DNA from: Terriglobia bacterium
Lineage (GTDB): Bacteria > Acidobacteriota > Terriglobia > Terriglobales > SCQP01
Direction of reading: 5' to 3'
Assembly (NCBI GenBank): GCA_021323595.1
Contig: JAJPKR010000006.1
Coordinates: 62,001 to 126,000, forward strand
Length of the DNA: 64,000 bases
Shown here piece after piece: positions 1 to 64,000 of the stretch. Position numbers and translations under genes: made by a program. The first letter of the stretch is position 1, and each line of letters begins with the position of its first letter. Under the pieces are notes generated by a model. The model was given only the letters and a program-made list of their open reading frames with translations. It searched no databases and had not been told where the DNA came from.

Positions 1-187
1 TCATGGCGACAATTACGGGGGGAATGCGGTCGAGCAGGCCCGGCCAACTGGCCTCTTTGTGAGGCCAGGCGAGCCATGTCGCCGCGTGCGGCTCCCACTC
101 GGCTGGCATGCGAAAGCCCTGCCGTCCGGGTGGGAGAGCGGAGTTGCCGGCGTCGGACACGGGGATTAGAATCGCACGGCTTTGCGC
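1..187. other. non-coding lead region with a perfect hairpin
   Basis: No convincing gene is visible here. An 8-bp perfect inverted repeat, CTGGCCTC / GAGGCCAG with a TTTGT loop, lies at 48-68. It could be the end-of-transcript hairpin of a gene outside the window, but no T-run follows it on either strand. A possible ATG on the minus strand at 4-2 would start a leftward gene that leaves the window; this cannot be judged. Confidence 0.4.
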
Positions 188-193
188 TATGCT
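188..193 (+). promoter_or_regulatory. -10-like TATGCT, likely leaderless start
   Basis: TATGCT followed by G ends 6 nt before the GTG at 200. A transcript starting 6-7 nt downstream of the hexamer would begin at the start codon. No -35 match is visible. The same arrangement recurs at many genes in the window. Confidence 0.4.
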
Positions 194-199
194 GGGGGG

Positions 200-754
200 G
201 TGAGCCGAGCCGGGCAGGCCGCGAGTTTCGACCTCTGCACGGTCGCGCCGAGCACGGCGGCCGACGCGGAGGCGATTCGCGCCATTGCCAGGGCGGCATG
301 GCGGGCGACGTACGCCGGCCTGATCAGCCCGGAGGCCTGCGACCGCTACGTGGAGCGCGCCTACGGCATCCCGTGGCTGGCGGAGTTGCACGGGCGCGGT
401 GACGTGCGCGGTTTTATCGCGCGCGAACGAGGTCGCGCGGTGGGCTTTGCCATGCTGTCGCTGGGCTCGCCCGCCGACGATCCGCCCGGCGCCGTGCTGC
501 GTAGCTTGTACCTCGATCCGGCCTGCCAGGGCCGGGGTCTGGGCGCGCGCTTGCTGGAGGCGGTGCGGCAGGCCGCGGAAGCGGCCGGCGAACCGTGCTT
601 GTGGGTGGCGGTGCACGAAGATCTCGCCGCCGCGCGGCGGTGGTACGAAGCCCACGGCTTCGTGTACGACGGGCCCGCGAGCTCTTCCATCGGCGGCGAA
701 AAGATCCAGCAGGCGGTGTATCGCCTTCCGCTCGCTTCCGCGGCCGTTCGCTGA
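200..754 (+). CDS. GNAT family N-acetyltransferase
   Basis: The predicted protein has 184 residues and the GNAT fold. The acetyl-CoA pyrophosphate loop QGRGLG sits at about residue 110, directly after the strand LRSLYLDP. The typical late motif RRWYEAHGF follows. The N-terminal half contains the helix pattern AWRATYAGL, common in small RimI-like acetyltransferases. I prefer the GTG at 200 over an in-frame TTG at 182, because a -10-like TATGCT would otherwise lie inside the gene and ends 6 nt before the GTG. The next gene starts 5 nt after the stop, so the two are probably cotranscribed. The acceptor substrate (amine, peptide or antibiotic) cannot be told from sequence. Confidence 0.85.
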   Translation: MSRAGQAASFDLCTVAPSTAADAEAIRAIARAAWRATYAGLISPEACDRYVERAYGIPWLAELHGRGDVRGFIARERGRAVGFAMLSLGSPADDPPGAVLRSLYLDPACQGRGLGARLLEAVRQAAEAAGEPCLWVAVHEDLAAARRWYEAHGFVYDGPASSSIGGEKIQQAVYRLPLASAAVR

Positions 755-759
755 CCCCC

Positions 760-1665
760 ATGGCTCGCTCGACGCGCATCGCCCTGGTGCAATGCCGCGC
801 CGAGCCCGATCCCGCCGAGAATCTGCGGCGCATGCTGGCGCGCATCGGCGAAGCGGCGGCGGGCGGGGCGCGGGTGGTGTGCACGCCGGAATTGTTCCGG
901 ACGCGCTACTTTTGCCAAAGCGAAGATCACGCGCATTTCGAGCTGGCCGAGCCCATCCCCGGACCGGCGAGCGAGGCGCTGGCGCAGGCGGCGCGGCAGC
1001 ACCGGGTGGCGATCGTGGCCTCGCTTTTCGAGCGGCGCGCCGCGGGACTGTTCCACAACACGGCCGCGGTATTCGACGCGGATGGGTCGCTGCGCGGGCT
1101 GTATCGCAAGATGCATATTCCCGACGATCCCCGCTATTACGAAAAGTTCTATTTCACGCCTGGCGATTTGGGATTTCGCAGCTTCGCCGTCGAGCCGGCG
1201 CGGGTGGGAGTGCTCGTTTGCTGGGATCAATGGTTTCCGGAAGCGGCGCGTCTGACGGCGCTGGGCGGGGCGGAGATCTTGTTCTATCCCACCGCCATCG
1301 GCTGGCATCCGGCCGAAAAGCAGGAGTACGGGCAGGAACAAATCGAGTCTTGGCGGCTGATCCAGCGCGCGCACGCCATTGCGAACGGCATTTTCGTGGC
1401 AGTGCCGAACCGGGTGGGTTTCGAACCCGCCGCGGGCGGCGCGGGCGATGGCGCGCTCGGGGCGGGCATCGAGTTTTGGGGCTCGAGTTTCGTCTGCGCT
1501 CCCGACGGCGCCGTCATCGCCCAAGCCGGCTGCGCGGAAGAGACGATCGTTTACGCCGATTGCGATCTGGAATGGGTGCAGCGCCAGCGGACCCATTGGC
1601 CCTTTCTGCGCGACCGCCGCGTGGACGCGTATCAACGCTTGACCGAGCGCTGGCTCGACGATTGA
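760..1665 (+). CDS. aguB: nitrilase-superfamily hydrolase, N-carbamoylputrescine amidase-like
   Basis: This 301-residue cytosolic C-N hydrolase has the full catalytic triad: Glu44 in TPELF, Lys117 in YRKMHIPDD and Cys154 in LVCWDQWFPE. The length and the motifs PDDPRYYEKFYFTPGD and CWDQWFPEAAR are typical of N-carbamoylputrescine amidase. That enzyme releases putrescine, CO2 and ammonia in the agmatine route to polyamines. No agmatine deiminase gene is adjacent, so the substrate assignment rests on the motifs alone. A beta-ureidopropionase-type role is the main alternative. The start is the ATG 5 nt after the GNAT stop. The last 34 bp overlap, tail to tail, the end of the M48 protease gene on the other strand. 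Confidence 0.8.
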   Translation: MARSTRIALVQCRAEPDPAENLRRMLARIGEAAAGGARVVCTPELFRTRYFCQSEDHAHFELAEPIPGPASEALAQAARQHRVAIVASLFERRAAGLFHNTAAVFDADGSLRGLYRKMHIPDDPRYYEKFYFTPGDLGFRSFAVEPARVGVLVCWDQWFPEAARLTALGGAEILFYPTAIGWHPAEKQEYGQEQIESWRLIQRAHAIANGIFVAVPNRVGFEPAAGGAGDGALGAGIEFWGSSFVCAPDGAVIAQAGCAEETIVYADCDLEWVQRQRTHWPFLRDRRVDAYQRLTERWLDD

Positions 1666-2981
1666 AGCGCCGGGCGAGACGCGGGCGCCGCTCCGAGGCC
1701 AACCGCCGACGGGCGCGCCCGGCGCTGCCAAGCCCGGCAATAGGACTGCGCAAACGCGATGCGCTCGGCGTCGCTGGGATGATTGAAGAACCACCACTCG
1801 ATCCAGCTGGGCGGATCGGGGGGAATCAGATCGGTGCGCAGGTCCGCTTGAAACGAGCGCACCGCCGCGCAGGGATCGGGAGCGACGCGCAATCCGTAGG
1901 CGTCGGCTTGATGCTCGAGATGGCGAGAGAAGCCGTGGATGGCGGGCGAGGCCAGGAAGAATAGGACGTAGAGCGACAGCGCCAAGAACGGCAAGCCGGC
2001 AACATCGGCGAAGTCGCGATAGCAGAGCCGCTCGCGCCAGCGGCGGTAAAGCCGGAAGGCGATCCAGAGAAAGAGGAGCAGCAGCGCCGCGCCGAAGGCC
2101 AGGCCTTGCCACAGATGGCGCAGCACGTAATGGCCGATCTCGTGGCCGACCACGAATTCGATCTCGGCCGGCGTTTCGGCGCGCAGCAGGGTGTCGTAGA
2201 TGACGATGCGCTCGGTGCCGAAGAGCCCGACGACGTAGGCGTTGGTGTGGCGCGATTGGCGGCTGCGATCGCTGACGAAGATGGCGTTGGGGGATATGCC
2301 GGCTTGTTGCGCCATGGCGGCGAGATGCGAGCGCAAGGGTCCGGCGGGCAGGGGAGTGACTCTATTGAAGAGCGGCGCGATGAAAACCGGCTCGATCGCC
2401 ACGGCGACGATCATCAACGCCACGCAGGGAGCCCAGATGCGCAGCGTGGCGCCCCAGGGTGTGAGTTGCCCGCGGCGCGAGCCAACCCGCAGCAGCGCGT
2501 ACACGATTTCAGCCGCGATCACGACGGCGGCGAGTTCGACGGCGAAGCTTTTGCCCCACGCCCCGAACCAGCTTGCCGGCGAAGCGACGCCGAAGCCAAA
2601 GCGGCGTTCACGGACGAAGCCGATGTACCAGCTAAAGGGCAACTCGGCGACGAAGACGAGCGCCGCGGCGGCGGCGGTGAAGAGGGCGATGCGGGCGCCG
2701 CGCGGCCGCCGCTCGGCCCAGTCGCGCAGCCGCACGGCGCGCCGGCCGCTCGCCAACCAGAGCAGGATGGCGAAGAGCCAAAATTTCGCCATCACGCCCC
2801 AGAAGAGCCCGCCGTACCAGTAGCGTTTCGCCAGGGCCAGCGTGGCGGCGCGCGCGGCCTGCGCGGGCGACGCCGGAGCGGCGGCGCCGGCGGCGAGCGT
2901 GCCCAAGGCCACAAACGCGGCCACCCGCGCCCAAAAACGCGCTCCTCGGCTTGTCTCGTATAATGGAAGCAATCGCGGCAT
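1632..2981 (-). CDS. M48 family (Ste24/CAAX prenyl protease 1-like) membrane metalloprotease
   Basis: The protein has about 449 residues. Its hydrophobic N-terminal half has several membrane segments and resembles the CAAX-protease N-terminal domain. The zinc site is His280-Glu281-x2-His284 in GHEIGHYVL, with the third ligand Glu356 in HLEHQAD. More hydrophobic segments lie between the two motifs, as in Ste24. Bacterial members are thought to act in membrane protein quality control. The ATG at 2981 shares the palindrome CATG with the start of the divergent S41 gene. Internal starts such as the GTG at codon 20 (VAAFVALG), just before the first hydrophobic segment, are also possible. Its 3' end overlaps the amidase gene by 34 bp. 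Confidence 0.85.
   Translation of the reverse strand: MPRLLPLYETSRGARFWARVAAFVALGTLAAGAAAPASPAQAARAATLALAKRYWYGGLFWGVMAKFWLFAILLWLASGRRAVRLRDWAERRPRGARIALFTAAAAALVFVAELPFSWYIGFVRERRFGFGVASPASWFGAWGKSFAVELAAVVIAAEIVYALLRVGSRRGQLTPWGATLRIWAPCVALMIVAVAIEPVFIAPLFNRVTPLPAGPLRSHLAAMAQQAGISPNAIFVSDRSRQSRHTNAYVVGLFGTERIVIYDTLLRAETPAEIEFVVGHEIGHYVLRHLWQGLAFGAALLLLFLWIAFRLYRRWRERLCYRDFADVAGLPFLALSLYVLFFLASPAIHGFSRHLEHQADAYGLRVAPDPCAAVRSFQADLRTDLIPPDPPSWIEWWFFNHPSDAERIAFAQSYCRAWQRRARPSAVGLGAAPASRPALQSSSQRSVKR
2959..2964 (+). promoter_or_regulatory. -10-like TATAAT upstream of the S41 gene
   Basis: A perfect TATAAT followed by G lies 15 nt before the ATG at 2980, inside the first codons of the divergent M48 gene. 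No -35 match is seen about 17 bp upstream. The predicted transcript would have a leader of about 10 nt. Confidence 0.45.
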
Positions 2982-4215
2982 GAATCGCAAACTCAGCCTC
3001 ATCATCCTGGTTTTGTCCCTGTTCGTGGCGGCCTTCGTCGTGGCGGGAGCGACGCTCAACGGCGGCCGGCAAAGCCCAGACGATCCCGCGTCGGTGCCCT
3101 ACCGGCAGATGGACGTGTACCAGGAAGTTCTGGAGCACATCAACAACGATTATGTGACCACGCCCAACCTGAGCACGGTCACCGACGGCGCTCTCCACGG
3201 GCTGCTGGAGTCGCTCGATCCCGATTCCAGCTACTTGGACCCCACCGAATACAAGGCGTATTTGCAAGAGCAGAAGGAACCCGAACCGGCCAATGTGGGC
3301 CTGGTGGTCACGAAGCGGTTCGGCTACGCGGCGATCATCGACGTGCGCCCGGGAAGCCCGGCGGCGAAGGCGGGCCTGGCGCGCGGCGACTTGATGGAGT
3401 CGATTGCGGGCAAGAGCACCCGCGATTTATCGCTGACCGCGATTCGGGAATTATTAGCGGGGCAACCGGGCACGTCGGTCGAGGTTAGCGCGGTGCTGCT
3501 GCATCGCGTGCAGCCGGAGAAGCTCAGGTTGGCGCGAGTGGTGATGCCGCCGGCGCCGCTGCTGACGCATTTATACGCCGGCGATGTCGGCTATATCGGC
3601 GTGCCGGACCTCAAACGTGGGCGCGCCCGGCAAATCGCCGATGCGATCCGTGAGCTGACGGGGCAGGGCGCGAAGAAATTCATTGTCGACCTGAGAAATT
3701 GCGGGCGCGGGGATTACGACGAGGCCGAAGCGGTCGCCAATCTCTTCATCAAACAGGGGACGATCACTTACCTGCAAGGCCAGAAGTTTCCCCGGGAGAC
3801 GTTCTCGGCGGACCCGAATAAAGCCGTCACGACCGCGCCGCTGGCGGTGCTGACCAACATCGGCACCTACGGACCACCGGAGATCGTTGCGGCCGCCGTT
3901 CTTGGCGATCATCGCGGGGCGGTGGTCGGCGATCCGACCTTCGGCGAAGGTTCGGTGCAGAAGGTGCTGCCGCTGGACGATGGCGCAGCGGTGCTGCTCT
4001 CGGTCGCACGGTATTACTCGCCCGATGGCACGGCGATTCAGAACCATGGCGTGAAGCCGAGCGTCGAGCAGGTTGAATATCCCGGCGCCCCGCCGCAAGA
4101 CGACGCGCCGCTTGAGGGCGTGCCTCCCAACCGTCAGGATCTGCAACTGCAAAAGGCGCTCGAAGTCTTGGGCGCGAGCCAAACCGTCGCCGCCGCCGCC
4201 GCGACCGCGCCGTAA
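2980..4215 (+). CDS. S41 (C-terminal processing) peptidase family protein, catalytic dyad lost
   Basis: The protein has 411 residues, with an N-terminal membrane anchor at about 5-25, a PDZ domain at about 100-175 and the S41 fold at about 190-345, so it is anchored facing the periplasm. The overall architecture is that of CtpA/Prc. In active S41 enzymes a Ser in N-x-G-S-A-S-A-S-E and a Lys 25 residues later in TFGKGSVQ form the dyad. Here the first motif reads NIGTYGPPEI, with Gly298 at the serine position. The second reads TFGEGSVQ, with Glu323 at the lysine position and the same 25-residue spacing. The fold is otherwise intact, so this is probably a pseudoprotease with a binding or adaptor role. 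It is divergent from and start-overlapping with an M48 protease, a possible partner. Confidence 0.85.
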   Translation: MNRKLSLIILVLSLFVAAFVVAGATLNGGRQSPDDPASVPYRQMDVYQEVLEHINNDYVTTPNLSTVTDGALHGLLESLDPDSSYLDPTEYKAYLQEQKEPEPANVGLVVTKRFGYAAIIDVRPGSPAAKAGLARGDLMESIAGKSTRDLSLTAIRELLAGQPGTSVEVSAVLLHRVQPEKLRLARVVMPPAPLLTHLYAGDVGYIGVPDLKRGRARQIADAIRELTGQGAKKFIVDLRNCGRGDYDEAEAVANLFIKQGTITYLQGQKFPRETFSADPNKAVTTAPLAVLTNIGTYGPPEIVAAAVLGDHRGAVVGDPTFGEGSVQKVLPLDDGAAVLLSVARYYSPDGTAIQNHGVKPSVEQVEYPGAPPQDDAPLEGVPPNRQDLQLQKALEVLGASQTVAAAAATAP

Positions 4216-4293
4216 CAATCCATGCGCGGTCGGAGCAGGATACGGCGGGGCCGAATCAGGGCCGGCCGCCTGCGTGAACTCTGAGAAGCCGCT

Positions 4294-5721
4294 CTAGCGG
4301 CCCTTGGCGATCGTGAACTCGGTCCAGGGGTGGCTGGGCATGCTCTTTAGAAAGGGCTTTTCCCAATCAAATTGCGGATGCGCTTTGAAGAAGGCGGCAG
4401 TGTCGAAGCCGATGCCGCAAGGATGGCCCATCGCCGCCTCGAAAGACATTCGCGCCGCCATGGCCGAATCGGTCACCTTCGATTGCACCGTGCCGCCGGG
4501 ATGATACGGCTCCCAGCCCCATTGCGGGACGCCGCGCGGGGATAGGTCCACGTGGCCGCAGAGGGTGCGCTCGTCGGGCTGAATCCGATGCAAATAGGTG
4601 TCGTAGTGATCCGACTCCATTTTTTCCGCGATGGCGATATCAATCTGGCCCTTGTATTGGCGCTTCAGTTGCTCCCAACGCACGTGGCGGGCGTTGGGGC
4701 TCGATGACAGGTCGCGGGGATTGAAATCGGGCGCTTCGTCGCGCATCAGCTTGGGATCGCTGGGGAAGTTGGAGCCGACCAGCATGCCGTCCTTGGTGCG
4801 CCAGACGCGATGGTCCTTCAAGCCCAGTTCGAGCCGGGCGATCTCGCCCGTCTTGCGGTCGCCGAGGAGCCAGTCGTTAGCGTAGCCGCCGTTGTCGCCG
4901 CGGAGCATGATCGCGATCCATTGGTCGATGGAAGTCGCGTACTGGATCGCCTTGCGCGAGCGCACGAATTCGGGAATTCCGTTCGGATCCCAGCCCTCGA
5001 ACTGCGTGATCGTGGTTTCGGTGACCATGAGGCCGGCGCTGTTGACGAAGAAGTCGTCGTCGCTGGTGATGACGCCGGGAAAGCCGTCCATTAAGATACG
5101 CAGGCCCTGGCTGGGCTGGATGTCGTAGATGATGTTCCAATCCTCGCCGGGGAAATAGCTGGTCCAATTGTTGTGGCCGATCACGATTCCGTGATCCTTG
5201 GTATAGCTGCCGGTGGCGATGAAGGCGCTGCAGTTGCCCGGCGCGCGCAATGCGGCCACCTCCGGCAGATGGTGCTGTTTGTTGTACCAGGGCACGTAGT
5301 ATTCGGGCAGTTCCTCAAAGGCGTTGAGCACGATCACGTCGCCGAGATCGGCGCTGACGCCGCGTGCGTGCAGGCCCGCGACGATGCCCTGCAATTCTTC
5401 GCGGTACTGCGTCTCGATATGCGGCCAGAGCATGTTCAGTGCGGCGGCGTGCAGCCACGCCCAGCTCTTCTTGGTCTCGCGCGGCATGGTGATCTTGAAG
5501 GTGCGCAGCACGGAGCCGATCTCGGGCGCCAGCCAATAGCCGTTCTGGTAGCCCAGTTGGCGGGGCGTGCCTTGGAGATGGACGTAAATCCAGCCATTCT
5601 TTTCAGGCCGCCGGAAAGAGCGGCCGAGCAACGCGGTATTGCCGGGCGGCTGCGGCGGGGGAACGCGGGCGAAGGCGGGCGAAACGCAGAACAGGCACGC
5701 GAGGAGGCTGGCAAAGCGCAT
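4294..5721 (-). CDS. secreted C45 / phospholipase B-like Ntn hydrolase
   Basis: The 475-residue protein starts with a clear signal peptide (MRFASLLACLFCVSPAFA), so it is exported. Cys164 in GNCSAFIATGS fits the nucleophile of the C45 acyltransferase / phospholipase B-like Ntn-hydrolase group. In that group autocleavage exposes this residue. The downstream GHNNWTSY and the strand pattern ending in SAGLMVTETTI match this fold. Probable activity is hydrolysis of an amide or acyl ester bond; the substrate is unknown. The ATG is preceded at 25-30 nt by a TACACT -10-like box on the minus strand (5758-5753). Its end converges with the S41 gene. Dipeptidase-type C69 relatives are a less likely alternative. 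Confidence 0.75.
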   Translation of the reverse strand: MRFASLLACLFCVSPAFARVPPPQPPGNTALLGRSFRRPEKNGWIYVHLQGTPRQLGYQNGYWLAPEIGSVLRTFKITMPRETKKSWAWLHAAALNMLWPHIETQYREELQGIVAGLHARGVSADLGDVIVLNAFEELPEYYVPWYNKQHHLPEVAALRAPGNCSAFIATGSYTKDHGIVIGHNNWTSYFPGEDWNIIYDIQPSQGLRILMDGFPGVITSDDDFFVNSAGLMVTETTITQFEGWDPNGIPEFVRSRKAIQYATSIDQWIAIMLRGDNGGYANDWLLGDRKTGEIARLELGLKDHRVWRTKDGMLVGSNFPSDPKLMRDEAPDFNPRDLSSSPNARHVRWEQLKRQYKGQIDIAIAEKMESDHYDTYLHRIQPDERTLCGHVDLSPRGVPQWGWEPYHPGGTVQSKVTDSAMAARMSFEAAMGHPCGIGFDTAAFFKAHPQFDWEKPFLKSMPSHPWTEFTIAKGR

Positions 5722-5813
5722 GGGGGACGGCTCCCTGGTGAGACAACGCGCCAGTGTACTCCGATTGCGGAGCGAGGGCGAGAGCCGGTGCGGCGAATCG
5801 CGGCCAGGCGGAC

Positions 5814-5819
5814 TACAAT
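5814..5819 (+). promoter_or_regulatory. -10-like TACAAT, leaderless arrangement
   Basis: TACAAT ends 7 nt before the ATG at 5827. The spacer is TTTTTGC, with no Shine-Dalgarno sequence. The predicted transcription start coincides with the start codon. Confidence 0.45.
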
Positions 5820-5826
5820 TTTTTGC

Positions 5827-6543
5827 ATGAATACTCGCGGTGTGAAGATCACTTGGTGCGGGCACGCCACGTTCCGCATTCAATCGGAAGGCAAGACTTT
5901 CTATATCGATCCGTTTCTCTCCGGCAACCCGAGCTGCCCGGAAGCGGAGAAGAATCCGCGGCGGGCCGACGCGATCCTGCTGACCCACGGCCACGCCGAT
6001 CACATCAGCGACCTGCTGCCGCTGGCCAAGGCCTCGTCGGCGCCGGTCGTGTGCATGCTGGAAACCGGCGATTGGCTGAAAAGCAAGGGCCTGCCTGAAT
6101 CGCAAGTCAAGGGCATCAACCTGGGCGGCGCGGTGAAGGTAGCCGGGGCGACGGTGACGCTGGTGCCGGCTCGGCATTCGAATGGCATCAACGACGGCGA
6201 CCGCGTGGTGTATGGCGGCGAACCGGCCGGTTTGGTGGTGGAGTTCGCCGAAGGCCTGCGCATTTACCACGCCGGCGACACGTGCGCCTTCGGCGACATG
6301 GCGCTGATCGCCGAATTGCACCAGCCCGATCTGGTCATGCTGCCGATCGGCGGGTTCTTCACCATGGGGCCGCGCGAGGCGGCGCTGGCCTGCCGGCTGC
6401 TCAAAGCGCCCGCCGCGCTGCCCATACATTACGGCACGTGGCCGGTGCTGGCGGGCACGCCGGAAGAGTTTCAAAAAGAGCTGCGAACGTTTTCGCCCGG
6501 CACGCAAGTGATCCCGCTCAAGCCGGGTGAAACCCTGGGCTGA
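5827..6543 (+). CDS. UPF0173-type metal-dependent hydrolase (metallo-beta-lactamase fold)
   Basis: The 238-residue protein opens with the family hallmark ITWCGHATFRI. It carries the metal site His54-x-His56-x-Asp58-His59 in THGHADHISD. Further ligand motifs are PARHS (about 117), YHAGDT (about 149) and LPIHYGTWP near the C terminus. This matches the small L-ascorbate-6-phosphate-lactonase-like/UPF0173 group of zinc hydrolases, whose physiological substrate is generally unknown. It is probably cytosolic, with no signal peptide. The O-methyltransferase gene starts 9 nt downstream, so the two form a likely operon. Confidence 0.85.
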   Translation: MNTRGVKITWCGHATFRIQSEGKTFYIDPFLSGNPSCPEAEKNPRRADAILLTHGHADHISDLLPLAKASSAPVVCMLETGDWLKSKGLPESQVKGINLGGAVKVAGATVTLVPARHSNGINDGDRVVYGGEPAGLVVEFAEGLRIYHAGDTCAFGDMALIAELHQPDLVMLPIGGFFTMGPREAALACRLLKAPAALPIHYGTWPVLAGTPEEFQKELRTFSPGTQVIPLKPGETLG

Positions 6544-6551
6544 GGCGGCGC

Positions 6552-7175
6552 ATGATCGTCGAACCCAAAGTCGAGGAATATCTCTACCGAATTCTGCCGC
6601 GGCGCGCGCGCGTGCTGGCGGAGATGGAGGGCTACGCGAAACGGCACGACATTCCCATCGTCGGGCCGCTGGTAGGGCGGTTTCTGTTTCAACAAGCGCA
6701 ATTGACCGGCGCGCGGCGCATCTTCGAACTGGGTTCGGCGATCGGCTATTCGACCGCCTGGTGGGCGCTCGCCGCCGGGCCGCAAGCGGAGATCTTCTAC
6801 ACCGATTCCGATCCGGAGAACGCGCGCCGCGCTGGGGAATATTTGCGGCGCCTGCGGCTGAGCGGGCGCGTGCGGATGCTGGTGGGCGAGGCGCTCGCCT
6901 CGCTGCGGCAGACGCGCGGCGCCTTCGACATCATCTTTTGTGATCTCGACAAGCCCAGTTATCCCGAGGCTTTGCGGCTGGGATTGCCGCGATTGCGGCG
7001 CGGCGGCTTGTTCATCGCCGACAACGTGTTGTGGAGCGGCAGAGTGGCGCGCCCGGACCGGTCGGCGGCGACCCAGGCGATTCTGGAGTTCAATCGCTTG
7101 ATCTATGAGTCCAAGCGACTGTGGCCGGTGGTGGTGCCCTTGCGCGACGGCGTCGCCGTCTGCCGCAAGCTCTAG
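6552..7175 (+). CDS. class I SAM-dependent O-methyltransferase (COMT/TrmR-like)
   Basis: The protein has 207 residues. The SAM-binding motif I is FELGSAIGYSTAWWA at about residues 56-70. Motif IV with the metal-binding aspartates is FCDLDKPSYPEA, and NVLWSGRV follows. This layout matches the caffeoyl-CoA O-methyltransferase family, whose bacterial members methylate catechols, phenols or, for TrmR-like proteins, tRNA uridine. It is cytosolic. It lies 9 nt after the UPF0173 hydrolase gene and shares its promoter. The substrate is not deducible. Confidence 0.85.
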   Translation: MIVEPKVEEYLYRILPRRARVLAEMEGYAKRHDIPIVGPLVGRFLFQQAQLTGARRIFELGSAIGYSTAWWALAAGPQAEIFYTDSDPENARRAGEYLRRLRLSGRVRMLVGEALASLRQTRGAFDIIFCDLDKPSYPEALRLGLPRLRRGGLFIADNVLWSGRVARPDRSAATQAILEFNRLIYESKRLWPVVVPLRDGVAVCRKL

Positions 7176-7178
7176 GCG

Positions 7179-7191
7179 GCGCCTCCGGCGC
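7179..7191 (+). terminator. GC-rich hairpin after the O-methyltransferase gene
   Basis: GCGCC-TCC-GGCGC forms a perfect 5-bp stem 3 nt after the stop codon. No T-run follows, so it may only stabilise the 3' end or assist factor-dependent termination. Confidence 0.25.
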
Positions 7192-7229
7192 GCGACTCGC
7201 GCTGCAGGCGCGGGCGTGGCGGGCTCGCG

Positions 7230-7260
7230 TACAATGAGTCTGCCTCAAAGCGATTTGAGG
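7230..7260 (+). promoter_or_regulatory. -10 box plus RBS-sequestering 5' hairpin
   Basis: TACAAT followed by G at 7230-7235 predicts a transcript start near 7242. The leader then begins with a perfect hairpin: CCTCAAA (7243-7249), GNRA-type loop GCGA, TTTGAGG (7254-7260). The GAGG of the 3' arm is the only Shine-Dalgarno sequence, 5 nt before the ATG at 7266, so folding would hide it. Such a short stem could act as a thermosensor-like or protein-bound translational switch; this is inference. Confidence 0.45.
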
Positions 7261-7265
7261 CGAGC

Positions 7266-8264
7266 ATGATCAAACTTTCGCCCCTGCGCTCGATTCCGGT
7301 CGAGGAGTACTTGCTGACGCGGATCGCCTTCTCGCCCGACGGCAGCCGCATTGCCATCGGTCACAAGCGTTTTCGTACCCTCGATGCGGAGACGGGCGCT
7401 TTCTTGCGCGATTTCTCCTATCCCGAATTCATCGGGCAGTTGCGTTTCAGCCCGGATGGGCGCTTTATCGCCGCGGCGAACGTCGCGGACAATCATCCCG
7501 CGACGGCCGGCAATCTCACGGTTTTCGACGCCGATTCCGGCGCGGTTCACTTCGCCCATCTCTCCTCGCGGCCGGTCGAAGCCTGCGCCTTTGCCGCGCA
7601 AGAGGGGCCGATGGTGGCTTGGAACGTGGCCAGGGTAGAAAGCGTGGCGGATCAGCCGGCGGTGGTGGGCGAGATCGCGCGGCGCCAGCTCGATCCTCTG
7701 CGGGAATTGCCGCCGCTCAGTCTGCGGCAGCACGAAGTGCGCGCCTTAGCCGGGAGCCCCGAGGGATTCACCTGCTTCGCGCGGCAGTCGCTGGGGGAGG
7801 CGATCACCGTGGAGCAGGCGAACTTGATCTTTCGCAAGTTTCGGTTGCTCGGCCTCGACACCCGAGGCAACGTGTTGCGTGACTTCGATCTGGGCATCGG
7901 CGCCGGGGTGAGCGCTCTTTCCCCGGACGGGAAGCTGCTCGCGGTGGAAATGGTGGATTTCAAGAACAACGAGCGCCATGTCTCGCTCATCGACACGGAA
8001 ACGGGCGTGGAAGCGAACCTGTTGGCACTCGAAGCCAATACGCTGCCGGTCCTGGAGTTCTCGCAGGATTCGGACTATTTCCTGTGCATGAAGGAAGACG
8101 CCGAGGCCAGCTTCAATACGCTGCGGATTTGGTCCACGGCCGACCTGCGTTTAGTGGGCGAAGCGCAACTCGATCTCAGCTATCACGCGATGACGAGTTG
8201 CCTGGCGCATAGCGTGCTGGCGTTCCTGGGCAACGGCAAGCTCGAATTGTTCGCGATCGAGTAG
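7266..8264 (+). CDS. WD40-like beta-propeller protein of unknown function
   Basis: The 332-residue protein has no signal peptide or membrane segment. It contains degenerate propeller blades with the recurring pattern FSPDGSRIAIG (about 20), FSPDGRFIAAA (about 62), LSPDGKLLAVE (about 218) and a last blade ending in the ELFAIE C terminus. Such proteins are binding scaffolds. The gene stands alone, with its own promoter and 5' hairpin, and converges on truB. No catalytic motif is visible and I do not recognise a specific orthologue. Confidence 0.7.
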   Translation: MIKLSPLRSIPVEEYLLTRIAFSPDGSRIAIGHKRFRTLDAETGAFLRDFSYPEFIGQLRFSPDGRFIAAANVADNHPATAGNLTVFDADSGAVHFAHLSSRPVEACAFAAQEGPMVAWNVARVESVADQPAVVGEIARRQLDPLRELPPLSLRQHEVRALAGSPEGFTCFARQSLGEAITVEQANLIFRKFRLLGLDTRGNVLRDFDLGIGAGVSALSPDGKLLAVEMVDFKNNERHVSLIDTETGVEANLLALEANTLPVLEFSQDSDYFLCMKEDAEASFNTLRIWSTADLRLVGEAQLDLSYHAMTSCLAHSVLAFLGNGKLELFAIE

Positions 8265-8312
8265 CGGCCGGCGGCGGTCAGCCGTGGATGCGCAGCGCGC
8301 GTTCCGTCCCGG

Positions 8313-9185
8313 CTAGCGCGGGAAGACGATTTCCGGCTGAAACAAGCTGCCGGCCACCCGCCGGGCGATGGCGAGCAGGCGTTCATCGGGCGTGAAGACG
8401 CGCACCAGCGGGGACGCGGAAAACTCGGGCAGATTCGCGGTCCGGCCTTGCGCCAGCTTCGCCGCGGCTTCCGGCGGCGCCACGACGGCGGGAAATTCGG
8501 GCAGCAACTCGCGGGGCGGCACCAGCGCCGATGCCCAATCGCCGGTTTGGATGGCGCCGAGCGCCTCCAGCGTGTGGCTGCGGGCGGTGGTAAATTCGCC
8601 GACCCGAGTGCGGCGGAGCGCGCCCAAGTGCGCCGCTGAGCCGGCGGCGCGGCCGAGCTCATGGGCCAGCGAGCGGACATAGGTGCCGGTGGAGCAACGC
8701 ACGCGAACGTGCGCCTTCGGCCCCTCCCATCCCAAGATCGTGAACTCGTGCACTCGCACCTCGACCGGCTTGAGTTCCACCGGCTGACGGCGACGGGCGA
8801 GCTCATACGCTCTCTTGCCGGCGATCTTCTTGGCGGAAAATGAGGGCGGGCTTTGCAGAATGGCGCCGCGCAATGCGGGCAAAGCGGCATCCACGGCACG
8901 CGGATCGGGGGGCGGCAGCACGGGGCCGACCGGCTCGCCCTTGGCGTCGAAAGTAGATGTGGCTTGGCCGAAAATGATTTCCCCCTCGTATTCCTTTTCT
9001 CGATCTTGAAAGAAGCGCGCCAGGCGGGTCATCCGCCCCAAGAGGAGCGGCAAAACGCCGGTAGCCGCGGGATCGAGCGTGCCTAAGTGGCCGATCGAGC
9101 GCTCTCCGGTAAGGCGGCGGACTCGCAAAACCACATCATGCGAAGTCATGCCGGCGGGTTTATCCACAATCAGGGCGCCGTCCAT
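8313..9185 (-). CDS. truB: tRNA pseudouridine(55) synthase TruB
   Basis: This is a 290-residue cytosolic enzyme that isomerises U55 in the T-loop of tRNAs. The N terminus DGALIVDKPAGMTSHDVV and the catalytic block HLGTLDPAATGVLPLLLG, with Asp38, are diagnostic. The KAYELARRGQ-like motif appears as KRAYELARRR. A C-terminal PUA-like tail is present but short. In many bacteria truB lies in the nusA-infB-rbfA operon; here it stands alone. A TAGATT box (minus strand, 9197-9192) ends 6 nt before the ATG, consistent with a leaderless message. Confidence 0.95.
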   Translation of the reverse strand: MDGALIVDKPAGMTSHDVVLRVRRLTGERSIGHLGTLDPAATGVLPLLLGRMTRLARFFQDREKEYEGEIIFGQATSTFDAKGEPVGPVLPPPDPRAVDAALPALRGAILQSPPSFSAKKIAGKRAYELARRRQPVELKPVEVRVHEFTILGWEGPKAHVRVRCSTGTYVRSLAHELGRAAGSAAHLGALRRTRVGEFTTARSHTLEALGAIQTGDWASALVPPRELLPEFPAVVAPPEAAAKLAQGRTANLPEFSASPLVRVFTPDERLLAIARRVAGSLFQPEIVFPR

Positions 9186-9306
9186 GAGAAAAATCTAATT
9201 GAGGTTGCAAAACTCCCAGCTTAGGCAAGCCATCGCAAGCCGGCCAGGGGAATTTTCCGCGCTTGCCAAGATGATTACCTCCCGGGCACAAAGGACAGGT
9301 TGCGGG

Positions 9307-9407
9307 TATAAATGACGGTTTGCTACTGTCGCGAATAGCAAGGGCTCGGCGTGGCCGAGTCGGAGGAGTCCGCTAGGGAAAGCAGGCTGTTCCGCTCTTC
9401 TCTTTCC
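9307..9407 (+). promoter_or_regulatory. promoter and structured leader of the histidine kinase gene
   Basis: TATAAA followed by TG at 9307-9312 is a plausible -10 box. The leader of about 97 nt holds three consecutive stems. The first is GGCTCGGC/GCCGAGTC with loop GTG (9343-9361, one G-U). The second is CGGA/TCCG (9361-9372). The third is GGAAAG/CTTTCC (9377-9382 with 9402-9407), ending just before AAAGG and the ATG. I do not recognise a known riboswitch consensus. Confidence 0.35.
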
Positions 9408-9415
9408 GGCAAAGG

Positions 9416-11722
9416 ATGAGTGTATCAGTCACCATGGCCGAACTGCTCGGCCGGGCACCGCATTCCGGGGCGCTGCTTGACGAGACGCTGGCGTTGCGCG
9501 CCGCTTCGCCGGGGTTCTGCGCCGTGCTGGAGCTGGAGGCGGGGGCCGTTATCGGCAGTTCCTTGGAAGCCTTGGGCCAAGGCCGCTGGGATTTTTCCGA
9601 GGTGCGCGCCGGGTTGCGGCGCTTGAGTTCGCTGGAGGCGGCCGGCGCCGAGATCACCGATTTTCGGGTCGAGCCGATGCTGCTGGGTGTGGGCTTGCCG
9701 TCGCTTTGGCTGCGCGCGCAAGCGCTGGAGCCGGAGGCCGCGCCCGCGCGGATTCTGCTGTGGATTCACGCCCCCGCGCCGCCGCCGTTAGCGGGGGAGG
9801 CCGCGCCCATCGTCGCCGCCGCCGATACCGCCGCCACCACCGAGAACGTGCTGGCGGATGAAGCCTATCTGCTCAAAGTCTTGATGGAGATGGTGCCGGA
9901 CACGCTGTTCATCAAGGACCGGCAGATGCGGTTCGTGCAAGGCAACCGGGCGCTGGCGGAAAAGCTCGGCAGAAAGGACATGAGCGAGGTGATCGGCAAG
10001 ACCGATTGCGACTTTTTCGCTCCCGAAGTCGCGCGCGTGTTCGAAGCCCGCGAGCGGGCGGTGCTCGAGCTCGGCCAGCCGGTGATCAATCAAGAGCAAC
10101 GCGAAGTCTGGAACGACGGCCGCGTTACCTGGGCGCTGCTCAACGAGATGCCGCTGCGGGACAATCGCGGAGAAGTGGTCGGCACTTTTGGCATCACCCG
10201 CGATGTCACCGACCGGCATCGCGCGGAAGAAGCGCTGCGCGCTTCTGAGCGCCGCTATCGCACGCTCTTCGAACGCAACGCGAGCGGCGTGTTCCGCTCC
10301 GAACCTTCCGGGCGCTTGCTCGATTGCAACGACGCGTTCGCCCTGATGTTCGGCTGCGCCAGCCGCGCCGAGGCGCTGGAGCATCCGTTGCAAGACTTCC
10401 ATATGGACCAGGCCTCGCGGGCCAAGTTCATCGAGGAGTTGCGCCGCACCGGCAGCCTCAGCAACTACGAGATGCGCGCGCGCCGCGTGGACGGCAAGGA
10501 AAAGTGGGTCCTGCTCAGCGCCTCGCTGATGACCGAGGACAACGGCCAAGAGGTGATCGAGGGAACGATGATCGACGTCACCGAGCGCCGCGAACTGGAG
10601 GACCGCTTGCGCCAGGCCCACAAGATGGAGGCGGTGGCGCGCTTGGCCGGGGGCATCGCCCACGACTTCAACAATCTGTTGACGGTGATCAGCGGCCAAT
10701 GCGAGATGCTCATGCTCGACTCCGACGACGCGGCGCGGCTGCGGCAGCGGGTCGAGGCGATTCGGCAGGCGGGGCAGCGGGCCGCCGGCCTGACGCGGCA
10801 ACTGCTCGCCTTCAGCCGGCAATTGCCGGTCTCGCTGCAAATGATCGATCTTAACGCCTGCGTGCGCCGCTCTTTCGAACTCCTGCGCGACCTGATCGGG
10901 ACCGAGAGCGAGATCGTGCTGTCGCTGGAATCGGGGCTGGATTTGGTGCGCAGCGATCCCGGGGAAATCGAGCAGATCCTGCTCAGCCTGGCGGCGAATG
11001 CGCGCGAAGCCATGCCGAAAGGCGGCAAGTTCACCATCGCCACCCGCAACGTCGAGTTGCGCCCGCAAACCCACGAGCGCACGCCCTTGGCGCCGGGCCG
11101 TTATGTCGTGCTCTCGCTCAGCGACACCGGCGTGGGCATTCCCCTGGAGATGCAGTCGCGCATTTTCGAGCCGTTCTTCACCACCAAGCCGGTGGGCAAG
11201 GGCTCGGGATTGGGCTTGGCCGGCGTGTACGGGATGGTCAAGCTGAGCGGCGGGGAAGTGCGGGTACGCAGCGCCCCCGGCCAGGGCTCGACCTTTGAAA
11301 TTTGGCTGCCGGGCACGCCCCAGCCGCGGTCCGCGGACATGCAGGGTTCCCGCACCGTGCTGCTGGTCGAAGACGAAGCCGACCAAAGAGCCATCCTCAG
11401 GGAAACGCTCGAGACCGCCGGGTTTCGGGTGCTCGAAGCGGGCTATTGGAAGGATGCCTTGGCGCACTGTCGCGATTTTCAGGGCGCGATCGATCTGCTG
11501 TTGACCGACGTGATGATGCCGGAGATGAACGGCTGGAAGCTGGCGGAAACCATCCGCTCGCTGCGGCCGGAGAGCAAATTGCTGCTGATCTCCGGCTATC
11601 CCGAGCGGGTCAGCGCGGCGCAAGCGGCGAGCGGCCTCGGCGCCGGCCTGCTGCTGAAGCCGTTCACGCCCGACGCGGTGCTGGGCCGCGTCCGCGAAAT
11701 CCTTTCCGCCAACGTCGCCTAG
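9416..11722 (+). CDS. PAS-domain hybrid sensor histidine kinase with C-terminal receiver
   Basis: The protein has 768 residues. An N-terminal region of about 140 residues without recognisable domain is followed by two PAS domains (about 145-265 and 275-400). The first contains FIKDRQMRFVQGN. The HisKA domain carries the phosphorylated His416 in GGIAHDFNNLL. The ATPase domain has SDTGVGIPLE and GKGSGLGLA. The receiver has VLLVEDEADQ and the phosphoacceptor Asp698 in LLTDVMMPEMNGW. No membrane segment is seen, so it senses a cytosolic signal through PAS. No DNA-binding response regulator is adjacent. The phosphate may pass from His416 to the fused receiver or to an unlinked partner. Confidence 0.9.
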   Translation: MSVSVTMAELLGRAPHSGALLDETLALRAASPGFCAVLELEAGAVIGSSLEALGQGRWDFSEVRAGLRRLSSLEAAGAEITDFRVEPMLLGVGLPSLWLRAQALEPEAAPARILLWIHAPAPPPLAGEAAPIVAAADTAATTENVLADEAYLLKVLMEMVPDTLFIKDRQMRFVQGNRALAEKLGRKDMSEVIGKTDCDFFAPEVARVFEARERAVLELGQPVINQEQREVWNDGRVTWALLNEMPLRDNRGEVVGTFGITRDVTDRHRAEEALRASERRYRTLFERNASGVFRSEPSGRLLDCNDAFALMFGCASRAEALEHPLQDFHMDQASRAKFIEELRRTGSLSNYEMRARRVDGKEKWVLLSASLMTEDNGQEVIEGTMIDVTERRELEDRLRQAHKMEAVARLAGGIAHDFNNLLTVISGQCEMLMLDSDDAARLRQRVEAIRQAGQRAAGLTRQLLAFSRQLPVSLQMIDLNACVRRSFELLRDLIGTESEIVLSLESGLDLVRSDPGEIEQILLSLAANAREAMPKGGKFTIATRNVELRPQTHERTPLAPGRYVVLSLSDTGVGIPLEMQSRIFEPFFTTKPVGKGSGLGLAGVYGMVKLSGGEVRVRSAPGQGSTFEIWLPGTPQPRSADMQGSRTVLLVEDEADQRAILRETLETAGFRVLEAGYWKDALAHCRDFQGAIDLLLTDVMMPEMNGWKLAETIRSLRPESKLLLISGYPERVSAAQAASGLGAGLLLKPFTPDAVLGRVREILSANVA

Positions 11723-11756
11723 TCCGGACGCAGCGGGCGCGCAGTACTCTGGGAGC

Positions 11757-12908
11757 ATGGGCCTTCCTGGCGGAGGCATGCGGCGGCTTCGGTTCCGGGT
11801 GCTGGCTGCCGCGGCGTTGCTGGCGTTGCTGGCCGGCGCGCAGCGGCCGCCCTCGGCGGAGGCGGCGGCCGGGTCGGCGGCGCTGGCGCGCGGCGATTAC
11901 GCCGCGGCCGAAGCGCATTTCCGCGCCGCGTTGCAATCCCAGCCGGATTCCGTCGGCCTGCTGAACGACCTCGCGATCAGCCTCGTCCGGCAACAGCGCG
12001 ATCAGGCCGCCATCGCGGTTTACGAGCGGGCGCTGCGCCTGGCGCCGCAAAACCCGGTGACGCGCCGCAACTTGGCCATCGCCTACTATCGGCAGCAGCG
12101 CTTCCAGGCCGCGCTGCCGCTGTTGACGGCATTAGCCGCGCAAATGCCGGAGGATTTTCAGGTACAGGAACTGCGCGGCCTTTGCCTGTTCGCGCTCAAT
12201 CGCTACGCGGAGGCGGCGCGCGCGCTGCAGAAAGCCGCTGCAATTCGGCCCGCCGATCTGCCGACGCTTTATTTGCTCGGTCAGGCGCAGCTGCGGGCGG
12301 GGGATTATCCGGCGGTAGTCGAGGTTTTTCGCCGCATTCTGCAACGGGCGCCGAACTCGGCCGAAGCGCACGTCATGATGGGAACGGCCGACGACAAGAT
12401 GTTTAAGGTCGAGGCTGCGGTCAAGGAATATCAAGCGGCCGAGGCTGCCGACCCTCGATTCCCCGGCGTGCACTCCGGGCTGGGACTGCTCTATTGGAAG
12501 CTCGATCGCGTTGCCGACGCGGAGCGCGAGTTCAAAGCGGAGCTGGCGCTGGAACCGGACGATGCGGTGAGCAATTGCCTGCTGGGGCGCATTTCCCTGC
12601 GCGAAAATCGGCCTGCCGAAGCCGGCCGGCTATTCCAACGTGCGCTGGCGGCAAATCCCAAATATCAAGAGGCGTGGTTCGGGTTAGGGCAGGCCGACGT
12701 CGCCTTGCGGCAATACGGCAGTGCGGCTGCGGCGCTGCGCCGCGCGGTCAGCCTCGATCCGCAGGACGCGAAGGCGCATTTTCTGCTGGGAACGGCGCTG
12801 GGTCATTTGGGCCAGGCGGCGGAAGCGGCGCGCGAGCGGCGGATCTCGGCGCAGATTCAGGCGCGCCAGCGCGCGCAATATACGCAGAAATTGCAGTCGA
12901 GCCACTGA
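11757..12908 (+). CDS. exported tetratricopeptide repeat protein
   Basis: The 383-residue protein has an N-terminal signal peptide (RFRVLAAAALLALLAGA). About nine TPR units follow, rich in the A-x3-Y/F and L-x3-P pattern, for example AIAVYERALRLAPQNP and AGRLFQRALAANPKYQ. It is probably a periplasmic protein-protein interaction scaffold. TACTCT ends 6 nt before the ATG and overlaps a GGGAG Shine-Dalgarno-like stretch, so leaderless and led translation are both possible. An alternative start is Met8 (MRRLRF). A GC-rich hairpin follows the stop at once, so the gene looks monocistronic. Confidence 0.8.
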   Translation: MGLPGGGMRRLRFRVLAAAALLALLAGAQRPPSAEAAAGSAALARGDYAAAEAHFRAALQSQPDSVGLLNDLAISLVRQQRDQAAIAVYERALRLAPQNPVTRRNLAIAYYRQQRFQAALPLLTALAAQMPEDFQVQELRGLCLFALNRYAEAARALQKAAAIRPADLPTLYLLGQAQLRAGDYPAVVEVFRRILQRAPNSAEAHVMMGTADDKMFKVEAAVKEYQAAEAADPRFPGVHSGLGLLYWKLDRVADAEREFKAELALEPDDAVSNCLLGRISLRENRPAEAGRLFQRALAANPKYQEAWFGLGQADVALRQYGSAAAALRRAVSLDPQDAKAHFLLGTALGHLGQAAEAARERRISAQIQARQRAQYTQKLQSSH

Positions 12909-12910
12909 TC

Positions 12911-12925
12911 GGGCGCTGGGCGCCC
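12911..12925 (+). terminator. GC-rich hairpin after the TPR gene
   Basis: GGGCGC-TGG-GCGCCC is a perfect 6-bp stem starting 3 nt after the stop codon. There is no T-run, so intrinsic termination is uncertain. Confidence 0.3.
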
Positions 12926-13042
12926 CGGACGCCGGCGGCGCGGGGCGGCGCAGTTCACGGCTCGTCTCCTGGGCGGTCTCCGCCGAGCGCGGGGGCGGGC
13001 GGCCGTTGAGGGAAGCGCGATTTCGGATCGGGATCCTGTGAT

Positions 13043-13048
13043 TACACT
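13043..13048 (+). promoter_or_regulatory. -10-like TACACT before hutH
   Basis: TACACT followed by G ends 5 nt before the ATG at 13054. There is no Shine-Dalgarno sequence, so the gene probably starts at or near the 5' end of its mRNA. Confidence 0.4.
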
Positions 13049-13053
13049 GGCTC

Positions 13054-14562
13054 ATGCTCTTTTTGCGCGGCGCCAGGCTGGGTCTGGAAGAGTTGGCGGC
13101 GATCGCTCTTGAGCGCCGGCCGGTCTCGCTGGAGCCGGAGGCTCGCGCGCGCGTGGCGGCGGCGCGCGCGCAACTCGAGCGGCGGCTGGCCGCCGGCGAC
13201 GTCATCTACGGCGTCAACACCGGCTTCGGCAAACTCGCGGACGTGCGCATCGCCGCCGGCGATCTGCCGGCTTTGCAAGCCAATCTGGTGCGCAGCCACG
13301 CTTGCGGCGTTGGGCCGGCCCTCGCGGAGGCGGAAGTGCGCGGCATGCTGGCGCTGCGAGCCAACGCCTTGGCCATCGGTGCGAGCGGCGTGCGGCCCGA
13401 AGTGATCGAGGCGCTGCTCGCGGTGCTCAACGCGGGCGTCGTGCCCGTGGTTCCCGAGCAGGGGTCTGTGGGCGCGAGCGGGGATCTGGCGCCGTTGGCC
13501 CATCTCGCGCTGGTGCTGATCGGCGAGGGCGAGGCGTGGTGGCAAGGCGAGCGAGTGGCCGGACTGGAAGCGCTCCGACGCGCGGGGTTGGCGCCGCTGT
13601 CCCTGGCGGCCAAGGAGGGCCTGGCCTTGCTCAACGGGACCCAGGCCATGCTGGCGGTGGGCGCGCTCGCGTTGGCGCGGGCCGAGCGGCTCGCACGGCT
13701 GGCCGATATCGCTGGCGCGATGAGCTTGGAAGCCTTGCGCGGAACTCCCGTCGCCTTCGACGTCCGCATTCAAGCGCTGCGCCCGCATCCCGGGCAGGCG
13801 GCGGCCGCGGCGCACCTGCGGGAGTTGCTGGAAGACAGTGAAATCCGGCGCTCTCATCTGGCCAATGATCCGCGCGTGCAAGACGCTTACAGCCTGCGCT
13901 GCATGCCGCAGGTGCATGGCGCGGTCCGCGACGTCCTGCAATTTGCCCGCGCCACGGCCGAAACTGAAACCGGCGCGGCGACGGACAATCCCCTGCTGGT
14001 TGCGGCCGAGCAGGGGATCGAAGTGCTCTCTGGCGGCAACTTTCATGGTGCGCCGCTGGCCTTCGCCTTCGATGCCGCCGCCATTGCGCTGACGTCGCTG
14101 GCCGCGATCGTCGAGCGCCGGATCGATCGCTTGGTGAATCCCGATCTGAATGAGGGGCTCCCGCCGTTTCTGACTGCCCATCCGGGACTTTCGAGCGGCT
14201 TCATGATCGCCCAGGTGACCGCGGCGGCACTGCTGAACGACGCGCGCGTGCACGCGCATCCGGCGAGCGCCGACAATACGCCTACGTCCGGGGGCAAGGA
14301 GGACCACGTTTCGATGGGCATGGGCGCCGCGCTGAAGCTGCGGCGCATCGCCGATGATTTGGAATCGGCGCTGGCGATCGAGCTGCTGGCGGCGGCGGAG
14401 GGCCTGGAGCACCGGCGGCCGCTGCGGCCGGGGCGCGGCGTTGCCCGGGCGTATGACATCGTGCGCGCCCATGCCCGTCGTTTAGCCGAGGATCGCCCGC
14501 TGGCGCCCGACATCGCGGCCCTGGCAGCCGCCATCCGCAGCGGCGCTTTTGCCGGGCTGTAG
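13054..14562 (+). CDS. hutH: histidine ammonia-lyase
   Basis: This 502-residue cytosolic enzyme deaminates L-histidine to urocanate. The MIO cofactor forms from Ala141-Ser142-Gly143 in GSVGASGDLAPLAH. The family motifs YGVNTGFG (about 50), QANLVRSHACG (about 72), NGTQAML (about 194) and the TDNPLL/SGGNFHG block (about 310-330) are all present. The length is normal. Genes for urocanase, imidazolonepropionase and formiminoglutamase are absent nearby, so the rest of the histidine degradation pathway must be elsewhere or missing. A TACACT box 5 nt upstream of the ATG suggests separate, leaderless transcription. A tyrosine or phenylalanine ammonia-lyase is unlikely given the motif set. Confidence 0.92.
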   Translation: MLFLRGARLGLEELAAIALERRPVSLEPEARARVAAARAQLERRLAAGDVIYGVNTGFGKLADVRIAAGDLPALQANLVRSHACGVGPALAEAEVRGMLALRANALAIGASGVRPEVIEALLAVLNAGVVPVVPEQGSVGASGDLAPLAHLALVLIGEGEAWWQGERVAGLEALRRAGLAPLSLAAKEGLALLNGTQAMLAVGALALARAERLARLADIAGAMSLEALRGTPVAFDVRIQALRPHPGQAAAAAHLRELLEDSEIRRSHLANDPRVQDAYSLRCMPQVHGAVRDVLQFARATAETETGAATDNPLLVAAEQGIEVLSGGNFHGAPLAFAFDAAAIALTSLAAIVERRIDRLVNPDLNEGLPPFLTAHPGLSSGFMIAQVTAAALLNDARVHAHPASADNTPTSGGKEDHVSMGMGAALKLRRIADDLESALAIELLAAAEGLEHRRPLRPGRGVARAYDIVRAHARRLAEDRPLAPDIAALAAAIRSGAFAGL

Positions 14563-14667
14563 GTGCCGCATCGGGTTGCGAGCAAGAGCCGTTGCGCCCG
14601 GTCTCTGGTCGCGAGTGTCGCACTTGCGGCGGCTGCTGTGCGATGATCCCTTTTTCCTGGAGGAATC

Positions 14668-17600
14668 ATGCGCCGTTTGGTTCTCGCGCTCTGTGTCTGC
14701 TCTTTGACCGCCCTTGCGCTCGGTGCTCAGACTCTGGGCAAAGCCACCCTAGCCGGTATGAAGTACCGGTTGATCGGGCCATTTCGCGGCGGGCGCGCCG
14801 AAGCCGTGACCGGGATCGCGGGAAATCCGTTCGTCTGGTTTTTCGGCGCGGCGGGCGGCGGCGTCTGGAAGACCGGTAACGCCGGGCTTACCTGGCAGCC
14901 CATCTTCGACAAGGAGCCGGTTTCCTCGATCGGTGCGATCGCGGTTGCACCCAGCGACCCCAACGTGATTTATGTGGGCACCGGCGAAGCCTGCCTGCGC
15001 GGCGACATCTCCTACGGCGACGGCATGTATAAGTCGCTGGATGGCGGCAAGACTTGGATTCACATCGGATTAGACGACACTCGCCACATCGCCAAGATTC
15101 TCGTTGATCCGCACGATCCGAATCGGCTGTACGTGGCCGCGATCGGCCATGCCTTCGGCCCCAACCCGCAGCGCGGCGTTTTCCGCTCGGAGGACGGCGG
15201 CAAGACGTGGCAGCGCGTGCTCTATGTGGATGATCAGACCGGCGCGGTGGACCTGACGTTCGACGGCGCCAATCCCCACGTGCTCTTCGCCGCCATGTAT
15301 CAGGAGGTGCGCAAGCCGTGGACCTTCATCAGCGGCGGGCCCGGCAGCGGCATCTATCGCTCGACCGACGACGGCGCCACCTGGCAGCGCCTTACGGGTC
15401 ACGGGCTGCCGGACGGGATCCTGGGGCGCATCGGCCTGGCCGTTTCGCCCGCCGATCCGGACCGCGTCTGGGCGCTGATCGAGGCCAAGAAAGGCGGCTT
15501 GTACGAGTCGAATGACCGCGGAGAAAGTTGGCGCTTTATCACCGGTGATCATCGTTTTCTCGAGCGCGCCTTTTATTACACGCACATTTTTGCCGATCCC
15601 CATTCCGCCGAGACGATCTACATTCTCGACACCAGCATGTACCGTTCGACCGACGGCGGCCGGACCTGGACCCGCTTGCATGCGCCGCATGGCGATCATC
15701 ACGGCCTGTGGATCAATCCCGCCAACTCGCAATGGCTGATCAACGGCAACGACGGCGGCGCCACCATCAGCTTGGACGGCGGCAAGACGTGGTCCACGCA
15801 GGACAATCAGCCGACGGCGCAGTTTTACCACGTGGCCGTGGATGACCAGTTGTTCTATTACGTGTACGGCGCGCAGCAAGACAACTCCACGGTGGCGATC
15901 GCCAGCGCCACCGACCACGGCGGCATCGGCCCGCGCGACTGGTATGCCGTCGGCGGCGGCGAGAGCGGTTATATCGCGCCCGAGCCCGGCAATTCCCGGA
16001 TCGTTTTCGCCGGCGGCAACTACGGCATTCTCACGCGCTGGGACAAAGCCACGAACCAGGCTTATCTGGTGAGTCCGGCGCCGGTCAACATGGACGGTTC
16101 AGCGGCGGCAAGCCAGAAATACCGCTTTCAGTGGACGGCGCCGCTCGCGTTCTCGCCCTTCGATCGCCACACGCTTTATTTCGGCGCGCAGGTGCTGTTC
16201 AAGACCGTGGACGGAGGGCAGAGCTGGCAGGTGATCAGTCCCGATCTCACGCGCAACGACAAGAGCAAGCAGGAGATGCCGGGCGGGCCGATCACCAAGG
16301 ACAGCACCAGCGTCGAGTTCTACGACACCATCTTCACCATCGCGCCCTCGCCGCTCGCCCGCGGCGAGATCTGGGTAGGCAGCGACGACGGGCTCGTGCA
16401 CCTGACGCGCGACGACGGTGCGCACTGGGAAAACGTCACGCCCGGCGGTCTGCCGGCATGGAGCAAGATCAGCCTCATCGAGGCTTCGCCTTTTTCCGCC
16501 GGCGCCGCTTACGTGGCGGTCAACCGCAACAAGAACGACGACCTGAATCCATACATCTACAAGACCGACGACTATGGCCGCACTTGGACCAAGATCGTGC
16601 AGGGCATTCCCGCCGGCTCCTACGTTCATGTCGTGCGCGCCGATCCGGAACGCCGCGGCCTGCTCTATGCCGGCACCGAAACCGGCGTGTATATCTCCTT
16701 CGACGATGGCGGGCAGTGGCAGCCGCTGCGGCTGAACCTGCCGACGGTTTCGATTCGCGACCTCGCGGTGCACGACGGCGATCTGGTGGTCGCCACCCAC
16801 GGCCGCGCCTTCTGGATCTTGGATGACCTCGCGCCGCTGCGCCAGCTCACACCAGCCGCGCTAAGCGAACCCGTGCATCTCTTCACGCCGCGGCCGGCCT
16901 ATCGTTTTCACGACGGTGGCCAAGGCGGCCATGGCCGGCCGGGTATCGGCGCCAACCCGCCGCGGGGCATCATCGTGGACTATGAGCTTGCCACCTTGCC
17001 GAAGGGCGACATCACGCTCGATGTGCTTGATGCGCGGGGCCGCGTGATCCGGCATTTCACGAGCGCCAAGCCGGACGGCGGGATCAGCGGCCCGGAAGCT
17101 GAAAGCAATAATTGGCAGCCGCCGGAACCGGCGCTGCCGAAAAAAGCGGGGTTGAACCGCTTCGTTTGGGATATGCGCGAAGCACCGCCGCGCCCGGTCC
17201 CTCGAGCCGTCTATGACACCGGCCTGCCGGAAGGCGTGCTGGTGCTGCCGGGCAAGTACCAAATCAGGTTGACGGTGGACGGCAAACCCTTTACCGCGCC
17301 TTGCCAAGTGCTGGCCGATCCCCGCGTGAAGCTGCCGATGACGGAGCTGCAGGCGCAGTTCGAGCTGGCCGGGCGGGTGCGCGATTTGCTCGACGCCGAT
17401 CATGCCGAAGTCTTGGCGATCCGGCAATTGCGGGATGAGCTGACCGCGCTCGAGAGACGCCTCGATCCGCCGAGCGGCGCGGCCGGCCAAGTCGTGACGG
17501 CCGCTCAGGCGCTCGATCGCAAGATCACCGCCATCGAAGATCAACTGATCAGCCGCGCCTCAACTGCCGACGAGGATCAGCTTAACTACGGCAATATGCT

Positions 17601-17832
17601 GAGCAGCCAGTTGGCGTATTTCGAGACCGCGGTCGAAGACGGCGATGCGCCGCCGACCCGCGCCGACCTAGGGCAATACGAGGTCTTGCGCGGGGAGCTC
17701 AAGGGCTTGCAAGACGCTTGGAGTGCGGTGTTGCACTCCGACGTGCCGCAGCTCAATCGCCTGATGCGCAGCGCGGCGATTCCGGCCGTCGGCCTGGGTG
17801 GCGTGAACGACGAGGCCGGGCCGGGACGCTAG
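14668..17832 (+). CDS. secreted sortilin/VPS10-type beta-propeller 'glycosyl hydrolase'
   Basis: The 1054-residue protein starts with a signal peptide (MRRLVLALCVCSLTALALGA). The first 730 residues contain about ten Asp-box/BNR repeats such as SLDGGKTW, SEDGGKTW, STDDGATW, STDGGRTW, TVDGGQSW and SFDDGGQW, which form one or two propellers. The C-terminal third (about 750-1054) is a beta-rich domain followed by a helical region. Such proteins are abundant in Acidobacteriota and Bacteroidota and are often annotated as glycosyl hydrolases, though catalysis is rarely shown. The start is secure: GGAGG lies 6 nt before the ATG, and GATGAT preceded by TGC gives an extended -10 further upstream. It is probably periplasmic or on the cell surface. 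Confidence 0.85.
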   Translation: MRRLVLALCVCSLTALALGAQTLGKATLAGMKYRLIGPFRGGRAEAVTGIAGNPFVWFFGAAGGGVWKTGNAGLTWQPIFDKEPVSSIGAIAVAPSDPNVIYVGTGEACLRGDISYGDGMYKSLDGGKTWIHIGLDDTRHIAKILVDPHDPNRLYVAAIGHAFGPNPQRGVFRSEDGGKTWQRVLYVDDQTGAVDLTFDGANPHVLFAAMYQEVRKPWTFISGGPGSGIYRSTDDGATWQRLTGHGLPDGILGRIGLAVSPADPDRVWALIEAKKGGLYESNDRGESWRFITGDHRFLERAFYYTHIFADPHSAETIYILDTSMYRSTDGGRTWTRLHAPHGDHHGLWINPANSQWLINGNDGGATISLDGGKTWSTQDNQPTAQFYHVAVDDQLFYYVYGAQQDNSTVAIASATDHGGIGPRDWYAVGGGESGYIAPEPGNSRIVFAGGNYGILTRWDKATNQAYLVSPAPVNMDGSAAASQKYRFQWTAPLAFSPFDRHTLYFGAQVLFKTVDGGQSWQVISPDLTRNDKSKQEMPGGPITKDSTSVEFYDTIFTIAPSPLARGEIWVGSDDGLVHLTRDDGAHWENVTPGGLPAWSKISLIEASPFSAGAAYVAVNRNKNDDLNPYIYKTDDYGRTWTKIVQGIPAGSYVHVVRADPERRGLLYAGTETGVYISFDDGGQWQPLRLNLPTVSIRDLAVHDGDLVVATHGRAFWILDDLAPLRQLTPAALSEPVHLFTPRPAYRFHDGGQGGHGRPGIGANPPRGIIVDYELATLPKGDITLDVLDARGRVIRHFTSAKPDGGISGPEAESNNWQPPEPALPKKAGLNRFVWDMREAPPRPVPRAVYDTGLPEGVLVLPGKYQIRLTVDGKPFTAPCQVLADPRVKLPMTELQAQFELAGRVRDLLDADHAEVLAIRQLRDELTALERRLDPPSGAAGQVVTAAQALDRKITAIEDQLISRASTADEDQLNYGNMLSSQLAYFETAVEDGDAPPTRADLGQYEVLRGELKGLQDAWSAVLHSDVPQLNRLMRSAAIPAVGLGGVNDEAGPGR

Positions 17833-17931
17833 CTAACGCGAGGAGTAGAGATAGGCGGCAATATTCTTGGCGTCGGCAGGGGCCACGCGCATCTCCGGCA
17901 TGTCCATTTGAAGCGGCGGCGAAAGCTTCCG
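17833..17931 (-). pseudogene. C-terminal remnant of a cytochrome c-like domain
   Basis: The minus strand encodes about 31 residues ending in a stop at 17835-17833: PPLQMDMPEMRV followed by APADAKNIAAYLYSSR. This reads like the end of a small cytochrome c, with the axial-methionine segment MPEMRV and the last helix ADAKNIAAYL. No CxxCH haem-binding motif occurs upstream on this strand; the sequence runs into the CBS gene's promoter. It directly abuts the VPS10 gene stop. I read it as the stump of a truncated gene. Confidence 0.5.
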
Positions 17932-17991
17932 GGCGCTGCGCCGCTGCCGGCTGCGCGCGGCGCCGCCGGCACGCGATAATGGAGCAGAATC

Positions 17992-18378
17992 ATGACGTGC
18001 CGCGAGGCAATGGAACGGCAGTTCGATTTTTGCCTGGGTCACGAGCGCCTGCTGGATGCCATCGAGATCATGAGCGCCACCGGGGACGACCGCGTGCCGG
18101 TGGTGACGGAAAAAACGACGATGCAGTTCGAGGGCATCATCACGGCGCGTGCCGCTCTGCTGCGGCTCGGCTTGACCGATCGCCGGCCGTCCGAGGTGAT
18201 GTGCCGCGAAGTTGCGGCGCCGGCGCTGGCGCCGTTGCGGCCCGAACAGGACGTGGGCGAAGCCGGAGCCGCGTTTCGCCAGCACGCGGTTTCATGGCTG
18301 CCGGTGGTGGCCGAAGGCCGTTTGATCGGCGTCCTGCGCGCGTCGCGTCTTGCGCCCGCCGCGAGCGGGGTAAAATAA
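17992..18378 (+). CDS. small tandem CBS-domain protein
   Basis: The 128-residue protein consists almost entirely of two CBS motifs, at about 1-60 (DAIEIMSATGDDRVPVV and FEGIITARAAL) and about 68-125 (VGEAGAAFRQHAVSWLPVV and LIGVLRASRL). Stand-alone CBS pairs bind adenosine nucleotides and regulate partner proteins. GATAAT followed by GG lies 11 nt before the ATG, with a GGAG 7 nt before it, so it has its own promoter. The multi-S1 protein gene starts 22 nt downstream. The partner is unknown. Confidence 0.75.
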   Translation: MTCREAMERQFDFCLGHERLLDAIEIMSATGDDRVPVVTEKTTMQFEGIITARAALLRLGLTDRRPSEVMCREVAAPALAPLRPEQDVGEAGAAFRQHAVSWLPVVAEGRLIGVLRASRLAPAASGVK

Positions 18379-18400
18379 CCGCATCCCCCTAACTGAGCGC

Positions 18401-20077
18401 ATGGCTGATCCGACCCTCCCTTCGACTCCCGTGGCGCCTGCCGCGGAGCCGGCCGCCGAAGCGACGTTCGCGGACCTGTTGGCGCAATACGGCGCCGAAC
18501 CGGCTGCGCACGGGCCAGCTCCCGGCGATCGCCTGACCGGCCGCGTGGTCAAGATCACGGCGGACGCCGTGCTGGTCGATATCGGCGCCAAAGCCGAGGC
18601 GATGGTGCCGATCGAGCAACTTCGCGACGCGGAGGGCCAGCTGCAAGTCGCGATCGGCGACTCGCTTCCGGTCGTGGTCGAGAGCCGCGATCCCGACGGC
18701 AACCTCAAGCTCAGCCGCTTGTCGCCCGATCGGCCGCGCAATTTGGAAGACCTCAAGGTCGCTTACGAGAACAACCTGGTCATTTGGGCCAAGGTTACCG
18801 GCATTATCAAGGGTGGCTTCGCGGTCAGCGCCGGCGAACGCGGTTTCATGCCGCAATCGCGCAGCGGCGTGCGCGACGCAGGCGAGATGTACAAGCTGGT
18901 CGGCCAAGAAGTGCGCTGCCGCATCGTCCGCGAGCCGCAAAAAAAGAATCTGATTCTCGACCGGCGGGTGGTGATCGAAGAAGAAGAGGAGCAGGCGCGC
19001 CGCGCCACGCTGGAGCGCCTGCGCGAAGGCGATCGCGTGCGCGGAACGGTGCGCAGCCTGGCGACGTACGGTGCGTTCGTGGACCTCGGTGGTCTCGACG
19101 CTCTGCTGCATGTCTCCGACATGGCATGGACGCATTTGCCCGATCCCGGCAAGATGCTGGCCATCGGCGATTCAGTCGAGGTCGTGGTCCTCAAGATCGA
19201 CGCCGCCAAGCGGCGTGTCTCGGTAGGGCTGAAGCAACTTTTGCCCGATCCGTGGACGGGCGTCGCCGAACGTTTCCAAGTCGGCCAACGGGTGCGGGGC
19301 ACGGTCTTGCGCACAACGGACTTCGGCGCCTTCGTTGAGATCGAGCCCGGCATCGAGGGCCTGATTCACGTCAGCGAGATGTCGTGGTCGCGGCGCATCC
19401 GCAAGGCCGAGGATGTCGTCAAGCCGGGGGACACGGTCGAATGCGTGATCCTGCAGGTCAACGCCGAGCAGCGGCGCATCGGCTTGGGCCTGAAGCAGGC
19501 GCTGGGCGATCCCTGGGAAGATGCCGAAACCCGCTACGCGCCCGGCGTGATTCTCGAGGGGCGTGTGCGCAACTTGCAGCCGTTCGGCGCCTTTCTCGAA
19601 ATCGCCGAAGGCGTGGATGGGATGGTTCATATCGGCGATTTGAGCGAAGAGCGCCTCAAACACCCCAGCGAAGTCGTCAAGATCGGCGATACGCTGCGCG
19701 TCGTCGTGCTCGAACTCGACCGCGAGAAGCGCCGGCTTCGCCTCGGCCTCAAGCAACTCGCGCCCACGCCCGCCGACGACTACATTCAAGCCCATGCCGT
19801 GGGCGACATCGTGAGCGGGCGCGTGCTTCGCGCCTATCCCGGCCGGGTGGAATTGGCCGAAGGCGTCGAGGCCGCTTGCCCATCAGCCGCGCCGCCCGCG
19901 CGCCGCATCGAAGAAGGCACGCTGGCCGCGAAGCTGGCCGCGGTTTGGAAGCCCGCGCAGGCCGCGAGCGCCGCTGTCGAGACGCCGCGGCTCGAACTCA
20001 AACCAGGCTCGGTGCGAAGGTTCCAAATCTCCCGGCTCGATGCCGAGCATAAGGCGATTGAGGTCGAGCCCGCTTAA
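18401..20077 (+). CDS. rpsA: multi-S1-domain RNA-binding protein (ribosomal protein S1-like)
   Basis: The protein has 558 residues. An Ala/Pro-rich N terminus of about 40 residues precedes five clear S1 OB-folds and a weaker sixth. They start near residues 44 (GDRLTGRVVKI), 125, 208 (GDRVRGTVRSLATYGAFVDL), 293 (GQRVRGTVLRTTDFGAFVEI), 380 (GVILEGRVRNLQPFGAFLEI) and 466. The third to fifth have the canonical GAF[VL][DE][IL]...L[IL]HV/I[SG] signature. This is the architecture of ribosomal protein S1, which helps mRNA bind the 30S subunit. If many mRNAs are leaderless, S1 could be less critical here. The last domain is degenerate. TAAAAT at 18370-18375 lies 25 nt upstream, overlapping the CBS gene end. 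Confidence 0.85.
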   Translation: MADPTLPSTPVAPAAEPAAEATFADLLAQYGAEPAAHGPAPGDRLTGRVVKITADAVLVDIGAKAEAMVPIEQLRDAEGQLQVAIGDSLPVVVESRDPDGNLKLSRLSPDRPRNLEDLKVAYENNLVIWAKVTGIIKGGFAVSAGERGFMPQSRSGVRDAGEMYKLVGQEVRCRIVREPQKKNLILDRRVVIEEEEEQARRATLERLREGDRVRGTVRSLATYGAFVDLGGLDALLHVSDMAWTHLPDPGKMLAIGDSVEVVVLKIDAAKRRVSVGLKQLLPDPWTGVAERFQVGQRVRGTVLRTTDFGAFVEIEPGIEGLIHVSEMSWSRRIRKAEDVVKPGDTVECVILQVNAEQRRIGLGLKQALGDPWEDAETRYAPGVILEGRVRNLQPFGAFLEIAEGVDGMVHIGDLSEERLKHPSEVVKIGDTLRVVVLELDREKRRLRLGLKQLAPTPADDYIQAHAVGDIVSGRVLRAYPGRVELAEGVEAACPSAAPPARRIEEGTLAAKLAAVWKPAQAASAAVETPRLELKPGSVRRFQISRLDAEHKAIEVEPA

Positions 20078-20223
20078 GTCTGGCTCACCCGTGCGCGTTG
20101 CCGGCCGGAATTGACGCCGGCCCGCGTCAGAACTCACTTCGATCGCGGATCCCCGCCCGCGCATCCTCGGTGCCAAGTTCATTTTCCGGGGACAGCGCCG
20201 GGCGATGGCGATGCCCGCGCGGA

Positions 20224-20883
20224 TCAAAGCAGGGGGACGAACCGGCACGCACCCAGCCAGGTCGTGTGCAGCCGGCCGCCGCTCTTGCGGCCGAGCCAAA
20301 GATCTTGATCTTCGTCGCGGCTGGGCCAGGGCGCTTGCGGATAGACGATGCGGCCGCCTTCGGCCAGTTGCGCCAAGAGCTCACCCGGCGCGCGGTCGAA
20401 GCAGGCGGCGGCGAGGATCGCGTCGAAGGGCGCTTGCTCGCGCCACCCCCGGCGTCCGTCGCCGACTCGCATCTCGACTTTCTCCGCCAGACCGAGCGCA
20501 TGCAGGCGCGCCTGCGCCTCGGGGACGTGCGGCGCGTGGAGCTCGATGGCGAAGACGCGTGCGGCGAGCTGGGCCAAGATCGCGGTTTGGTAGCCGCTGC
20601 CGCTGCCGATTTCGAGCACGCGATCTTCCTTCCTCAGCGCGAGCGCTTGGGTCATCAGGCCGACGATGTAAGGCTGGGAGACGGTGGCGCCGCCGGCGAT
20701 GGGGAGGGGATGATCCTCGTAAGCCTCGTCGGCCAGGTCTGGCGGCGCGAAGAGATGCCGCGGAATCGCCTGCATCGCTGCGAGGACGTGCTCGTCGCTG
20801 ATGCCGCGGCGGCGGAGCTGCTCGTGGACCATCTGCCGCCGCGCTTCATCGAAGCGGTCATGCCCCTCGCCGGCCGGCTGCAT
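20224..20883 (-). CDS. pcm: protein-L-isoaspartate O-methyltransferase
   Basis: This 219-residue cytosolic enzyme methylates isoaspartyl residues for repair of damaged proteins. Family signatures are the N-terminal DEARRQMVHEQLRRRGI, the stretch RHLFAPPDLADEAYEDHPLPI, and the SAM-binding motif VLEIGSGSGYQTAILA (about 95-110). The C-terminal block GGRIVYPQ precedes the conserved final strands. The length is normal. It is the last gene of the leftward tRNA/MBL/tlyA/nadK/lhgO run, 47 nt after the oxidase gene, and converges on the S1 gene. In many bacteria pcm is stress-regulated; no regulator is visible here. Confidence 0.93.
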   Translation of the reverse strand: MQPAGEGHDRFDEARRQMVHEQLRRRGISDEHVLAAMQAIPRHLFAPPDLADEAYEDHPLPIAGGATVSQPYIVGLMTQALALRKEDRVLEIGSGSGYQTAILAQLAARVFAIELHAPHVPEAQARLHALGLAEKVEMRVGDGRRGWREQAPFDAILAAACFDRAPGELLAQLAEGGRIVYPQAPWPSRDEDQDLWLGRKSGGRLHTTWLGACRFVPLL

Positions 20884-20930
20884 GATGACTCAATCTTGAA
20901 CCAAGAAAGCCGAGCCGGCCGCCGGCGTCC

Positions 20931-22052
20931 CTAATCGGCGGCGATCAGCTCGACGGCTTCTTGGGCGAGCGACAAGCACGCGGTCAGGCCGGGCGATTCG
21001 ATGCCGAGCAGGTGGACGATGTTCGCATGCCGGGCGTCACGCTCGACCACGAAGTCCCCCGACGGCCGCGGCGCGGCGGAGTGGTCGTGGGCGCCGTGCT
21101 CGGGAACCAGCTTCGGCCGCAAGCCGCTATAGGCAAGCGACAAGTCTTCGAGCTGCAAATCCGGCAGAATATGGCGGCCCTGTTCCAGGAAGAACTCCCG
21201 TGGCAGCAGGTCGTGTTCGTAATCGTCTTTGGCGGCGACGTAGCGCGCGGTGGGTCCGAGCAGCAGCGCGTCGTCCACCGTGCGGGTGACGTGGATGCCG
21301 AGGCTGAGCGGTGTCGGCAGGGGATAGATCAAGCCGCGCACCCAGTCGCGGCGGCGGCGGTGGATGTGACAATATTCGCCGCGCACCGGATAGACGGTGT
21401 AACGGTCCTCGCCCGCCATGCGCGCCACCTCGTCAGCGTAAAGGCCGGCGGCATTGATGAGCAGGTCGGCGGTGAAATCGCCGTTGCCGGTGTGCAGTTC
21501 CAGCCGGCCTTGCCGCGCCGCCATGTCCAGCAGCCGCGTGTGCGGAGCGAAGCTGGCGCCCCGCTCCTGCGCCAGCCGCAACAGCGTGTGCACCAGCGCC
21601 TCGGCGCTCAATACGCCGGCCGATGGCACCCACAAGCTCGCCGCCACTTGCAGGTGCGGTTCATGCCGGCGCGATTGCGCGGGATCGAGCAGCTCGAGCC
21701 CCGCGACGCCGTTGGCGGCGCCTCGCCGCGCCAATTCCTCGAGCGCGGGCACCTGCTCCGGCCCCGTCGCCACCACCAGCTTGCCGCAGGGCCGCCAGGG
21801 CACGCCGTGGCGGTCGCAGAACTCCCGGAGCATGCGGTTGCCGCGCAAGCAATGGAAGCCCTTGCGGGAGCCGGCGGCATAGTAGATGCCCGAGTGCAGG
21901 ACGCCGCTATTGCGCGAGCTCGTGACCATGCCCGGTTTGGGCAACGCTTCGAGCAGATAGACGTCGGAGAAGCGCTCGGCGGCGGCCGCGGCGATGGCAC
22001 AGCCCACCACGCCCGCGCCGACCACGACCAAAGTGCGGGAATCGGACGGCAT
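20931..22052 (-). CDS. lhgO: L-2-hydroxyglutarate oxidase-like FAD-dependent oxidoreductase
   Basis: The 373-residue protein begins with the FAD dinucleotide-binding motif VVVGAGVVGCAIAAAAAE (about 9-26). It continues with the L-2-hydroxyglutarate dehydrogenase/oxidase signature SSRNSGVLHSGIYYAAGS (about 45-62). The C-terminal part contains GLRPKL. These match the LhgO/L2HGDH group of the DAO superfamily, which oxidises L-2-hydroxyglutarate to 2-oxoglutarate. A glycerol-3-phosphate dehydrogenase-like relative is the main alternative. The gene follows nadK with no spacing: its ATG directly follows the nadK stop, which implies translational coupling. Confidence 0.85.
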   Translation of the reverse strand: MPSDSRTLVVVGAGVVGCAIAAAAAERFSDVYLLEALPKPGMVTSSRNSGVLHSGIYYAAGSRKGFHCLRGNRMLREFCDRHGVPWRPCGKLVVATGPEQVPALEELARRGAANGVAGLELLDPAQSRRHEPHLQVAASLWVPSAGVLSAEALVHTLLRLAQERGASFAPHTRLLDMAARQGRLELHTGNGDFTADLLINAAGLYADEVARMAGEDRYTVYPVRGEYCHIHRRRRDWVRGLIYPLPTPLSLGIHVTRTVDDALLLGPTARYVAAKDDYEHDLLPREFFLEQGRHILPDLQLEDLSLAYSGLRPKLVPEHGAHDHSAAPRPSGDFVVERDARHANIVHLLGIESPGLTACLSLAQEAVELIAAD

Positions 22053-22901
22053 TTAGACCCAGTTCAACTTGTCGCGCAGCACGGAAAAGAAAGAATATTG
22101 CGGACTGCGCACGAGCGTCACCCCGTGCTCGGCAGTGCGGCAGATCACGCAGTCGCCGGCTTCGAGCGGTATGCCTTCCTGGCCGTCGAGCGTCAAGAAG
22201 GTCTGCACGGCGGCATTGCGCAACCGCGCCTCGATCACCGCCGTGTCGTGCACGATCAAGGGGCGGCTGCTGAGCGTGTGCGCGCAGATGGGTGTGATCA
22301 CCAGCGCCCCGAGCGCCGGATGCAGGATGGGGCCGCCGGCGCTGAGTGAATAGGCCGTCGAGCCGGTTGCGGTCGAAACGATCAGGCCGTCGGCGCGCAG
22401 CACCGAGACCGGCTGGCGATCCACGAGCAATTCCAACTCGATGATGCGCGCCGGCGCCGCCTTGCTGATGACGGCTTCATTGAGCCCGTCGAGCTGCGCC
22501 ACCTGCCGGCCGCCGCGTTCGACCGTGGTTACCACCGCGGCGCGGTAATCGCGCTGGAAGTCGCCGGCCAGGATCGGCGCCAGCGCCTCGGGAAGATGGC
22601 GCGCGGCCAGTTCGGTCAAGAACCCGAGGGTGCCCAAATTGATGCCGAGCAGCGGCGTGTCGGAGCCGCGCAACAAACGCGCTACGCGCAAGAGCGTGCC
22701 GTCGCCGCCCAGCACGATCGCCAGGCGCGGCGCTTGCCGGCGCCAGTCTTCGCCGGCGGGGGCGCGGCCGATCGCCGCCGCCGTCGCCCCATCCAGCGCC
22801 ACGGCCTCGCCCCGCGTTTCGAGCCAATCGGTCAGAGTGCGGGCGATCTCCGGCACGCGGGGATGGTTGGGCTTGGAGAAAATTCCGACCGGCGACTTCA
22901 T
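22053..22901 (-). CDS. nadK: NAD kinase
   Basis: The 282-residue protein carries the NAD kinase signature VLGGDGTLLRVARL, with catalytic Asp67, followed by GINLGTLGFLTE. The second conserved block is NEAVISKAAPARIIELEL, and the third is DGLIVSTATGSTAYSLSAGGPI. It phosphorylates NAD to NADP in the cytosol. It lies 14 nt downstream of tlyA and abuts lhgO. A GATAAT within the palindrome AACGATTATCGTT (22911-22923), at the end of tlyA, may add an internal promoter. Confidence 0.95.
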   Translation of the reverse strand: MKSPVGIFSKPNHPRVPEIARTLTDWLETRGEAVALDGATAAAIGRAPAGEDWRRQAPRLAIVLGGDGTLLRVARLLRGSDTPLLGINLGTLGFLTELAARHLPEALAPILAGDFQRDYRAAVVTTVERGGRQVAQLDGLNEAVISKAAPARIIELELLVDRQPVSVLRADGLIVSTATGSTAYSLSAGGPILHPALGALVITPICAHTLSSRPLIVHDTAVIEARLRNAAVQTFLTLDGQEGIPLEAGDCVICRTAEHGVTLVRSPQYSFFSVLRDKLNWV

Positions 22902-22915
22902 GGTTCAGAGAACGA

Positions 22916-23671
22916 TTATCGTTCAGCGCGCAGGAAAAACTCCTGGTTGCCCTCGCCGCCCAGGATCGGGCTGGCGATTTCGCCGCGTGGCTGGAGTCCC
23001 GCCGCCGCCAGCGCCGCGCGCACGCGCGCCACCGCCGCCGCCCGCGCCGCGGCGCTGCGCACGACCCCGCGCTTGCCGATCTGCGCGCGGCCGGCTTCGA
23101 ATTGCGGCTTGACCAGCACCAATATCGTTCCGCCCGGGCGCAGCAGCGGCGCCAGAGCCGGCAGGAGCAGCGTCGCCGAGATGAAGGAAACATCCACGGT
23201 GATCAGATCGATCGCCTCGGCAAAATCCGCGCGCCGCAGCCGCCGCCCGTCGCACTGCTCCCGCGCCATCACCCGCGGATCCGCCCGCAGCCGCGGGTCA
23301 AGCTGACCGGATCCGACATCAATGGCGTAGACGCGCCGCGCGCCGTGGCGCAGCAGACAATCGGTGAAGCCGCCGGTCGAGGCGCCCACGTCGAGGCAGA
23401 TCCAGCCGGCGGGGTCGAGGGCGAAGGCCGCGAGCGCCGCCTCCAGCTTGATGCCGCCGCGCCCGACGAAGGGGTGGTCTTCGCCGCGCCGTTCGACGCG
23501 CGCGTCGCCGGGGACTAGCGTGCTCGGCTTGGTGACGATGTGGCCGTCGAGCGCGATATGGCCTTGCGCGATCAGCGCCTGCGCGCGCTCGCGGGAACTG
23601 GCCAGGCCGCGCTCGACCACCAGACGATCGAGGCGCGTGCGCCGCGAAGCCGGGCGGCTGGAGTCAGGCAT
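22916..23671 (-). CDS. tlyA: TlyA family rRNA 2'-O-methyltransferase/hemolysin-like protein
   Basis: The 251-residue protein has an N-terminal S4 RNA-binding domain (RTRLDRLVVERGLASSRERA, about 10-70). The C-terminal FtsJ-type methyltransferase domain carries the SAM motif CLDVGASTGGFTDCLL (about 85-100). A KPQFEAGRAQIGKRGVV stretch near 180 is typical. TlyA of mycobacteria 2'-O-methylates 16S and 23S rRNA and confers capreomycin sensitivity; the same reaction is likely here. I chose the ATG at 23671 because it overlaps the upstream MBL gene's stop by 8 nt (ATGCCTGA), a typical coupled start. A longer reading frame starting at 23725 lies wholly inside the MBL gene. Confidence 0.9.
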   Translation of the reverse strand: MPDSSRPASRRTRLDRLVVERGLASSRERAQALIAQGHIALDGHIVTKPSTLVPGDARVERRGEDHPFVGRGGIKLEAALAAFALDPAGWICLDVGASTGGFTDCLLRHGARRVYAIDVGSGQLDPRLRADPRVMAREQCDGRRLRRADFAEAIDLITVDVSFISATLLLPALAPLLRPGGTILVLVKPQFEAGRAQIGKRGVVRSAAARAAAVARVRAALAAAGLQPRGEIASPILGGEGNQEFFLRAER

Positions 23672-24476
23672 GCGCCAGCGCGCAAAGATGGGGGCCGAGT
23701 TCGCGCTCGTCTTGCCGCGCCGCATCGGCCGATTCCAGGCCCAAGTTCACGCGCTTGATCACCCGATACGGCGCCGGAATCTCACGCCGTCCGCGCTGAA
23801 TGTAGGCCACGGACTCGGCTTCGCCGCGCGCGGCCAGGGCTTCGTTGGCGCGCCGCAGCTCGCCCAAGGATGCCGCGAAGACGCCATCCGCGGCGCGCGC
23901 GTCGCCGGGGTCGGCGTAATGCCCGGGCAGGACCGTGATCGCCTCCGGCAGCGCCGCCAGCCGCTGCAACGTGGCATAAAGGCGGCGGCTCCAGGCTTCG
24001 GCGCGGCCGCCCAAGTCGGGCCGTCCCAGCGATCGCAAGAAAATCGGGTCGCCAGTCAGCAGATAGGCGCCGTTCACCAGCAGGCTGACTTGCCCCAACG
24101 TGTGCCCGCGCGTGTGCAGAACGCGAATTTCCAACCCGTCCAGCCGTTCCCGCTGCCCTTCCCAGAGCGGCTCGAAGTCGAAAGCTGCCGGCTCCGATTC
24201 AAAGGGCGCCAAACCATCAAAGGGATGCAACCAATAGCCGGCGCCGTCCTGGCGTGCCAGCTCGCGTCCGCCGCTCTCGTGGTCGGCGTGCGCATGCATG
24301 TCCAGCACGCGCCGCAGCGGCGCGCCTTGAATGGCCCCCGTCGCGAACGACTCGGGTGAGCGGACATCGAGGATCAGAAGGTCGGGGATATCGGCCGTTT
24401 CGGCCGGGGTGGTCTTGCGACGAAGCCGCGCGTGCAACTCCGCCGCCGTGCATTCGGCAATTTCCTGCGCCCCCAT
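23664..24476 (-). CDS. rhodanese/MBL-fold protein with apparent internal deletion
   Basis: The protein has 270 residues. Residues 1-50 look like the first half of a rhodanese domain (AAELHARL, LLILDVRSPESFATGAI). The chain then jumps to the second half of the first MBL subdomain, LDMHAHADHESGGREL, with the HxHxDH site. The rest is the persulfide-dioxygenase-like MBL fold: HTRGHTLGQVS, LTGDPIFLRSLGRPDLGG, VLPGHY and a conserved C-terminal tail. Family members I know keep the whole rhodanese domain and the first MBL beta-strands between these two points, roughly 150 residues missing here. The reading frame is intact. The start is the ATG 23 nt after the tRNA-Leu gene; tlyA overlaps its end. The catalytic rhodanese loop is gone. 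Confidence 0.75.
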   Translation of the reverse strand: MGAQEIAECTAAELHARLRRKTTPAETADIPDLLILDVRSPESFATGAIQGAPLRRVLDMHAHADHESGGRELARQDGAGYWLHPFDGLAPFESEPAAFDFEPLWEGQRERLDGLEIRVLHTRGHTLGQVSLLVNGAYLLTGDPIFLRSLGRPDLGGRAEAWSRRLYATLQRLAALPEAITVLPGHYADPGDARAADGVFAASLGELRRANEALAARGEAESVAYIQRGRREIPAPYRVIKRVNLGLESADAARQDERELGPHLCALAHA

Positions 24477-24499
24477 ACCACCCCTCGTCGAATCCGAAT

Positions 24500-24587
24500 T
24501 GGTGCTGGAGGGGGGAATCGAACCCCCAAGGAGCAAAGCTCCGGCAGATTTTGAGTCTGCTGCGTCTGCCAGTTCCGCCACTCCAGC
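24500..24587 (-). tRNA. tRNA-Leu (anticodon CAA)
   Basis: The 88-nt minus-strand sequence folds as a class II tRNA with encoded CCA. The acceptor stem GCTGGAG pairs with CTCCAGC, and the discriminator is A. The anticodon stem GCAGA/TCTGC holds the loop CTCAAAA with anticodon CAA. The long variable arm is GGAGC-TTT-GCTCC. The T arm is GGGGG-TTCGATT-CCCCC. It lies 23 nt upstream of the MBL gene on the same strand and could share its transcript. Confidence 0.97.
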
Positions 24588-24605
24588 CCGCTCGTGCAAC
24601 TGCTT

Positions 24606-24611
24606 ACTGTA
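24606..24611 (-). promoter_or_regulatory. -10-like TACAGT for tRNA-Leu
   Basis: TACAGT on the minus strand ends 18 nt before the mature tRNA 5' end, a normal distance for a short 5' leader. No convincing -35 hexamer is seen. The remaining intergenic sequence up to 24842 holds no gene I can support. Confidence 0.35.
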
Positions 24612-24842
24612 CAACCGCTTGCACGCGCCGCGCCGTCGCACCCGCGCGCGGCGCCGTCCCATGCTCTGGTGGCCATTATCGCATTAAGCTTCGGCGGGCG
24701 CGGCCCGGCGTGCGATGAAGGCATGCGCTCGCGGCTCCGATGCGCGTTGCCGCTTTGTGAAAAGCCGGGCAGAAGACAATGGCCCAATCTCGATGGCGCG
24801 TCCGCCAGACGCCAGGCGGTTCGGCTCGGCGCCGGGGCCGTG

Positions 24843-24848
24843 TAGAGT
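24843..24848 (+). promoter_or_regulatory. -10-like TAGAGT before mazG operon
   Basis: TAGAGT ends 9 nt before the ATG at 24858, in an otherwise very GC-rich stretch. It probably drives the five-gene operon with a leaderless or nearly leaderless message. Confidence 0.35.
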
Positions 24849-24857
24849 TAAAGTTTC

Positions 24858-25667
24858 ATGCCTGGTCTCGGCGACGACTTCGAACGCCTAGTGGCGCTCA
24901 TGGCCCGTTTGCGCTCGCCCGAAGGCTGTCCCTGGGATCGTCGGCAGACTTTCGTCAGCATCAAGCCTTATACGCTGGAAGAGACGTACGAGGTGCTGCG
25001 TGCGATTGACGAGCACGATCGGCCTGGACTGCGCGACGAATTGGGCGATTTGCTCTTGCAGGTCTTGTTTTACGCGCAGATGGCGGCCGAAGAAGGCACA
25101 TTTGGAATCACCGATGTGCTCCATAGCCTCGAAGGGAAATTGATTCGCCGCCATCCGCATGTCTTTGGCGAGCCGGCCGGCGCCGCCATCGGCGCGGAGC
25201 AAGTGGTCGAGCGCTGGGAGGAGATCAAGCGCCGCGAGCGCGGCGCTCCGGCGGACGAATTGCCGTCGGCGCTAGGCGAGGAACAGCCGGGATGGCCGGC
25301 GATGGTCGAGTCGTATCAGATGGGCGAACGCGCGGCCCGCGCCGGGTTCGATTGGCCTGACGCCGCTGCCGTCCTCGACAAGATCGAGGAAGAAGCGAGG
25401 GAACTGCGCCGCGAGTTGCAGGCCGAGCCCGGCAACCCCGCGCGAGTCGCCGCCGAAGCCGGCGACTTGCTTTTCACCGCCGTGAACGTAGCGCGCCGCT
25501 TGGGTTGCGAGCCGGAATCGGCGCTCAAGGCGGCTAACCGCAAATTCCGCCGCCGTTTTATCGCCATGGAACAAGAGGTGGCCCGCCGCGGCCGGACCGT
25601 GGCAGGGAGCTCAGCCGAGGAGCTGAACGAAGCTTGGGAACACGTCAAAACACGGGAAAGCCGGTGA
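24858..25667 (+). CDS. mazG: nucleoside triphosphate pyrophosphohydrolase MazG
   Basis: The 269-residue protein has two MazG units. The first has the opening signature LRSPEGCPWDRRQTF and the metal-binding helices LEETYEVLRAID and LRDELGDLLLQVLFYAQ. The second covers about residues 160-250, with EEEARELRREL and EAGDLLFTAVN. MazG hydrolyses non-canonical and canonical NTPs to NMP and pyrophosphate. It is a cytosolic house-cleaning enzyme, also linked to lowering (p)ppGpp. It is the first gene of a five-gene operon in which every stop overlaps the next start; here GTGA joins it to the GNAT gene. Confidence 0.93.
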   Translation: MPGLGDDFERLVALMARLRSPEGCPWDRRQTFVSIKPYTLEETYEVLRAIDEHDRPGLRDELGDLLLQVLFYAQMAAEEGTFGITDVLHSLEGKLIRRHPHVFGEPAGAAIGAEQVVERWEEIKRRERGAPADELPSALGEEQPGWPAMVESYQMGERAARAGFDWPDAAAVLDKIEEEARELRRELQAEPGNPARVAAEAGDLLFTAVNVARRLGCEPESALKAANRKFRRRFIAMEQEVARRGRTVAGSSAEELNEAWEHVKTRESR

Positions 25668-26452
25668 CGGCGTCTTCCTCGCTTGCACTGCGTGCCTTGC
25701 ATGAAGTCGAGGAGTTCGAGGCGTGCGTGCAACTGCAGAAGGACGTCTGGGGTTTCGACGACGCCGATTTGGTGCCGGTGCGCATGTTCGTGGTGGCGCA
25801 CAAAGTGGGCGGGCAGGTCTTCGGCGCGTTCGACGGTTCGCGATTGGTCGGCTACGCCCTGGCCGTTCCCGGCGACCGCAACGGCCATCTTTATCTCCAT
25901 TCGCACATGCTCGCGGTCGCGCCCGAGTACCGCAATGCGGGAGTGGGGCGGCAGCTGAAGCTCCGCCAGCGCGAAGACGCACTGCAGCGCGGCATCGATC
26001 TCATGGAGTGGACCTTCGACCCGCTCGAAATCAAGAACGCCTATTTCAATATCGAGCGCCTCGGCGCGATTGCGCGCCGCTACGTGCCCAATCAGTACGG
26101 CATCACCTCGAGCGCCCTGCACGGCAACCTTCCTACCGATCGCTTGGTGGCGGAGTGGTGGTTGCGCTCGCGGCGCGTGGAGGCGGTTTTGGCCGGCCGC
26201 GCTCCGGCGCCGGCCGAGATCCAAGCGGAGGTGCGGGTGCCGGCGGAAATCCATTCCTGGAAGGATGCGGGCGACGCCCGCGCTGAAGCGGCGCAGACAG
26301 CGATCCGCGACGGTCTGCGCGCCGCCTTCGCCCGCGGCCTCGCCGTGCTGGCGTTTGCCCGCGAAGCCGGCGGCGCGGGCACGTATCGCCTGGGCCGGTG
26401 GGACGAAGATTGGAACTACGGACCGCCGCGCGCGGAGCAAGCCACGACATGA
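25664..26452 (+). CDS. COG3375-type predicted GNAT acetyltransferase
   Basis: The 262-residue protein belongs to the family of unusual GNAT-like proteins found beside N-acylamino acid racemase/OSBS genes. Characteristic stretches are LQKDVWGFDDADLVP (about 25-40), HSHMLAVAPEYRNAGVGRQL (acetyl-CoA loop near 90-100) and MEWTFDPLEIKNAYFNIERL (about 112-130). I chose the GTG at 25664, which overlaps the mazG stop as GTGA. A TTG at 25634 lies inside mazG and is less likely. Its stop overlaps the next ATG (ATGA). The pairing with the racemase suggests both act on N-acylated amino acids, with this enzyme making or using the acyl amino acid. That is inference. Confidence 0.8.
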   Translation: MTASSSLALRALHEVEEFEACVQLQKDVWGFDDADLVPVRMFVVAHKVGGQVFGAFDGSRLVGYALAVPGDRNGHLYLHSHMLAVAPEYRNAGVGRQLKLRQREDALQRGIDLMEWTFDPLEIKNAYFNIERLGAIARRYVPNQYGITSSALHGNLPTDRLVAEWWLRSRRVEAVLAGRAPAPAEIQAEVRVPAEIHSWKDAGDARAEAAQTAIRDGLRAAFARGLAVLAFAREAGGAGTYRLGRWDEDWNYGPPRAEQATT

Positions 26453-27555
26453 AACTCGAAGCCATTACCTTGCGCGAAATCCGCATGCCCCTGGTCTCGC
26501 CCTTCGAAACGAGCTTCGGGCGCACCACCGAGCGCCGCATTTTGCTGGTGCAAGTTCACGCCGGCGGCGCCGAGGGCTGGGGCGAGGTGACCTGCGGGGA
26601 GACGCCGTTTTATAGCCACGAGACCACCGACACCGCCCGCCACATCATCGCGGACTTCATTGCCCCGATGGTGCTCGGCAAACCCTTCGAGCATGCCGCC
26701 GAGCTGCGCGCGATGATGCGCCTCATTCGCGGTCATGCTATGGCCCGCGCCGCCGTGGAAGACGCGGTGTGGGAGATGCAGGCCCGCCTGGCTGGGCAGC
26801 CGCTGGCGCGCTTCATCGGCGGCAGCCGCGCGGAGATCGCCTGCGGCGTCTCGATCGGAATCAAGTCCACGATCGCCGAGCAGATCGCCGCGGTCGGCAA
26901 GGAGCTCGCCGCCGGGTATCAGCGCATCAAGGTGAAGATCAAGCCCGGCTGGGACGTGGAGGTGCTGCGCGCGCTGCGTCGCGAATTTCCCCGCGCCCGG
27001 CTCATGGGCGACGCCAACTCCGCCTACACGCTCGCCGACGCCGCGCATCTGCGGCAGCTCGATGCGCTCGACCTGATGATGCTCGAGCAGCCGCTCTGGC
27101 ACGACGATATCTATTTCCACGCCGAGTTGCAGCGGCAACTGCGCACGCCCATCTGCCTGGATGAGAGCATCGAGACGGCGCGCGATGCCGAGCAAGCGAT
27201 CGCCCTCGGCGCCTGCAAGATCATCAACGTCAAGCTCGGACGGGTGGGCGGCTTCTCTTCGGCGCGCGAAGTGCACGACGTGGCGCAACGCAACGGCATT
27301 CCCGTCTGGTGCGGGGGCATGCTGGAATCGGGCATCGGCCGCGCCCACAACATCGCCATGTCCACCCTGCCCAACTTCACCTTGCCGGGCGACGTGTCGG
27401 CCAGCCGGCGCTACTGGCAGGAAGATATCATCGAGCCGGAGGTGGAGGTCAGCGCTCAGGGCACCATCACCGTTCCCACCGCTCCGGGCCTGGGCTACAC
27501 GCCGCGCCTGGACCTGATGCGCCGCCTGACTGCGTGGGAAAAGACTCTGCGGTGA
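26449..27555 (+). CDS. menC: enolase-superfamily N-acylamino acid racemase / o-succinylbenzoate synthase
   Basis: The 368-residue protein has the complete muconate-lactonising-enzyme-type active site. It comprises Lys161-x-Lys163 in IKVKIKPGWD, metal ligands Asp188 (MGDANSAY), Glu213 (LEQPLW) and Asp238 (CLDESIET), and the second base Lys262 (NVKLGRVGG). Two bases on opposite faces allow both dehydration of SHCHC (menaquinone synthesis) and racemisation of N-acylamino acids. No other men genes are nearby. The neighbour is a GNAT of the type that accompanies racemases, so I lean to N-succinyl/N-acylamino acid racemase. Translation is coupled at both ends (ATGA upstream, GTGA downstream). Confidence 0.88.
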   Translation: MKLEAITLREIRMPLVSPFETSFGRTTERRILLVQVHAGGAEGWGEVTCGETPFYSHETTDTARHIIADFIAPMVLGKPFEHAAELRAMMRLIRGHAMARAAVEDAVWEMQARLAGQPLARFIGGSRAEIACGVSIGIKSTIAEQIAAVGKELAAGYQRIKVKIKPGWDVEVLRALRREFPRARLMGDANSAYTLADAAHLRQLDALDLMMLEQPLWHDDIYFHAELQRQLRTPICLDESIETARDAEQAIALGACKIINVKLGRVGGFSSAREVHDVAQRNGIPVWCGGMLESGIGRAHNIAMSTLPNFTLPGDVSASRRYWQEDIIEPEVEVSAQGTITVPTAPGLGYTPRLDLMRRLTAWEKTLR

Positions 27556-28490
27556 ATTCCCCCGCCGCCGGCTCCCGGCCTGCGCACGGCCCTGCCTTGC
27601 TCCTCTTGCTGGCGGCCTTGCTGGTGCTGGCGTGGGGTTTCAACTATGTTTTCGGCAAACTGGCGATCGCCGGCTTCGCGTCCGCTTCCGCCTCCCCCGC
27701 TCAGGCCGCGATCGCCGCGCGCATGATCCTGGCGGCAGCGGTGATGTTGCTCATCGCCGCCGCCGGTTGGGGCCGCGGCTGGATTCGGCCCGTCCGGCGC
27801 CGGGATTTTCCTCGCCTGGTCCTTCTCGGCTTGAGCGGCGTGACGCTGAACCAATACTTCTTCGTCCTCGGCCTGAAATACACCTCCGTCGCTCACGCGG
27901 CGCTGATTTTCGCCGTGACCCCGGTCTGCGTTCTTCTGCTGGCGGCCGCGATCCGCCAAGAGCCGATCACCCTCGCCAAAGTGATCGGGCTGCTGCTGTG
28001 CCTGGCCGGTGTCGCCGTGCTGATGCGTCCGGTGGCCGAGGCGGGCGCCAGCCGCAAAGGAGACCTCATCGAGCTGCTGGCGGCGATCGCCTTTGCCGTG
28101 TATACGGTGTGGGGAAAGGAGATCGTCGGTCGCATCGACACGATGACTTTCACGTTTTATACCTACGTCTTCGGCGGCATTTGCGTGTTGCCGCTCGTGT
28201 GGCCCGAGTTGGGGAGCACGCGCTGGCTGCAAGTCTCCGCGCTCGGCTGGTGGGGCGTGGCCTACATGGTGGCGGCGGGCTCGCTGTTGGCGTACTGGAT
28301 CTACTACGACCTAATGAAAAGCCTCTCCGCTGCCCAAGTCTCGGCGCTGTCGTATTTGGAGCCGGTGGTGGCGGCTTTTGCCGGCCTCTGGACCTTGCAC
28401 GAGCCGCTCACTTCCGGCCTGGCGCTGGGCGGCGGCGCCATTTTGCTCGGCGTCTATCTCGCCGAGCGTTCCCGTGCCCACGCCCTCTGA
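27552..28490 (+). CDS. EamA family (DMT superfamily) transporter
   Basis: The 312-residue inner-membrane protein has about ten hydrophobic segments arranged as two EamA repeats. Each repeat begins with a stretch like LVLAWGFNYVFGKLAIAG or ELLAAIAFAVYTVWGKEI. The conserved GVTLNQYFFVLGLKYTSVAHAAL and SLSYLEPVVAAFAG-type helices are present. Family members export amino acids and other small metabolites. With a GNAT and an N-acylamino acid racemase upstream, an amino acid derivative is a reasonable guess. The GTG start at 27552 overlaps the menC stop, and its stop overlaps the next ATG (TGATG). Confidence 0.88.
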   Translation: MNSPAAGSRPAHGPALLLLLAALLVLAWGFNYVFGKLAIAGFASASASPAQAAIAARMILAAAVMLLIAAAGWGRGWIRPVRRRDFPRLVLLGLSGVTLNQYFFVLGLKYTSVAHAALIFAVTPVCVLLLAAAIRQEPITLAKVIGLLLCLAGVAVLMRPVAEAGASRKGDLIELLAAIAFAVYTVWGKEIVGRIDTMTFTFYTYVFGGICVLPLVWPELGSTRWLQVSALGWWGVAYMVAAGSLLAYWIYYDLMKSLSAAQVSALSYLEPVVAAFAGLWTLHEPLTSGLALGGGAILLGVYLAERSRAHAL

Positions 28491-29854
28491 TGCCCGCGAT
28501 ACCACAGATTCTGCGCCGTAACGCCAATTACCGGCGCTTGTGGCTGGCGCAAGTGATCAGCGAAATGGGCGACTGGTTCAACCAGGTCGCCGTGTTCGCC
28601 GTGGCGCTGCATTTTACCGGCTCGGCGGTGGCGATCAGCTATGTGCTGATGAGCCAGACGATCCCCGCCGTGGTCATCGGACCGCTGGCGGGCGTGGTGC
28701 TCGATCGCGTCAATCGCCAACGCGCGCTGATCGTCAGCGACGTCGTCCGCGCCTTCGTGGCTCTGGGGCCGATCCTCGTGACTTCGCGCGCTCGCGTTTG
28801 GTGGCTGTATCCGCTCACGGTGCTGCTCGCCTCCGCCTCGCCCTTCTTCAACTCCGGCCGCTTGGCGCTGATCCCGACCATTGCGGGCGCGGACGAAATC
28901 TTGCCCGCCAACTCCATCACCCAAGCGACTCACTCCACCACCTTGGGTATCGGCTCGGCGCTGGCCGGCTTGCTAATTGCTCCGCTCGGCTTCCGCAACG
29001 CGTTCATCCTGAACTCGCTTTCGTTCGCGGGCTCGGCCTTTTTCATTTCGCGCATGCATCTCGCGCGCACAGCGGCGAGGGCGGCGGACGCCGGCGCCGT
29101 GCCCCAGCGTTCCCGCGCGGAGGCAACCGCGTCCGGGGAAGCGCGTGCGTTTCGCGAGTCGCCGGCCGCTCCGGTCGCGGTGCTGCCGGCGCAGCCCGGG
29201 ATCCCCAAGCCGGCGTCGCGCCGCTATGCCTGGCGCGAATACCGCGCCGGCCTCGCCTACATTCGCCGCGAACCGCTGGTGCTGGCGCTCTTGCTGGTGG
29301 GAGTGGGCTGGGCCACCGGCGGCGGCGCCATGCAGGTGCTCTTCAGCGTCTTCGGCGATTTGGTGTTTCATCGCGGCGCATTCGGCATCGGCATGCTGTA
29401 CGGCGCGGCGGGTCTGGGCCTGGCGCTGAGCGCCGCCGCGGCCAATTGGTTCGGCCCGCGCCTTCGCTTTGCGCCCTACAAGCGGGTCATCGCGCTCTGT
29501 TACCTCTGCTACGGCGCCCTGTACATCGCCTTCAGCCAGGAGCGGAGCTTTTGGATGGCGGTGCTTTTGATCGGTCTATCCCGCTACTTTATCGGCACGT
29601 CGAGCGTGCTCAACTTGACGCGCTTGATGCGGATCGTACCGGATCATTTGCGCGGCCGCGTCTTTGCCACCAACGAGACCATGACGCTCTCGACGATGTT
29701 GGTTTCGATGTTGATCGCCGGCATCGCCACGGTGCATTTTGGCGCTCGCGACGTGGCCCTGGCGGCGGGCCTGCTCAGTGGCAGCACCGCCCTGTGGTGG
29801 ATGCTGGCGGACCGCCTCGGCAAGCTGCGCGAACCCGCCCGTTACGAAATCTGA
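28490..29854 (+). CDS. MFS transporter (enterobactin-exporter-like, MFS_3 type)
   Basis: The 454-residue protein has about 12 hydrophobic segments. The N terminus RRNANYRRLWLAQVISEMGDWFNQVA is characteristic of the MFS_3/EntS-like group. The loop 2 motif appears as GPLAGVVLDRVNRQRAL. A long central loop of about 60 residues rich in Ala, Pro and Arg separates the two halves. The second half contains PDHLRGRVFATNETM. Such proteins are proton-driven exporters of siderophores, macrolides or other small molecules. It is the last gene of the coupled mazG-GNAT-menC-EamA-MFS operon. Two exporters in a row are notable. Confidence 0.88.
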   Translation: MPAIPQILRRNANYRRLWLAQVISEMGDWFNQVAVFAVALHFTGSAVAISYVLMSQTIPAVVIGPLAGVVLDRVNRQRALIVSDVVRAFVALGPILVTSRARVWWLYPLTVLLASASPFFNSGRLALIPTIAGADEILPANSITQATHSTTLGIGSALAGLLIAPLGFRNAFILNSLSFAGSAFFISRMHLARTAARAADAGAVPQRSRAEATASGEARAFRESPAAPVAVLPAQPGIPKPASRRYAWREYRAGLAYIRREPLVLALLLVGVGWATGGGAMQVLFSVFGDLVFHRGAFGIGMLYGAAGLGLALSAAAANWFGPRLRFAPYKRVIALCYLCYGALYIAFSQERSFWMAVLLIGLSRYFIGTSSVLNLTRLMRIVPDHLRGRVFATNETMTLSTMLVSMLIAGIATVHFGARDVALAAGLLSGSTALWWMLADRLGKLREPARYEI

Positions 29855-29939
29855 CGCGCCGCCGCCGGGGCATGCCGCGAGCCGCCGGACGCCGCAGTGC
29901 AGACCGCGCCGTCCTGCCGCTTTCGCCGTCGCGTCCCGG

Positions 29940-30353
29940 TTATTGTCCCGGTAACTGCCGCCAGCCGCGCCAGGTGCGCCCGCCGGTGTTGCCGAACTCG
30001 GGCTCTTCCGGGTAGACCGTGTCGGGGCGCGGGCCGGGCTTGAGCTTGGCCAGCACATCGGCCACGAGCTGGTTCAGGCTGCGATTGAAGCGGAAGCGCG
30101 TTTGTCCGTCGATGTGGAAGGGCAAAGCGATGGGCGCGCCGCCGGCGTCGAGCGCCGTCAGCACCTTGTGAATCGCCAGACCCTTGAGGTCGAGCCACGT
30201 CGTCGGCAGTCCATACTGCGCCGAGAATTCCTCGGCATTCACGGTCACGTCGGGGTGTTCGAAAAACCAGCGGGTGATCTTTTTCAGCGCCGGATGGGTC
30301 GTCAAAAAATTGTCCAGCGCGATCCAATCCGTTCGTTCGTAGTCCACGCCCAC
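29940..30353 (-). CDS. conserved-looking hypothetical protein, 137 residues
   Basis: I do not recognise this family. The protein is soluble, without signal peptide, and has the balanced composition of a real gene. It opens with VDYERTDWIALDNFLTTHPALKK-like helices and ends in a proline-rich tail (KPGPRPDTVYPEEPEF). A TAAAAT box on the minus strand lies directly before the GTG at 30353. If transcription starts 6-7 nt further, the next in-frame GTG at 30347 would be a leaderless start. It is divergent from the aminotransferase gene and its 3' end faces the MFS gene. Confidence 0.55.
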   Translation of the reverse strand: MGVDYERTDWIALDNFLTTHPALKKITRWFFEHPDVTVNAEEFSAQYGLPTTWLDLKGLAIHKVLTALDAGGAPIALPFHIDGQTRFRFNRSLNQLVADVLAKLKPGPRPDTVYPEEPEFGNTGGRTWRGWRQLPGQ

Positions 30354-30458
30354 ATTTTACAAGCGGTTGCCTCTTCCCGGCGGGCTCCCGGCCTCCTCCC
30401 GCGCGGCTTGGGGCGCGATGGAAACCAGCGCCCGCTCCGCGGGCCGCATCCGCGCGGC

Positions 30459-30464
30459 TATCAT
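30459..30464 (+). promoter_or_regulatory. -10-like TATCAT before the DegT aminotransferase
   Basis: TATCAT followed by G ends 9 nt before the GTG at 30474, matching the window's leaderless pattern and supporting that GTG as the start. Confidence 0.35.
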
Positions 30465-30473
30465 GGAAAATTC

Positions 30474-31598
30474 GTGGCCGCGCCGATCCCCCAGTTTTCG
30501 CTTGAGCGCCAGCATGCCGCGCTGGCCCCGCAGTTGGAGGCGGCGGCGGCGCGCGTGCTCGCCTCCGGCCGTTACGTGCAGGACGGGGAGGTTGCGGCGT
30601 TGGAAGCGGAACTGGCGGCGGCGCTCGGCGTATCGCAGGTGGTGGCCTGCGCCAGCGGCACCGATGCGCTGCATCTGGCGCTGCGCGCGGCCGGGGTTGG
30701 CGCCGGCGATGCCGTGCTCACGTCCCCGTTCACGTTCTTCGGCACCATCGGCGCGGTGCTGCTCGCCGGCGCCAAAGTCGAGTTCGCCGATATCGATCCC
30801 GCCTCGTTTCTGCTGACGCCGGAGGGCGTGGCGGCGGCGCTGCGGCGCCCGCGCCGCGAGCGGCTGGCGGCGATTCTGCCCGTCCATCTATATGGACGCA
30901 TGGCCGAGATGCCGGCCATCTGCCAGTTGGCCGCGGCCGCCGGCGTGCCCGTGATCGAAGATGCGGCCCAGGCGATTGGCGCGCGCCTGCCGGGCGCCGA
31001 GGGCGGCCGCCTGGTCGCTGCGGGCGCTTGGGGCGCCTGCGGCGCCATCAGCTTTTATCCCACCAAGAATTTGGGCGCGCTCGGCGAAGCCGGCTGTGTC
31101 GTGACCGGCGACGCGCGGCTCGCCAACCGGCTGCGGGAGCTGCGCAGCCACGGCAGCCCGCGCCGCTACGAGCACGAACGCTTGGGCTGGAACGCGCGCA
31201 TGGACGAGCTGCAGGCCGCTTGGCTGCGCGTCAAGCTGCCGCATCTGCCGCGCTGGACCGAGCGGCGGCGCGCCCTGGCCGCGCGCTACGAGCAGTTGCT
31301 GGCGCCGCTCGCCGGCACGGTCGCGCTTCCCGAACGCACGCCCGATCACGTCTTCCACCAGTACACGATTCGCACCCCTCGCCGCGACGAACTGCGCGCC
31401 CATCTCGAACGGCAGGGCATCGGCACCGAGGTCTATTACCCGCGCGCCGCCCACCAGCAGCCCGCTCTCGCCGGTCCGTGGCCGCCGCTGCCCGAGGCCG
31501 AGCGCGCCGCGCGCGAGGTCCTGTCGCTGCCCCTGTTTCCCGAGCTCGAAGACGCCGAAGTCGAGCGCGTCGCCGCCGCCCTGCGCGGCTTCTTTTGA
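30474..31598 (+). CDS. DegT/DnrJ/EryC1/StrS family sugar aminotransferase
   Basis: The 374-residue PLP enzyme has the family motif [15 protein letters not shown] with the Schiff-base Lys198. Others are [15 protein letters not shown] (about 55-70), PFTFFGT and [11 protein letters not shown]. It transaminates a keto-sugar nucleotide, with glutamate as usual donor. I chose the GTG at 30474 because it starts the family's typical [13 protein letters not shown] opening and follows a TATCAT box by 9 nt. In-frame sequence further upstream overlaps the divergent gene. The gene sits at the edge of the polysaccharide locus, separated from it by an epimerase pseudogene. It is a paralogue of the FdtB-like gene at 40.7 kb. 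The exact sugar is unknown. Confidence 0.88.
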
Positions 31599-31629
31599 TC
31601 CATCGCTCTGACTTCGCGCGCCTCGCGAG

Positions 31630-31929
31630 CACGCCGGAATAAGGCGAACTTGGGTCCCGGCGCGGACCGAAAACATTGAAATACCGCAAGATCAAGGTTT
31701 CCAGACCGAAGGCCTCATGGAAGCAGCGTATATAAAATTCCCCGCCCAACTTTGAGACCGGGCCGGCCAAATCATCCTTCATGAGTTCGAATCAGACCCC
31801 GGCCACGTTCTCCCACTTTCCCGTCGCAAAGTTATCCACCCCGCGCACCCTGCGGCCCCCCGTCAGAAGTGCTCGAACTATGGACGAGCCGATAAACCCC
31901 GCCACGCCAGTAACGAGGCAGTTCGCCAT
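31630..31929 (-). pseudogene. broken NAD-dependent sugar epimerase/dehydratase gene
   Basis: The minus strand starts with an intact N terminus at 31929: MANCLVTGVAGFIGSSIV, an NAD-binding Rossmann motif, then DNFATGKWENVAGV. A TGA follows at 31794-31792. In the same frame the sequence resumes near 31764 with [20 protein letters not shown] and [18 protein letters not shown], which are epimerase motifs from about 100 residues further on. Homology stops again near 31630. The gene has therefore lost an internal block of about 300 bp and its 3' half. It is a relic of a UDP-sugar epimerase at the locus boundary. Confidence 0.75.
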
Positions 31930-32108
31930 CGCCCCAAAATACCGCACCCTGCACCTGCGCGGCGCGGCCCGGTGCCTCGCAGCGGCCCGCCCCAGTTTCG
32001 TGCGAACCCCGCGCAGGCCGACGACAGGCCTTCCGGCAAACGGTGCGAAACACCCCCGCGCACCCAGCACGGCACCTAGGTCTCGCCAACGGCACACCCT
32101 GCTTCTGC

Positions 32109-32137
32109 TTGCGCCCTCACTCAATTTCAGCTATGCT
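32109..32137 (+). promoter_or_regulatory. candidate promoter of the polysaccharide operon
   Basis: TTGCGC (32109-32114) and TATGCT (32132-32137) are separated by 17 bp, the best -35/-10 pair I see in the window. Transcription would start near 32144 and give a leader of about 56 nt ahead of the NusG-like gene. The region 31930-32108 upstream shows no other gene. Confidence 0.45.
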
Positions 32138-32176
32138 GGCGCCACTCGCCCAAAGCTCGCGGCGATGAACGCGTCT

Positions 32177-32199
32177 TGAGTCCATCACGATGGGACTCA
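32177..32199 (+). promoter_or_regulatory. 5'-leader hairpin ending 1 nt before the NusG-like start codon
   Basis: TGAGTCC (32177-32183) and GGACTCA (32193-32199) form a perfect 7-bp stem with the loop ATCACGATG. The ATG of the antiterminator gene follows after a single G, so no Shine-Dalgarno site is free. The hairpin may control translation, or pause polymerase for loading of the NusG-like protein; both are inference. Confidence 0.4.
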
Positions 32200-32200
32200 G

Positions 32201-32758
32201 ATGCCGGAGGTCCATTCGTTGGCGGGGAACATTGGCGGCACGGAGAATTGGCTCGCAGCCTACACGCGGCCGCGTCACGAGCACAAGGTCGCGGAGTATT
32301 TCCTCCACCGCCGCTGGCAGGTCTTTCTGCCCACTCATTCCAGTTGGCGCTACTGGAGCGATCGCCGCAAGCTGGTGCGCTTGCCGCTGTTTCCTTCCTA
32401 CGTGTTCGTCAAGCTGAACGAGGAGGAGCGGCGGCGGGCGGTGCAAGCGCCCGGCTTGATGGGTTGGGTCAGGGGCGCGCAAGGCCCGGCGCGGGTGGAT
32501 GAAGACGAGTTGCGCGCGATCGCCAAGCTGCTGCAAAGCGGCCTGGCCTTCGACCCCTTGCCCGCCGTCGAGATCGGCGATGAGGTCGAGATCGTGGCCG
32601 GTTCCCTGCGGGGCTGCCGCGGCCGGCTGCTGCGCAAACAGCAGGGCGCCGTCGCCTTGCTGGTGAGCGCCATCAACGGCGGCGTGCGCGTGAACCTGCC
32701 GGATCCGACTTGGATTCGCCCTCTGCCGCGCGCGGCGCGGGCCGGCGCCGGCGCCTAG
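32201..32758 (+). CDS. NusG/RfaH/UpxY-type transcription antiterminator
   Basis: The 185-residue protein has an N-terminal NGN domain (about 15-110): NWLAAYTRPRHEHKVAEYF and RLPLFPSYVFVKL, the hallmarks of NusG paralogues. A C-terminal KOW domain follows (about 128-165): VEIGDEVEIVAGSLRGCRG. Specialised NusG paralogues such as UpxY and RfaH sit at the head of capsule or O-antigen operons and suppress premature termination in them. Its place as first gene before wzc fits this exactly. The ATG follows a leader hairpin by 1 nt. The C-terminal tail is Ala/Arg/Pro-rich. Confidence 0.88.
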   Translation: MPEVHSLAGNIGGTENWLAAYTRPRHEHKVAEYFLHRRWQVFLPTHSSWRYWSDRRKLVRLPLFPSYVFVKLNEEERRRAVQAPGLMGWVRGAQGPARVDEDELRAIAKLLQSGLAFDPLPAVEIGDEVEIVAGSLRGCRGRLLRKQQGAVALLVSAINGGVRVNLPDPTWIRPLPRAARAGAGA

Positions 32759-32873
32759 AATCAAGATCGCAGGCGTCCGGCCGCAGCGCCCGCGGCCGCC
32801 GCCGCGCCCGATTGTGCTAGTTCCGCGCGGCGCGAATCGCGTTGGACCCTGGCAGCCGTCTGGAGTGAATCGC

Positions 32874-35099
32874 ATGGCCAAGTTACTGGAACCGCGGCCG
32901 CTCGCCGAGCCCCAAACGTTAGTGCGCTTTCCCGACCCCAGAGGCGAAGGCGACGCCGCGCGCGACGCCGGTGACTTTGCCCTCTCCTACTATTGGTTCC
33001 TGGTCTGGCGCCAGCGCTGGAAGATCGCGACCTTCGTGGCTGTCATGACCGCGATGGTGACGCTCGCGGCGCTGGCCATGCCCAAGGTCTATGACTCGGA
33101 AGTGCTGGTTCGCGTCGATCCCGAAAGCAGCCACGTGATGGGCGAGAACGCCCAGACGAGCGGCACCCAGATGGACGCGACCATGCTCGTCTCCACCGAG
33201 CAGCAGGTCATCACCAGTCCCGCAGTCGTAGCGGAGACGATTCAGAACCAGGGCCTGGCGCAGATACCTGAATTTGCAGGATCCGAGGCGGCTTCCTCGA
33301 CCGCGGCGCAGCAGGGAGTCAGCGATAAACTCCTGCGCGTCGTAACCAAACACATCGTCGTGGATCAGCCCATCGGCACGACGCTGCTCGGGATCCATTT
33401 TCGCTCCCGCAACCCTCAGTTGGCCGCCCAGGTCGCCAACGGCCTCGCCAACGCCTTCGTGGAGCACGAATACCGCACTCGCGCGCGCGCGCTGCAGGAC
33501 TCGGCGAAATACATGTCCGACCAGTTAGATACCGAGCGCGCGCAAATGGAGCAGGACCAAAGAGCGCTCGTGGATTACGAAAGCTCCCACGACGTCATTG
33601 ACCCCGACGACCGGCAGAACATCTACAACGCGCGCCTGAGCCAGATCAACGCCGATTACACCCGCGTGCAAGCGCAGCGCATGCAACTGCAAGCCGAAGA
33701 TGCGATTGCCGAATCCGGCGACCTGGATGCGCTGCTCGCTTCCCCGCGCGGCCAGGTGCTCCAGCCGCTCTACGCCAAGTTGCTCGCGGATCAGCGCGAA
33801 TTGAACCGCATGGGCACCACCTACGGCCCGCGCCATCCTCTGTACGCGCAGGAGAGCGAGATCGTCGAGCACGATCGCGACGTCTTGCGCGAGCAGGCGC
33901 AGCATATCGCCGCCCAGGTGCGCGACGAGTTCCGCACCGCGGCGGCGGAGGAGCGTTTGCTCGCCGCCGCGCTGGCCGACGAAAAGGCCCGGGTGGATGC
34001 CTTCAACCTCCGCACCATCAAATACAACTCCCTCAAGGCCGCCGCTACCAGCTCGACCAACCTCTATTACGCGCTGCAGCAATCCATCCAAAACGCCACC
34101 GTGGCCGCCGGGCTCCATGCCGAGGACCTGCGCGTCATCAGTCCCGCTCGTCCCTCCGATCGGCCGGTATCGCCCCGCCCGCTGCTGGACGGCGCGCTGG
34201 CTTTTCTGCTCTCGGCCATGCTGGGCGTGGGGGCGGCCATCGCCGCCGGCTTGATGGATCGGACGCTTTCTAGTCCCGAGCAGGTCGAAATGCGCCTGGG
34301 CGTCGCCACCGTCGCCTCGCTGCCGGCCGTTTCCCTCAAGGACAGCCCTGGTGCGCTCAAAGTCGGGCAGTACGCCGCCAACCTCCTCCCGGCGGCGGGG
34401 GAGGCCGGCGCCGGCGAGGCGGAGGCCTTGCGCGAACGCTCCGCGTTCCGCGAAGCCGTGCTGTCGCTGCACACCGCCATCCAGTTCTCTTCTCCCGAGC
34501 GCATCGGGGTTCTCGCGGTAACCAGCTCGGTTCCCGGCGAAGGCAAGAGCACCGCCTCGGCGCATCTGGCCGGCGCCTTCGCCGCGCTCGGCTCGCGCAC
34601 CGTGCTGGTGGATGCCGATATGCGCAAGCCCAACGTTCACCGCCAATTCGGTCTTTCCAACCAAATCGGCCTCTCCAACGTGCTGCGCGGGCAGGCGCCC
34701 TTGGATGATGCCTTGCGGCCGGTTTTCAGCAATTTGACCGTGCTGACCTCCGGTCCGGTCGCCGCCACGCCCTCGGAACTGCTGCATTTGGGCATGGCGG
34801 ATGTCGTCGAGCAGCTGCGCGGGCGCTTTGATGTCGTGTTGATTGATTGCCCGCCGGTGCTCGGCTTTGCCGATGCCGCCTCCATCGCCAACCTCGCCGA
34901 AGGCGTGCTGTTGATCGTTCAGGCGGGGCGTACCGAGCAGCAGCAAGTGGGCGCGGCGCTGCGGCAGCTGCGCGGCGTGCGCGCCAACATCCTCGGCATC
35001 GTCTTGAACCGCGTCAGCGAGCACACCGATAGCTATTACCGCTATTACCGCGCCGCGGACTATGGTTACTATTCCGACGACGAAGATGCGGAGGATTGA
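32874..35099 (+). CDS. wzc: polysaccharide co-polymerase / tyrosine autokinase (Wzc-like)
   Basis: The 741-residue inner-membrane protein has TM1 at about 48-66, a long periplasmic Wzz-type region with coiled coils, TM2 at about 441-463 and a cytosolic BY-kinase domain at about 540-715. The kinase has Walker A SSVPGEGKSTA (Lys558), Walker A' VLVDADMRKP and Walker B VLIDCPPVLG. The C terminus is a tyrosine cluster with seven tyrosines in DSYYRYYRAADYGYY, the autophosphorylation site. It controls chain length and export with the Wza-like protein encoded 33 nt downstream. I start at 32874 (MAKLLEPRP); an in-frame codon at 32814 is less likely. Confidence 0.93.
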   Translation: MAKLLEPRPLAEPQTLVRFPDPRGEGDAARDAGDFALSYYWFLVWRQRWKIATFVAVMTAMVTLAALAMPKVYDSEVLVRVDPESSHVMGENAQTSGTQMDATMLVSTEQQVITSPAVVAETIQNQGLAQIPEFAGSEAASSTAAQQGVSDKLLRVVTKHIVVDQPIGTTLLGIHFRSRNPQLAAQVANGLANAFVEHEYRTRARALQDSAKYMSDQLDTERAQMEQDQRALVDYESSHDVIDPDDRQNIYNARLSQINADYTRVQAQRMQLQAEDAIAESGDLDALLASPRGQVLQPLYAKLLADQRELNRMGTTYGPRHPLYAQESEIVEHDRDVLREQAQHIAAQVRDEFRTAAAEERLLAAALADEKARVDAFNLRTIKYNSLKAAATSSTNLYYALQQSIQNATVAAGLHAEDLRVISPARPSDRPVSPRPLLDGALAFLLSAMLGVGAAIAAGLMDRTLSSPEQVEMRLGVATVASLPAVSLKDSPGALKVGQYAANLLPAAGEAGAGEAEALRERSAFREAVLSLHTAIQFSSPERIGVLAVTSSVPGEGKSTASAHLAGAFAALGSRTVLVDADMRKPNVHRQFGLSNQIGLSNVLRGQAPLDDALRPVFSNLTVLTSGPVAATPSELLHLGMADVVEQLRGRFDVVLIDCPPVLGFADAASIANLAEGVLLIVQAGRTEQQQVGAALRQLRGVRANILGIVLNRVSEHTDSYYRYYRAADYGYYSDDEDAED

Positions 35100-35132
35100 G
35101 GCGCCCTGCGCCGGATCGGAGGGATTTGCATC

Positions 35133-36188
35133 ATGAAAGCACTGCATGGGACCGCGGCGCTCGCGCTGGTCCTGGCGTTCGTGGCGGGGGTTTCGGCTCA
35201 GGACAACAACAGCGCGCCGCCGGAGCTGCAAGCGCTGCCCAGCCGGCCGCCGGCGCCCACGGCCACGGAGTCGCTGACGCCCTTGCCGCTGCCCGCCGGG
35301 GACGTGCCCGAAACGATGTCGCCGGACCTGACGCCGCCGGCGGTGCCCGACAACTACCTGATCGGCCGCAACGATCTGCTGGCGATCTTCGTGTATCAAA
35401 TGCCGGAGCTGACGTCCCAAGTGCGCGTCAACTCCGATGGCTACATCGAGCTGCCCTTTTTGCGCCGGCCGCTGCCGGCTTCGGGCGTGACCCCGCTGGC
35501 GTTGCGCGGCGTCGTGGCCAAGGAGTTGGTGGCGGAGGGCCTGGCGCGGGATCCGGTGGTCCGGGTGATGGTGCGGCAAGTGGAGAGCCGCCCGATCGTC
35601 GTCGCCGGCGCGGTGCGCTATCCCGAGGTGATCCAGGCCGCGCGGCCGATGCGATTGCTCGAAGTCCTTTCCCGCGCCGGCGGCCTCGAGAACAGCGCCG
35701 GCACCACCGTGATGCTCACGACGCCGAGCCCCAGCGGCTCTGTGACCCAGGAATTCAGCATTCAACGTCTGCTGGATGATCCTGCCCCGGGCGACGATCC
35801 CTTGCTGGTCGGCGGCGAAACCGTGCGGGTGATTCCCGCCCGCCTGGTCTATGCCGTGGGCGCCTTTGAAAAACCCGGCGCCTTTCCCGTCGTCGCCACC
35901 GAGCCGATGACCGTGCTGCGGGTCATTGCCCTGGCGCAAGGCTTCAGCACCAGCGCGCCCGCCAGCAAGGGTCACGCCGAAATCATTCGCACCGCTCCCG
36001 ACGGCAGCCGCCAGGAATTGCCGGTCAATATAGACAAGATCCTCAAGCACAAGGCGCCCGACCAAGCCCTCGTGGCTGGCGACGTGCTCTACGTCCCGGA
36101 GGACGGAGCGCATAAGGTCATGACTGCCGCGCTCGGCGATCTCAGCGCCGCGGCGACCCTCATCGTGGGGTATCGCGTCAAATTCTGA
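35133..36188 (+). CDS. wza: polysaccharide export protein (Wza-like, OPX)
   Basis: The 351-residue protein begins with a signal peptide (ALALVLAFVAGVSA). The poly-export domain is YLIGRNDLLAIFVYQMPEL to VRVNSDGYIELPFL (about 70-115). Two SLBB-type domains follow (VAGAVRYPEVIQAARPMRLL and VYAVGAFEKPGAFPVV). No lipobox Cys is obvious after the signal, unlike E. coli Wza, so outer-membrane attachment may differ. It should form the periplasmic/outer-membrane channel that works with the Wzc-like kinase. GGAGG lies 8 nt before the ATG. The priming transferase gene starts 13 nt after its stop. Confidence 0.92.
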   Translation: MKALHGTAALALVLAFVAGVSAQDNNSAPPELQALPSRPPAPTATESLTPLPLPAGDVPETMSPDLTPPAVPDNYLIGRNDLLAIFVYQMPELTSQVRVNSDGYIELPFLRRPLPASGVTPLALRGVVAKELVAEGLARDPVVRVMVRQVESRPIVVAGAVRYPEVIQAARPMRLLEVLSRAGGLENSAGTTVMLTTPSPSGSVTQEFSIQRLLDDPAPGDDPLLVGGETVRVIPARLVYAVGAFEKPGAFPVVATEPMTVLRVIALAQGFSTSAPASKGHAEIIRTAPDGSRQELPVNIDKILKHKAPDQALVAGDVLYVPEDGAHKVMTAALGDLSAAATLIVGYRVKF

Positions 36189-36201
36189 GGCTGAACCCGC
36201 C

Positions 36202-37590
36202 ATGGCAGCCACCAGCAGCATTGCCTCGCGATCCACTCCCGCCCGCGAAGCCCGGAGCGCTGCCCTTCGTTCGCACCTCAAGGGCGCCGTCCTCGGCGTC
36301 GCGCTCGACCTCATCCTGCTGGCTCTTGGGTTCGTGCTCGCCTTCGCGTTGCGTGGAGTGCTCGGCGGAGTGATGGGCGCCTACCGCTGGGCGCCGGGCG
36401 CGGCCGTCGAATATCTGACCTGCGCGGGAATCTTCCTCGCCGTCCTGCTGTATGAGGGCGTGTACGAACCGGGCATCGTCGGCGTCGGGCAGACGGAGCG
36501 TCTGGTGAAGGCGCTGACCGGCGGCCTGATCGTCTCGATCTTTTTCACGTTCGTGATGCACACCGCGCTGGCCATTTCGCGGCCGGTTCTAGTGTTTTGG
36601 TATCTCTTCAATGTCGCGCTGTTTGCCCTGGTCCGTCCGGTGGTCCGCCGGCGTTCCGCGGACGTCGGGCGGGTCGCGGTGCTGGCCGGCTCCTCGGCCG
36701 CGACCGATACCGTGGCGAAGGGGCTCCGCATGTCCGGACTGCGGCCGCGCATCTTTAGCGACGCCGGCGACTCCGAGATGCGGGCGCTCGCGGCCAAGTC
36801 CCTCTGCCTCGTCCCCAGCAGCAGCGTCGAGGCCGACGCCGATTGTGTGCTTCGTTTGGAGCGTGACTTTCCCTTGGTCGGGGTCGTGCCCGCGCGCGGC
36901 GAAGGGCTGCTGTTCGGCGCCACGCCGGTGAATCTCCGCGGTCTTCAAGTCTATGTGCTCCAGCAGCCGCTCCGGCGCTGGGCCAATCGCGCGATCAAGC
37001 GCGGCTTCGACCTGGCCTTCGCGAGCGCCCTGCTCATTTTGGTTTCTCCCCTCCTGGCGGTGATTGCGGCAGCGATCCGCATGGACTCGGGCGGGCCGGT
37101 GCTTTTCGCGCATCACCGCCTAGGACGGCGCGAAGAGCTATTCCGAGTATGGAAGTTCCGCACCATGTGCGCCGACGCGGATCGTCGGCTTGAATCGCTT
37201 CTCGCGGACAATGCCGAGCTGCGCGCCGAGTTTGCTGCGAACTTCAAGCTCAAGTCGGACCCGCGCGTGACGCGCGTCGGCCGCTTTCTCCGCCGCACCA
37301 GCCTGGATGAACTGCCGCAGCTTTGGAACATCATCCGGGGCGAGATGAGTCTGGTGGGCCCGCGGCCGATTGTCTCGGCCGAGCGCGAGCTCTACGGACC
37401 GGCTTACGAGCTGATTTCACAGGTGCGCCCTGGCTTGACCGGCGTCTGGCAAACCAGCGGCCGGAACGACGTCGGTTACGAATCACGGCCCCACCTCGAC
37501 CTCTTCTATGTTCGCCACTGGTCGCTGTGGCTGGATCTCGCGGTTCTGGTCAGAACTGTCCAGGCGCTGCTCTTGCCGGACGGATACTGA
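36202..37590 (+). CDS. undecaprenyl-phosphate sugar phosphotransferase (WbaP/EpsE-type)
   Basis: The 462-residue membrane protein has an N-terminal domain with four hydrophobic segments (about 25-150), a soluble Rossmann-like middle part, and one segment followed by the bacterial sugar transferase domain (about 265-462). Diagnostic motifs of the latter are KRGFDLAFASALLI, FRVWKFRTMCADAD, LRRTSLDELPQLWNI, GEMSLVGPRPI and VRPGLTGVWQTSGR. It starts repeat-unit synthesis by moving a sugar 1-phosphate (commonly Gal or Glc) to undecaprenyl phosphate. It lies 13 nt after wza. Confidence 0.93.
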   Translation: MAATSSIASRSTPAREARSAALRSHLKGAVLGVALDLILLALGFVLAFALRGVLGGVMGAYRWAPGAAVEYLTCAGIFLAVLLYEGVYEPGIVGVGQTERLVKALTGGLIVSIFFTFVMHTALAISRPVLVFWYLFNVALFALVRPVVRRRSADVGRVAVLAGSSAATDTVAKGLRMSGLRPRIFSDAGDSEMRALAAKSLCLVPSSSVEADADCVLRLERDFPLVGVVPARGEGLLFGATPVNLRGLQVYVLQQPLRRWANRAIKRGFDLAFASALLILVSPLLAVIAAAIRMDSGGPVLFAHHRLGRREELFRVWKFRTMCADADRRLESLLADNAELRAEFAANFKLKSDPRVTRVGRFLRRTSLDELPQLWNIIRGEMSLVGPRPIVSAERELYGPAYELISQVRPGLTGVWQTSGRNDVGYESRPHLDLFYVRHWSLWLDLAVLVRTVQALLLPDGY

Positions 37591-37626
37591 CCCCGCCCAC
37601 CGCCTCAGCACTCTCGCTCGGATCTG

Positions 37627-38985
37627 ATGCCGCTCTCGCGGGGACGACGCATGATTCAGGGGCTGGTGATCGCGCCGGTGCTGGTTGGGCTCGGCTGGGC
37701 CGGCGCGGTCGCGCTGCGCACGTGGCGCGCGGCGGCGGATCAGGGACAAGCTCAGACCATCGCTCAAACCGAGCCGGAACAGGCCCTCGGCTACCTCGCG
37801 GCGGCGCTGCGCTGGCGGCCCGATGACGCCGACCTGTGGCGGGAACGGGCCACCTATTCCGGGTTCGGTACGCCGCGCCAGGCGCGCCGCGATGCCCTGC
37901 ACGCGCTGGCGTTGAATCCCCGGGATTGGCGTGCTTGGCAGGCCCTGGGCCTGCTCGATTTCGAGCTGGGAGATTTACAAGCCTCGCGTCGCGACTTGGC
38001 GAAGGCGACTCGTTACGACCACGGGTTTGCGTCGCACTTCGCTCTGGGCAACTTGGCGCTTGTACAGGGCGACCAGGCTGCTTTCCAAAAGGAGATGGCC
38101 GCCGCCCTGGCGATTGCGCCGGCCGATCGCGCCGATTTCGCTCTCCGCGCCCTCGTTGATCATTCCAAACTGGGCGCCGCGGGGCTCGCGGCTTTGCTGC
38201 CGGCGCAGCGCCCCGAAATCGTGGCGGAGAGCGTGCGGTTTTTCGTGCGCGAGGGAAGGTTCGCGGCGGCTACCGCCGCATGGGGACGTCTCCACTGCCG
38301 GCCCTACCAGTTCGCTGACTGCCGCGTGGCCGCCCTGTCCTTGGCGAACGCGCTTACGGCTGCTGCGTTTGCCGAAAGCCAGACGACGCCGCCCCAGCCG
38401 CCCCGGCCGTCGCGCAGCGAGCCACAGCTCCCCAGCGCAAGGGAGTTGGCCGACTCGGCGATGGATGTTTGGAACCAGGCAGTGGCGGCGGGTATGCTGG
38501 CGCAGGCTCGCATATCACCGGGCAGCGTCGCCGACGGGCGATTCCAGCACGCGTGGGTGGGACCGGCCTTTTCCTGGCGGAGCACTCAGGCGGTGCCGCT
38601 CGAAACCGTGGCAGGCCCGTTGGGACGCGGCAATGCGCTCCAGGTGGCGTTCGACGGTTATCAGCCTGATGAGGTCGTCTTACTGAACGAATTTGTGCCG
38701 GTCCTGCCGGAGACGGCCTATGCAATCTCGTTCCGATCGCGGCGCACTCGAATCGGCTCCGAAAGCGGTCTGACCTTGCGTGTGCTCGCGGGGCCGAACC
38801 GCGAGCTCGCCGCGTTGCCGGCTAAGCTGGCACTGGCTTGGGATTTGAACTCGGCGACCGTTCAGGTCCCTGCGGCGGCCGCCCTGCTGGAGCTGTCCTT
38901 CGAGTATCGGCGGCCGGTCGGTCAAGTTCGTCTTCACGATCCCGTGCAAATCGCGGATGTCGAATTGACGCCGCTATCGCCCTGA
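37627..38985 (+). CDS. membrane-anchored TPR protein of the polysaccharide locus
   Basis: The 452-residue protein has one N-terminal membrane anchor (MIQGLVIAPVLVGLGWAGAV). TPR-like helices cover about 55-160 (ALHALALNPRDWRAWQALGL). The C-terminal part from about 285 is a beta-rich module resembling a carbohydrate-binding jelly roll: GRFQHAWVGPAFSWRS, NEFVPVLPETAYAISF and VQIADVELTPLSP. It precedes the ligase gene in the same frame by 12 nt. Similar TPR/ligase pairs occur in acidobacterial EPS loci as far as I recall. A role as periplasmic scaffold holding the polymer near the ligase is inference. Met9 (37651) is an alternative start. Confidence 0.6.
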   Translation: MPLSRGRRMIQGLVIAPVLVGLGWAGAVALRTWRAAADQGQAQTIAQTEPEQALGYLAAALRWRPDDADLWRERATYSGFGTPRQARRDALHALALNPRDWRAWQALGLLDFELGDLQASRRDLAKATRYDHGFASHFALGNLALVQGDQAAFQKEMAAALAIAPADRADFALRALVDHSKLGAAGLAALLPAQRPEIVAESVRFFVREGRFAAATAAWGRLHCRPYQFADCRVAALSLANALTAAAFAESQTTPPQPPRPSRSEPQLPSARELADSAMDVWNQAVAAGMLAQARISPGSVADGRFQHAWVGPAFSWRSTQAVPLETVAGPLGRGNALQVAFDGYQPDEVVLLNEFVPVLPETAYAISFRSRRTRIGSESGLTLRVLAGPNRELAALPAKLALAWDLNSATVQVPAAAALLELSFEYRRPVGQVRLHDPVQIADVELTPLSP

Positions 38986-38997
38986 CAAGGCCCGGAG

Positions 38998-40326
38998 TTG
39001 GAATCCCGCCGAAAATTTTGGTCCCTTTACGCGCTTTCCGCCAGCCTGGCTCTGCCCCTGCTGGCGGTGCTTTGGTTCGGGGCTACATCCGTGGCGGCCT
39101 GGAGTTGGGTCGCAGTGGCGAGCTTTGCAGCCTTGGCGGTTTTTTTGCTGGGCGCGGCGTGGGCGGGAATTCGGCTGCCGTGGCATCCGATTCTTTGGCC
39201 GGTGGCGGCTTTTGGGGCCTGGGCCTGGGCGCAGTATTGGCTCCGGCTGACGGCCTATCGCGCGGCCACGCTCGACGGCCTGATTCAGCTCACCGCATGC
39301 GCTTGCGTGTTTTATTTGGCGATCTATGCCTTCCGCGATGAGCGCAACGTCAAACGGGCCGGCGCCGTACTCTGGGTCTTCAGCGGGGTTCTGGGCGCCG
39401 AAGCCCTGGCGCAATTTTTCCTCGCTGGAGGCCATATCTATTGGTACCGCGACGCCCGCTATGGCACCCCGGTGGGACCCTTTGTCTACCATAACCATTT
39501 CGCCGGTTGCATGGACCTTCTATTGCCCGTCTCCATCGCCGTCGCAATGCGGGTGCGTCACCGTCACCGCGATCAGCCGTGGCTGGCGCGGGTCCGGCGG
39601 GGCATTTTCCCCGCGCTGGCGCTGGCCTCGGTGGTAGTCGCGCAATCGCGGGGCGGGCTGTTCGCGCTCATCTTCGAGGGCGGCCTGGCGGTACTCCTGT
39701 TTTGGCCCCGCTTGCGCCGCGACGCGCGAGCCCGCAAGCACGCCGCGGCGGCGGCCGCCGCGCTCGTTGCCTTTTCGCTCTTGGCGGGCTGGGGGCCTCT
39801 CATCCACCGGCTGACACGCCTCGAATACCACGAAGCCAGCGCCCTAGATCGCGCCCGGGTGGCGGCGACCTGCCTGACCATTTGGCGCGATCATCCTTGG
39901 ACCGGGACCGGCTTCAACACCTTCGTGCAGGTTTACCCCCAATATCAGAGCTTCGATTCCGGACTCGACTGGAACGCGGCTCACAATGAGTACGCGCAAA
40001 TGCTTGCCGAAACCGGCATCATCGGCGCCGTCCCGGTCGTGGCCTTTTTGCTCCTCCTGGCGTTGTTGGGCGTGCGTATGTCTCGCCGCCATCCCTCCTC
40101 GCTGCATGCGCTCCAGACGGCGGCGCTGGTCGGAGCAGCCGGCTTTCTCTTCCATTCGACGGGTGACTTTCTGTTTCATTCTCTGGGAGACGCCCTGCTG
40201 TTTTTCGCTTTGGCCGGCATCGCGTTTGCGCAATCCAACCGCCCGCAGGAATCGCCGACGCCGGCGGTTGCGGGCGCCGACAGGAGGGCGGCCCATTATG
40301 CCCTTGGCGGACTGCCAACTAGTTGA
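38998..40326 (+). CDS. O-antigen ligase/polymerase family membrane protein (WaaL/Wzy_C)
   Basis: The 442-residue protein has about 11 hydrophobic segments and a large periplasmic loop. The family motif is ARVAATCLTIWRDHPWTGTG, followed by WNAAHNEYAQMLAETGIIG (about 325-342). It would join or polymerise undecaprenyl-linked glycans on the periplasmic side. The start appears to be the TTG at 38998; no ATG or GTG is available between the preceding in-frame stop and the first membrane segment. A GGAG directly abuts this TTG, an unusual spacing. The FdtA-like gene overlaps its last 29 bp. Confidence 0.85.
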   Translation: MESRRKFWSLYALSASLALPLLAVLWFGATSVAAWSWVAVASFAALAVFLLGAAWAGIRLPWHPILWPVAAFGAWAWAQYWLRLTAYRAATLDGLIQLTACACVFYLAIYAFRDERNVKRAGAVLWVFSGVLGAEALAQFFLAGGHIYWYRDARYGTPVGPFVYHNHFAGCMDLLLPVSIAVAMRVRHRHRDQPWLARVRRGIFPALALASVVVAQSRGGLFALIFEGGLAVLLFWPRLRRDARARKHAAAAAAALVAFSLLAGWGPLIHRLTRLEYHEASALDRARVAATCLTIWRDHPWTGTGFNTFVQVYPQYQSFDSGLDWNAAHNEYAQMLAETGIIGAVPVVAFLLLLALLGVRMSRRHPSSLHALQTAALVGAAGFLFHSTGDFLFHSLGDALLFFALAGIAFAQSNRPQESPTPAVAGADRRAAHYALGGLPTS

Positions 40327-40717
40327 ACTGCCGCGGATCCTGGACCCGCGCGGCGCCCTGACTTTTGTGGAAGGCGGCGCGCAGGTGCCGTTCGCGATTC
40401 GGCGGGTCTATTACCTTTACGACGTGCCGGGCGGCGCTCAGCGGGGCGGGCACGCTCATCGGCGCCTGCGCCAGTTGGTGATCGCGATGTCGGGGAGCTT
40501 TGATGTCGTTCTGGATGACGGGTCCGCCCGAGTCCGGCACCACCTCAACCGCTCCTATATTGGGCTTTCGATCGGGACGATGGTATGGCGGGAACTCGAT
40601 AATTTTTCGTCCGGCTCAGTGTGCTTGGTCCTGGCTTCGGAACCCTACGATGAGAGCGACTATTACCGGGATTACAACGAGTTCTTGCGAGATGTTCGGA
40701 ATGGTTCCGTTTCTTGA
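40298..40717 (+). CDS. fdtA: FdtA/QdtA-like dTDP-4-keto-6-deoxyhexose isomerase (cupin, WxcM-like)
   Basis: The 139-residue protein is a single cupin. Diagnostic motifs are LPRILDPRGALTFVEGG (about 11-27), FAIRRVYYLYDVPGGAQRGGHAHRRLRQL with the histidine pair (about 33-60), and SYIGLSIGTMVWRELDNFS (about 88-105). FdtA and QdtA are 3,4-ketoisomerases acting on dTDP-4-keto-6-deoxyglucose, first step toward 3-amino-3,6-dideoxy sugars. The start overlaps the ligase gene and has an AGGAGGG 9 nt upstream. The FdtB-like aminotransferase that would use its product overlaps its 3' end by 17 nt. Confidence 0.88.
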   Translation: MPLADCQLVELPRILDPRGALTFVEGGAQVPFAIRRVYYLYDVPGGAQRGGHAHRRLRQLVIAMSGSFDVVLDDGSARVRHHLNRSYIGLSIGTMVWRELDNFSSGSVCLVLASEPYDESDYYRDYNEFLRDVRNGSVS

Positions 40718-41798
40718 CCTGAGAGATGTCTATCGGGAACTGGGAGCGGAACTCGAGGAAGCCAGCCACCGGGTCCTGTCCAGCGGCCGTTATCTCTTCG
40801 GTCCCGAGCTCGAAGCCTTTGAAAATGAGTTTGCCAGCTACTGTGGCGCCGCCCACTGCGTCGGGGTGGGCAACGGCCTCGACGCCCTGACTCTGATTTT
40901 GCGAGCGTTGAAGATCGGCAGAGACGATCAAGTGCTCGTCCCCGGCAATACCTTCATTGCCACCTGGCTGGCGGTTTCCGCGGTGGGAGCGCAGCCCGTC
41001 GGCGTTGAGCCGGACGACCGAACCTATAACATCGATCCCGAGCGTGTTGCCGCGGCGATCGGTCCCAGAACGCGCGCCCTGATCGCCGTCCATCTTTACG
41101 GTCAGCCCGCCGACATGGACGAACTGCGCCGGATCGCCGATCGCCACGGCCTGGCGCTGATCGAGGACGCGGCCCAGGCGCATGGCGCCTGCTACAGAGG
41201 CCGCAAAGCCGGAGCTCTCTCGACCGCGGCGGCGTTCAGCTTTTATCCCGGCAAGAATCTCGGCGCCATGGATGACGCCGGCGCGGTCGTGACCGACGAT
41301 CAGTCGCTCGCGGCGCAGGTGCGCCGCCTCCGCAATTACGGCTCCGCCGCGAAATACGTCCATGACTGTCAGGGCGTGAACTCGCGGCTTGGTGAGTTGC
41401 AGGCGGCCTTCCTGCGCATCAAGCTCCGCCGCCTGGACGCATGGAATGCGCGTCGCCGCGCCGTGGCGGCGCGGTATCACGACGGTCTCCGCGGTATCCG
41501 CGACATTACCCTGCCGTTTGTGCCCGCATGGTGCGACCCGTCTTGGCATCTCTACGTGATTCAGACCCCAGCCCGCGATAGGTTGCAACAGGCTTTGGCC
41601 GCACGAGGTGTAGAGACGCTCATTCACTATCCCATCCCGCCCCATCGCAGCGGCGCCTATCGCGATTTGGCCCACCGGCCTCTTCCGATATCGGAGCGAC
41701 TTGCCGGCCAAATCCTCAGCCTTCCCATGGGTCCTCATCTTACCGAGGACCAATTGCAATACACAGTTCAAGCGGTGCGGGATGCGCTTGTGCAATGA
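40701..41798 (+). CDS. fdtB: FdtB-like dTDP-3-keto-6-deoxyhexose 3-aminotransferase (DegT family)
   Basis: The 365-residue PLP enzyme begins with the typical MVPFLDLRDVYREL. It has CVGVGNGLDALTLILRAL (about 49-66), PGNTFIATWLA, LIEDAAQAHGA and the lysine motif SFYPGKNLGAMDDAG. The FYPGKNLGA.GDAG-type signature and the upstream ketoisomerase gene are characteristic of FdtB/QdtB. These make dTDP-3-amino-3,6-dideoxy-D-galactose or -glucose. An ATG 9 nt upstream (40692) is an alternative start. The flippase start overlaps its stop (ATGA). An N-acetyltransferase of the FdtC/QdtC type is not present; see the FkbH-ACP-GNAT module downstream. Confidence 0.88.
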   Translation: MVPFLDLRDVYRELGAELEEASHRVLSSGRYLFGPELEAFENEFASYCGAAHCVGVGNGLDALTLILRALKIGRDDQVLVPGNTFIATWLAVSAVGAQPVGVEPDDRTYNIDPERVAAAIGPRTRALIAVHLYGQPADMDELRRIADRHGLALIEDAAQAHGACYRGRKAGALSTAAAFSFYPGKNLGAMDDAGAVVTDDQSLAAQVRRLRNYGSAAKYVHDCQGVNSRLGELQAAFLRIKLRRLDAWNARRRAVAARYHDGLRGIRDITLPFVPAWCDPSWHLYVIQTPARDRLQQALAARGVETLIHYPIPPHRSGAYRDLAHRPLPISERLAGQILSLPMGPHLTEDQLQYTVQAVRDALVQ

Positions 41799-43276
41799 GA
41801 TCGCCCCTAAGGGCCTCCATTCTTCTGGGCGGCGGCTCGGCTCTCTCGATTTTGGCGGCGGTAGTATCGGCCAAGGCGTGGGCGTTGATCCTCGGCCCCG
41901 GCGGCTATGGCCAGCTCGCCCTTTGGCAAGCTTTAGTCAAACTCACCGGCCTGATCGCCGGCCTCGGCATCGGAACCGGGATCGTCCGCTTCGGCTCGGG
42001 GTTGGTGAATCAGCGGCCCGACGGGCTGGCGCATTGGCGCCGTGCCGCTTGGGCGCTGGCGTTTGCCCTGGGCGGAGCTGCAGCGGCCTTGATGATCGTG
42101 TTCCGCCGGCCGTTGGCCGGGGCGGCGCTGCCCGGCTCCCCCCTCGCGAGCGCCATGCCCTGGGCGGCGGTGGCCACGCTTGCCACCGTCGTCTATGGTG
42201 CGCAGACGGGCATCTTGAACGCCTACCATCACGTCGGCGCTCTTGCGAAAATCACTGCGCTGGGAAGCTGGGCCGGTGCGATTACCGGCATCGCCATTGT
42301 CGCCGTCTGGCGCGAAGCGGGCATTCCCGCGGCGGTCTTGGCCGGGGCTGGCGCCTATTGCTTGGTCGCCCAGTTGTACCTGCGCCGGCGGCTGCCGGCG
42401 GCGCGCGCGGAGTGGTCTTGGCAGGCGACCGCCGCTGCCATGCGCAGCTTACTCCGCTTCGGACTTCCCTACACCCTGGCGATGGCCGCAGGCACCGGCG
42501 CGCAGTTGGCCATGCCCTTTGTCGTGCTCTGGGCCCTGGGCACGGAGTCGGTGGGCTTCTACCGCGCCGCCTCGGCAATCGCGGTTTCGTATTTGACATT
42601 GGTGCTGACGGCGCTCGCCCAGGATTACTTTCCCCGGCTGTCAGCAGTTCGCGAAGACGCCTCGGCGCTGGTGGCGATCATTAATGAGCAGAACCGGGTA
42701 ATCCTGCTTCTCGCGCTGCCGCTGATCCTGCTGATGCTGGCGGTCGCGCCCCTGCTCATGCCGCTGCTGTATTCCGGCCGATTCGCCCCCGCCATCGTCG
42801 TCCTGGAGTGGCAACTGGCGGGTGACGTGCTCAAGGTTGCGAGCTGGATCATGAGCTTCGCGATCCTCGCGCGCTGCAAGCCGAGCTGGTTCTTGTTGAC
42901 GGAATTCGTGGGTGGCGCGGGCTTGCTGGCCAGCGGCTGGCTCGGCATGCGCTGGCTGGGCCTGGTGGGGGTTGGCTTGGCGTTTCCTGCAACCTACGCC
43001 TTGTACTATATGGTTTGTCATCTCTTGATCCGCCGCTCGGTCAAGCTGGTCTGGACGCCGTTCAACGTCCGCCTTTTGGTTCTCGGACTAGCCGCAGTGC
43101 TCGCAGTGGAGCTTGTCCCGCAGGTCCTCGGCCCAGCCTGGCGGACCCCGCTCGCTGCCTGCTTGACCGTGGCCGCGTTCGGCGTCTCGCTGCGTTTCTT
43201 GCCCGCTGGCGGCGCGCCTGCGGGGTGGCGGGGCTGGGCGCGGACGCTCGCCTTGCGCCAATTTCGCGGAAACTGA
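41795..43276 (+). CDS. wzx: Wzx-type lipid-linked oligosaccharide flippase
   Basis: The 493-residue inner-membrane protein has about 13-14 hydrophobic segments, with the MATE/PST-like opening RASILLGGGSALSILAAV and the early GPGGYGQLALWQALVKL. The second half repeats the pattern with LRFGLPYTLAMAAGTGAQ. It should move the undecaprenyl-linked repeat unit across the membrane for polymerisation. The start overlaps the aminotransferase stop by 4 nt (ATGA). A gap of 115 nt follows, without a recognisable terminator, before the FkbH-like gene. Confidence 0.9.
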   Translation: MRSPLRASILLGGGSALSILAAVVSAKAWALILGPGGYGQLALWQALVKLTGLIAGLGIGTGIVRFGSGLVNQRPDGLAHWRRAAWALAFALGGAAAALMIVFRRPLAGAALPGSPLASAMPWAAVATLATVVYGAQTGILNAYHHVGALAKITALGSWAGAITGIAIVAVWREAGIPAAVLAGAGAYCLVAQLYLRRRLPAARAEWSWQATAAAMRSLLRFGLPYTLAMAAGTGAQLAMPFVVLWALGTESVGFYRAASAIAVSYLTLVLTALAQDYFPRLSAVREDASALVAIINEQNRVILLLALPLILLMLAVAPLLMPLLYSGRFAPAIVVLEWQLAGDVLKVASWIMSFAILARCKPSWFLLTEFVGGAGLLASGWLGMRWLGLVGVGLAFPATYALYYMVCHLLIRRSVKLVWTPFNVRLLVLGLAAVLAVELVPQVLGPAWRTPLAACLTVAAFGVSLRFLPAGGAPAGWRGWARTLALRQFRGN

Positions 43277-43391
43277 GGTTGCTGACTCGCAGCGGAGAAA
43301 CTCCCAGGGCATTTCCGGAAGGCCGGCCCCAGGCCTGCTGTCCCACGGCAGCCGCCGCCGTCTGCTGCGCCGGCGCGAGTTCTCATTTGCC

Positions 43392-45080
43392 ATGCAAGCG
43401 TTCGAGATTGCGTTAAGCCGCGCTCAGTGGCAGCCGGTTCTCTTCGCCGACCGGCCGACCCGCTTTTCGCTCCTCAAACTGCGGCCGACCTGGCCGCTCG
43501 CGCCGGTGGTGATTCGCGTTCACCGCAATCACGCTTTCGAGCACGTGGGCGACGCCAGCGTGCCCTGGTTTGCCTGGTGGGGTCGCGCGCCGAAGTTCCT
43601 GTATAGCGATTACGACGATTCGCTGTCTTTCGCGGTCGCTGAGGACACCAGCGCGCATCTTGAGGTGATCTGGCTCGACCTGGGAAGGTATCACGAGCGG
43701 TCAGATGGCGCGTCGCTTCACGACTGGATCGCCGAGCGCATCGCCGCCTTGCGCGCAAGGCTGACCGCGCCGATACTTTTCATTCCCGTCGGTGCGCACG
43801 ACGCGGACTATCCGGGCCTTGCCGGCGCGGTTTCTCGAACGCCGGGCGCCCGAATGGCCGATCTCCGCCCGCTCCAGGCCGAGCTCGGCGCGGATTTTTT
43901 CGACACGCGCGCGGCTCTTCACAGCGGCACGAACCTGAGCGACGCGGCCTGCATTCTTGTCGCACGCGAGTTGGCTTGCCGCTGGGCGCCCGCCCTGCTG
44001 CGGCCGCGGATCAAGGCCGTGGCCTTGGATCTCGATCAGACTCTCTTCGCCGGGGTCTTGGGCGAGGATCATCACGCGGTCCATCTCACCGCTGAACACG
44101 CGGCGCTTCAGCGACGGCTTGCGGAATTCCGAAGCCAAGGTATCTTTCTCGCCCTGGTCTCGCGCAACGATCTCGCCGACGTCCGCCGGTTGTTCGAGCA
44201 CCGTTCCGACTTTCCCCTCCAATGGGATCATTTTTCCGCCGCCGCAATCGGCTGGCAAGATAAGGCCGAGAGCCTCCGGCAGGTGGCCCGCACGCTGAAT
44301 ATTGGCGAAGACGCGATCCTGTTCGTGGATGACAACGCCGGTGAGATCGCGAACGCCGCCGGCCAATTGCCGGGGTTGGCGACCCTCCATGCCCAGGAAG
44401 ACGCGAGCATGACGCGGCGCGCGCTTGAGTACTACCCAGGGCTTTGGTCATGGGGCGACCAAGAGGCCGACAATCTGCGCATCGCTGATCTCGCGGCGAG
44501 CCAAAAACGGCTGCAGATGGCAGCCGAACTCTCGGACCCGGCTGAATACCTCCGGTCCCTGGGTGTGGAGCTGAAGATCGAGGTCAGCCCGGCGCGCAGC
44601 CTGGTGCGATGCCACCAGCTTTCCCAGAAGACTAATCAGTTCAACTTGAACCTCCAGCGCCTGTCCGAGGCGGCCCTGGCTGAGGCTCTGGGCTCGCGCG
44701 ACAGCCGCGTCGTCCTCATCAGCCTCGCCGACCGCCTGGCCGACAGCGGTCCCGTGGGCCTGCTCGTGGCCCAGCGCGAGGGCGATGCGCTCGTCATTTC
44801 GGAATTGGCGATAAGCTGTCGGGCGCTCGGCCGCCGGCTGGAAGACCTGATGGTGGCCGAGGCCGTGCACGCGGTCTTGGCCGAGCTGCCGGCCTCCAGG
44901 GTGGAGTTCCTCCACCGGACGGGGCCCCGCAACGCGCCCGCCCGGGATTGGCTCATGCGCTTCGCCGGCCCCCTGCCCGACGAGGGCCGGGCCCCCGTCG
45001 GGGATGAATTCATGAAAGTGACGGCGCGCGCTTATCCAGTGACCGTTACCGTGAAATCCGATGAACGATCAAACGATTGA
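43392..45080 (+). CDS. FkbH-like HAD-IIIC family protein
   Basis: The 562-residue protein has an N-terminal SGNH-like segment of about 200 residues. A HAD-IIIC domain follows with the catalytic motif LDLDQTLFAGVLGED, Asp213 and Asp215. Later motifs are LVSRNDLADV and ILFVDDNAGE. A GNAT-like C-terminal part (about 390-560) contains CHQLSQKTNQFNLNLQR, typical of FkbH. FkbH proteins dephosphorylate 1,3-bisphosphoglycerate and load the glyceryl group onto an acyl carrier protein. The ACP gene overlaps its 3' end by 20 nt, so the pair is clearly functional together. In a polysaccharide locus this suggests transfer of a glyceryl or related hydroxyacyl group to an amino sugar. Confidence 0.88.
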   Translation: MQAFEIALSRAQWQPVLFADRPTRFSLLKLRPTWPLAPVVIRVHRNHAFEHVGDASVPWFAWWGRAPKFLYSDYDDSLSFAVAEDTSAHLEVIWLDLGRYHERSDGASLHDWIAERIAALRARLTAPILFIPVGAHDADYPGLAGAVSRTPGARMADLRPLQAELGADFFDTRAALHSGTNLSDAACILVARELACRWAPALLRPRIKAVALDLDQTLFAGVLGEDHHAVHLTAEHAALQRRLAEFRSQGIFLALVSRNDLADVRRLFEHRSDFPLQWDHFSAAAIGWQDKAESLRQVARTLNIGEDAILFVDDNAGEIANAAGQLPGLATLHAQEDASMTRRALEYYPGLWSWGDQEADNLRIADLAASQKRLQMAAELSDPAEYLRSLGVELKIEVSPARSLVRCHQLSQKTNQFNLNLQRLSEAALAEALGSRDSRVVLISLADRLADSGPVGLLVAQREGDALVISELAISCRALGRRLEDLMVAEAVHAVLAELPASRVEFLHRTGPRNAPARDWLMRFAGPLPDEGRAPVGDEFMKVTARAYPVTVTVKSDERSND

Positions 45081-45297
45081 AGGAGCGGTGGCGGAAATTT
45101 GCGCCGCGGTCCTAGGCCGTCCGGTGGGCAGCGGCGCCAGCCGCGCCACCGAGGCCGGCTGGGACTCCCTGAAACATATCCAAATTATCTTCGCCGTCGA
45201 GGCGCACTTCGGCGTCCGATTCACTGAAGAGGAAATACCGACCATGGACTCCGTCGCCCGCCTCACCGAATATTTGGGGCAACGACGTGGATCATGA
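45061..45297 (+). CDS. acyl carrier protein
   Basis: The 78-residue protein is a stand-alone ACP with the phosphopantetheine site Ser36 in AGWDSLKHIQIIFAVE. This is the GWDSLxH variant usual for ACPs paired with FkbH-like proteins rather than the DSLD of fatty-acid ACP. It overlaps the FkbH-like gene by 20 nt and the following GNAT gene by 11 nt, which implies equimolar coupled expression. The likely cargo is a glyceryl or other short acyl thioester. Confidence 0.92.
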   Translation: MNDQTIEGAVAEICAAVLGRPVGSGASRATEAGWDSLKHIQIIFAVEAHFGVRFTEEEIPTMDSVARLTEYLGQRRGS

Positions 45298-45880
45298 CCT
45301 GCGCCTCGAGGGCTACGCGTTCACCCTGCGCCCCGTCCAGCTCGAGGACGCTGCGTTCATCGTGGATCTGCGGACGAGCGATCCTCAGCGCGTGCGCTAC
45401 CTGCATGCCGTGCCCCGGGACGCCGAGCTGCAGCGCCAGTGGCTGGCACGCTACTTCGAGCGCGCCGGCGACTACTACTGGGTCTTGGAGCGGCGACACG
45501 GCCACGGAGAGCCCGAAGGCCTTGTGGGAATCTACGACCTCGACCCGGACCGGCGCTGCGCGGTGTGGGGCCGTTGGGTGCTACGCCCCGGCTCTTTGGC
45601 GGCGCCGGAGTGCGCGCTTCTGATCTATCGGGCCGCCTTTGAGCTGCTCCAGCTTGACATGGTCTATAGTCTCACGGCCGCTGACAATGTACGCGTTCTA
45701 TCCTTCCACGAGTCGTGCGGTTTGCAGCGGGGAGAAACGCTGCCCAACTACTTTGATCTTGATAGTGGCCCACAACACGCGGTCAAGCACATTTGCACCA
45801 AGGAATCGTGGCCGGCAATTCGGGAACGGCTGGCGGAGCAAGCCCAGCGCATCGCCGCCCGCATCGCGCCACCCAAATGA
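45287..45880 (+). CDS. GNAT acyltransferase (RimJ/RimL-like) of the ACP module
   Basis: The 197-residue protein has the RimJ/RimL-type opening FTLRPVQLEDAAFIVDLR. The central stretch is LVGIYDLDPDRRCAVWGRWVLRP. Helix LIYRAAFELLQLDMVYSLTAADNVRVLSFHESCGL corresponds to the late GNAT motif. The classic Q/R-x2-G-x-G/A loop is not clear, so the acyl donor may be acyl-ACP rather than acetyl-CoA. The GTG at 45287 overlaps the ACP stop by 11 nt; its own stop overlaps the next ATG (ATGA). It probably moves the ACP-bound acyl group to the amino sugar made by the FdtA/FdtB pair. The acceptor is inferred. Confidence 0.75.
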   Translation: MDHDLRLEGYAFTLRPVQLEDAAFIVDLRTSDPQRVRYLHAVPRDAELQRQWLARYFERAGDYYWVLERRHGHGEPEGLVGIYDLDPDRRCAVWGRWVLRPGSLAAPECALLIYRAAFELLQLDMVYSLTAADNVRVLSFHESCGLQRGETLPNYFDLDSGPQHAVKHICTKESWPAIRERLAEQAQRIAARIAPPK

Positions 45881-46272
45881 ACCTGCTCTTTCACCATATC
45901 GCCGTCGCTTGCCGCGAGCTCGACGACGAGACCAGAACTCTGTCGGCTCTTGGCTACCAGCGCGAAGGCCCCGATTTTACCGATCCGGTCCAGGGCATAG
46001 CCGGGCGCTTCCTGGTCGGCGCCGGGCCGCGGCTGGAGCTGCTGGCTCCTCTTTCCGAGACGGGCGTGCTGCGCCCGTGGTTAAACGCAGGCGTCAAGCT
46101 TTATCACCTCGCCTATGAAACGCGCGATGTGACTGCCGCCATCGCGGACCTCCGGGCTCAAGGCGCCCGACTGATCGTCCCTCCCACGGCGGCGGTGGCC
46201 TTCAGCGGGTGCAAGATCGCGTTTCTCATGTTGCCAAATCTGCCTCTGAGCGAAAAAATCGCTCTGCCTTAA
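45877..46272 (+). CDS. VOC superfamily (glyoxalase/epimerase-like) protein
   Basis: The 131-residue protein has the VOC pattern with putative metal ligands. It shows LFHHIAVACRELDD at the N terminus, LELLAPL at about 50 and KLYHLAYETRDV at about 73-84. It resembles methylmalonyl-CoA epimerase-like VOC proteins that often accompany FkbH/ACP genes in O-antigen clusters, as far as I recall. It could act on the acyl-ACP or keto-sugar intermediate. The ATGA overlap with the GNAT gene makes it the fourth member of a coupled FkbH-ACP-GNAT-VOC unit. No specific reaction can be assigned. Confidence 0.75.
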   Translation: MNLLFHHIAVACRELDDETRTLSALGYQREGPDFTDPVQGIAGRFLVGAGPRLELLAPLSETGVLRPWLNAGVKLYHLAYETRDVTAAIADLRAQGARLIVPPTAAVAFSGCKIAFLMLPNLPLSEKIALP

Positions 46273-46305
46273 CCGGTTGTGCGCCGGCGGTGGGGCAAAA
46301 GGCTG

Positions 46306-46370
46306 TCGCTGCCGGGGCTCCGAGCGGGTCTGAACGAGGCGCCCAAAACCCGCGATAGCTCCGGCAGCGA
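46306..46370 (+). promoter_or_regulatory. large two-tier intergenic stem-loop
   Basis: The 124-nt gap between the VOC and methyltransferase genes contains a 14-bp outer stem (46306-46319 with 46357-46370, core TCGCTGCCGG/CCGGCAGCGA, one G-U pair). An inner 6-bp stem GCGGGT/ACCCGC lies at 46324-46329 and 46348-46353. There is no T-run. It may be an mRNA processing or stability element, or a target for the NusG-like antiterminator. The methyltransferase ATG with its AAGGA site lies 26 nt downstream. Confidence 0.45.
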
Positions 46371-46396
46371 TCGGAACCAGCCGGAAGGAACGACAA

Positions 46397-47164
46397 ATGA
46401 GCACCGCTGAAGAAAAGGCGAGAGTTCGGGAACTGGCGGGTTTCTACCGAAGCGGCCAGCTCGATGTTGACCGCAAGTTGATCCGTTACCGGTTTCACGC
46501 GCTGCAGCCTCATTTCCGCCCGGGCGCGTTTCTGGAACTCGGTTCCGGCGATGGGGAGATGACCGCCCTGCTGACGGGGGTGGCGCAGCATCTGGTGGTA
46601 GTCGACGGGTCGCCCGAACTATTGGCCGAACTCCCCGACGCGCCCAACCTCCAGAAGATCTGCGCGCTGTTCGAAGAATTCGAGCCGGGGATGCGGTTCA
46701 ACACGGTCATTGCCGACCACGTGCTCGAACACGTGCTGGACCCCGTCGCGCTTTTGAAGCGGGCGGCAAATTGGGTGGCCCCGGGTGGCCGCCTGTTGGT
46801 CGGCGTTCCTAACGCCTTGTCAGTGCATCGGCTCGCCGCCGTGAAAATGGGACTGCTGAGCCACCCCGCCGCGTTGAACGACCGGGATCGCGCGCTCGGC
46901 CATCGGCGCGTTTACACTCTTGCCGAGCTCAGGCGCGATTTGGTGGAAGCCGGTTTGACCATTGCCGCAACCGGCGGGGTTTTTCTCAAGCCCCTATCCC
47001 ACGCCCAAATGCAGGAGCATTGGACCGACGCTATGCTCGCCGCCTTCTTTGAGCTGGGCGCGGAGTTTCCTCAGAACGCCGCCGAAATTTACGCGGCCTG
47101 CGAACCCCCTTCAACGATGCCAACTGTAAATCGCCAAGTCACCGACCGCCCGCAATGTAGGTGA
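46397..47164 (+). CDS. class I SAM-dependent methyltransferase
   Basis: The 255-residue protein has SAM motif I FLELGSGDGEMTALL (about 41-55), the acidic residue after strand 2 in LVVVDGSPELL, and motif IV IADHVLEHVLDP (about 108-119). GGRLLVGVPN follows, and the sequence then includes SVHRLAAVKMGLL. This is the methyltransf_11/23 pattern common in polysaccharide loci, where such enzymes methylate sugar hydroxyls or acyl groups. It has AAGGA 7 nt before the ATG and follows the structured intergenic element. Substrate unknown. Confidence 0.85.
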   Translation: MSTAEEKARVRELAGFYRSGQLDVDRKLIRYRFHALQPHFRPGAFLELGSGDGEMTALLTGVAQHLVVVDGSPELLAELPDAPNLQKICALFEEFEPGMRFNTVIADHVLEHVLDPVALLKRAANWVAPGGRLLVGVPNALSVHRLAAVKMGLLSHPAALNDRDRALGHRRVYTLAELRRDLVEAGLTIAATGGVFLKPLSHAQMQEHWTDAMLAAFFELGAEFPQNAAEIYAACEPPSTMPTVNRQVTDRPQCR

Positions 47165-47200
47165 GCCGGTCACCGACCGCGCAAACGAAAGGCCTCTACG

Positions 47201-48181
47201 ATGGACGCACACCAGGGGGCGGTCGGCTCAGAGCCGGCGGCGCCCTCGGCCAGCACCGTGACGGTCGCGGTGCTCGTTTTCAACCAGGCCCGGTTTGTCG
47301 CTGAATGCCTAGACAGCGTCGCCGAATCGGCCTACCCGCTGCTAGAAATTTTAATAGTGGATGACGCCTCGACGGACACCTCCGTTGCGAAGGTCCAGAG
47401 CTGGCGGAATGATCATCCTCAGATCCCCACGCGCCTCATCGCCCGCCCGTCGAACGTCGGCGTGCCCGCCAACCTAAACGCTGCCCTCCGCGGCGCGCAA
47501 GGCAGATACGTCGCCCTGGTCGCCGGGGACGACCGACTTCTGCCAGGCGGGATCGCTTGCAGGGTACGGTACCTCGAATCCAACCCGGACGCCCTTGCCT
47601 GTTTCGCCGACTGTCGCGTCATAAACGACCGCGGAGAAACCCTCTTTCCCAGCGGTATCGAGGGTCTCTACCGATCCCACGGCATGAGGAAGCGCTACTT
47701 GCTTTCCCGGAAACTGGTTCTACCCTCCGTAGTGCGCCACTGGGCGGTGCCTGGGCCCGTCCTGATGCTGCGGCGGGGTGCCCTCGACGCGGTCGGCGCC
47801 TTCGACGAGACGATTCCGTTCGGCGAGGACCGCGACATCTACCTGCGCCTGGCGGCCAAGGGCCGCCTAGGATTTGTGGACGAGGTCGTAGCAGAGTACC
47901 GAGTCCACGACGCAAGTGCGCTCCGCGTCCGAACCCGCCAGGTCGCATCCTCCGAGGCGCGAGTAGCCGCCCGGCACGCCCGCGGCTTGAGAGGCATGAA
48001 TCGGCTCTTCCTAACCGCGCAAGCAGCCAAACTGCGCGCGAGCGCACGCGGACGCTACGATCCCGCCAACATTCTGCTGAAGCTCGCCCTGAGCTCGCTC
48101 CGGACCCTCAGCGCCCTCACGCTCGACCTCCGCTGGCGCGCCGAGCGGCTCCGGCGCCGATCACGCCCCGCGGGCCGGTAG
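47201..48181 (+). CDS. GT2 family glycosyltransferase
   Basis: The 326-residue protein has a GT-A fold. The N-terminal part is TVAVLVFNQARFVAECLDSV, then the nucleotide-binding ILIVDDASTDTS. The DXD-like metal site is in ALVAGDDRLLPGG, and the acceptor motif FGEDRDIYLRLAAKG (about 205-219) corresponds to the ED of GT2 enzymes. The C terminus is basic, suggesting membrane association without transmembrane segments. It adds one sugar of the repeat unit. It lies 36 nt after the methyltransferase gene. Confidence 0.88.
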   Translation: MDAHQGAVGSEPAAPSASTVTVAVLVFNQARFVAECLDSVAESAYPLLEILIVDDASTDTSVAKVQSWRNDHPQIPTRLIARPSNVGVPANLNAALRGAQGRYVALVAGDDRLLPGGIACRVRYLESNPDALACFADCRVINDRGETLFPSGIEGLYRSHGMRKRYLLSRKLVLPSVVRHWAVPGPVLMLRRGALDAVGAFDETIPFGEDRDIYLRLAAKGRLGFVDEVVAEYRVHDASALRVRTRQVASSEARVAARHARGLRGMNRLFLTAQAAKLRASARGRYDPANILLKLALSSLRTLSALTLDLRWRAERLRRRSRPAGR

Positions 48182-48286
48182 TCTGGGACAATCCGCACGC
48201 GCCCAGCACCCACACCGGGGGTAACAGGCTATAACACCAAAAAACTCCCAAGATCAAAAACAGAGTCGATCCTTTGCTGAGCAGCT

Positions 48287-48292
48287 TATAAA
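48287..48292 (+). promoter_or_regulatory. -10-like TATAAA in an AT-rich gap
   Basis: TATAAA ends 7 nt before the GTG at 48300, inside an unusually A-rich intergenic stretch (48230-48295). It may be an internal promoter that lets the second half of the polysaccharide locus be expressed separately. Confidence 0.4.
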
Positions 48293-48299
48293 CGCACCC

Positions 48300-49223
48300 G
48301 TGACCAACGAAACATACGCGGTTGTCCTCAATTGGCGAAATGCGGAAGACACAATCCGATGCCTGCGCTCGATACTTTCCCAGAGCTCGCCGCCGACTCG
48401 CGTGCTCTGTGTCGACAACGGTTCCGGCGACGGCTCCGCAGAACGAATATCCAACGCATGCGGCGCGGTGGACCTAGTGTGTCTAGACTCCAACCTCGGC
48501 TTCGCAGCCGGGAACAACCGAGGCATCTCGCGCGCAATAAACGCCGGGGCGCAGTTCGTTTGGCTTCTGAACAATGACGCCGTCGCAGCCCCCAACTGTT
48601 TGGAGAACATGGTCCGCGCGGCAGAGACCCAGCCTGACGTTGCGGCCGTCGGGTCGGTCATCCTGGACTACGAGGCGCCCAACCGTCTGCAGGAATGGGG
48701 CGGGGGCCGCTTCGACCCACTGCTCGGCCGCTGCCTGGCGCACAGGAAACCCGTTCCCCCAGCTAGGCTCGGCTATATAACCGGCGCAAGCCTGCTCCTC
48801 CGTGTGGAGGCGCTGCGAGCCCTGGGGCTGCTCGACGAATCGTTCTTCCTTTACGGAGAGGACGTCGAGTTGGGGCAACGTCTCCGGCGCGCGGGCTGGC
48901 GGCTGGACGTCGCGCACCAAGCGCTCGTTTGGCACAAGCGCGGCGTGTCCACGTCCAGCGAGCGCAAAGAATACTACCTCAACATGGCGGCAGTCCGCCT
49001 GCAGAAAGCCTACGCCCCAGTGGCGCCGCTCATGGCCGTCTGCGGCACGGTCAGCAGGGTCCTCCGCTTCGCCGCCCGAAATGATTGGCGGCGCGCCGCC
49101 GCGGCCGCTTCGGGCGCCTGGGCCGGCTGGCAGGCCAAAGACGTGGGCTCCGGGGTCCCAGCGGCGCCTCAGTCCGCTAGCGGCCCGTGCGCGAGCGCCC
49201 CAAGCGTGGCGGAGACGCCATAG
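48300..49223 (+). CDS. GT2 family glycosyltransferase (rhamnosyltransferase-like)
   Basis: The 307-residue protein starts with YAVVLNWRNAEDTIRCLRSI and VLCVDNGSGDGS. It continues with LGFAAGNNRGI (about 68-78) and the DXD-like VWLLNNDAVA. The acceptor block is GASLLLRVEALRALGLLDE plus FFLYGEDVELGQRLRRAGW (about 180-198). This set is typical of the WbbL/RfbN-like rhamnosyl- and galactofuranosyltransferase group. The start is the GTG at 48300, preceded by TATAAA. The C-terminal 40 residues are Ala/Pro/Ser-rich and poorly conserved-looking. Confidence 0.88.
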   Translation: MTNETYAVVLNWRNAEDTIRCLRSILSQSSPPTRVLCVDNGSGDGSAERISNACGAVDLVCLDSNLGFAAGNNRGISRAINAGAQFVWLLNNDAVAAPNCLENMVRAAETQPDVAAVGSVILDYEAPNRLQEWGGGRFDPLLGRCLAHRKPVPPARLGYITGASLLLRVEALRALGLLDESFFLYGEDVELGQRLRRAGWRLDVAHQALVWHKRGVSTSSERKEYYLNMAAVRLQKAYAPVAPLMAVCGTVSRVLRFAARNDWRRAAAAASGAWAGWQAKDVGSGVPAAPQSASGPCASAPSVAETP

Positions 49224-49236
49224 GTAGCAGGTCCCA

Positions 49237-50553
49237 TTGCCACCCTCGCTTCTCATTTGCGCCTCCCTGACCACGCTGGCCATCGGCACATACCTCATCT
49301 GGCCCAGCCGCTGGAACGTGCCGGCGCACATGCAACTGGGCTTTGCACTCGTCGCCTATGTAATTCCCACCGCCGTCGGCGCTACTGACGGCTTTTCTCC
49401 ACAGCTCGTCGCGCTCTGCGCCGAGATTCTCTCTGTCGGGGCCGCGTGCTACCTGATCGGCCTCGTCGTCGGCTTTAAAACGACCGCAGGCAGACGGCCA
49501 CACCCAGGCGTTCCATCAGCACGCACCTTGGGCCCGTTCTTCCATGAATTTGTACAGCGTCGGGCGAGACTCATCGCTCTCGTCGGCCTGGTGGGGCTGT
49601 TCTCATGCTTCTACGCAATGGGCTTCGTCCCGGCCTTCGCCAACAATCCCCTCATGGCGAAGTTCTTTCGCGGCCCATACCACCTCGCTTACCAACGGGT
49701 GGCGTTGCCCTATCGCCTCTCCTTTTACACGCTGCTCCCACTCATCCCCGTTCTGCTCCTCCTGTGGTACTCCCTCCGGGATTGGATCGCGTTCCTGTTG
49801 GCCGCTTGCGCCACCCTTGGCGTCGCGCTCACGCTCTTCCGCGCGCCGATTGCCACCGGCGGCCTCCTTGCAATTGGGATCTGGGCTGCGCCGAGACGAG
49901 GCCGGTTCTACGCCTACCTCCTCCTCGTGGTGCTGGCCTTCCCGATCGGCGCCGGCTTGTACAAGATTCTCGGGGTGAGCAGCTACGCGGGGGCGAACCT
50001 TTGGCAAGTGATCGCGAGCGGAGCGCCCGACATCCGCGACCAGCTCGGGTTCTTCAACCACTTTTTGGCGGCGCCGGTCTTTTCCTACGGGCGCACGTTC
50101 TGGGGCGGGTTGATCCCTTGGCACTATCGCTGGAATCCGTCCGTGTTTACCCTGACCGTGGTCAACCGCGTCATCAGCATCCGCAGCATTGGGAGCGGCG
50201 GGCTGCGCCTCGCCGCGCCGCAGTGGGGCTATGTCGCGTTCGGATGGGCGGGAGCCGCCATCGTGCCCTTCCTGTCAGGCCTGATCTGGGGCCACGCAAC
50301 CAAGCTCCTGCGGCGAAATCTGGATGAGCGTGACTTGGTGCAAGCGGTAGTCCTAATGACCCTGTACACCACGCTATGGACGCAGCTCTCGCAGTTTTAC
50401 ACGCTGAGCATGTATGAGGCCCCGCAGATCTTGGTTGCCCTGCTCCTAGCCTACCCGATCGCATTGAGCCGCCGGGACGTGCAGCAGAGCCGCCGCCGGG
50501 CCTCCATGCGAACCTGGGCGCCGGAGGGACACGCGCCGGTGACAACCCTGTGA
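49237..50553 (+). CDS. polytopic membrane protein, probable Wzy-type polymerase
   Basis: The 438-residue protein has about 11-12 hydrophobic segments and an Arg/His-rich cytosolic C-terminal tail. The last third contains FGWAGAAIVPFLSGLIWG and TLWTQLSQFYTLSMYEA, as in O-antigen polymerases of the oligosaccharide repeat unit family. Wzy proteins share little sequence, so the call rests on topology and on its position between glycosyltransferase genes. The start codon seems to be TTG at 49237. The next gene's GTG overlaps its stop (GTGA). Together with the ligase-family protein at 39 kb, this locus has two polymerase-type candidates. Confidence 0.65.
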   Translation: MPPSLLICASLTTLAIGTYLIWPSRWNVPAHMQLGFALVAYVIPTAVGATDGFSPQLVALCAEILSVGAACYLIGLVVGFKTTAGRRPHPGVPSARTLGPFFHEFVQRRARLIALVGLVGLFSCFYAMGFVPAFANNPLMAKFFRGPYHLAYQRVALPYRLSFYTLLPLIPVLLLLWYSLRDWIAFLLAACATLGVALTLFRAPIATGGLLAIGIWAAPRRGRFYAYLLLVVLAFPIGAGLYKILGVSSYAGANLWQVIASGAPDIRDQLGFFNHFLAAPVFSYGRTFWGGLIPWHYRWNPSVFTLTVVNRVISIRSIGSGGLRLAAPQWGYVAFGWAGAAIVPFLSGLIWGHATKLLRRNLDERDLVQAVVLMTLYTTLWTQLSQFYTLSMYEAPQILVALLLAYPIALSRRDVQQSRRRASMRTWAPEGHAPVTTL

Positions 50554-51596
50554 GCCGCGGCGCGCGGAAGTCCGTCGCCCTGAATACAAGGGCCCTGAAC
50601 CTGCCGCTTACGGGGGTGCAGAGATACGTCGAGGAAATCATCAGTCACGCCGAAGGCCCCATCGCCGGCATGCGGCCGCCGCGCGCGGTCATGGGCGCAG
50701 CCGGCCACGCCTGGGAACAAGGAATTCTGCCGCTGCTCGTCCAAGGGCGCACCCTGTTCAGTCCCAGCAACACCGGCCCGCTGGCGGTGCGGCGCCAGGT
50801 AGTCACCGTGCACGATGTCGTGCCGCTCGACCATCCGGAGTGGCTCAATCCAAAATTCGCGCGATGGTATCGCTGGCTGCTGCCGAAGCTGGTCCGGCGT
50901 GTTGCCTGGGTGATTGCGATCTCGGAATTCACTCGAGAGCGGCTCATTGCGAAGACGCACGTGGCGCCGGGACGCGTTATCGTCATTCGGCACGGTGTCA
51001 ATCGCGGGTTCGCGCCGCAGTCGCGGCCGGTCATCGAGGCTGCGGTCAGAAGACTGGGGCTGCCGAGCGGGCGCTATTTCTTCTGCCTCGGTTCCCTGGA
51101 GCCGCGCAAGAACTTGGGCACGCTCCTTCAGGCGTGGGCCGCGGCGCAAAAGGAAATGGACGAAGACGTTTGGCTGGTAGTCGGGGGCGAGCGGGGCGCC
51201 GGGCGGGTCTTCGCGCCCCTGCATTTGCCGCCAAGCCCGCCGCGCACCTTCTGGGCCGGCCGCATCCCCGACGACGCGTTGGCCGCGGTTTATTCCGGCG
51301 CCCTCGCGTTTGTATACCCCTCGCTTTACGAAGGCTTCGGCGCGCCGCCGCTCGAAGCCCTGGCTTGTGGTACGCCCGCCATCGTGGGCGGCCGATCCGC
51401 GATGCCCGAGGTCGTGGGCGAGGCCGGGATCTTGGTCGACCCCGTCAGGCCCGATGATCTCAGCCAGGCGCTGCTTGATCTCGCGCGGGACTCCGCCCTT
51501 CGCGAGCGCCTAGTGAGCGCGGGCTTGAAGCGAGCGGCGCAATTCAGTTGGCCGGAAGCCGCGCGCAAGACCTGGGAGATCCTGCTTTCGGTTTAG
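50550..51596 (+). CDS. GT1/GT4 family glycosyltransferase (mannosyltransferase-like)
   Basis: The 348-residue protein has a GT-B fold. The N-terminal half carries LPLTGVQRYVEEII and VTVHDVVPLDHPEWL. The C-terminal nucleotide-sugar domain begins with FCLGSLEPRKNLGTLLQAW (about 172-190). It includes the conserved EX7E block PSLYEGFGAPPLEALACG (about 257-274) and SAMPEVVGEAG. It resembles WbdA/mannosyl- or rhamnosyltransferases. The GTG start overlaps the polymerase stop by 4 nt. It is the last rightward gene before the convergent beta-helix gene. Confidence 0.88.
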   Translation: MSRGARKSVALNTRALNLPLTGVQRYVEEIISHAEGPIAGMRPPRAVMGAAGHAWEQGILPLLVQGRTLFSPSNTGPLAVRRQVVTVHDVVPLDHPEWLNPKFARWYRWLLPKLVRRVAWVIAISEFTRERLIAKTHVAPGRVIVIRHGVNRGFAPQSRPVIEAAVRRLGLPSGRYFFCLGSLEPRKNLGTLLQAWAAAQKEMDEDVWLVVGGERGAGRVFAPLHLPPSPPRTFWAGRIPDDALAAVYSGALAFVYPSLYEGFGAPPLEALACGTPAIVGGRSAMPEVVGEAGILVDPVRPDDLSQALLDLARDSALRERLVSAGLKRAAQFSWPEAARKTWEILLSV

Positions 51597-51704
51597 GAAC
51601 GACCGATCCCGCTCCCGGCTTTCTCTCCGTCATGCGCGCCGAAGATCTTCTTCCCGCTTGCAGTTGCTATAGCGCCTCCGTGACCGTTGCGCCACTGCAT
51701 ACGC

Positions 51705-54700
51705 TCAGGGCAGCACGCGAACGTTGTAGACGCTGGCGGCGGGCGTGCCGGCGGCGGCGGCGCAGACCTCGACCGTCACGCTGTTCGGCGCGTTCACGTA
51801 GCCTCGCCAGTAGAAGGCCGCGCCGGGGTAGGCTTGGGGCGTCGCCACGACCGCCATGCCCGGGCTGGCGCCGGCAACGGTGACGGTGCTGCTGGCGCAC
51901 TGGCCGGCGCTCAAGGCCGCGCCGCCGAGGGCGGCGCTGGCGGCGGCGAGAGGCAACTGCGTCGTCAGTGCCAGCGTTCCCGAGGCCGCCGGCTGGGCGA
52001 TCGTGTTGCCATTGACCTGGTAGGTCGCGGGCAGAGTGAGCGAGCCTGTCAGGGTTAAATTGCTGACCGTGCCGCCGGCGTCCGTTACGATGTTGCTGCC
52101 GTTGCCGGTCTGCCCCGTCAGCGGCGTGCCGCCGGCCAGCGCGAGTTGCGGCGCCGCGAGCGCTGAAGCCGAAAACGCGCCGGTGCGCGTCAAAGTGGCC
52201 AGCACGTGCGGCGTACCGCCGCTATCGAAGATTCGCCAGTCGAAGGCGGAGTTCGAGTTCTGCGGGGCGGGGAACTCATCCCAAAAATTGCCCTCGCCCG
52301 CGCCGCCGCTCGCGTTCCAAGTGAAAGCGAGCGCGCTCGGTCCGGCACTGGCGGCGCCGTTCTTCTCCGCGCGAATCTCGCCCTGTACGTTCAGGCTCCC
52401 GCGGCCGTCGATCGCATCCAGAAATACGTTAGGCACTTGCCAGATTTGCACCGGAGCGGTTTGCGCCGCGGCGCCGTCGACTTCCAGCGGCGTGCTGGCG
52501 GCCGCGCTGGCGGAGACGGCGATGCCGTTACTGCTCTCGATGAATGGCGACAGGTAGAAATTGGTTCCGGCAGGCCCGAGCCAGGAGTCGGTGGCTGTCC
52601 AGCGCGCGCCCGAATTGGGCGGCTGCGTCAGAATCGAGCCGATGAAATGGAATACCGGCGGGTTGTTCGTGTTGCCGGTGATCGGCCCAAAGACGTTGGA
52701 GCCGGTGCCGTTTAGGATCAGGGAGTCGAAAAAAGTCGCGCCCGCAAAAAAGGACCCCTGAATGATGGTTTGCCCGGCGCCGGCGTTGATCTGGCAGCCG
52801 GTGCAGGTGAAGCTGTCCACCTGCGGCGTCCCATTGCCGTTCGCGTCGATGGCGGCGCCCAAGTCGGGGTTGGCCCAAATCTGCGCGCCCAGGGCGGCCA
52901 CGACATTCGTGCCGGCGCCGCCGATCTCGATCCCCTGGGCGAAAAAGCCGCCGTTGATGGCCCCGTTCTGAACGTTAATGAGCAGCAGCCCGTTGTTCAG
53001 CATGATGTGGTCCACGGACTGCTCGCCGGTGGAGGCGAGCAGCGAGAGACCCACTGCGGGGATGGTGACGGGGTAGCTGGTGGGTCCATGCGCATGCTGC
53101 CAGTTGGTGAAGGGTGTGAAAGAGGTGCCGGTCACGCTCGCCACCGCGATGGCCTCGGCGTTCGCGCCGCGATCCACGATGACGGTTTCGCCCGGGTAGA
53201 TGCCGAACATCGAGGCCGGCGTGATCGCGGACTTGGTGCCGGCGGCGGCGCTGGTGGTGGCCGAGGTGGTCAAATCCGCAGCACCGCCATGGAGCGCGGC
53301 AATGGTGGCGTCGTTTTGGTTGTCGAGCTCGAAGGCGATGCCGGCGCAGCCGGAGGCGGCAAGGTCGCGGAAGATATTCTGCGTGGAGGGGCCGGGCGCG
53401 CCCGCCGGCAAGATCCACTGAGCGTCAAAACAGCCGGCGGTGCCGCCGCCGTCGATGGAGAAGCCCGACCATTCGCCGCCGGCGAAGTTATGGCGGGTGA
53501 GAATGAATCCCTGCGTGCCGGGCAGCGCGTGCAGGGTGACCTGATCGAAGTTGCGGCCGCCGCCAAGAATGACGGCGCCGCCGCCGATCTGGGCGAAGGC
53601 CGAGTAATTGCCCCAGGCCATCGGATCGCCGCCCTCGAGATTGCCGACCTGGTAATTGCCGGTGGCGATCACCACGGGAATGTTGGCGTCGCCGCCCGCC
53701 GTGAACGCTTCATTGAAGGCGTTGGTGCTGTCGCGGCTGTTGGTGGGATCGGCGCCCCACCAGATCGGATTGAGATGCGCGGTTCGCTGCGTGCCGAAGG
53801 CGACATAGCTGCCGCCGAAAATGGCCGTGGCATTCACGAGCGGCGCGCCGCCCGCGTTGGCGAAGGAGGCGGTCGCGGTCGTCGGGCTGCTGACGCCGGT
53901 AATCACGCCCACGAGCGGCAAATGCAAGCCGAACTGCGTCGCGGCGCTGGCGCCGCCGACATAGAGCTTGGTGCCGACATCCGCGGCGGAGAAGTTCGCG
54001 CTGGCGCTGGTCAAGGTGGCCGCGCCCGCGGCCATGGCCGCGTCGTGCACGATGACCGGCGCCGCCACCGAGAAGATTTGCTCATTGCCCGCCTCGATTT
54101 CGCCATTCACGGTGACCACGATCCCGGGGGGCAGCACCAGGCTGGCGCCCGCGGCGAAGCCGTAGCGGATGCCGGCGGGCAGGGTGAGGCTCGCCCCGAT
54201 CGTGTATTGGCCGGAAGGGATGTACAGTTCGCCCGCAAAGCCGGCGGTGGCATTTGTGAGGCAGGTTTGATCCAACACGCCCGGCGTGGCGCACCACTGG
54301 TCGGCGTAGCGCACGCCCCCGATGGTGGCTGCCGCCACCCCCGTGGTCGCCGTGGCGATGGCGGCCGCGGCCGTGTAGTTCGTGCCGTTCCAGTGATACC
54401 AGGTCTGCGCGCCGCCGCGCTGATCCAGGATCTGCACTTGCGGGGAGCCCGTGGCGCTCGCAATCACGGCGGCGGGCGCCGACCAATCCGGCGTGAGCAG
54501 AACACTGCCCCCCCGCCCGCCCAGGTAGTTGATGGCCTCTTGCAGCCCATCCGTGGCCGAGTGCACGAAGAGGCGCCCGTCGTGGGCATGGGCGAACGTG
54601 GCCGTCAAGGTGCACGGCGCGGCCCCCGCGATCACGCACGTAGAGGTGGCCACGACCACGGTTTCCGTGGCGGCGCCGTCCTCGACGACGATCGGCACGC

Positions 54701-54944
54701 CCGCGCCCCAAGGTTCGAAGGCCCGGCCATCGGCCAGCGTCAGCCAGCCCGGCTCGACCTGGATGGTGCCGCTGCCCCCCGCTGGCGCGGTTACCTGCGC
54801 CTCGATGCGCCAGTCGAACTGGCTGGCGACCGCCCGGCCGGCCATTTGGAAGCGCGTCAGCCCCTGGCCCGCGGCCAGCGACAGCAGCGCCAAGAACGCG
54901 GGCGCGCAGCGCCGCGCGCCGCCTGCGTTACTCGGAACTCCCAT
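51705..54944 (-). CDS. large secreted parallel beta-helix protein (paralogue A, tailspike/pectate-lyase-like)
   Basis: The 1079-residue protein starts with a signal-like hydrophobic stretch (CAPAFLALLSLAAGQG). A short beta domain precedes the motif QWCATPGVLDQTCLTNA at about 211-230, shared with two neighbours. A Pectate_lyase_3-like parallel beta-helix begins near WWGADPTNSRDSTNAFNEAF (about 395). The C-terminal 130 residues look like phage tail-fibre ends (SGTLALTTQLPLAAASAALG) followed by a beta domain (YWRGYVNAPNSVTVEVC). It is probably surface-exposed and binds or cleaves polysaccharide. No catalytic residues can be assigned. Base composition is like the rest of the genome. Confidence 0.7.
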   Translation of the reverse strand: MGVPSNAGGARRCAPAFLALLSLAAGQGLTRFQMAGRAVASQFDWRIEAQVTAPAGGSGTIQVEPGWLTLADGRAFEPWGAGVPIVVEDGAATETVVVATSTCVIAGAAPCTLTATFAHAHDGRLFVHSATDGLQEAINYLGGRGGSVLLTPDWSAPAAVIASATGSPQVQILDQRGGAQTWYHWNGTNYTAAAAIATATTGVAAATIGGVRYADQWCATPGVLDQTCLTNATAGFAGELYIPSGQYTIGASLTLPAGIRYGFAAGASLVLPPGIVVTVNGEIEAGNEQIFSVAAPVIVHDAAMAAGAATLTSASANFSAADVGTKLYVGGASAATQFGLHLPLVGVITGVSSPTTATASFANAGGAPLVNATAIFGGSYVAFGTQRTAHLNPIWWGADPTNSRDSTNAFNEAFTAGGDANIPVVIATGNYQVGNLEGGDPMAWGNYSAFAQIGGGAVILGGGRNFDQVTLHALPGTQGFILTRHNFAGGEWSGFSIDGGGTAGCFDAQWILPAGAPGPSTQNIFRDLAASGCAGIAFELDNQNDATIAALHGGAADLTTSATTSAAAGTKSAITPASMFGIYPGETVIVDRGANAEAIAVASVTGTSFTPFTNWQHAHGPTSYPVTIPAVGLSLLASTGEQSVDHIMLNNGLLLINVQNGAINGGFFAQGIEIGGAGTNVVAALGAQIWANPDLGAAIDANGNGTPQVDSFTCTGCQINAGAGQTIIQGSFFAGATFFDSLILNGTGSNVFGPITGNTNNPPVFHFIGSILTQPPNSGARWTATDSWLGPAGTNFYLSPFIESSNGIAVSASAAASTPLEVDGAAAQTAPVQIWQVPNVFLDAIDGRGSLNVQGEIRAEKNGAASAGPSALAFTWNASGGAGEGNFWDEFPAPQNSNSAFDWRIFDSGGTPHVLATLTRTGAFSASALAAPQLALAGGTPLTGQTGNGSNIVTDAGGTVSNLTLTGSLTLPATYQVNGNTIAQPAASGTLALTTQLPLAAASAALGGAALSAGQCASSTVTVAGASPGMAVVATPQAYPGAAFYWRGYVNAPNSVTVEVCAAAAGTPAASVYNVRVLP

Positions 54945-55189
54945 TGTTTTCTGTCCTCAGAGGCCCCCGATACGCTACGATGCGAAACACACGGCTTGGG
55001 TTGCCCAGCCTCAAGTGACTCTCCCCAGCCAGACACAGTGAGTCGCACCCCGGTTCTCATACCGGTCAAAAACGAAATCCGCTGCGTCGGAGCCCGGCCG
55101 CGACGTCCCCACGCAACAGCCCGCGCCCGCGGACACCAGCCGACCCACCACCGCCCGGCTCAAAAAGAAATAGAGGTCCACACGCAAAA

Positions 55190-56968
55190 ATGCACCCACC
55201 CGAAAGACCAGGGACACCGGCGCCATCACAACCCACACGCCTTCACTTCCGTGGACGAGCTGTCCTCGTCGCGGCATTACTATTAACGGCTCCCTTTCCG
55301 GCGCCCGCTCAAGCCGTCCCCCCGGACGCTTCGGCAAGGTACGCGCCAAAATGGTGCACCCACCCCGGCGTCCTTGACCAGTCCTGCATCGAAAATGCGG
55401 CCCGAGGCAACTTTCGGGGCACGATCATCCTTGGCCCCGGCAGCTACACAATCAAATCGACGCTCGACATCCCGACCGGCGTCGCACTCCTCGGCGCCCA
55501 GCGGCCACCTTGGCCCAGGTACCCGGCAAACGACGGAGCGCCCACCCTCCTAATCCAGGTCGGCAAGGGTGCCACGTCGGTTCCGGCCGTCAGGATGCAC
55601 CCAAACTCAGCAATCTCGGGGGTCCGTCTCTACTGGCCAACCCAATCCCACACCGCCCCAGTCCCGTTCGGCTGGGCCATAACATCAACCGGCGACCCCT
55701 CCGATGACATGGTAATAGTGCGCAATATAGCCCTGGTGAACCCATACCTCGGGATAAATCAGGACTTCGGCGGCCAATGGCAAATCGAAAACGTGTACGG
55801 CCAGCCACTCAAGGTAGGCATCAAAATGGACAGGGTCTACGACGGCACGGAGATCCGCAACGTGCACTTTTGGACATTCTGGCAGAACCAGGGCCCGGCC
55901 TACCAATTCGCCCAAGCAAACGGCACCTGCATCCTCATAGAACGCGTCGACCTTCTAAACGCGAACGCGATCGAGTGTTACGGCTACCGAAACGGCATCG
56001 ATTTCGAAGGTTCAAGCAGCGGCGCCGCATGGGCCAACATATCCGACTTCGGCATCGACAGTACGAGCCACCCCATAATCATCAACAGCGCCAACCTGAT
56101 AAATCTCTCCGATGGCACCCTGTCTGGCAGCGTCACGGCGGGCTACGGCTGGGGAATCCAGACCGGCCAAAACGTCGGCACCCACTCGATGGTCCTCGTC
56201 TCCAACGTCGTCGCCTATGCCCTATTCGGCGGCGCCGACATCCGGAGCGCGACCGGCAACTTCAGCCTATTAAACTTCGCCGGGAGAGCCGGCTCCGACA
56301 ACGAAGTTCAGCAGGTCGGCACCAGCGACCTCATGGGCCCGCTGCTCGTAAACGAGTCCACGGCGGATGTCCAACTCACCGGCGTGCACGCCGACCCAAA
56401 AGCCGTCATTGGCAATTTATGGGGCGGCCCCTCAACATCTATAAACGGTGTCCCATTCCCCCCCGCGAACCCCTACACCGCGCCCACTCTCTTCGCTGTA
56501 AAAGCCAACGACCCAAAGTCCCCCTATGCAAGGCCCACACATGATGGCCTGACTCTCGAACTCGCCACCGGCCCGGCCCCAGCCACGGTCACACTAACTC
56601 CCACCAAGCCCGTCCCCCCTGGCGCCTACATAATGTCGCTCCGCATTACCCGCGACGTCCCTTGCACCGGCCCATGCCAGCTGGCCGTCGTGCTCATTTC
56701 GGCCGACGGCGACGCACTCGCCCGCTGGCCCTGGTCCCCATTCTCCATCGAAAACCTGCCCTCAGGCACAATCAGCGTTTCCCTCCCGCTGCTCCTCTCG
56801 CGGCAAACCGCAACCGCACGCTGGACCTTCGGCGGCGGCAAGGCGGGCCGCGTCGAGATCTCCAAAGTGAAACTAACCCCCGCGGACCCCTCAGCCGCCC
56901 TCCGCTCAATGATCAAGGGCACAATCTACTCACTGGGGCCACCGACACACACCCCAAGCAGAAAATAG
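55190..56968 (+). CDS. secreted beta-helix protein (paralogue B)
   Basis: The 592-residue protein has a signal peptide with a charged start and hydrophobic core (AVLVAALLLTAPFPAPAQA). The motif KWCTHPGVLDQSCIENA follows at about 54-70, as in paralogues A and C, and leads into GTIILGPGSYTIKSTLDIP, the first turn of a parallel beta-helix. The helix runs to about residue 430. A C-terminal jelly-roll-like domain covers about 450-590. It lacks the WWGA block of A and C. Codon use differs from genes outside this island. It could be a polysaccharide-binding or -degrading surface protein; no active site is recognised. Confidence 0.7.
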   Translation: MHPPERPGTPAPSQPTRLHFRGRAVLVAALLLTAPFPAPAQAVPPDASARYAPKWCTHPGVLDQSCIENAARGNFRGTIILGPGSYTIKSTLDIPTGVALLGAQRPPWPRYPANDGAPTLLIQVGKGATSVPAVRMHPNSAISGVRLYWPTQSHTAPVPFGWAITSTGDPSDDMVIVRNIALVNPYLGINQDFGGQWQIENVYGQPLKVGIKMDRVYDGTEIRNVHFWTFWQNQGPAYQFAQANGTCILIERVDLLNANAIECYGYRNGIDFEGSSSGAAWANISDFGIDSTSHPIIINSANLINLSDGTLSGSVTAGYGWGIQTGQNVGTHSMVLVSNVVAYALFGGADIRSATGNFSLLNFAGRAGSDNEVQQVGTSDLMGPLLVNESTADVQLTGVHADPKAVIGNLWGGPSTSINGVPFPPANPYTAPTLFAVKANDPKSPYARPTHDGLTLELATGPAPATVTLTPTKPVPPGAYIMSLRITRDVPCTGPCQLAVVLISADGDALARWPWSPFSIENLPSGTISVSLPLLLSRQTATARWTFGGGKAGRVEISKVKLTPADPSAALRSMIKGTIYSLGPPTHTPSRK

Positions 56969-56978
56969 CCCGCCTGGG

Positions 56979-58721
56979 TCAGCCAGGCGCGCAGGCAACC
57001 GAGAACACGGCCCCAGCGGCCGGAGGGTGGTGCAGGGTCACGCTGGCCCCAGAAACGGTCACATACACCCCGCTCATTGCAGCCGCCGAGTCACTCGCCG
57101 GCGAAAACCAGCAACGGCTCAGCCTGCTCGTCCCCCGAAAGGACACCGTGTCCTCAACCGAGGCGGAAGTCCGCAACGAAACACTACCCGCGATCTCCCC
57201 GGCGGGCCCCGTCGTCCCGTTCGGCCCCTCTCCGTTGGTCTGAACCAGGACCATCTGCCCGTTCTCCGCAGCCGACCCCGAGATGAAACACGAGTCAACC
57301 TCGAAACGCGGCGGATATCCGACCTGGCTCGTCGTCACCGGCCCAAAGACGTCGCCCGGGCCGAAATACGTGGACGAGAACCTACCACCAAGCCCGAATT
57401 TGCCCGCGATCATGAACTGCCCCGGCCCCGCGCCGATAAACCAACAGCCCACACAGCTAACCGACACCGTCCCCAAAAAACCCGAATTCGTCGAGTTAAG
57501 GGCTACCCCGGTTGCAGGGTCCATACCAACCTGCACCCCCACCATCGCAATCATGTTGAGGGCCTGCCCCCCGAGCTCTATCCCCCCGAAAAACATATCA
57601 TTCGTCATGCTCATGTTCTGCACGGAGACCCAAACCGCCCCTCCAAACGCCACATCGTCAACAAGCGACCCCCACCCGCTCTCCGCGTCCATATGGATGG
57701 CAAACTCATCTGCCCCAGGATCAGCCACCATATTAATGGAGTTGTCACTCACGACCGAGTCATTGTCGTTGTCAAGGTCAAGCCCGATCCCCCGACAGCG
57801 CAAAAGGTTAAGGTCGGTAACAACGTCCTGCGCCGACGGCGCGGAGCCCTGGAACCAACTAAGGTCCAAGCAACTTGCAGTGCCCGCGCCGTCGATCGTC
57901 AGGTCGCGGATATCGGCGCGCGTGATATTGTGGCGCTGCAATAAGAAACCCGAGGTACCCGGCTTAGCGACGAGGACCGTCTGATAGATCCCCCTCCCCC
58001 CGCCGCCGCCCCTCACGCTAACAATCGACGGCGCCGCCGCCGTCGACCCCGCTCGAGCCGCAGTGGCAGGGTCGCCCAACTGAAGATTCCCAACCAAATA
58101 GGTCCCAGGGGGAATAACGACCGCCAGCCCACTCCGCTCCCCCGCCGTCAGAGCCTCCTGCAACGCCAAAGTATCGTCGGCCACCCCATCACCAGCCGCG
58201 CCCCACCACCTCGCGTTCAAAGCATCAACGGCACGGTTTCCCCGAAACTCGACGTCGGGGCCGCCCGACGCCGACTCTCCGACGAAGATTCGATAATTGC
58301 CGGCCTGAATACCCCCCAGCACCCGAAACGGGCGCGACGAGCCCGAACTAACCATCGCGCCCGGCATCATGCGGATCATCACGTCCGCAGGCACGGTCAA
58401 GCCCCCACCCGGATAACGACCACGCGGAACCAAGACCTCTCCACCGGGCGCAACGCTGCGCAGAGCATTCAAGAGGCACGTCGAATCAATCACGCCAGGG
58501 TCGCTGCACGACTCCAACGCGTCCACCTCCGCAAACTCCCGCCGGACAGCAACCGGCCCCCGCTCCGAGTGCGGCCCTGGCCCTACAGGCGGCCTCGGTA
58601 TACCGACGCGCCGAGGCCCCCAGGGGCCCGCCTGCGCCGCCAAGCCCGACACCCCCAGCAGAATGAAAACCAGCCAGAGATGCTTCCAGAGCGCCCACCT
58701 AAACCACGCGCCCCCAATCAC
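56979..58721 (-). CDS. secreted beta-helix protein (paralogue C, Pectate_lyase_3-like)
   Basis: The 580-residue protein starts with a signal peptide (LWKHLWLVFILLGVSGLAAQA). The motif SCSDPGVIDSTCLLNAL follows at about 69-85. The Pectate_lyase_3 signature is NARWWGAAGDGVADDTLALQ, next to GTYLVGNLQLGD. It aligns with paralogue A throughout: KPGTSGFLLQRHN against LPGTQGFILTRHN, and DVFGPVTTSQVGYPPRF against NVFGPITGNTNNPPVF. I prefer the GTG at 58721, just before the signal peptide, to the distal TTG at 58889, which would add about 56 residues of poor composition. This leaves a 167-bp divergent promoter region with the GT1 gene. Confidence 0.7.
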   Translation of the reverse strand: MIGGAWFRWALWKHLWLVFILLGVSGLAAQAGPWGPRRVGIPRPPVGPGPHSERGPVAVRREFAEVDALESCSDPGVIDSTCLLNALRSVAPGGEVLVPRGRYPGGGLTVPADVMIRMMPGAMVSSGSSRPFRVLGGIQAGNYRIFVGESASGGPDVEFRGNRAVDALNARWWGAAGDGVADDTLALQEALTAGERSGLAVVIPPGTYLVGNLQLGDPATAARAGSTAAAPSIVSVRGGGGGRGIYQTVLVAKPGTSGFLLQRHNITRADIRDLTIDGAGTASCLDLSWFQGSAPSAQDVVTDLNLLRCRGIGLDLDNDNDSVVSDNSINMVADPGADEFAIHMDAESGWGSLVDDVAFGGAVWVSVQNMSMTNDMFFGGIELGGQALNMIAMVGVQVGMDPATGVALNSTNSGFLGTVSVSCVGCWFIGAGPGQFMIAGKFGLGGRFSSTYFGPGDVFGPVTTSQVGYPPRFEVDSCFISGSAAENGQMVLVQTNGEGPNGTTGPAGEIAGSVSLRTSASVEDTVSFRGTSRLSRCWFSPASDSAAAMSGVYVTVSGASVTLHHPPAAGAVFSVACAPG

Positions 58722-58888
58722 ACGACCCCCCGCACAGCAGCCCACGCGAGAGCTGATGCGATCTACACACCCCCGGATGCCACACGAGTCCCAGCCAAAA
58801 GGCCAAACAGCCACAAGCGTCCGCGGCCCGACGCCGCAGCGAAGGAAGCGACCAGCCCCGCAACACGCGCGGACCAAGGGGCACAACA

Positions 58889-60184
58889 ATGAGAAACCCC
58901 AGCCCTATCCAAAACGATGCCGAGGCCCACGCCCAGGCGCTCAGCCAAGCCCGCGTCGCTATCGTCCACCACTGGTTCGTGCGCCAGGGCGGCGGCGAGC
59001 GCTTCGTCGAGCACCTAGCTAACCTCCTACCCCAAGCAGATCTCTACGCACTGGTCGCCTGCCGCCAGGGGACACCGCCCGCGCTTCGACCTCGCAAGGT
59101 CGCAACGTCATTCCTCCAGCGCTTCCCGGGCTCCCGCCGCTGGCACAGGCTGTACATGCCGCTGTTCCCGCTCGCCCTCGAGCAGTTCGACCTCAGCGCC
59201 TACGACCTCGTTATCAGCTCCGAATCCGGCCCCGCGAAAGGTGTAATCACACCCGCAAGAACCTGCCACATCTGCTACTGCCACACCCCAATGCGGTACA
59301 TCTGGGAAATGTATCCCCAGTACCTGCGCACCGCACCCTTCGGCCCGCTGGGCCGCGCAATCTTCGCCGCCTCCGCCCATTACCTGCGTCAATGGGACCT
59401 CTCGACCGCCGCCCGCGTCGACTTCTTCGCTGCCAACAGCGCGAACACAGCCAGGAGAATTGCGAAAGTCTACCGCCGCACAGCAGAAATAATCCACTGC
59501 CCGATCGACACGAAGCCATTCGCAGCCCCCCGCCAACCAGAGGACTTCTACCTGGTCGTGTCCCGCCTCGTCAGCTACAAGCGAATCGATCTCGCAGTGT
59601 CCGCATGCAAAGACCTTCACAGGCATCTCGTCGTAATCGGGGACGGCGAGGACGCAAGAGCCCTAGCCCAAGGCGCCGGCCCGACGACCAAGTTTCTCGG
59701 CCGGTGCACCGACGAGACAATTCGAGACCATTACCGCCGCGCCAGGGCCCTACTCTTCCCTGGGGAGGAGGACCACGGCCTCGCCCCAATCGAGGCCCAG
59801 GCCGCCGGCTGCCCAGTTATCGCCTTCGGCAGGGGGGGAGCCCTCGAAACCGTGCGGGGCCGCTGGGTCGGCCAGGACGGCCCCGAAAAACCCACAGGAG
59901 TCTTTTTCAGCGCGCAAACGCGCGAGAGCCTCGCCGAGGCAATCCTCTTTTTCGAAAGAAACCAGGCCGAGTTCTCCCCAAACGCAGCCCGCGCGAACGC
60001 CGAGCAATTCGACGTATCCCATTTCCGCCGAAAGATGGCTCACTTCATCGAGCGCTGCATGGCCCAAAAGTCCGAATCCGCGGCCCAGGACGCGCCAAGC
60101 ACACCGCCGAATCCAAACCCCGCCCCGCCCCCAAACAGCCGGAGCGGGCCGAGCACACCCCATTTACCACCTCACACCCACTGA
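58889..60184 (+). CDS. GT1/GT4 family glycosyltransferase (WbaZ-like mannosyltransferase)
   Basis: The 431-residue protein has a GT-B fold. The N-terminal VAIVHHWFVRQGGGERFVEH (about 23-42) and CYCHTPMRYIWEMYPQYL (about 128-145) are characteristic of the WbaZ/mannosyltransferase group. The C-terminal domain has YLVVSRLVSYKRIDLAV (about 211-227) and the FPGEEDHGLAPIEAQAAGCPVI donor-site block (about 289-310), and GGALETV. The C-terminal tail is Pro/Asn-rich and probably disordered. It lies in the compositional island, separated from the main glycosyltransferase block by the beta-helix genes. It may add a side-chain sugar. Confidence 0.87.
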   Translation: MRNPSPIQNDAEAHAQALSQARVAIVHHWFVRQGGGERFVEHLANLLPQADLYALVACRQGTPPALRPRKVATSFLQRFPGSRRWHRLYMPLFPLALEQFDLSAYDLVISSESGPAKGVITPARTCHICYCHTPMRYIWEMYPQYLRTAPFGPLGRAIFAASAHYLRQWDLSTAARVDFFAANSANTARRIAKVYRRTAEIIHCPIDTKPFAAPRQPEDFYLVVSRLVSYKRIDLAVSACKDLHRHLVVIGDGEDARALAQGAGPTTKFLGRCTDETIRDHYRRARALLFPGEEDHGLAPIEAQAAGCPVIAFGRGGALETVRGRWVGQDGPEKPTGVFFSAQTRESLAEAILFFERNQAEFSPNAARANAEQFDVSHFRRKMAHFIERCMAQKSESAAQDAPSTPPNPNPAPPPNSRSGPSTPHLPPHTH

Positions 60185-60295
60185 GCGCCGAGGCACGCAG
60201 TCACGAAAACTCCCACGCACAAAGTGCGCCCACGAACGTAGCCACCCATCAGGGCGATTGTCCGCCCACCCGCCCCTTGCTACCCTACCCAAGCG

Positions 60296-61162
60296 ATGTC
60301 CGGCACCAGGCGAAAAAACTACACGTACGAACCGCCGCGCATCGTCCGGGCCGAGCGGTTCATTACGGAGATGCCGGGCAGCTCGCGAGCCGTGCTCCTG
60401 GAGGCCGACGACGGCAACCGCTACACGGTGAAGACCGCCCACCGCACTGCTCTCCCTCGCCTCCTCGCGAACGAATACGTCGCTACTAGGCTCGCTGGCG
60501 CCCTTCACCTCCCCATAACCGCGCTCGCCATCGTCCACCTAACGCTGCCCTTCCTGCGCTCGAATTTCCCAGCCATTAAGAAAACCCGCAGCGGCCCGGA
60601 ATGGTTCGTGCCGGGAGAGGCGTTCGGCTCGCTCACGCAAACCGCAGTCGCCAACTCACGGGAGGCCCCGGCCCTGGCGCTGCACGCGGCGAACCGCCAC
60701 GCCTTCGCCTCAATACTCCTCTTCGACCTCTGGACCGCGAACCTAGACACCCGCCAGGTCGCCTTCGAAACACTCGGAGGCCGAACATGGGCGAAGATGA
60801 TCGACCAAGGCCACTGCTTCAACGCCGGTGAATGGGGGAGCCTCGCCTCCACAAGAGCGTGGCCGCTATTCTGCCACGCCGGCGTCTATTCGGCCGTGTC
60901 AACCTGGCGAGCGTTCGAACCGCAGCTTGGCCGAATCGAGGCCGTCGAAGCCGCCGACGTCCTCGCCGCAACCGAATCCATGCCACCACACTGGTGCGCC
61001 CGAGCGGACCTGATCGGACTCGCAAATGCGCTCGTCAGCCGCGCCACCACCCTGCGCGATAGAATCACCGAGGTTTTGGTCGCCCGCTCCGATTTATTCC
61101 CGCGCTGGTTCCGCACACGATCAGCGAAGCCCACAGAGCCACCGATCCAGGCCATCGCCTGA
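60296..61162 (+). CDS. HipA-family kinase-like protein
   Basis: The 288-residue protein resembles the 'HipA family kinase' group of small stand-alone HipA-like proteins. Visible elements are the lysine-containing strand RYTVKTAHR (about 42-50) and NEYVATRLAGALHLPI (about 59-74). The catalytic-loop-like FDLWTANLDTRQ (about 143-154) and the metal-loop-like MIDQGHCFNAG (about 166-176) follow. These correspond to the N..D and DxG/DHG motifs of HipA kinases. The usual HipB antitoxin gene is absent. TACCCT ends 9 nt before the ATG. Its place between a glycosyltransferase and rfb genes is unusual. The substrate is unknown. Confidence 0.65.
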   Translation: MSGTRRKNYTYEPPRIVRAERFITEMPGSSRAVLLEADDGNRYTVKTAHRTALPRLLANEYVATRLAGALHLPITALAIVHLTLPFLRSNFPAIKKTRSGPEWFVPGEAFGSLTQTAVANSREAPALALHAANRHAFASILLFDLWTANLDTRQVAFETLGGRTWAKMIDQGHCFNAGEWGSLASTRAWPLFCHAGVYSAVSTWRAFEPQLGRIEAVEAADVLAATESMPPHWCARADLIGLANALVSRATTLRDRITEVLVARSDLFPRWFRTRSAKPTEPPIQAIA

Positions 61163-61356
61163 CAACTCACCAACGAACGGGCCGCGCCATCCTGCGAAAG
61201 CCATCCTCCCCCGCCCACGCCACAGCTCCGCGACGCCCCCGTCGCCGCCCAAACCCCCCCCCGCGCGCGCCCGGGTTATCATTAACAGTTCGCGGCAGCC
61301 GCTAAACCAGCCGCCCCACCCCACCCGAGCCGCCACCGAAAACCAAGAGAGCACCC

Positions 61357-61941
61357 GTGCCTTTCCGAATAGAGCCAATCCACCTCCCCGGCGCCCTCGT
61401 CATCGAAAACGACGCCTTCCGCGACGAGCGCGGGTTTTTCCGCGAGGTGTTTCGCGCCGACCGCTTTCGCGAGCTCGGCCTGCCCGCCGAGTTCGTCCAA
61501 GACAATCACTCCGGCTCGAAGCGCGGCGTGGTGCGCGGCCTGCATTTTCAGTGGGAGCCCCCCATGGGGAAGCTGATGCGGGTGACGGTGGGCGCGGCGT
61601 TTCTGGTGGCCGTGGATATCCGCAAGGGCTCGCCTACGCTCGGCAAGTGGGTGGGCATCGAAGCCTCGGCGGAGAACGGCAAGCAGCTCTGGGCGCCGGC
61701 GGGCTTTGCCCGCGGCTTTTGCGCGCTGACGGATTGCGAGGTCCAGTACAAGTGCACCGGCGTCTATAATGCGCAAGGGGAGTCCGGCATCCGCTGGAAC
61801 GATCCCGCCATCGGCATCGCCTGGCCGGTCGCCAATCCGTCGCTCTCGGCCAAGGACGCCGCGGCGCAGACGCTGGCGGAGTGGCTGGCGCGGCCCGAAT
61901 CCGACCGCTTCCGGTTCGATCCCGCCCACCCCAACCGATAG
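61357..61941 (+). CDS. rfbC: dTDP-4-dehydrorhamnose 3,5-epimerase
   Basis: The 194-residue cupin enzyme has the RmlC signatures DERGFFREVFRADRF (about 23-37), QDNHSGSKRGVVRGLHFQ with the catalytic His63, and GKLMRVTVGAAFLVAVDIR. WAPAGFARGFCALTD lies at about 112-126, and WNDPAIGIAWP near the end. It converts dTDP-4-keto-6-deoxyglucose to the L-lyxo form for L-rhamnose. The start is a GTG. rfbB follows 37 nt downstream. An rfbD gene is not in the window. Confidence 0.93.
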   Translation: MPFRIEPIHLPGALVIENDAFRDERGFFREVFRADRFRELGLPAEFVQDNHSGSKRGVVRGLHFQWEPPMGKLMRVTVGAAFLVAVDIRKGSPTLGKWVGIEASAENGKQLWAPAGFARGFCALTDCEVQYKCTGVYNAQGESGIRWNDPAIGIAWPVANPSLSAKDAAAQTLAEWLARPESDRFRFDPAHPNR

Positions 61942-61978
61942 GCGTAAAGAGACGCTTCGAACCCACCCTGAGAGAAAG

Positions 61979-63010
61979 ATGCGATTGCTCGTCACCGGCG
62001 GGGCCGGCTTCATCGGCAGCAACTTCGTGCGCCACGCGCTGCGCGCGCAGCGCGATCTCGAACTGACCAACCTCGATGCCCTGACCTACGCCGGCAATCT
62101 CGAGAACCTCGCGGAGCTGGAGGCGGATCCGCGCTACCGCTTCGTGCACGGCGACATCTGCGACGCGGCGCTCGTGGACCGGCTGATGGCCGGCCAGGAC
62201 GCGGTGGTGCATCTGGCGGCGGAGTCGCACGTGGACCGCAGCATTCTCGACGCGGCCGCCTTCATCCGCACCAACGTGCAGGGCACGCAGACCCTGCTCG
62301 ATGCCGCGCGCCGCCGCCAGGTGGCGCGCTTCGTGCACGTCTCGACCGACGAGGTCTATGGCTCGCTCGGCGCCGAGGGCAAGTTCACCGAGGCCAGCCC
62401 GCTCGCGCCCAACTCCCCCTACGCCGCCTCCAAGGCCGCCGCCGAGCTGCTCGTGCGCGCCGCCTTTCACACGCACGGCCAGCCGGTGGTGATCACCCGC
62501 GGCAGCAACAATTACGGCCCCTACCAGTTTCCCGAAAAGTTCATTCCCTTGGCGATCGCCAACGCGCTGGCCGGGCAGCCGGTGCCGCTGTACGGGGAAG
62601 GGAAGAACGTGCGCAATTGGATTCACGTCGCCGATCATTGCGCCGGTATCTGGGCCGCGCTCGAGCGCGGGCGCGCGGGCGCGGTGTACAACCTCGGCGG
62701 CGACGACGAGGTGGATAATTTGACGCTGCTGCGGCGCATCCTCGCGCGCCTCGGGCGCGACGAATCGCTGATCCGCTTCGTCCCCGACCGGCCCGGCCAC
62801 GACTTCCGCTACGCGCTCGATTCCGCGCTCGCGCGCCGCGAGCTCGGCTGGCGGCCGGCGCTCTCGCTCGACGAGGGCCTCGATCGCACCGTCGCCTGGT
62901 ATCGCGCCAACGGCGCCTGGCTCGAGCGTGCGCGCGACGGCGCCTACCGTAGCTATTACGAAACCCAGTACCGCGCCCGCCTCGAGCGCGGCCAGGAAGC
63001 GCGTCCATGA
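61979..63010 (+). CDS. rfbB: dTDP-glucose 4,6-dehydratase
   Basis: The 343-residue SDR enzyme has the NAD motif LLVTGGAGFIGSNFVRHAL (about 4-22). Others are LDALTYAGNLENL, HLAAESHVDRSI (about 81-92), the catalytic STDEVYGSL (about 121-129) and SPYAASKAAAELLV with the Tyr-x3-Lys pair, then RGSNNYGPYQFPEK and RPGHDFRYALD. It makes dTDP-4-keto-6-deoxy-D-glucose, the common precursor for L-rhamnose and for the FdtA/FdtB product. The start is supported by GAGAGAAAG before the ATG. The nucleotidyltransferase start overlaps its stop by 4 nt. Confidence 0.95.
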   Translation: MRLLVTGGAGFIGSNFVRHALRAQRDLELTNLDALTYAGNLENLAELEADPRYRFVHGDICDAALVDRLMAGQDAVVHLAAESHVDRSILDAAAFIRTNVQGTQTLLDAARRRQVARFVHVSTDEVYGSLGAEGKFTEASPLAPNSPYAASKAAAELLVRAAFHTHGQPVVITRGSNNYGPYQFPEKFIPLAIANALAGQPVPLYGEGKNVRNWIHVADHCAGIWAALERGRAGAVYNLGGDDEVDNLTLLRRILARLGRDESLIRFVPDRPGHDFRYALDSALARRELGWRPALSLDEGLDRTVAWYRANGAWLERARDGAYRSYYETQYRARLERGQEARP

Positions 63011-63666
63011 AATCGGAACTCAAGGGAGTCATTCTCGCCGGCGGCCTCGGCTCGCGGCTCTATCCGCTCACCAAGGTCACCAACAAGCACCTGCTGCCGG
63101 TGTATGACAAGCCGATGATCTATTACCCGATCGCGACGCTGGTGAACGCCGGCGTCCGGGAGATCATGATCGTCACCGGCGGCAACAGCGCCGGCGACTT
63201 CTTGCGGCTGCTCGAGAACGGCGAGGAAGTCGGCTGCTCGCTGCGCTATGCCTATCAGCGCGGCGAGGGCGGCATCGCTGACGCGCTGCGGCTGGCGCGC
63301 GATTTTGCCGCCGGCGGGCGCATCTGCGTGGTGCTGGGCGACAATCTCATCGAGGGCAACGTCTGCGACGCGGCGCGGGCGTTCTTGGCGCAGCCGCGCG
63401 GCGCCCGCCTGCTGGTGAAGCAAGTCGCCGATCCCGAGCGCTTCGGCGTGGCCACACTCGAGGGCGGTCGCATCGTGCGCATCGAGGAGAAGCCTCGCCA
63501 TCCCGCCTCGAATTATGCCGTCACCGGCATTTATTTCTACGACGAGACGGTCTTCGAGAAGATCGCGCGCTGCCGTCCCTCGGCTCGCAAGGAGCTGGAG
63601 ATCACCGACGTGAACAATCTCTACCTCGAGGAAGGCACGCTGGAGTACAGCGAACTCGAAGGCTAG
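63007..63666 (+). CDS. rfbA: glucose-1-phosphate nucleotidyltransferase (RfbA-type), cut short by an amber codon
   Basis: The 219-residue reading frame has the nucleotidyltransferase signature GVILAGGLGSRLYPLTKVTNK-like (about 7-27), YDKPMIYYPIATL, the metal-binding VVLGDNLIEGN, and FGVATLEGGRIVRIEEKP. It ends LEYSELEG followed by TAG at 63664-63666. Homologues read LEGWWTDAGTF here. The next in-frame codons encode WTDAGTFPSLLRAQQLVAQ and continue to a TAG at 63775. So TAG replaces the first of two tryptophans (TGG to TAG is one base). Without readthrough the protein lacks its last 37 residues, including the conserved WTDAGTF segment. It would make dTDP-glucose for rfbB. The ATG overlaps the rfbB stop (ATGA). 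Confidence 0.85.
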   Translation: MKSELKGVILAGGLGSRLYPLTKVTNKHLLPVYDKPMIYYPIATLVNAGVREIMIVTGGNSAGDFLRLLENGEEVGCSLRYAYQRGEGGIADALRLARDFAAGGRICVVLGDNLIEGNVCDAARAFLAQPRGARLLVKQVADPERFGVATLEGGRIVRIEEKPRHPASNYAVTGIYFYDETVFEKIARCRPSARKELEITDVNNLYLEEGTLEYSELEG

Positions 63667-63777
63667 TGGACCGACGCCGGCACCTTCCCCTCCCTGCTGC
63701 GCGCGCAACAGTTGGTCGCCCAAACCGGCGCGAATAAACTCCCCGGCGCCGTTCCCGCCGCCCCCGCGGCGCGCTAG
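63667..63777 (+). other. rfbA: in-frame continuation of the rfbA-type gene beyond the amber codon
   Basis: Thirty-six sense codons follow the TAG in the same frame and start with WTDAGTFPSLLRAQQLVAQ, the family's conserved C terminus, before the next stop at 63775-63777. The intact homology shows the premature stop is recent, recoded, or a sequencing error. Confidence 0.75.
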
Positions 63778-64000
63778 CCTCCCCTCGCCCGCCGCCCGCC
63801 GCGGCGGCGCCGTTCCCCACGCCGTACCCCACCGGCCGGAGGTCTGCCCCAGCGCCGGACCGGAGCCGCTCTACCTCCCGGAAGCCCCAAGGCGCGGTTC
63901 CACCAGGCGCCGCCTTCCGCCCTCGGTCTCGCAAGCGCTATGCCCCCGGCGCTCGCGCCTCGCGCCCGCCGCCCCACCCCGCAATGAGATACCCGGCGCC
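63778..64000. other. GC-rich end of window without recognisable gene
   Basis: I see no supported gene, tRNA or promoter here. Several reading frames are open only because the sequence is very rich in G and C. Confidence 0.5.

Follow-up and report, generated by a model that had tools for sequence, protein, structure and literature searches.

The window analyzed here, a 64,000-nucleotide stretch of the genome of a Terriglobia bacterium, contains three neighboring genes (A, B, and C) for putative secreted beta-helix proteins. As an initial annotation of the sequence had proposed, they lie at a polysaccharide locus: the surrounding genes make up a complete Wzx/Wzy exopolysaccharide (EPS) locus, and A, B, and C, each an intact reading frame, are flanked by two glycosyltransferase genes. 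The features are listed below by position in the window and strand.

32814..51596 (+), upstream part of the EPS locus: Wzz/tyrosine-kinase-like protein, export protein, priming sugar transferase, Wzy_C, DegT (aminotransferase), Wzx flippase, FkbH, acetyltransferase, methyltransferase, and glycosyltransferases; the protein at 49237 is Wzy-like by inspection
51705-54944 (-), gene A, 1079 aa: signal-like N terminus, N-terminal module, Cys cap, second (WWGA) opening and beta-helix, C-terminal module
54864..54944 (-), A: Sec-like signal segment MGVPSNAGGARRCAPAFLALLSLAAGQ, predicted by a simple signal rule and an aligned relative
54360..54893 (-), A: N-terminal module, aa 18-195
54249-54293 (-), A: Cys cap motif CATPGVLDQTCLTNA, C218 and C228
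53310..53771 (-), A: second opening (PIWWGA) and helix stretch homologous to C, with IDGGGTAGCFD and LDNQND
51708..51962 (-), A: C-terminal module, about aa 995-1079
55190-56968 (+), gene B, 592 aa: signal segment, Cys cap, beta-helix of the phrog_32881 kind, C-terminal region
55190..55315 (+), B: Sec-like signal segment ending PAPAQA, predicted by the simple signal rule
55355-55399 (+), B: Cys cap motif CTHPGVLDQSCIENA, C56 and C66, aligned with the FGARGxGxTDDTAAFQRAL opening of relatives
56979-~58721 (-), gene C, ~580 aa: signal segment, Cys cap, PF12708 helix
58629..58721 (-), C: Sec-like signal segment ending GLAAQA, predicted by the simple signal rule from a GTG start
58464-58508 (-), C: Cys cap motif CSDPGVIDSTCLLNA, C72 and C82
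57759..58214 (-), C: WWGAAGDGVADDT opening and helix, with IDGAGTASCLD and LDNDND (PF12708)
58889..63666 (+), downstream part of the EPS locus: GT4, HipA_2-like kinase, GDP_Man_Dehyd/epimerase, nucleotidyl transferase

The GTG start of C lies at 58721 or slightly upstream, and there is no ATG ahead of its signal-like segment. Two genomes of another genus (G005 and G019) carry a syntenic EPS locus, in which the GT4 (65%), epimerase (72%), and nucleotidyl transferase (75%) match those of the window more closely than the other proteins do (42-51%). Both have different beta-helix genes in the slot equivalent to A, B, and C. The slot is conserved and its content variable, as would be expected of proteins matched to a varying polymer. 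The annotated neighbors of A, B, and C include no phage gene, and encoding among virion genes is a feature of their relatives only.

The three proteins had been described as paralogues, which is accurate for two of them. As first reported, the helices of A and C can be aligned with each other (41% over 176 aa, E 8e-29; 34% over 125 aa), and both proteins have the WWGA opening; the two also match at the cap (40% over 78 aa). They further have two acidic motifs in common, IDGxGTAxCxD and LDNxND, which could be catalytic. The similarity of A and B, in contrast, covers only ~49 aa at the cap (49%, E 6e-12), with none further along. Full-length paralogy of all three is thereby ruled out; B belongs to a different beta-helix family that has the cap segment alone in common with A and C. 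The codons of the three caps diverge at many synonymous positions, which makes a recent duplication of the cap among these genes unlikely.

C passes the PF12708 (Pect-lyase_RHGA_epim) gathering cut-off of 27 bits (41.9 bits, E 1.3e-10, residues 169-387), while A and B matched no Pfam family at E ≤ 1, PF12708 included. Against PHROGs, A and C gave weak tail-spike matches, and the helix of B matched phrog_32881 ("pectin lyase activity"). Within the order, the B helix has relatives among other beta-helix proteins encoded on the chromosome. Viral contig L118 encodes a tailspike of 647 aa that also aligns with B (27%, E 8e-13); this tailspike itself matches phrog_32881 (E 1.4e-26), and its gene is preceded by one matching the head-closure family phrog_578 (4e-94). 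Scans of viral contigs with B alone or with the helix core of A and C returned no relatives, and phmmer searches of all PDB chains with A and B returned no beta-helix protein at E ≤ 1.

The two AlphaFold models, one for B and one for C, are poor (mean pLDDT values of 40.4 and 37.7 in the two runs, with the C model run first). The low-pLDDT B model aligned over ~290 residues (Z 17-18.6) with the Sf6 tailspike, PfbA, AlgE epimerases, inulin fructotransferases, and RbmB; matches to the similarly low-scoring C model reached a Z of about 10. Such alignments speak for the fold but for no finer detail. Foldseek gave no match to either model at E ≤ 0.001, with E > 0.01 throughout. Together with PF12708 in C and both phrog_32881 and the L118 tailspike for B, the fold matches of these weak models support the beta-helix and tailspike relationship proposed at the outset. 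The best-predicted part of the C model (block pLDDT 58-72) surrounds the second cap cysteine, which falls in a short alpha-helix (mature residues 49-58) right before the first strands.

The cap motif, C-x2-PGV-[LI]-D-x-[TS]-C-x2-NA (C-x9-C), is present in A, B, and C at the sites where it was first noticed. Among 396 genomes of the phylum, a degenerate DNA pattern of the motif matched only the source genome, at three sites, while a reversed control pattern had no matches in the same set; these results rule out the motif as a chance match. Across ~85,000 species, the degenerate pattern gave five matches, none encoding a related protein, as expected of chance. Wide occurrence in unrelated proteins, which had been named as grounds for rejecting the motif, was thus not seen in either scan. 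The same pattern found one true relative in viral contigs. Looser patterns and a six-sequence profile added true relatives in five other genomes of the order (G109, G059, G038, G617, and G045, the last with two adjacent genes), as well as in a second phage contig; the two phage contigs with capped helices are L052 and L054. Neither A nor the L052 cap region had a match in a tblastn search of annotated phages.

We defined the Cys-capped beta-helix subfamily by C-x9-C, an aspartate three residues before the second cysteine, and a following first-turn strand. It has 11 members: A, B, C, the six relatives in G109, G059, G038, G045, and G617, and the two in L052 and L054. Both cysteines are invariant in 11/11 sequences, and the proline, glycine, and asparagine vary. 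The cap motif marks a rare subfamily. When B was aligned with relatives of 400-odd residues, KWCTHPGVLDQSCIENAA occupied the place of FGARGxGxTDDTAAFQRALDAA. Helices of the Pectate_lyase_3 type usually open with a stretch of this kind. Neither cysteine occurs in the B relatives that have this canonical opening, some other relatives (e.g., L008) keep the second and have another one further along, and a close relative of A (L034) has YADQFPGADIGARVNAA at the cap position. The motif is best described, on sequence grounds, as a cysteine-bearing local variant of the Pectate_lyase_3 opening (FGAxGDGxTDDTxAFQ) that forms a predicted N-terminal helix cap. A new fold element is ruled out, since the motif sits where the normal GDGxTDDT opening stands. 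The suggestion of an undescribed family holds for a small subfamily, but goes no further than that.

A disulfide between the cap cysteines was proposed in the initial annotation, and the predicted pairing fits the absence of both cysteines from the aligned B relatives. Mature A has 10 cysteines and mature B has 6. The capped helices of G059 and G038 lie outside EPS loci, so a cap does not by itself point to a role in EPS. The three proteins had also been described as secreted. Signal-like N termini with clear hydrophobic cores and cleavage sites were found on A, B, and C by a simple rule, a crude one that gives false positives at internal starts. For A, the signal segment aligns with MNQIRANLLGALSIVLALGLPVAAQ of a relative in G015, where it is followed by GLTRYEM.

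Both ends of A are shared with phage-associated proteins. Its C-terminal ~85 aa, originally noted as phage tail-fiber-like, recur in proteins of prophage-like clusters whose genes lie near phage portal- and terminase-like genes, consistent with that description. A profile of the N-terminal module matched 12/14 genomes of the family. Eight copies of this module lie in EPS or related polysaccharide loci and 13 in prophage-like clusters, one of the latter belonging to a second family; the contexts were assigned mostly by eye from ORF translations, some on short contigs. One cluster, in G001, is phage by profiles, with a terminase (phrog_979, 2e-53), a virion structural protein, and a major head protein, and one N-module protein of this cluster ends in a K1-lyase C-terminal domain. 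In a tree of 21 N-modules, EPS and prophage labels were intermingled: five changes were needed, at least two of them forced by well-supported branches, and monophyly of the EPS copies was rejected (AU P = 0.008). Three rows of this tree are on long branches, and it supports moves without indicating their direction. The modules thus appear, from this phylogeny, to have moved repeatedly between EPS loci and prophage tail regions.

Among known systems, the closest in setting is WceF of Pantoea stewartii, a stewartan hydrolase that is encoded in an EPS cluster and folds like a tailspike; its knockouts have longer chains, and WceF also agglutinates stewartan (PMC7949094). Like WceF, whose cluster contains Wzc, A, B, and C sit inside a polysaccharide biosynthesis locus and are predicted to combine an export signal with a tailspike-like right-handed beta-helix bearing an N-terminal alpha-helix cap (PMC7949094). 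They differ in having Sec-like signals instead of the Tat signal of WceF, and a cap cysteine pair, whereas the WceF paper mentions no disulfides (PMC7949094). Moreover, the locus has three such genes instead of one, and A and B have no homology to WceF by sequence in the phmmer search of PDB chains. RbmB of Vibrio cholerae, encoded in the rbm matrix cluster, is a VPS lyase with a parallel beta-helix, a signal peptide, and predicted disulfides (PMC11637428). It matched the weak models of B (Z 17.9) and C (Z 9.7) in fold, at only 7-11% identity. The likeness of A, B, and C to WceF and RbmB, then, lies in the type of locus and in the predicted fold and predicted export signal, and does not extend to sequence. 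Compared with PF12708 proteins, of which C is one by score, the Cys pair stands in for the GDGxTDDT opening. The predicted fold is also like that of phage tailspike depolymerases (Sf6, phrog_2234, and phrog_32881), and tail proteins of phages or prophages contain the helix type of B and the modules of A. Unlike phage tailspikes, A, B, and C are encoded in an EPS locus, with signal segments and without virion genes around them.

We consider it somewhat probable that A, B, and C are exported helices of the WceF and RbmB type that act on the cell's own EPS and whose modules have been exchanged with prophage tailspikes. Sec export would be the first step. The exported helices would then act on the polysaccharide made by the locus, most likely by cleaving or modifying it and possibly by binding it; cleavage or modification would amount to chain-length trimming and matrix remodeling. 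A C-x9-C disulfide would pin the N-terminal alpha-helix cap to the first turn of the beta-helix, replacing the GDGxTDDT opening. The helix genes would fill the variable slot of a syntenic locus, their modules having moved repeatedly between EPS loci and prophage tail regions. A fairly unlikely alternative is that the helices are noncatalytic matrix proteins that bind EPS, acting as lectin-like cross-linkers or as adhesins keeping the polymer attached to cells. The adhesin PfbA is among the best fold matches, WceF itself agglutinates its polymer (PMC7949094), and no enzyme family is recognizable beyond PF12708 in C. Yet by sequence the nearest families are tailspikes and helices like those of pectate lyases and rhamnogalacturonases, and the K1-lyase domain on a prophage relative of the A N-module also speaks against this alternative.

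We regard it as improbable that the proteins work in the periplasm on the nascent chain, modifying it without cutting, as an AlgG-like C5 epimerase or a comparable enzyme would. The B model matches AlgE epimerases and an alginate epimerase/lyase as well as it matches tailspikes, and the signal segments predict periplasmic delivery at least, but no sequence feature singles out epimerases and the Z scores of these fold matches all lie within 1 unit of each other. The modules that both ends of A share with prophage tail-position genes, along with the PHROG tail matches, could instead mean that the genes are stranded remnants of prophage tailspikes with no current role. This seems very unlikely given three intact frames with signal segments, annotated neighbors without a phage gene, and the recurrence of helix genes at the equivalent slot in related genomes.

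Exported, EPS-active helices could be part of a wider pattern, which we put forward tentatively, as possible rather than probable: phages and prophages of this group may encode tailspike-like proteins with Sec signals that, instead of merely being put together in the cytoplasm, are exported, disulfide stapled, and able to remodel host EPS, and their cassettes may have been domesticated in host EPS loci. If so, prophage tailspike-like proteins could serve in, for example, superinfection exclusion or release, and EPS chemistry and phage receptor enzymes would evolve by swapping one shared gene pool. Few EPS-locus enzymes with a tailspike or beta-helix fold are known, WceF and RbmB among them. 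With the same N-module in EPS loci and prophage tail regions of one bacterial family, and evidence of several moves between them, the origin of such enzymes becomes testable. A, B, and C are themselves candidate polymer-specific enzymes for poorly studied polysaccharides.

One unexpected observation was that the prophage copies of the N-module also start with Sec-like signal segments. If confirmed, signal peptides on proteins encoded at prophage tail positions would call for a new account of their role; a search of the literature on phage tail proteins with signal peptides, or on prophages and EPS in Acidobacteria, found nothing on point. The two phage contigs with capped helices carry signal-like segments as well. 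In the prophage copies of G011 and G007, near-identical mature parts follow different hydrophobic leaders ending A-Q, a pattern typical of cleaved signals.

Across window positions 54950-61480, the A+C content of the plus strand is 0.54-0.68, compared with mostly 0.43-0.55 elsewhere. The edges of this A+C-rich island are sharp, and it takes in the capped-helix genes B and C, the GT4 gene, and the HipA_2-like kinase gene, whichever way the genes point. It is possible that the stretch is of separate origin. The kinase gene lies within the exopolysaccharide (EPS) locus:

60296-61162, HipA_2-like kinase

In genome G110, a relative of this kinase (32%) adjoins portal/terminase-like genes. Such genes also adjoin those of long proteins from G110, G130, and G119 (stretches L111, L112, and L115, respectively), which have the C-terminal module of A in common. 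These proteins are very long (1164-1862 aa) and signal-bearing.

Capped helices were also encoded elsewhere. One lies on an element with an integrase and DnaB (G109:C58:443930-456123; L067, L068), perhaps a small or decayed prophage; no terminase was found in the part that was read. In G045, two adjacent genes encode capped helices (L135; G045:C8:342297-351330), with one packaging-ATPase-like and one capsid-like frame, read by eye only, a few kilobases away. This region is perhaps another virus-like element. In the tail region of phage contig L052, which also carries a capped helix, five frames in succession (L052:753-7823) each start with a signal-like segment.
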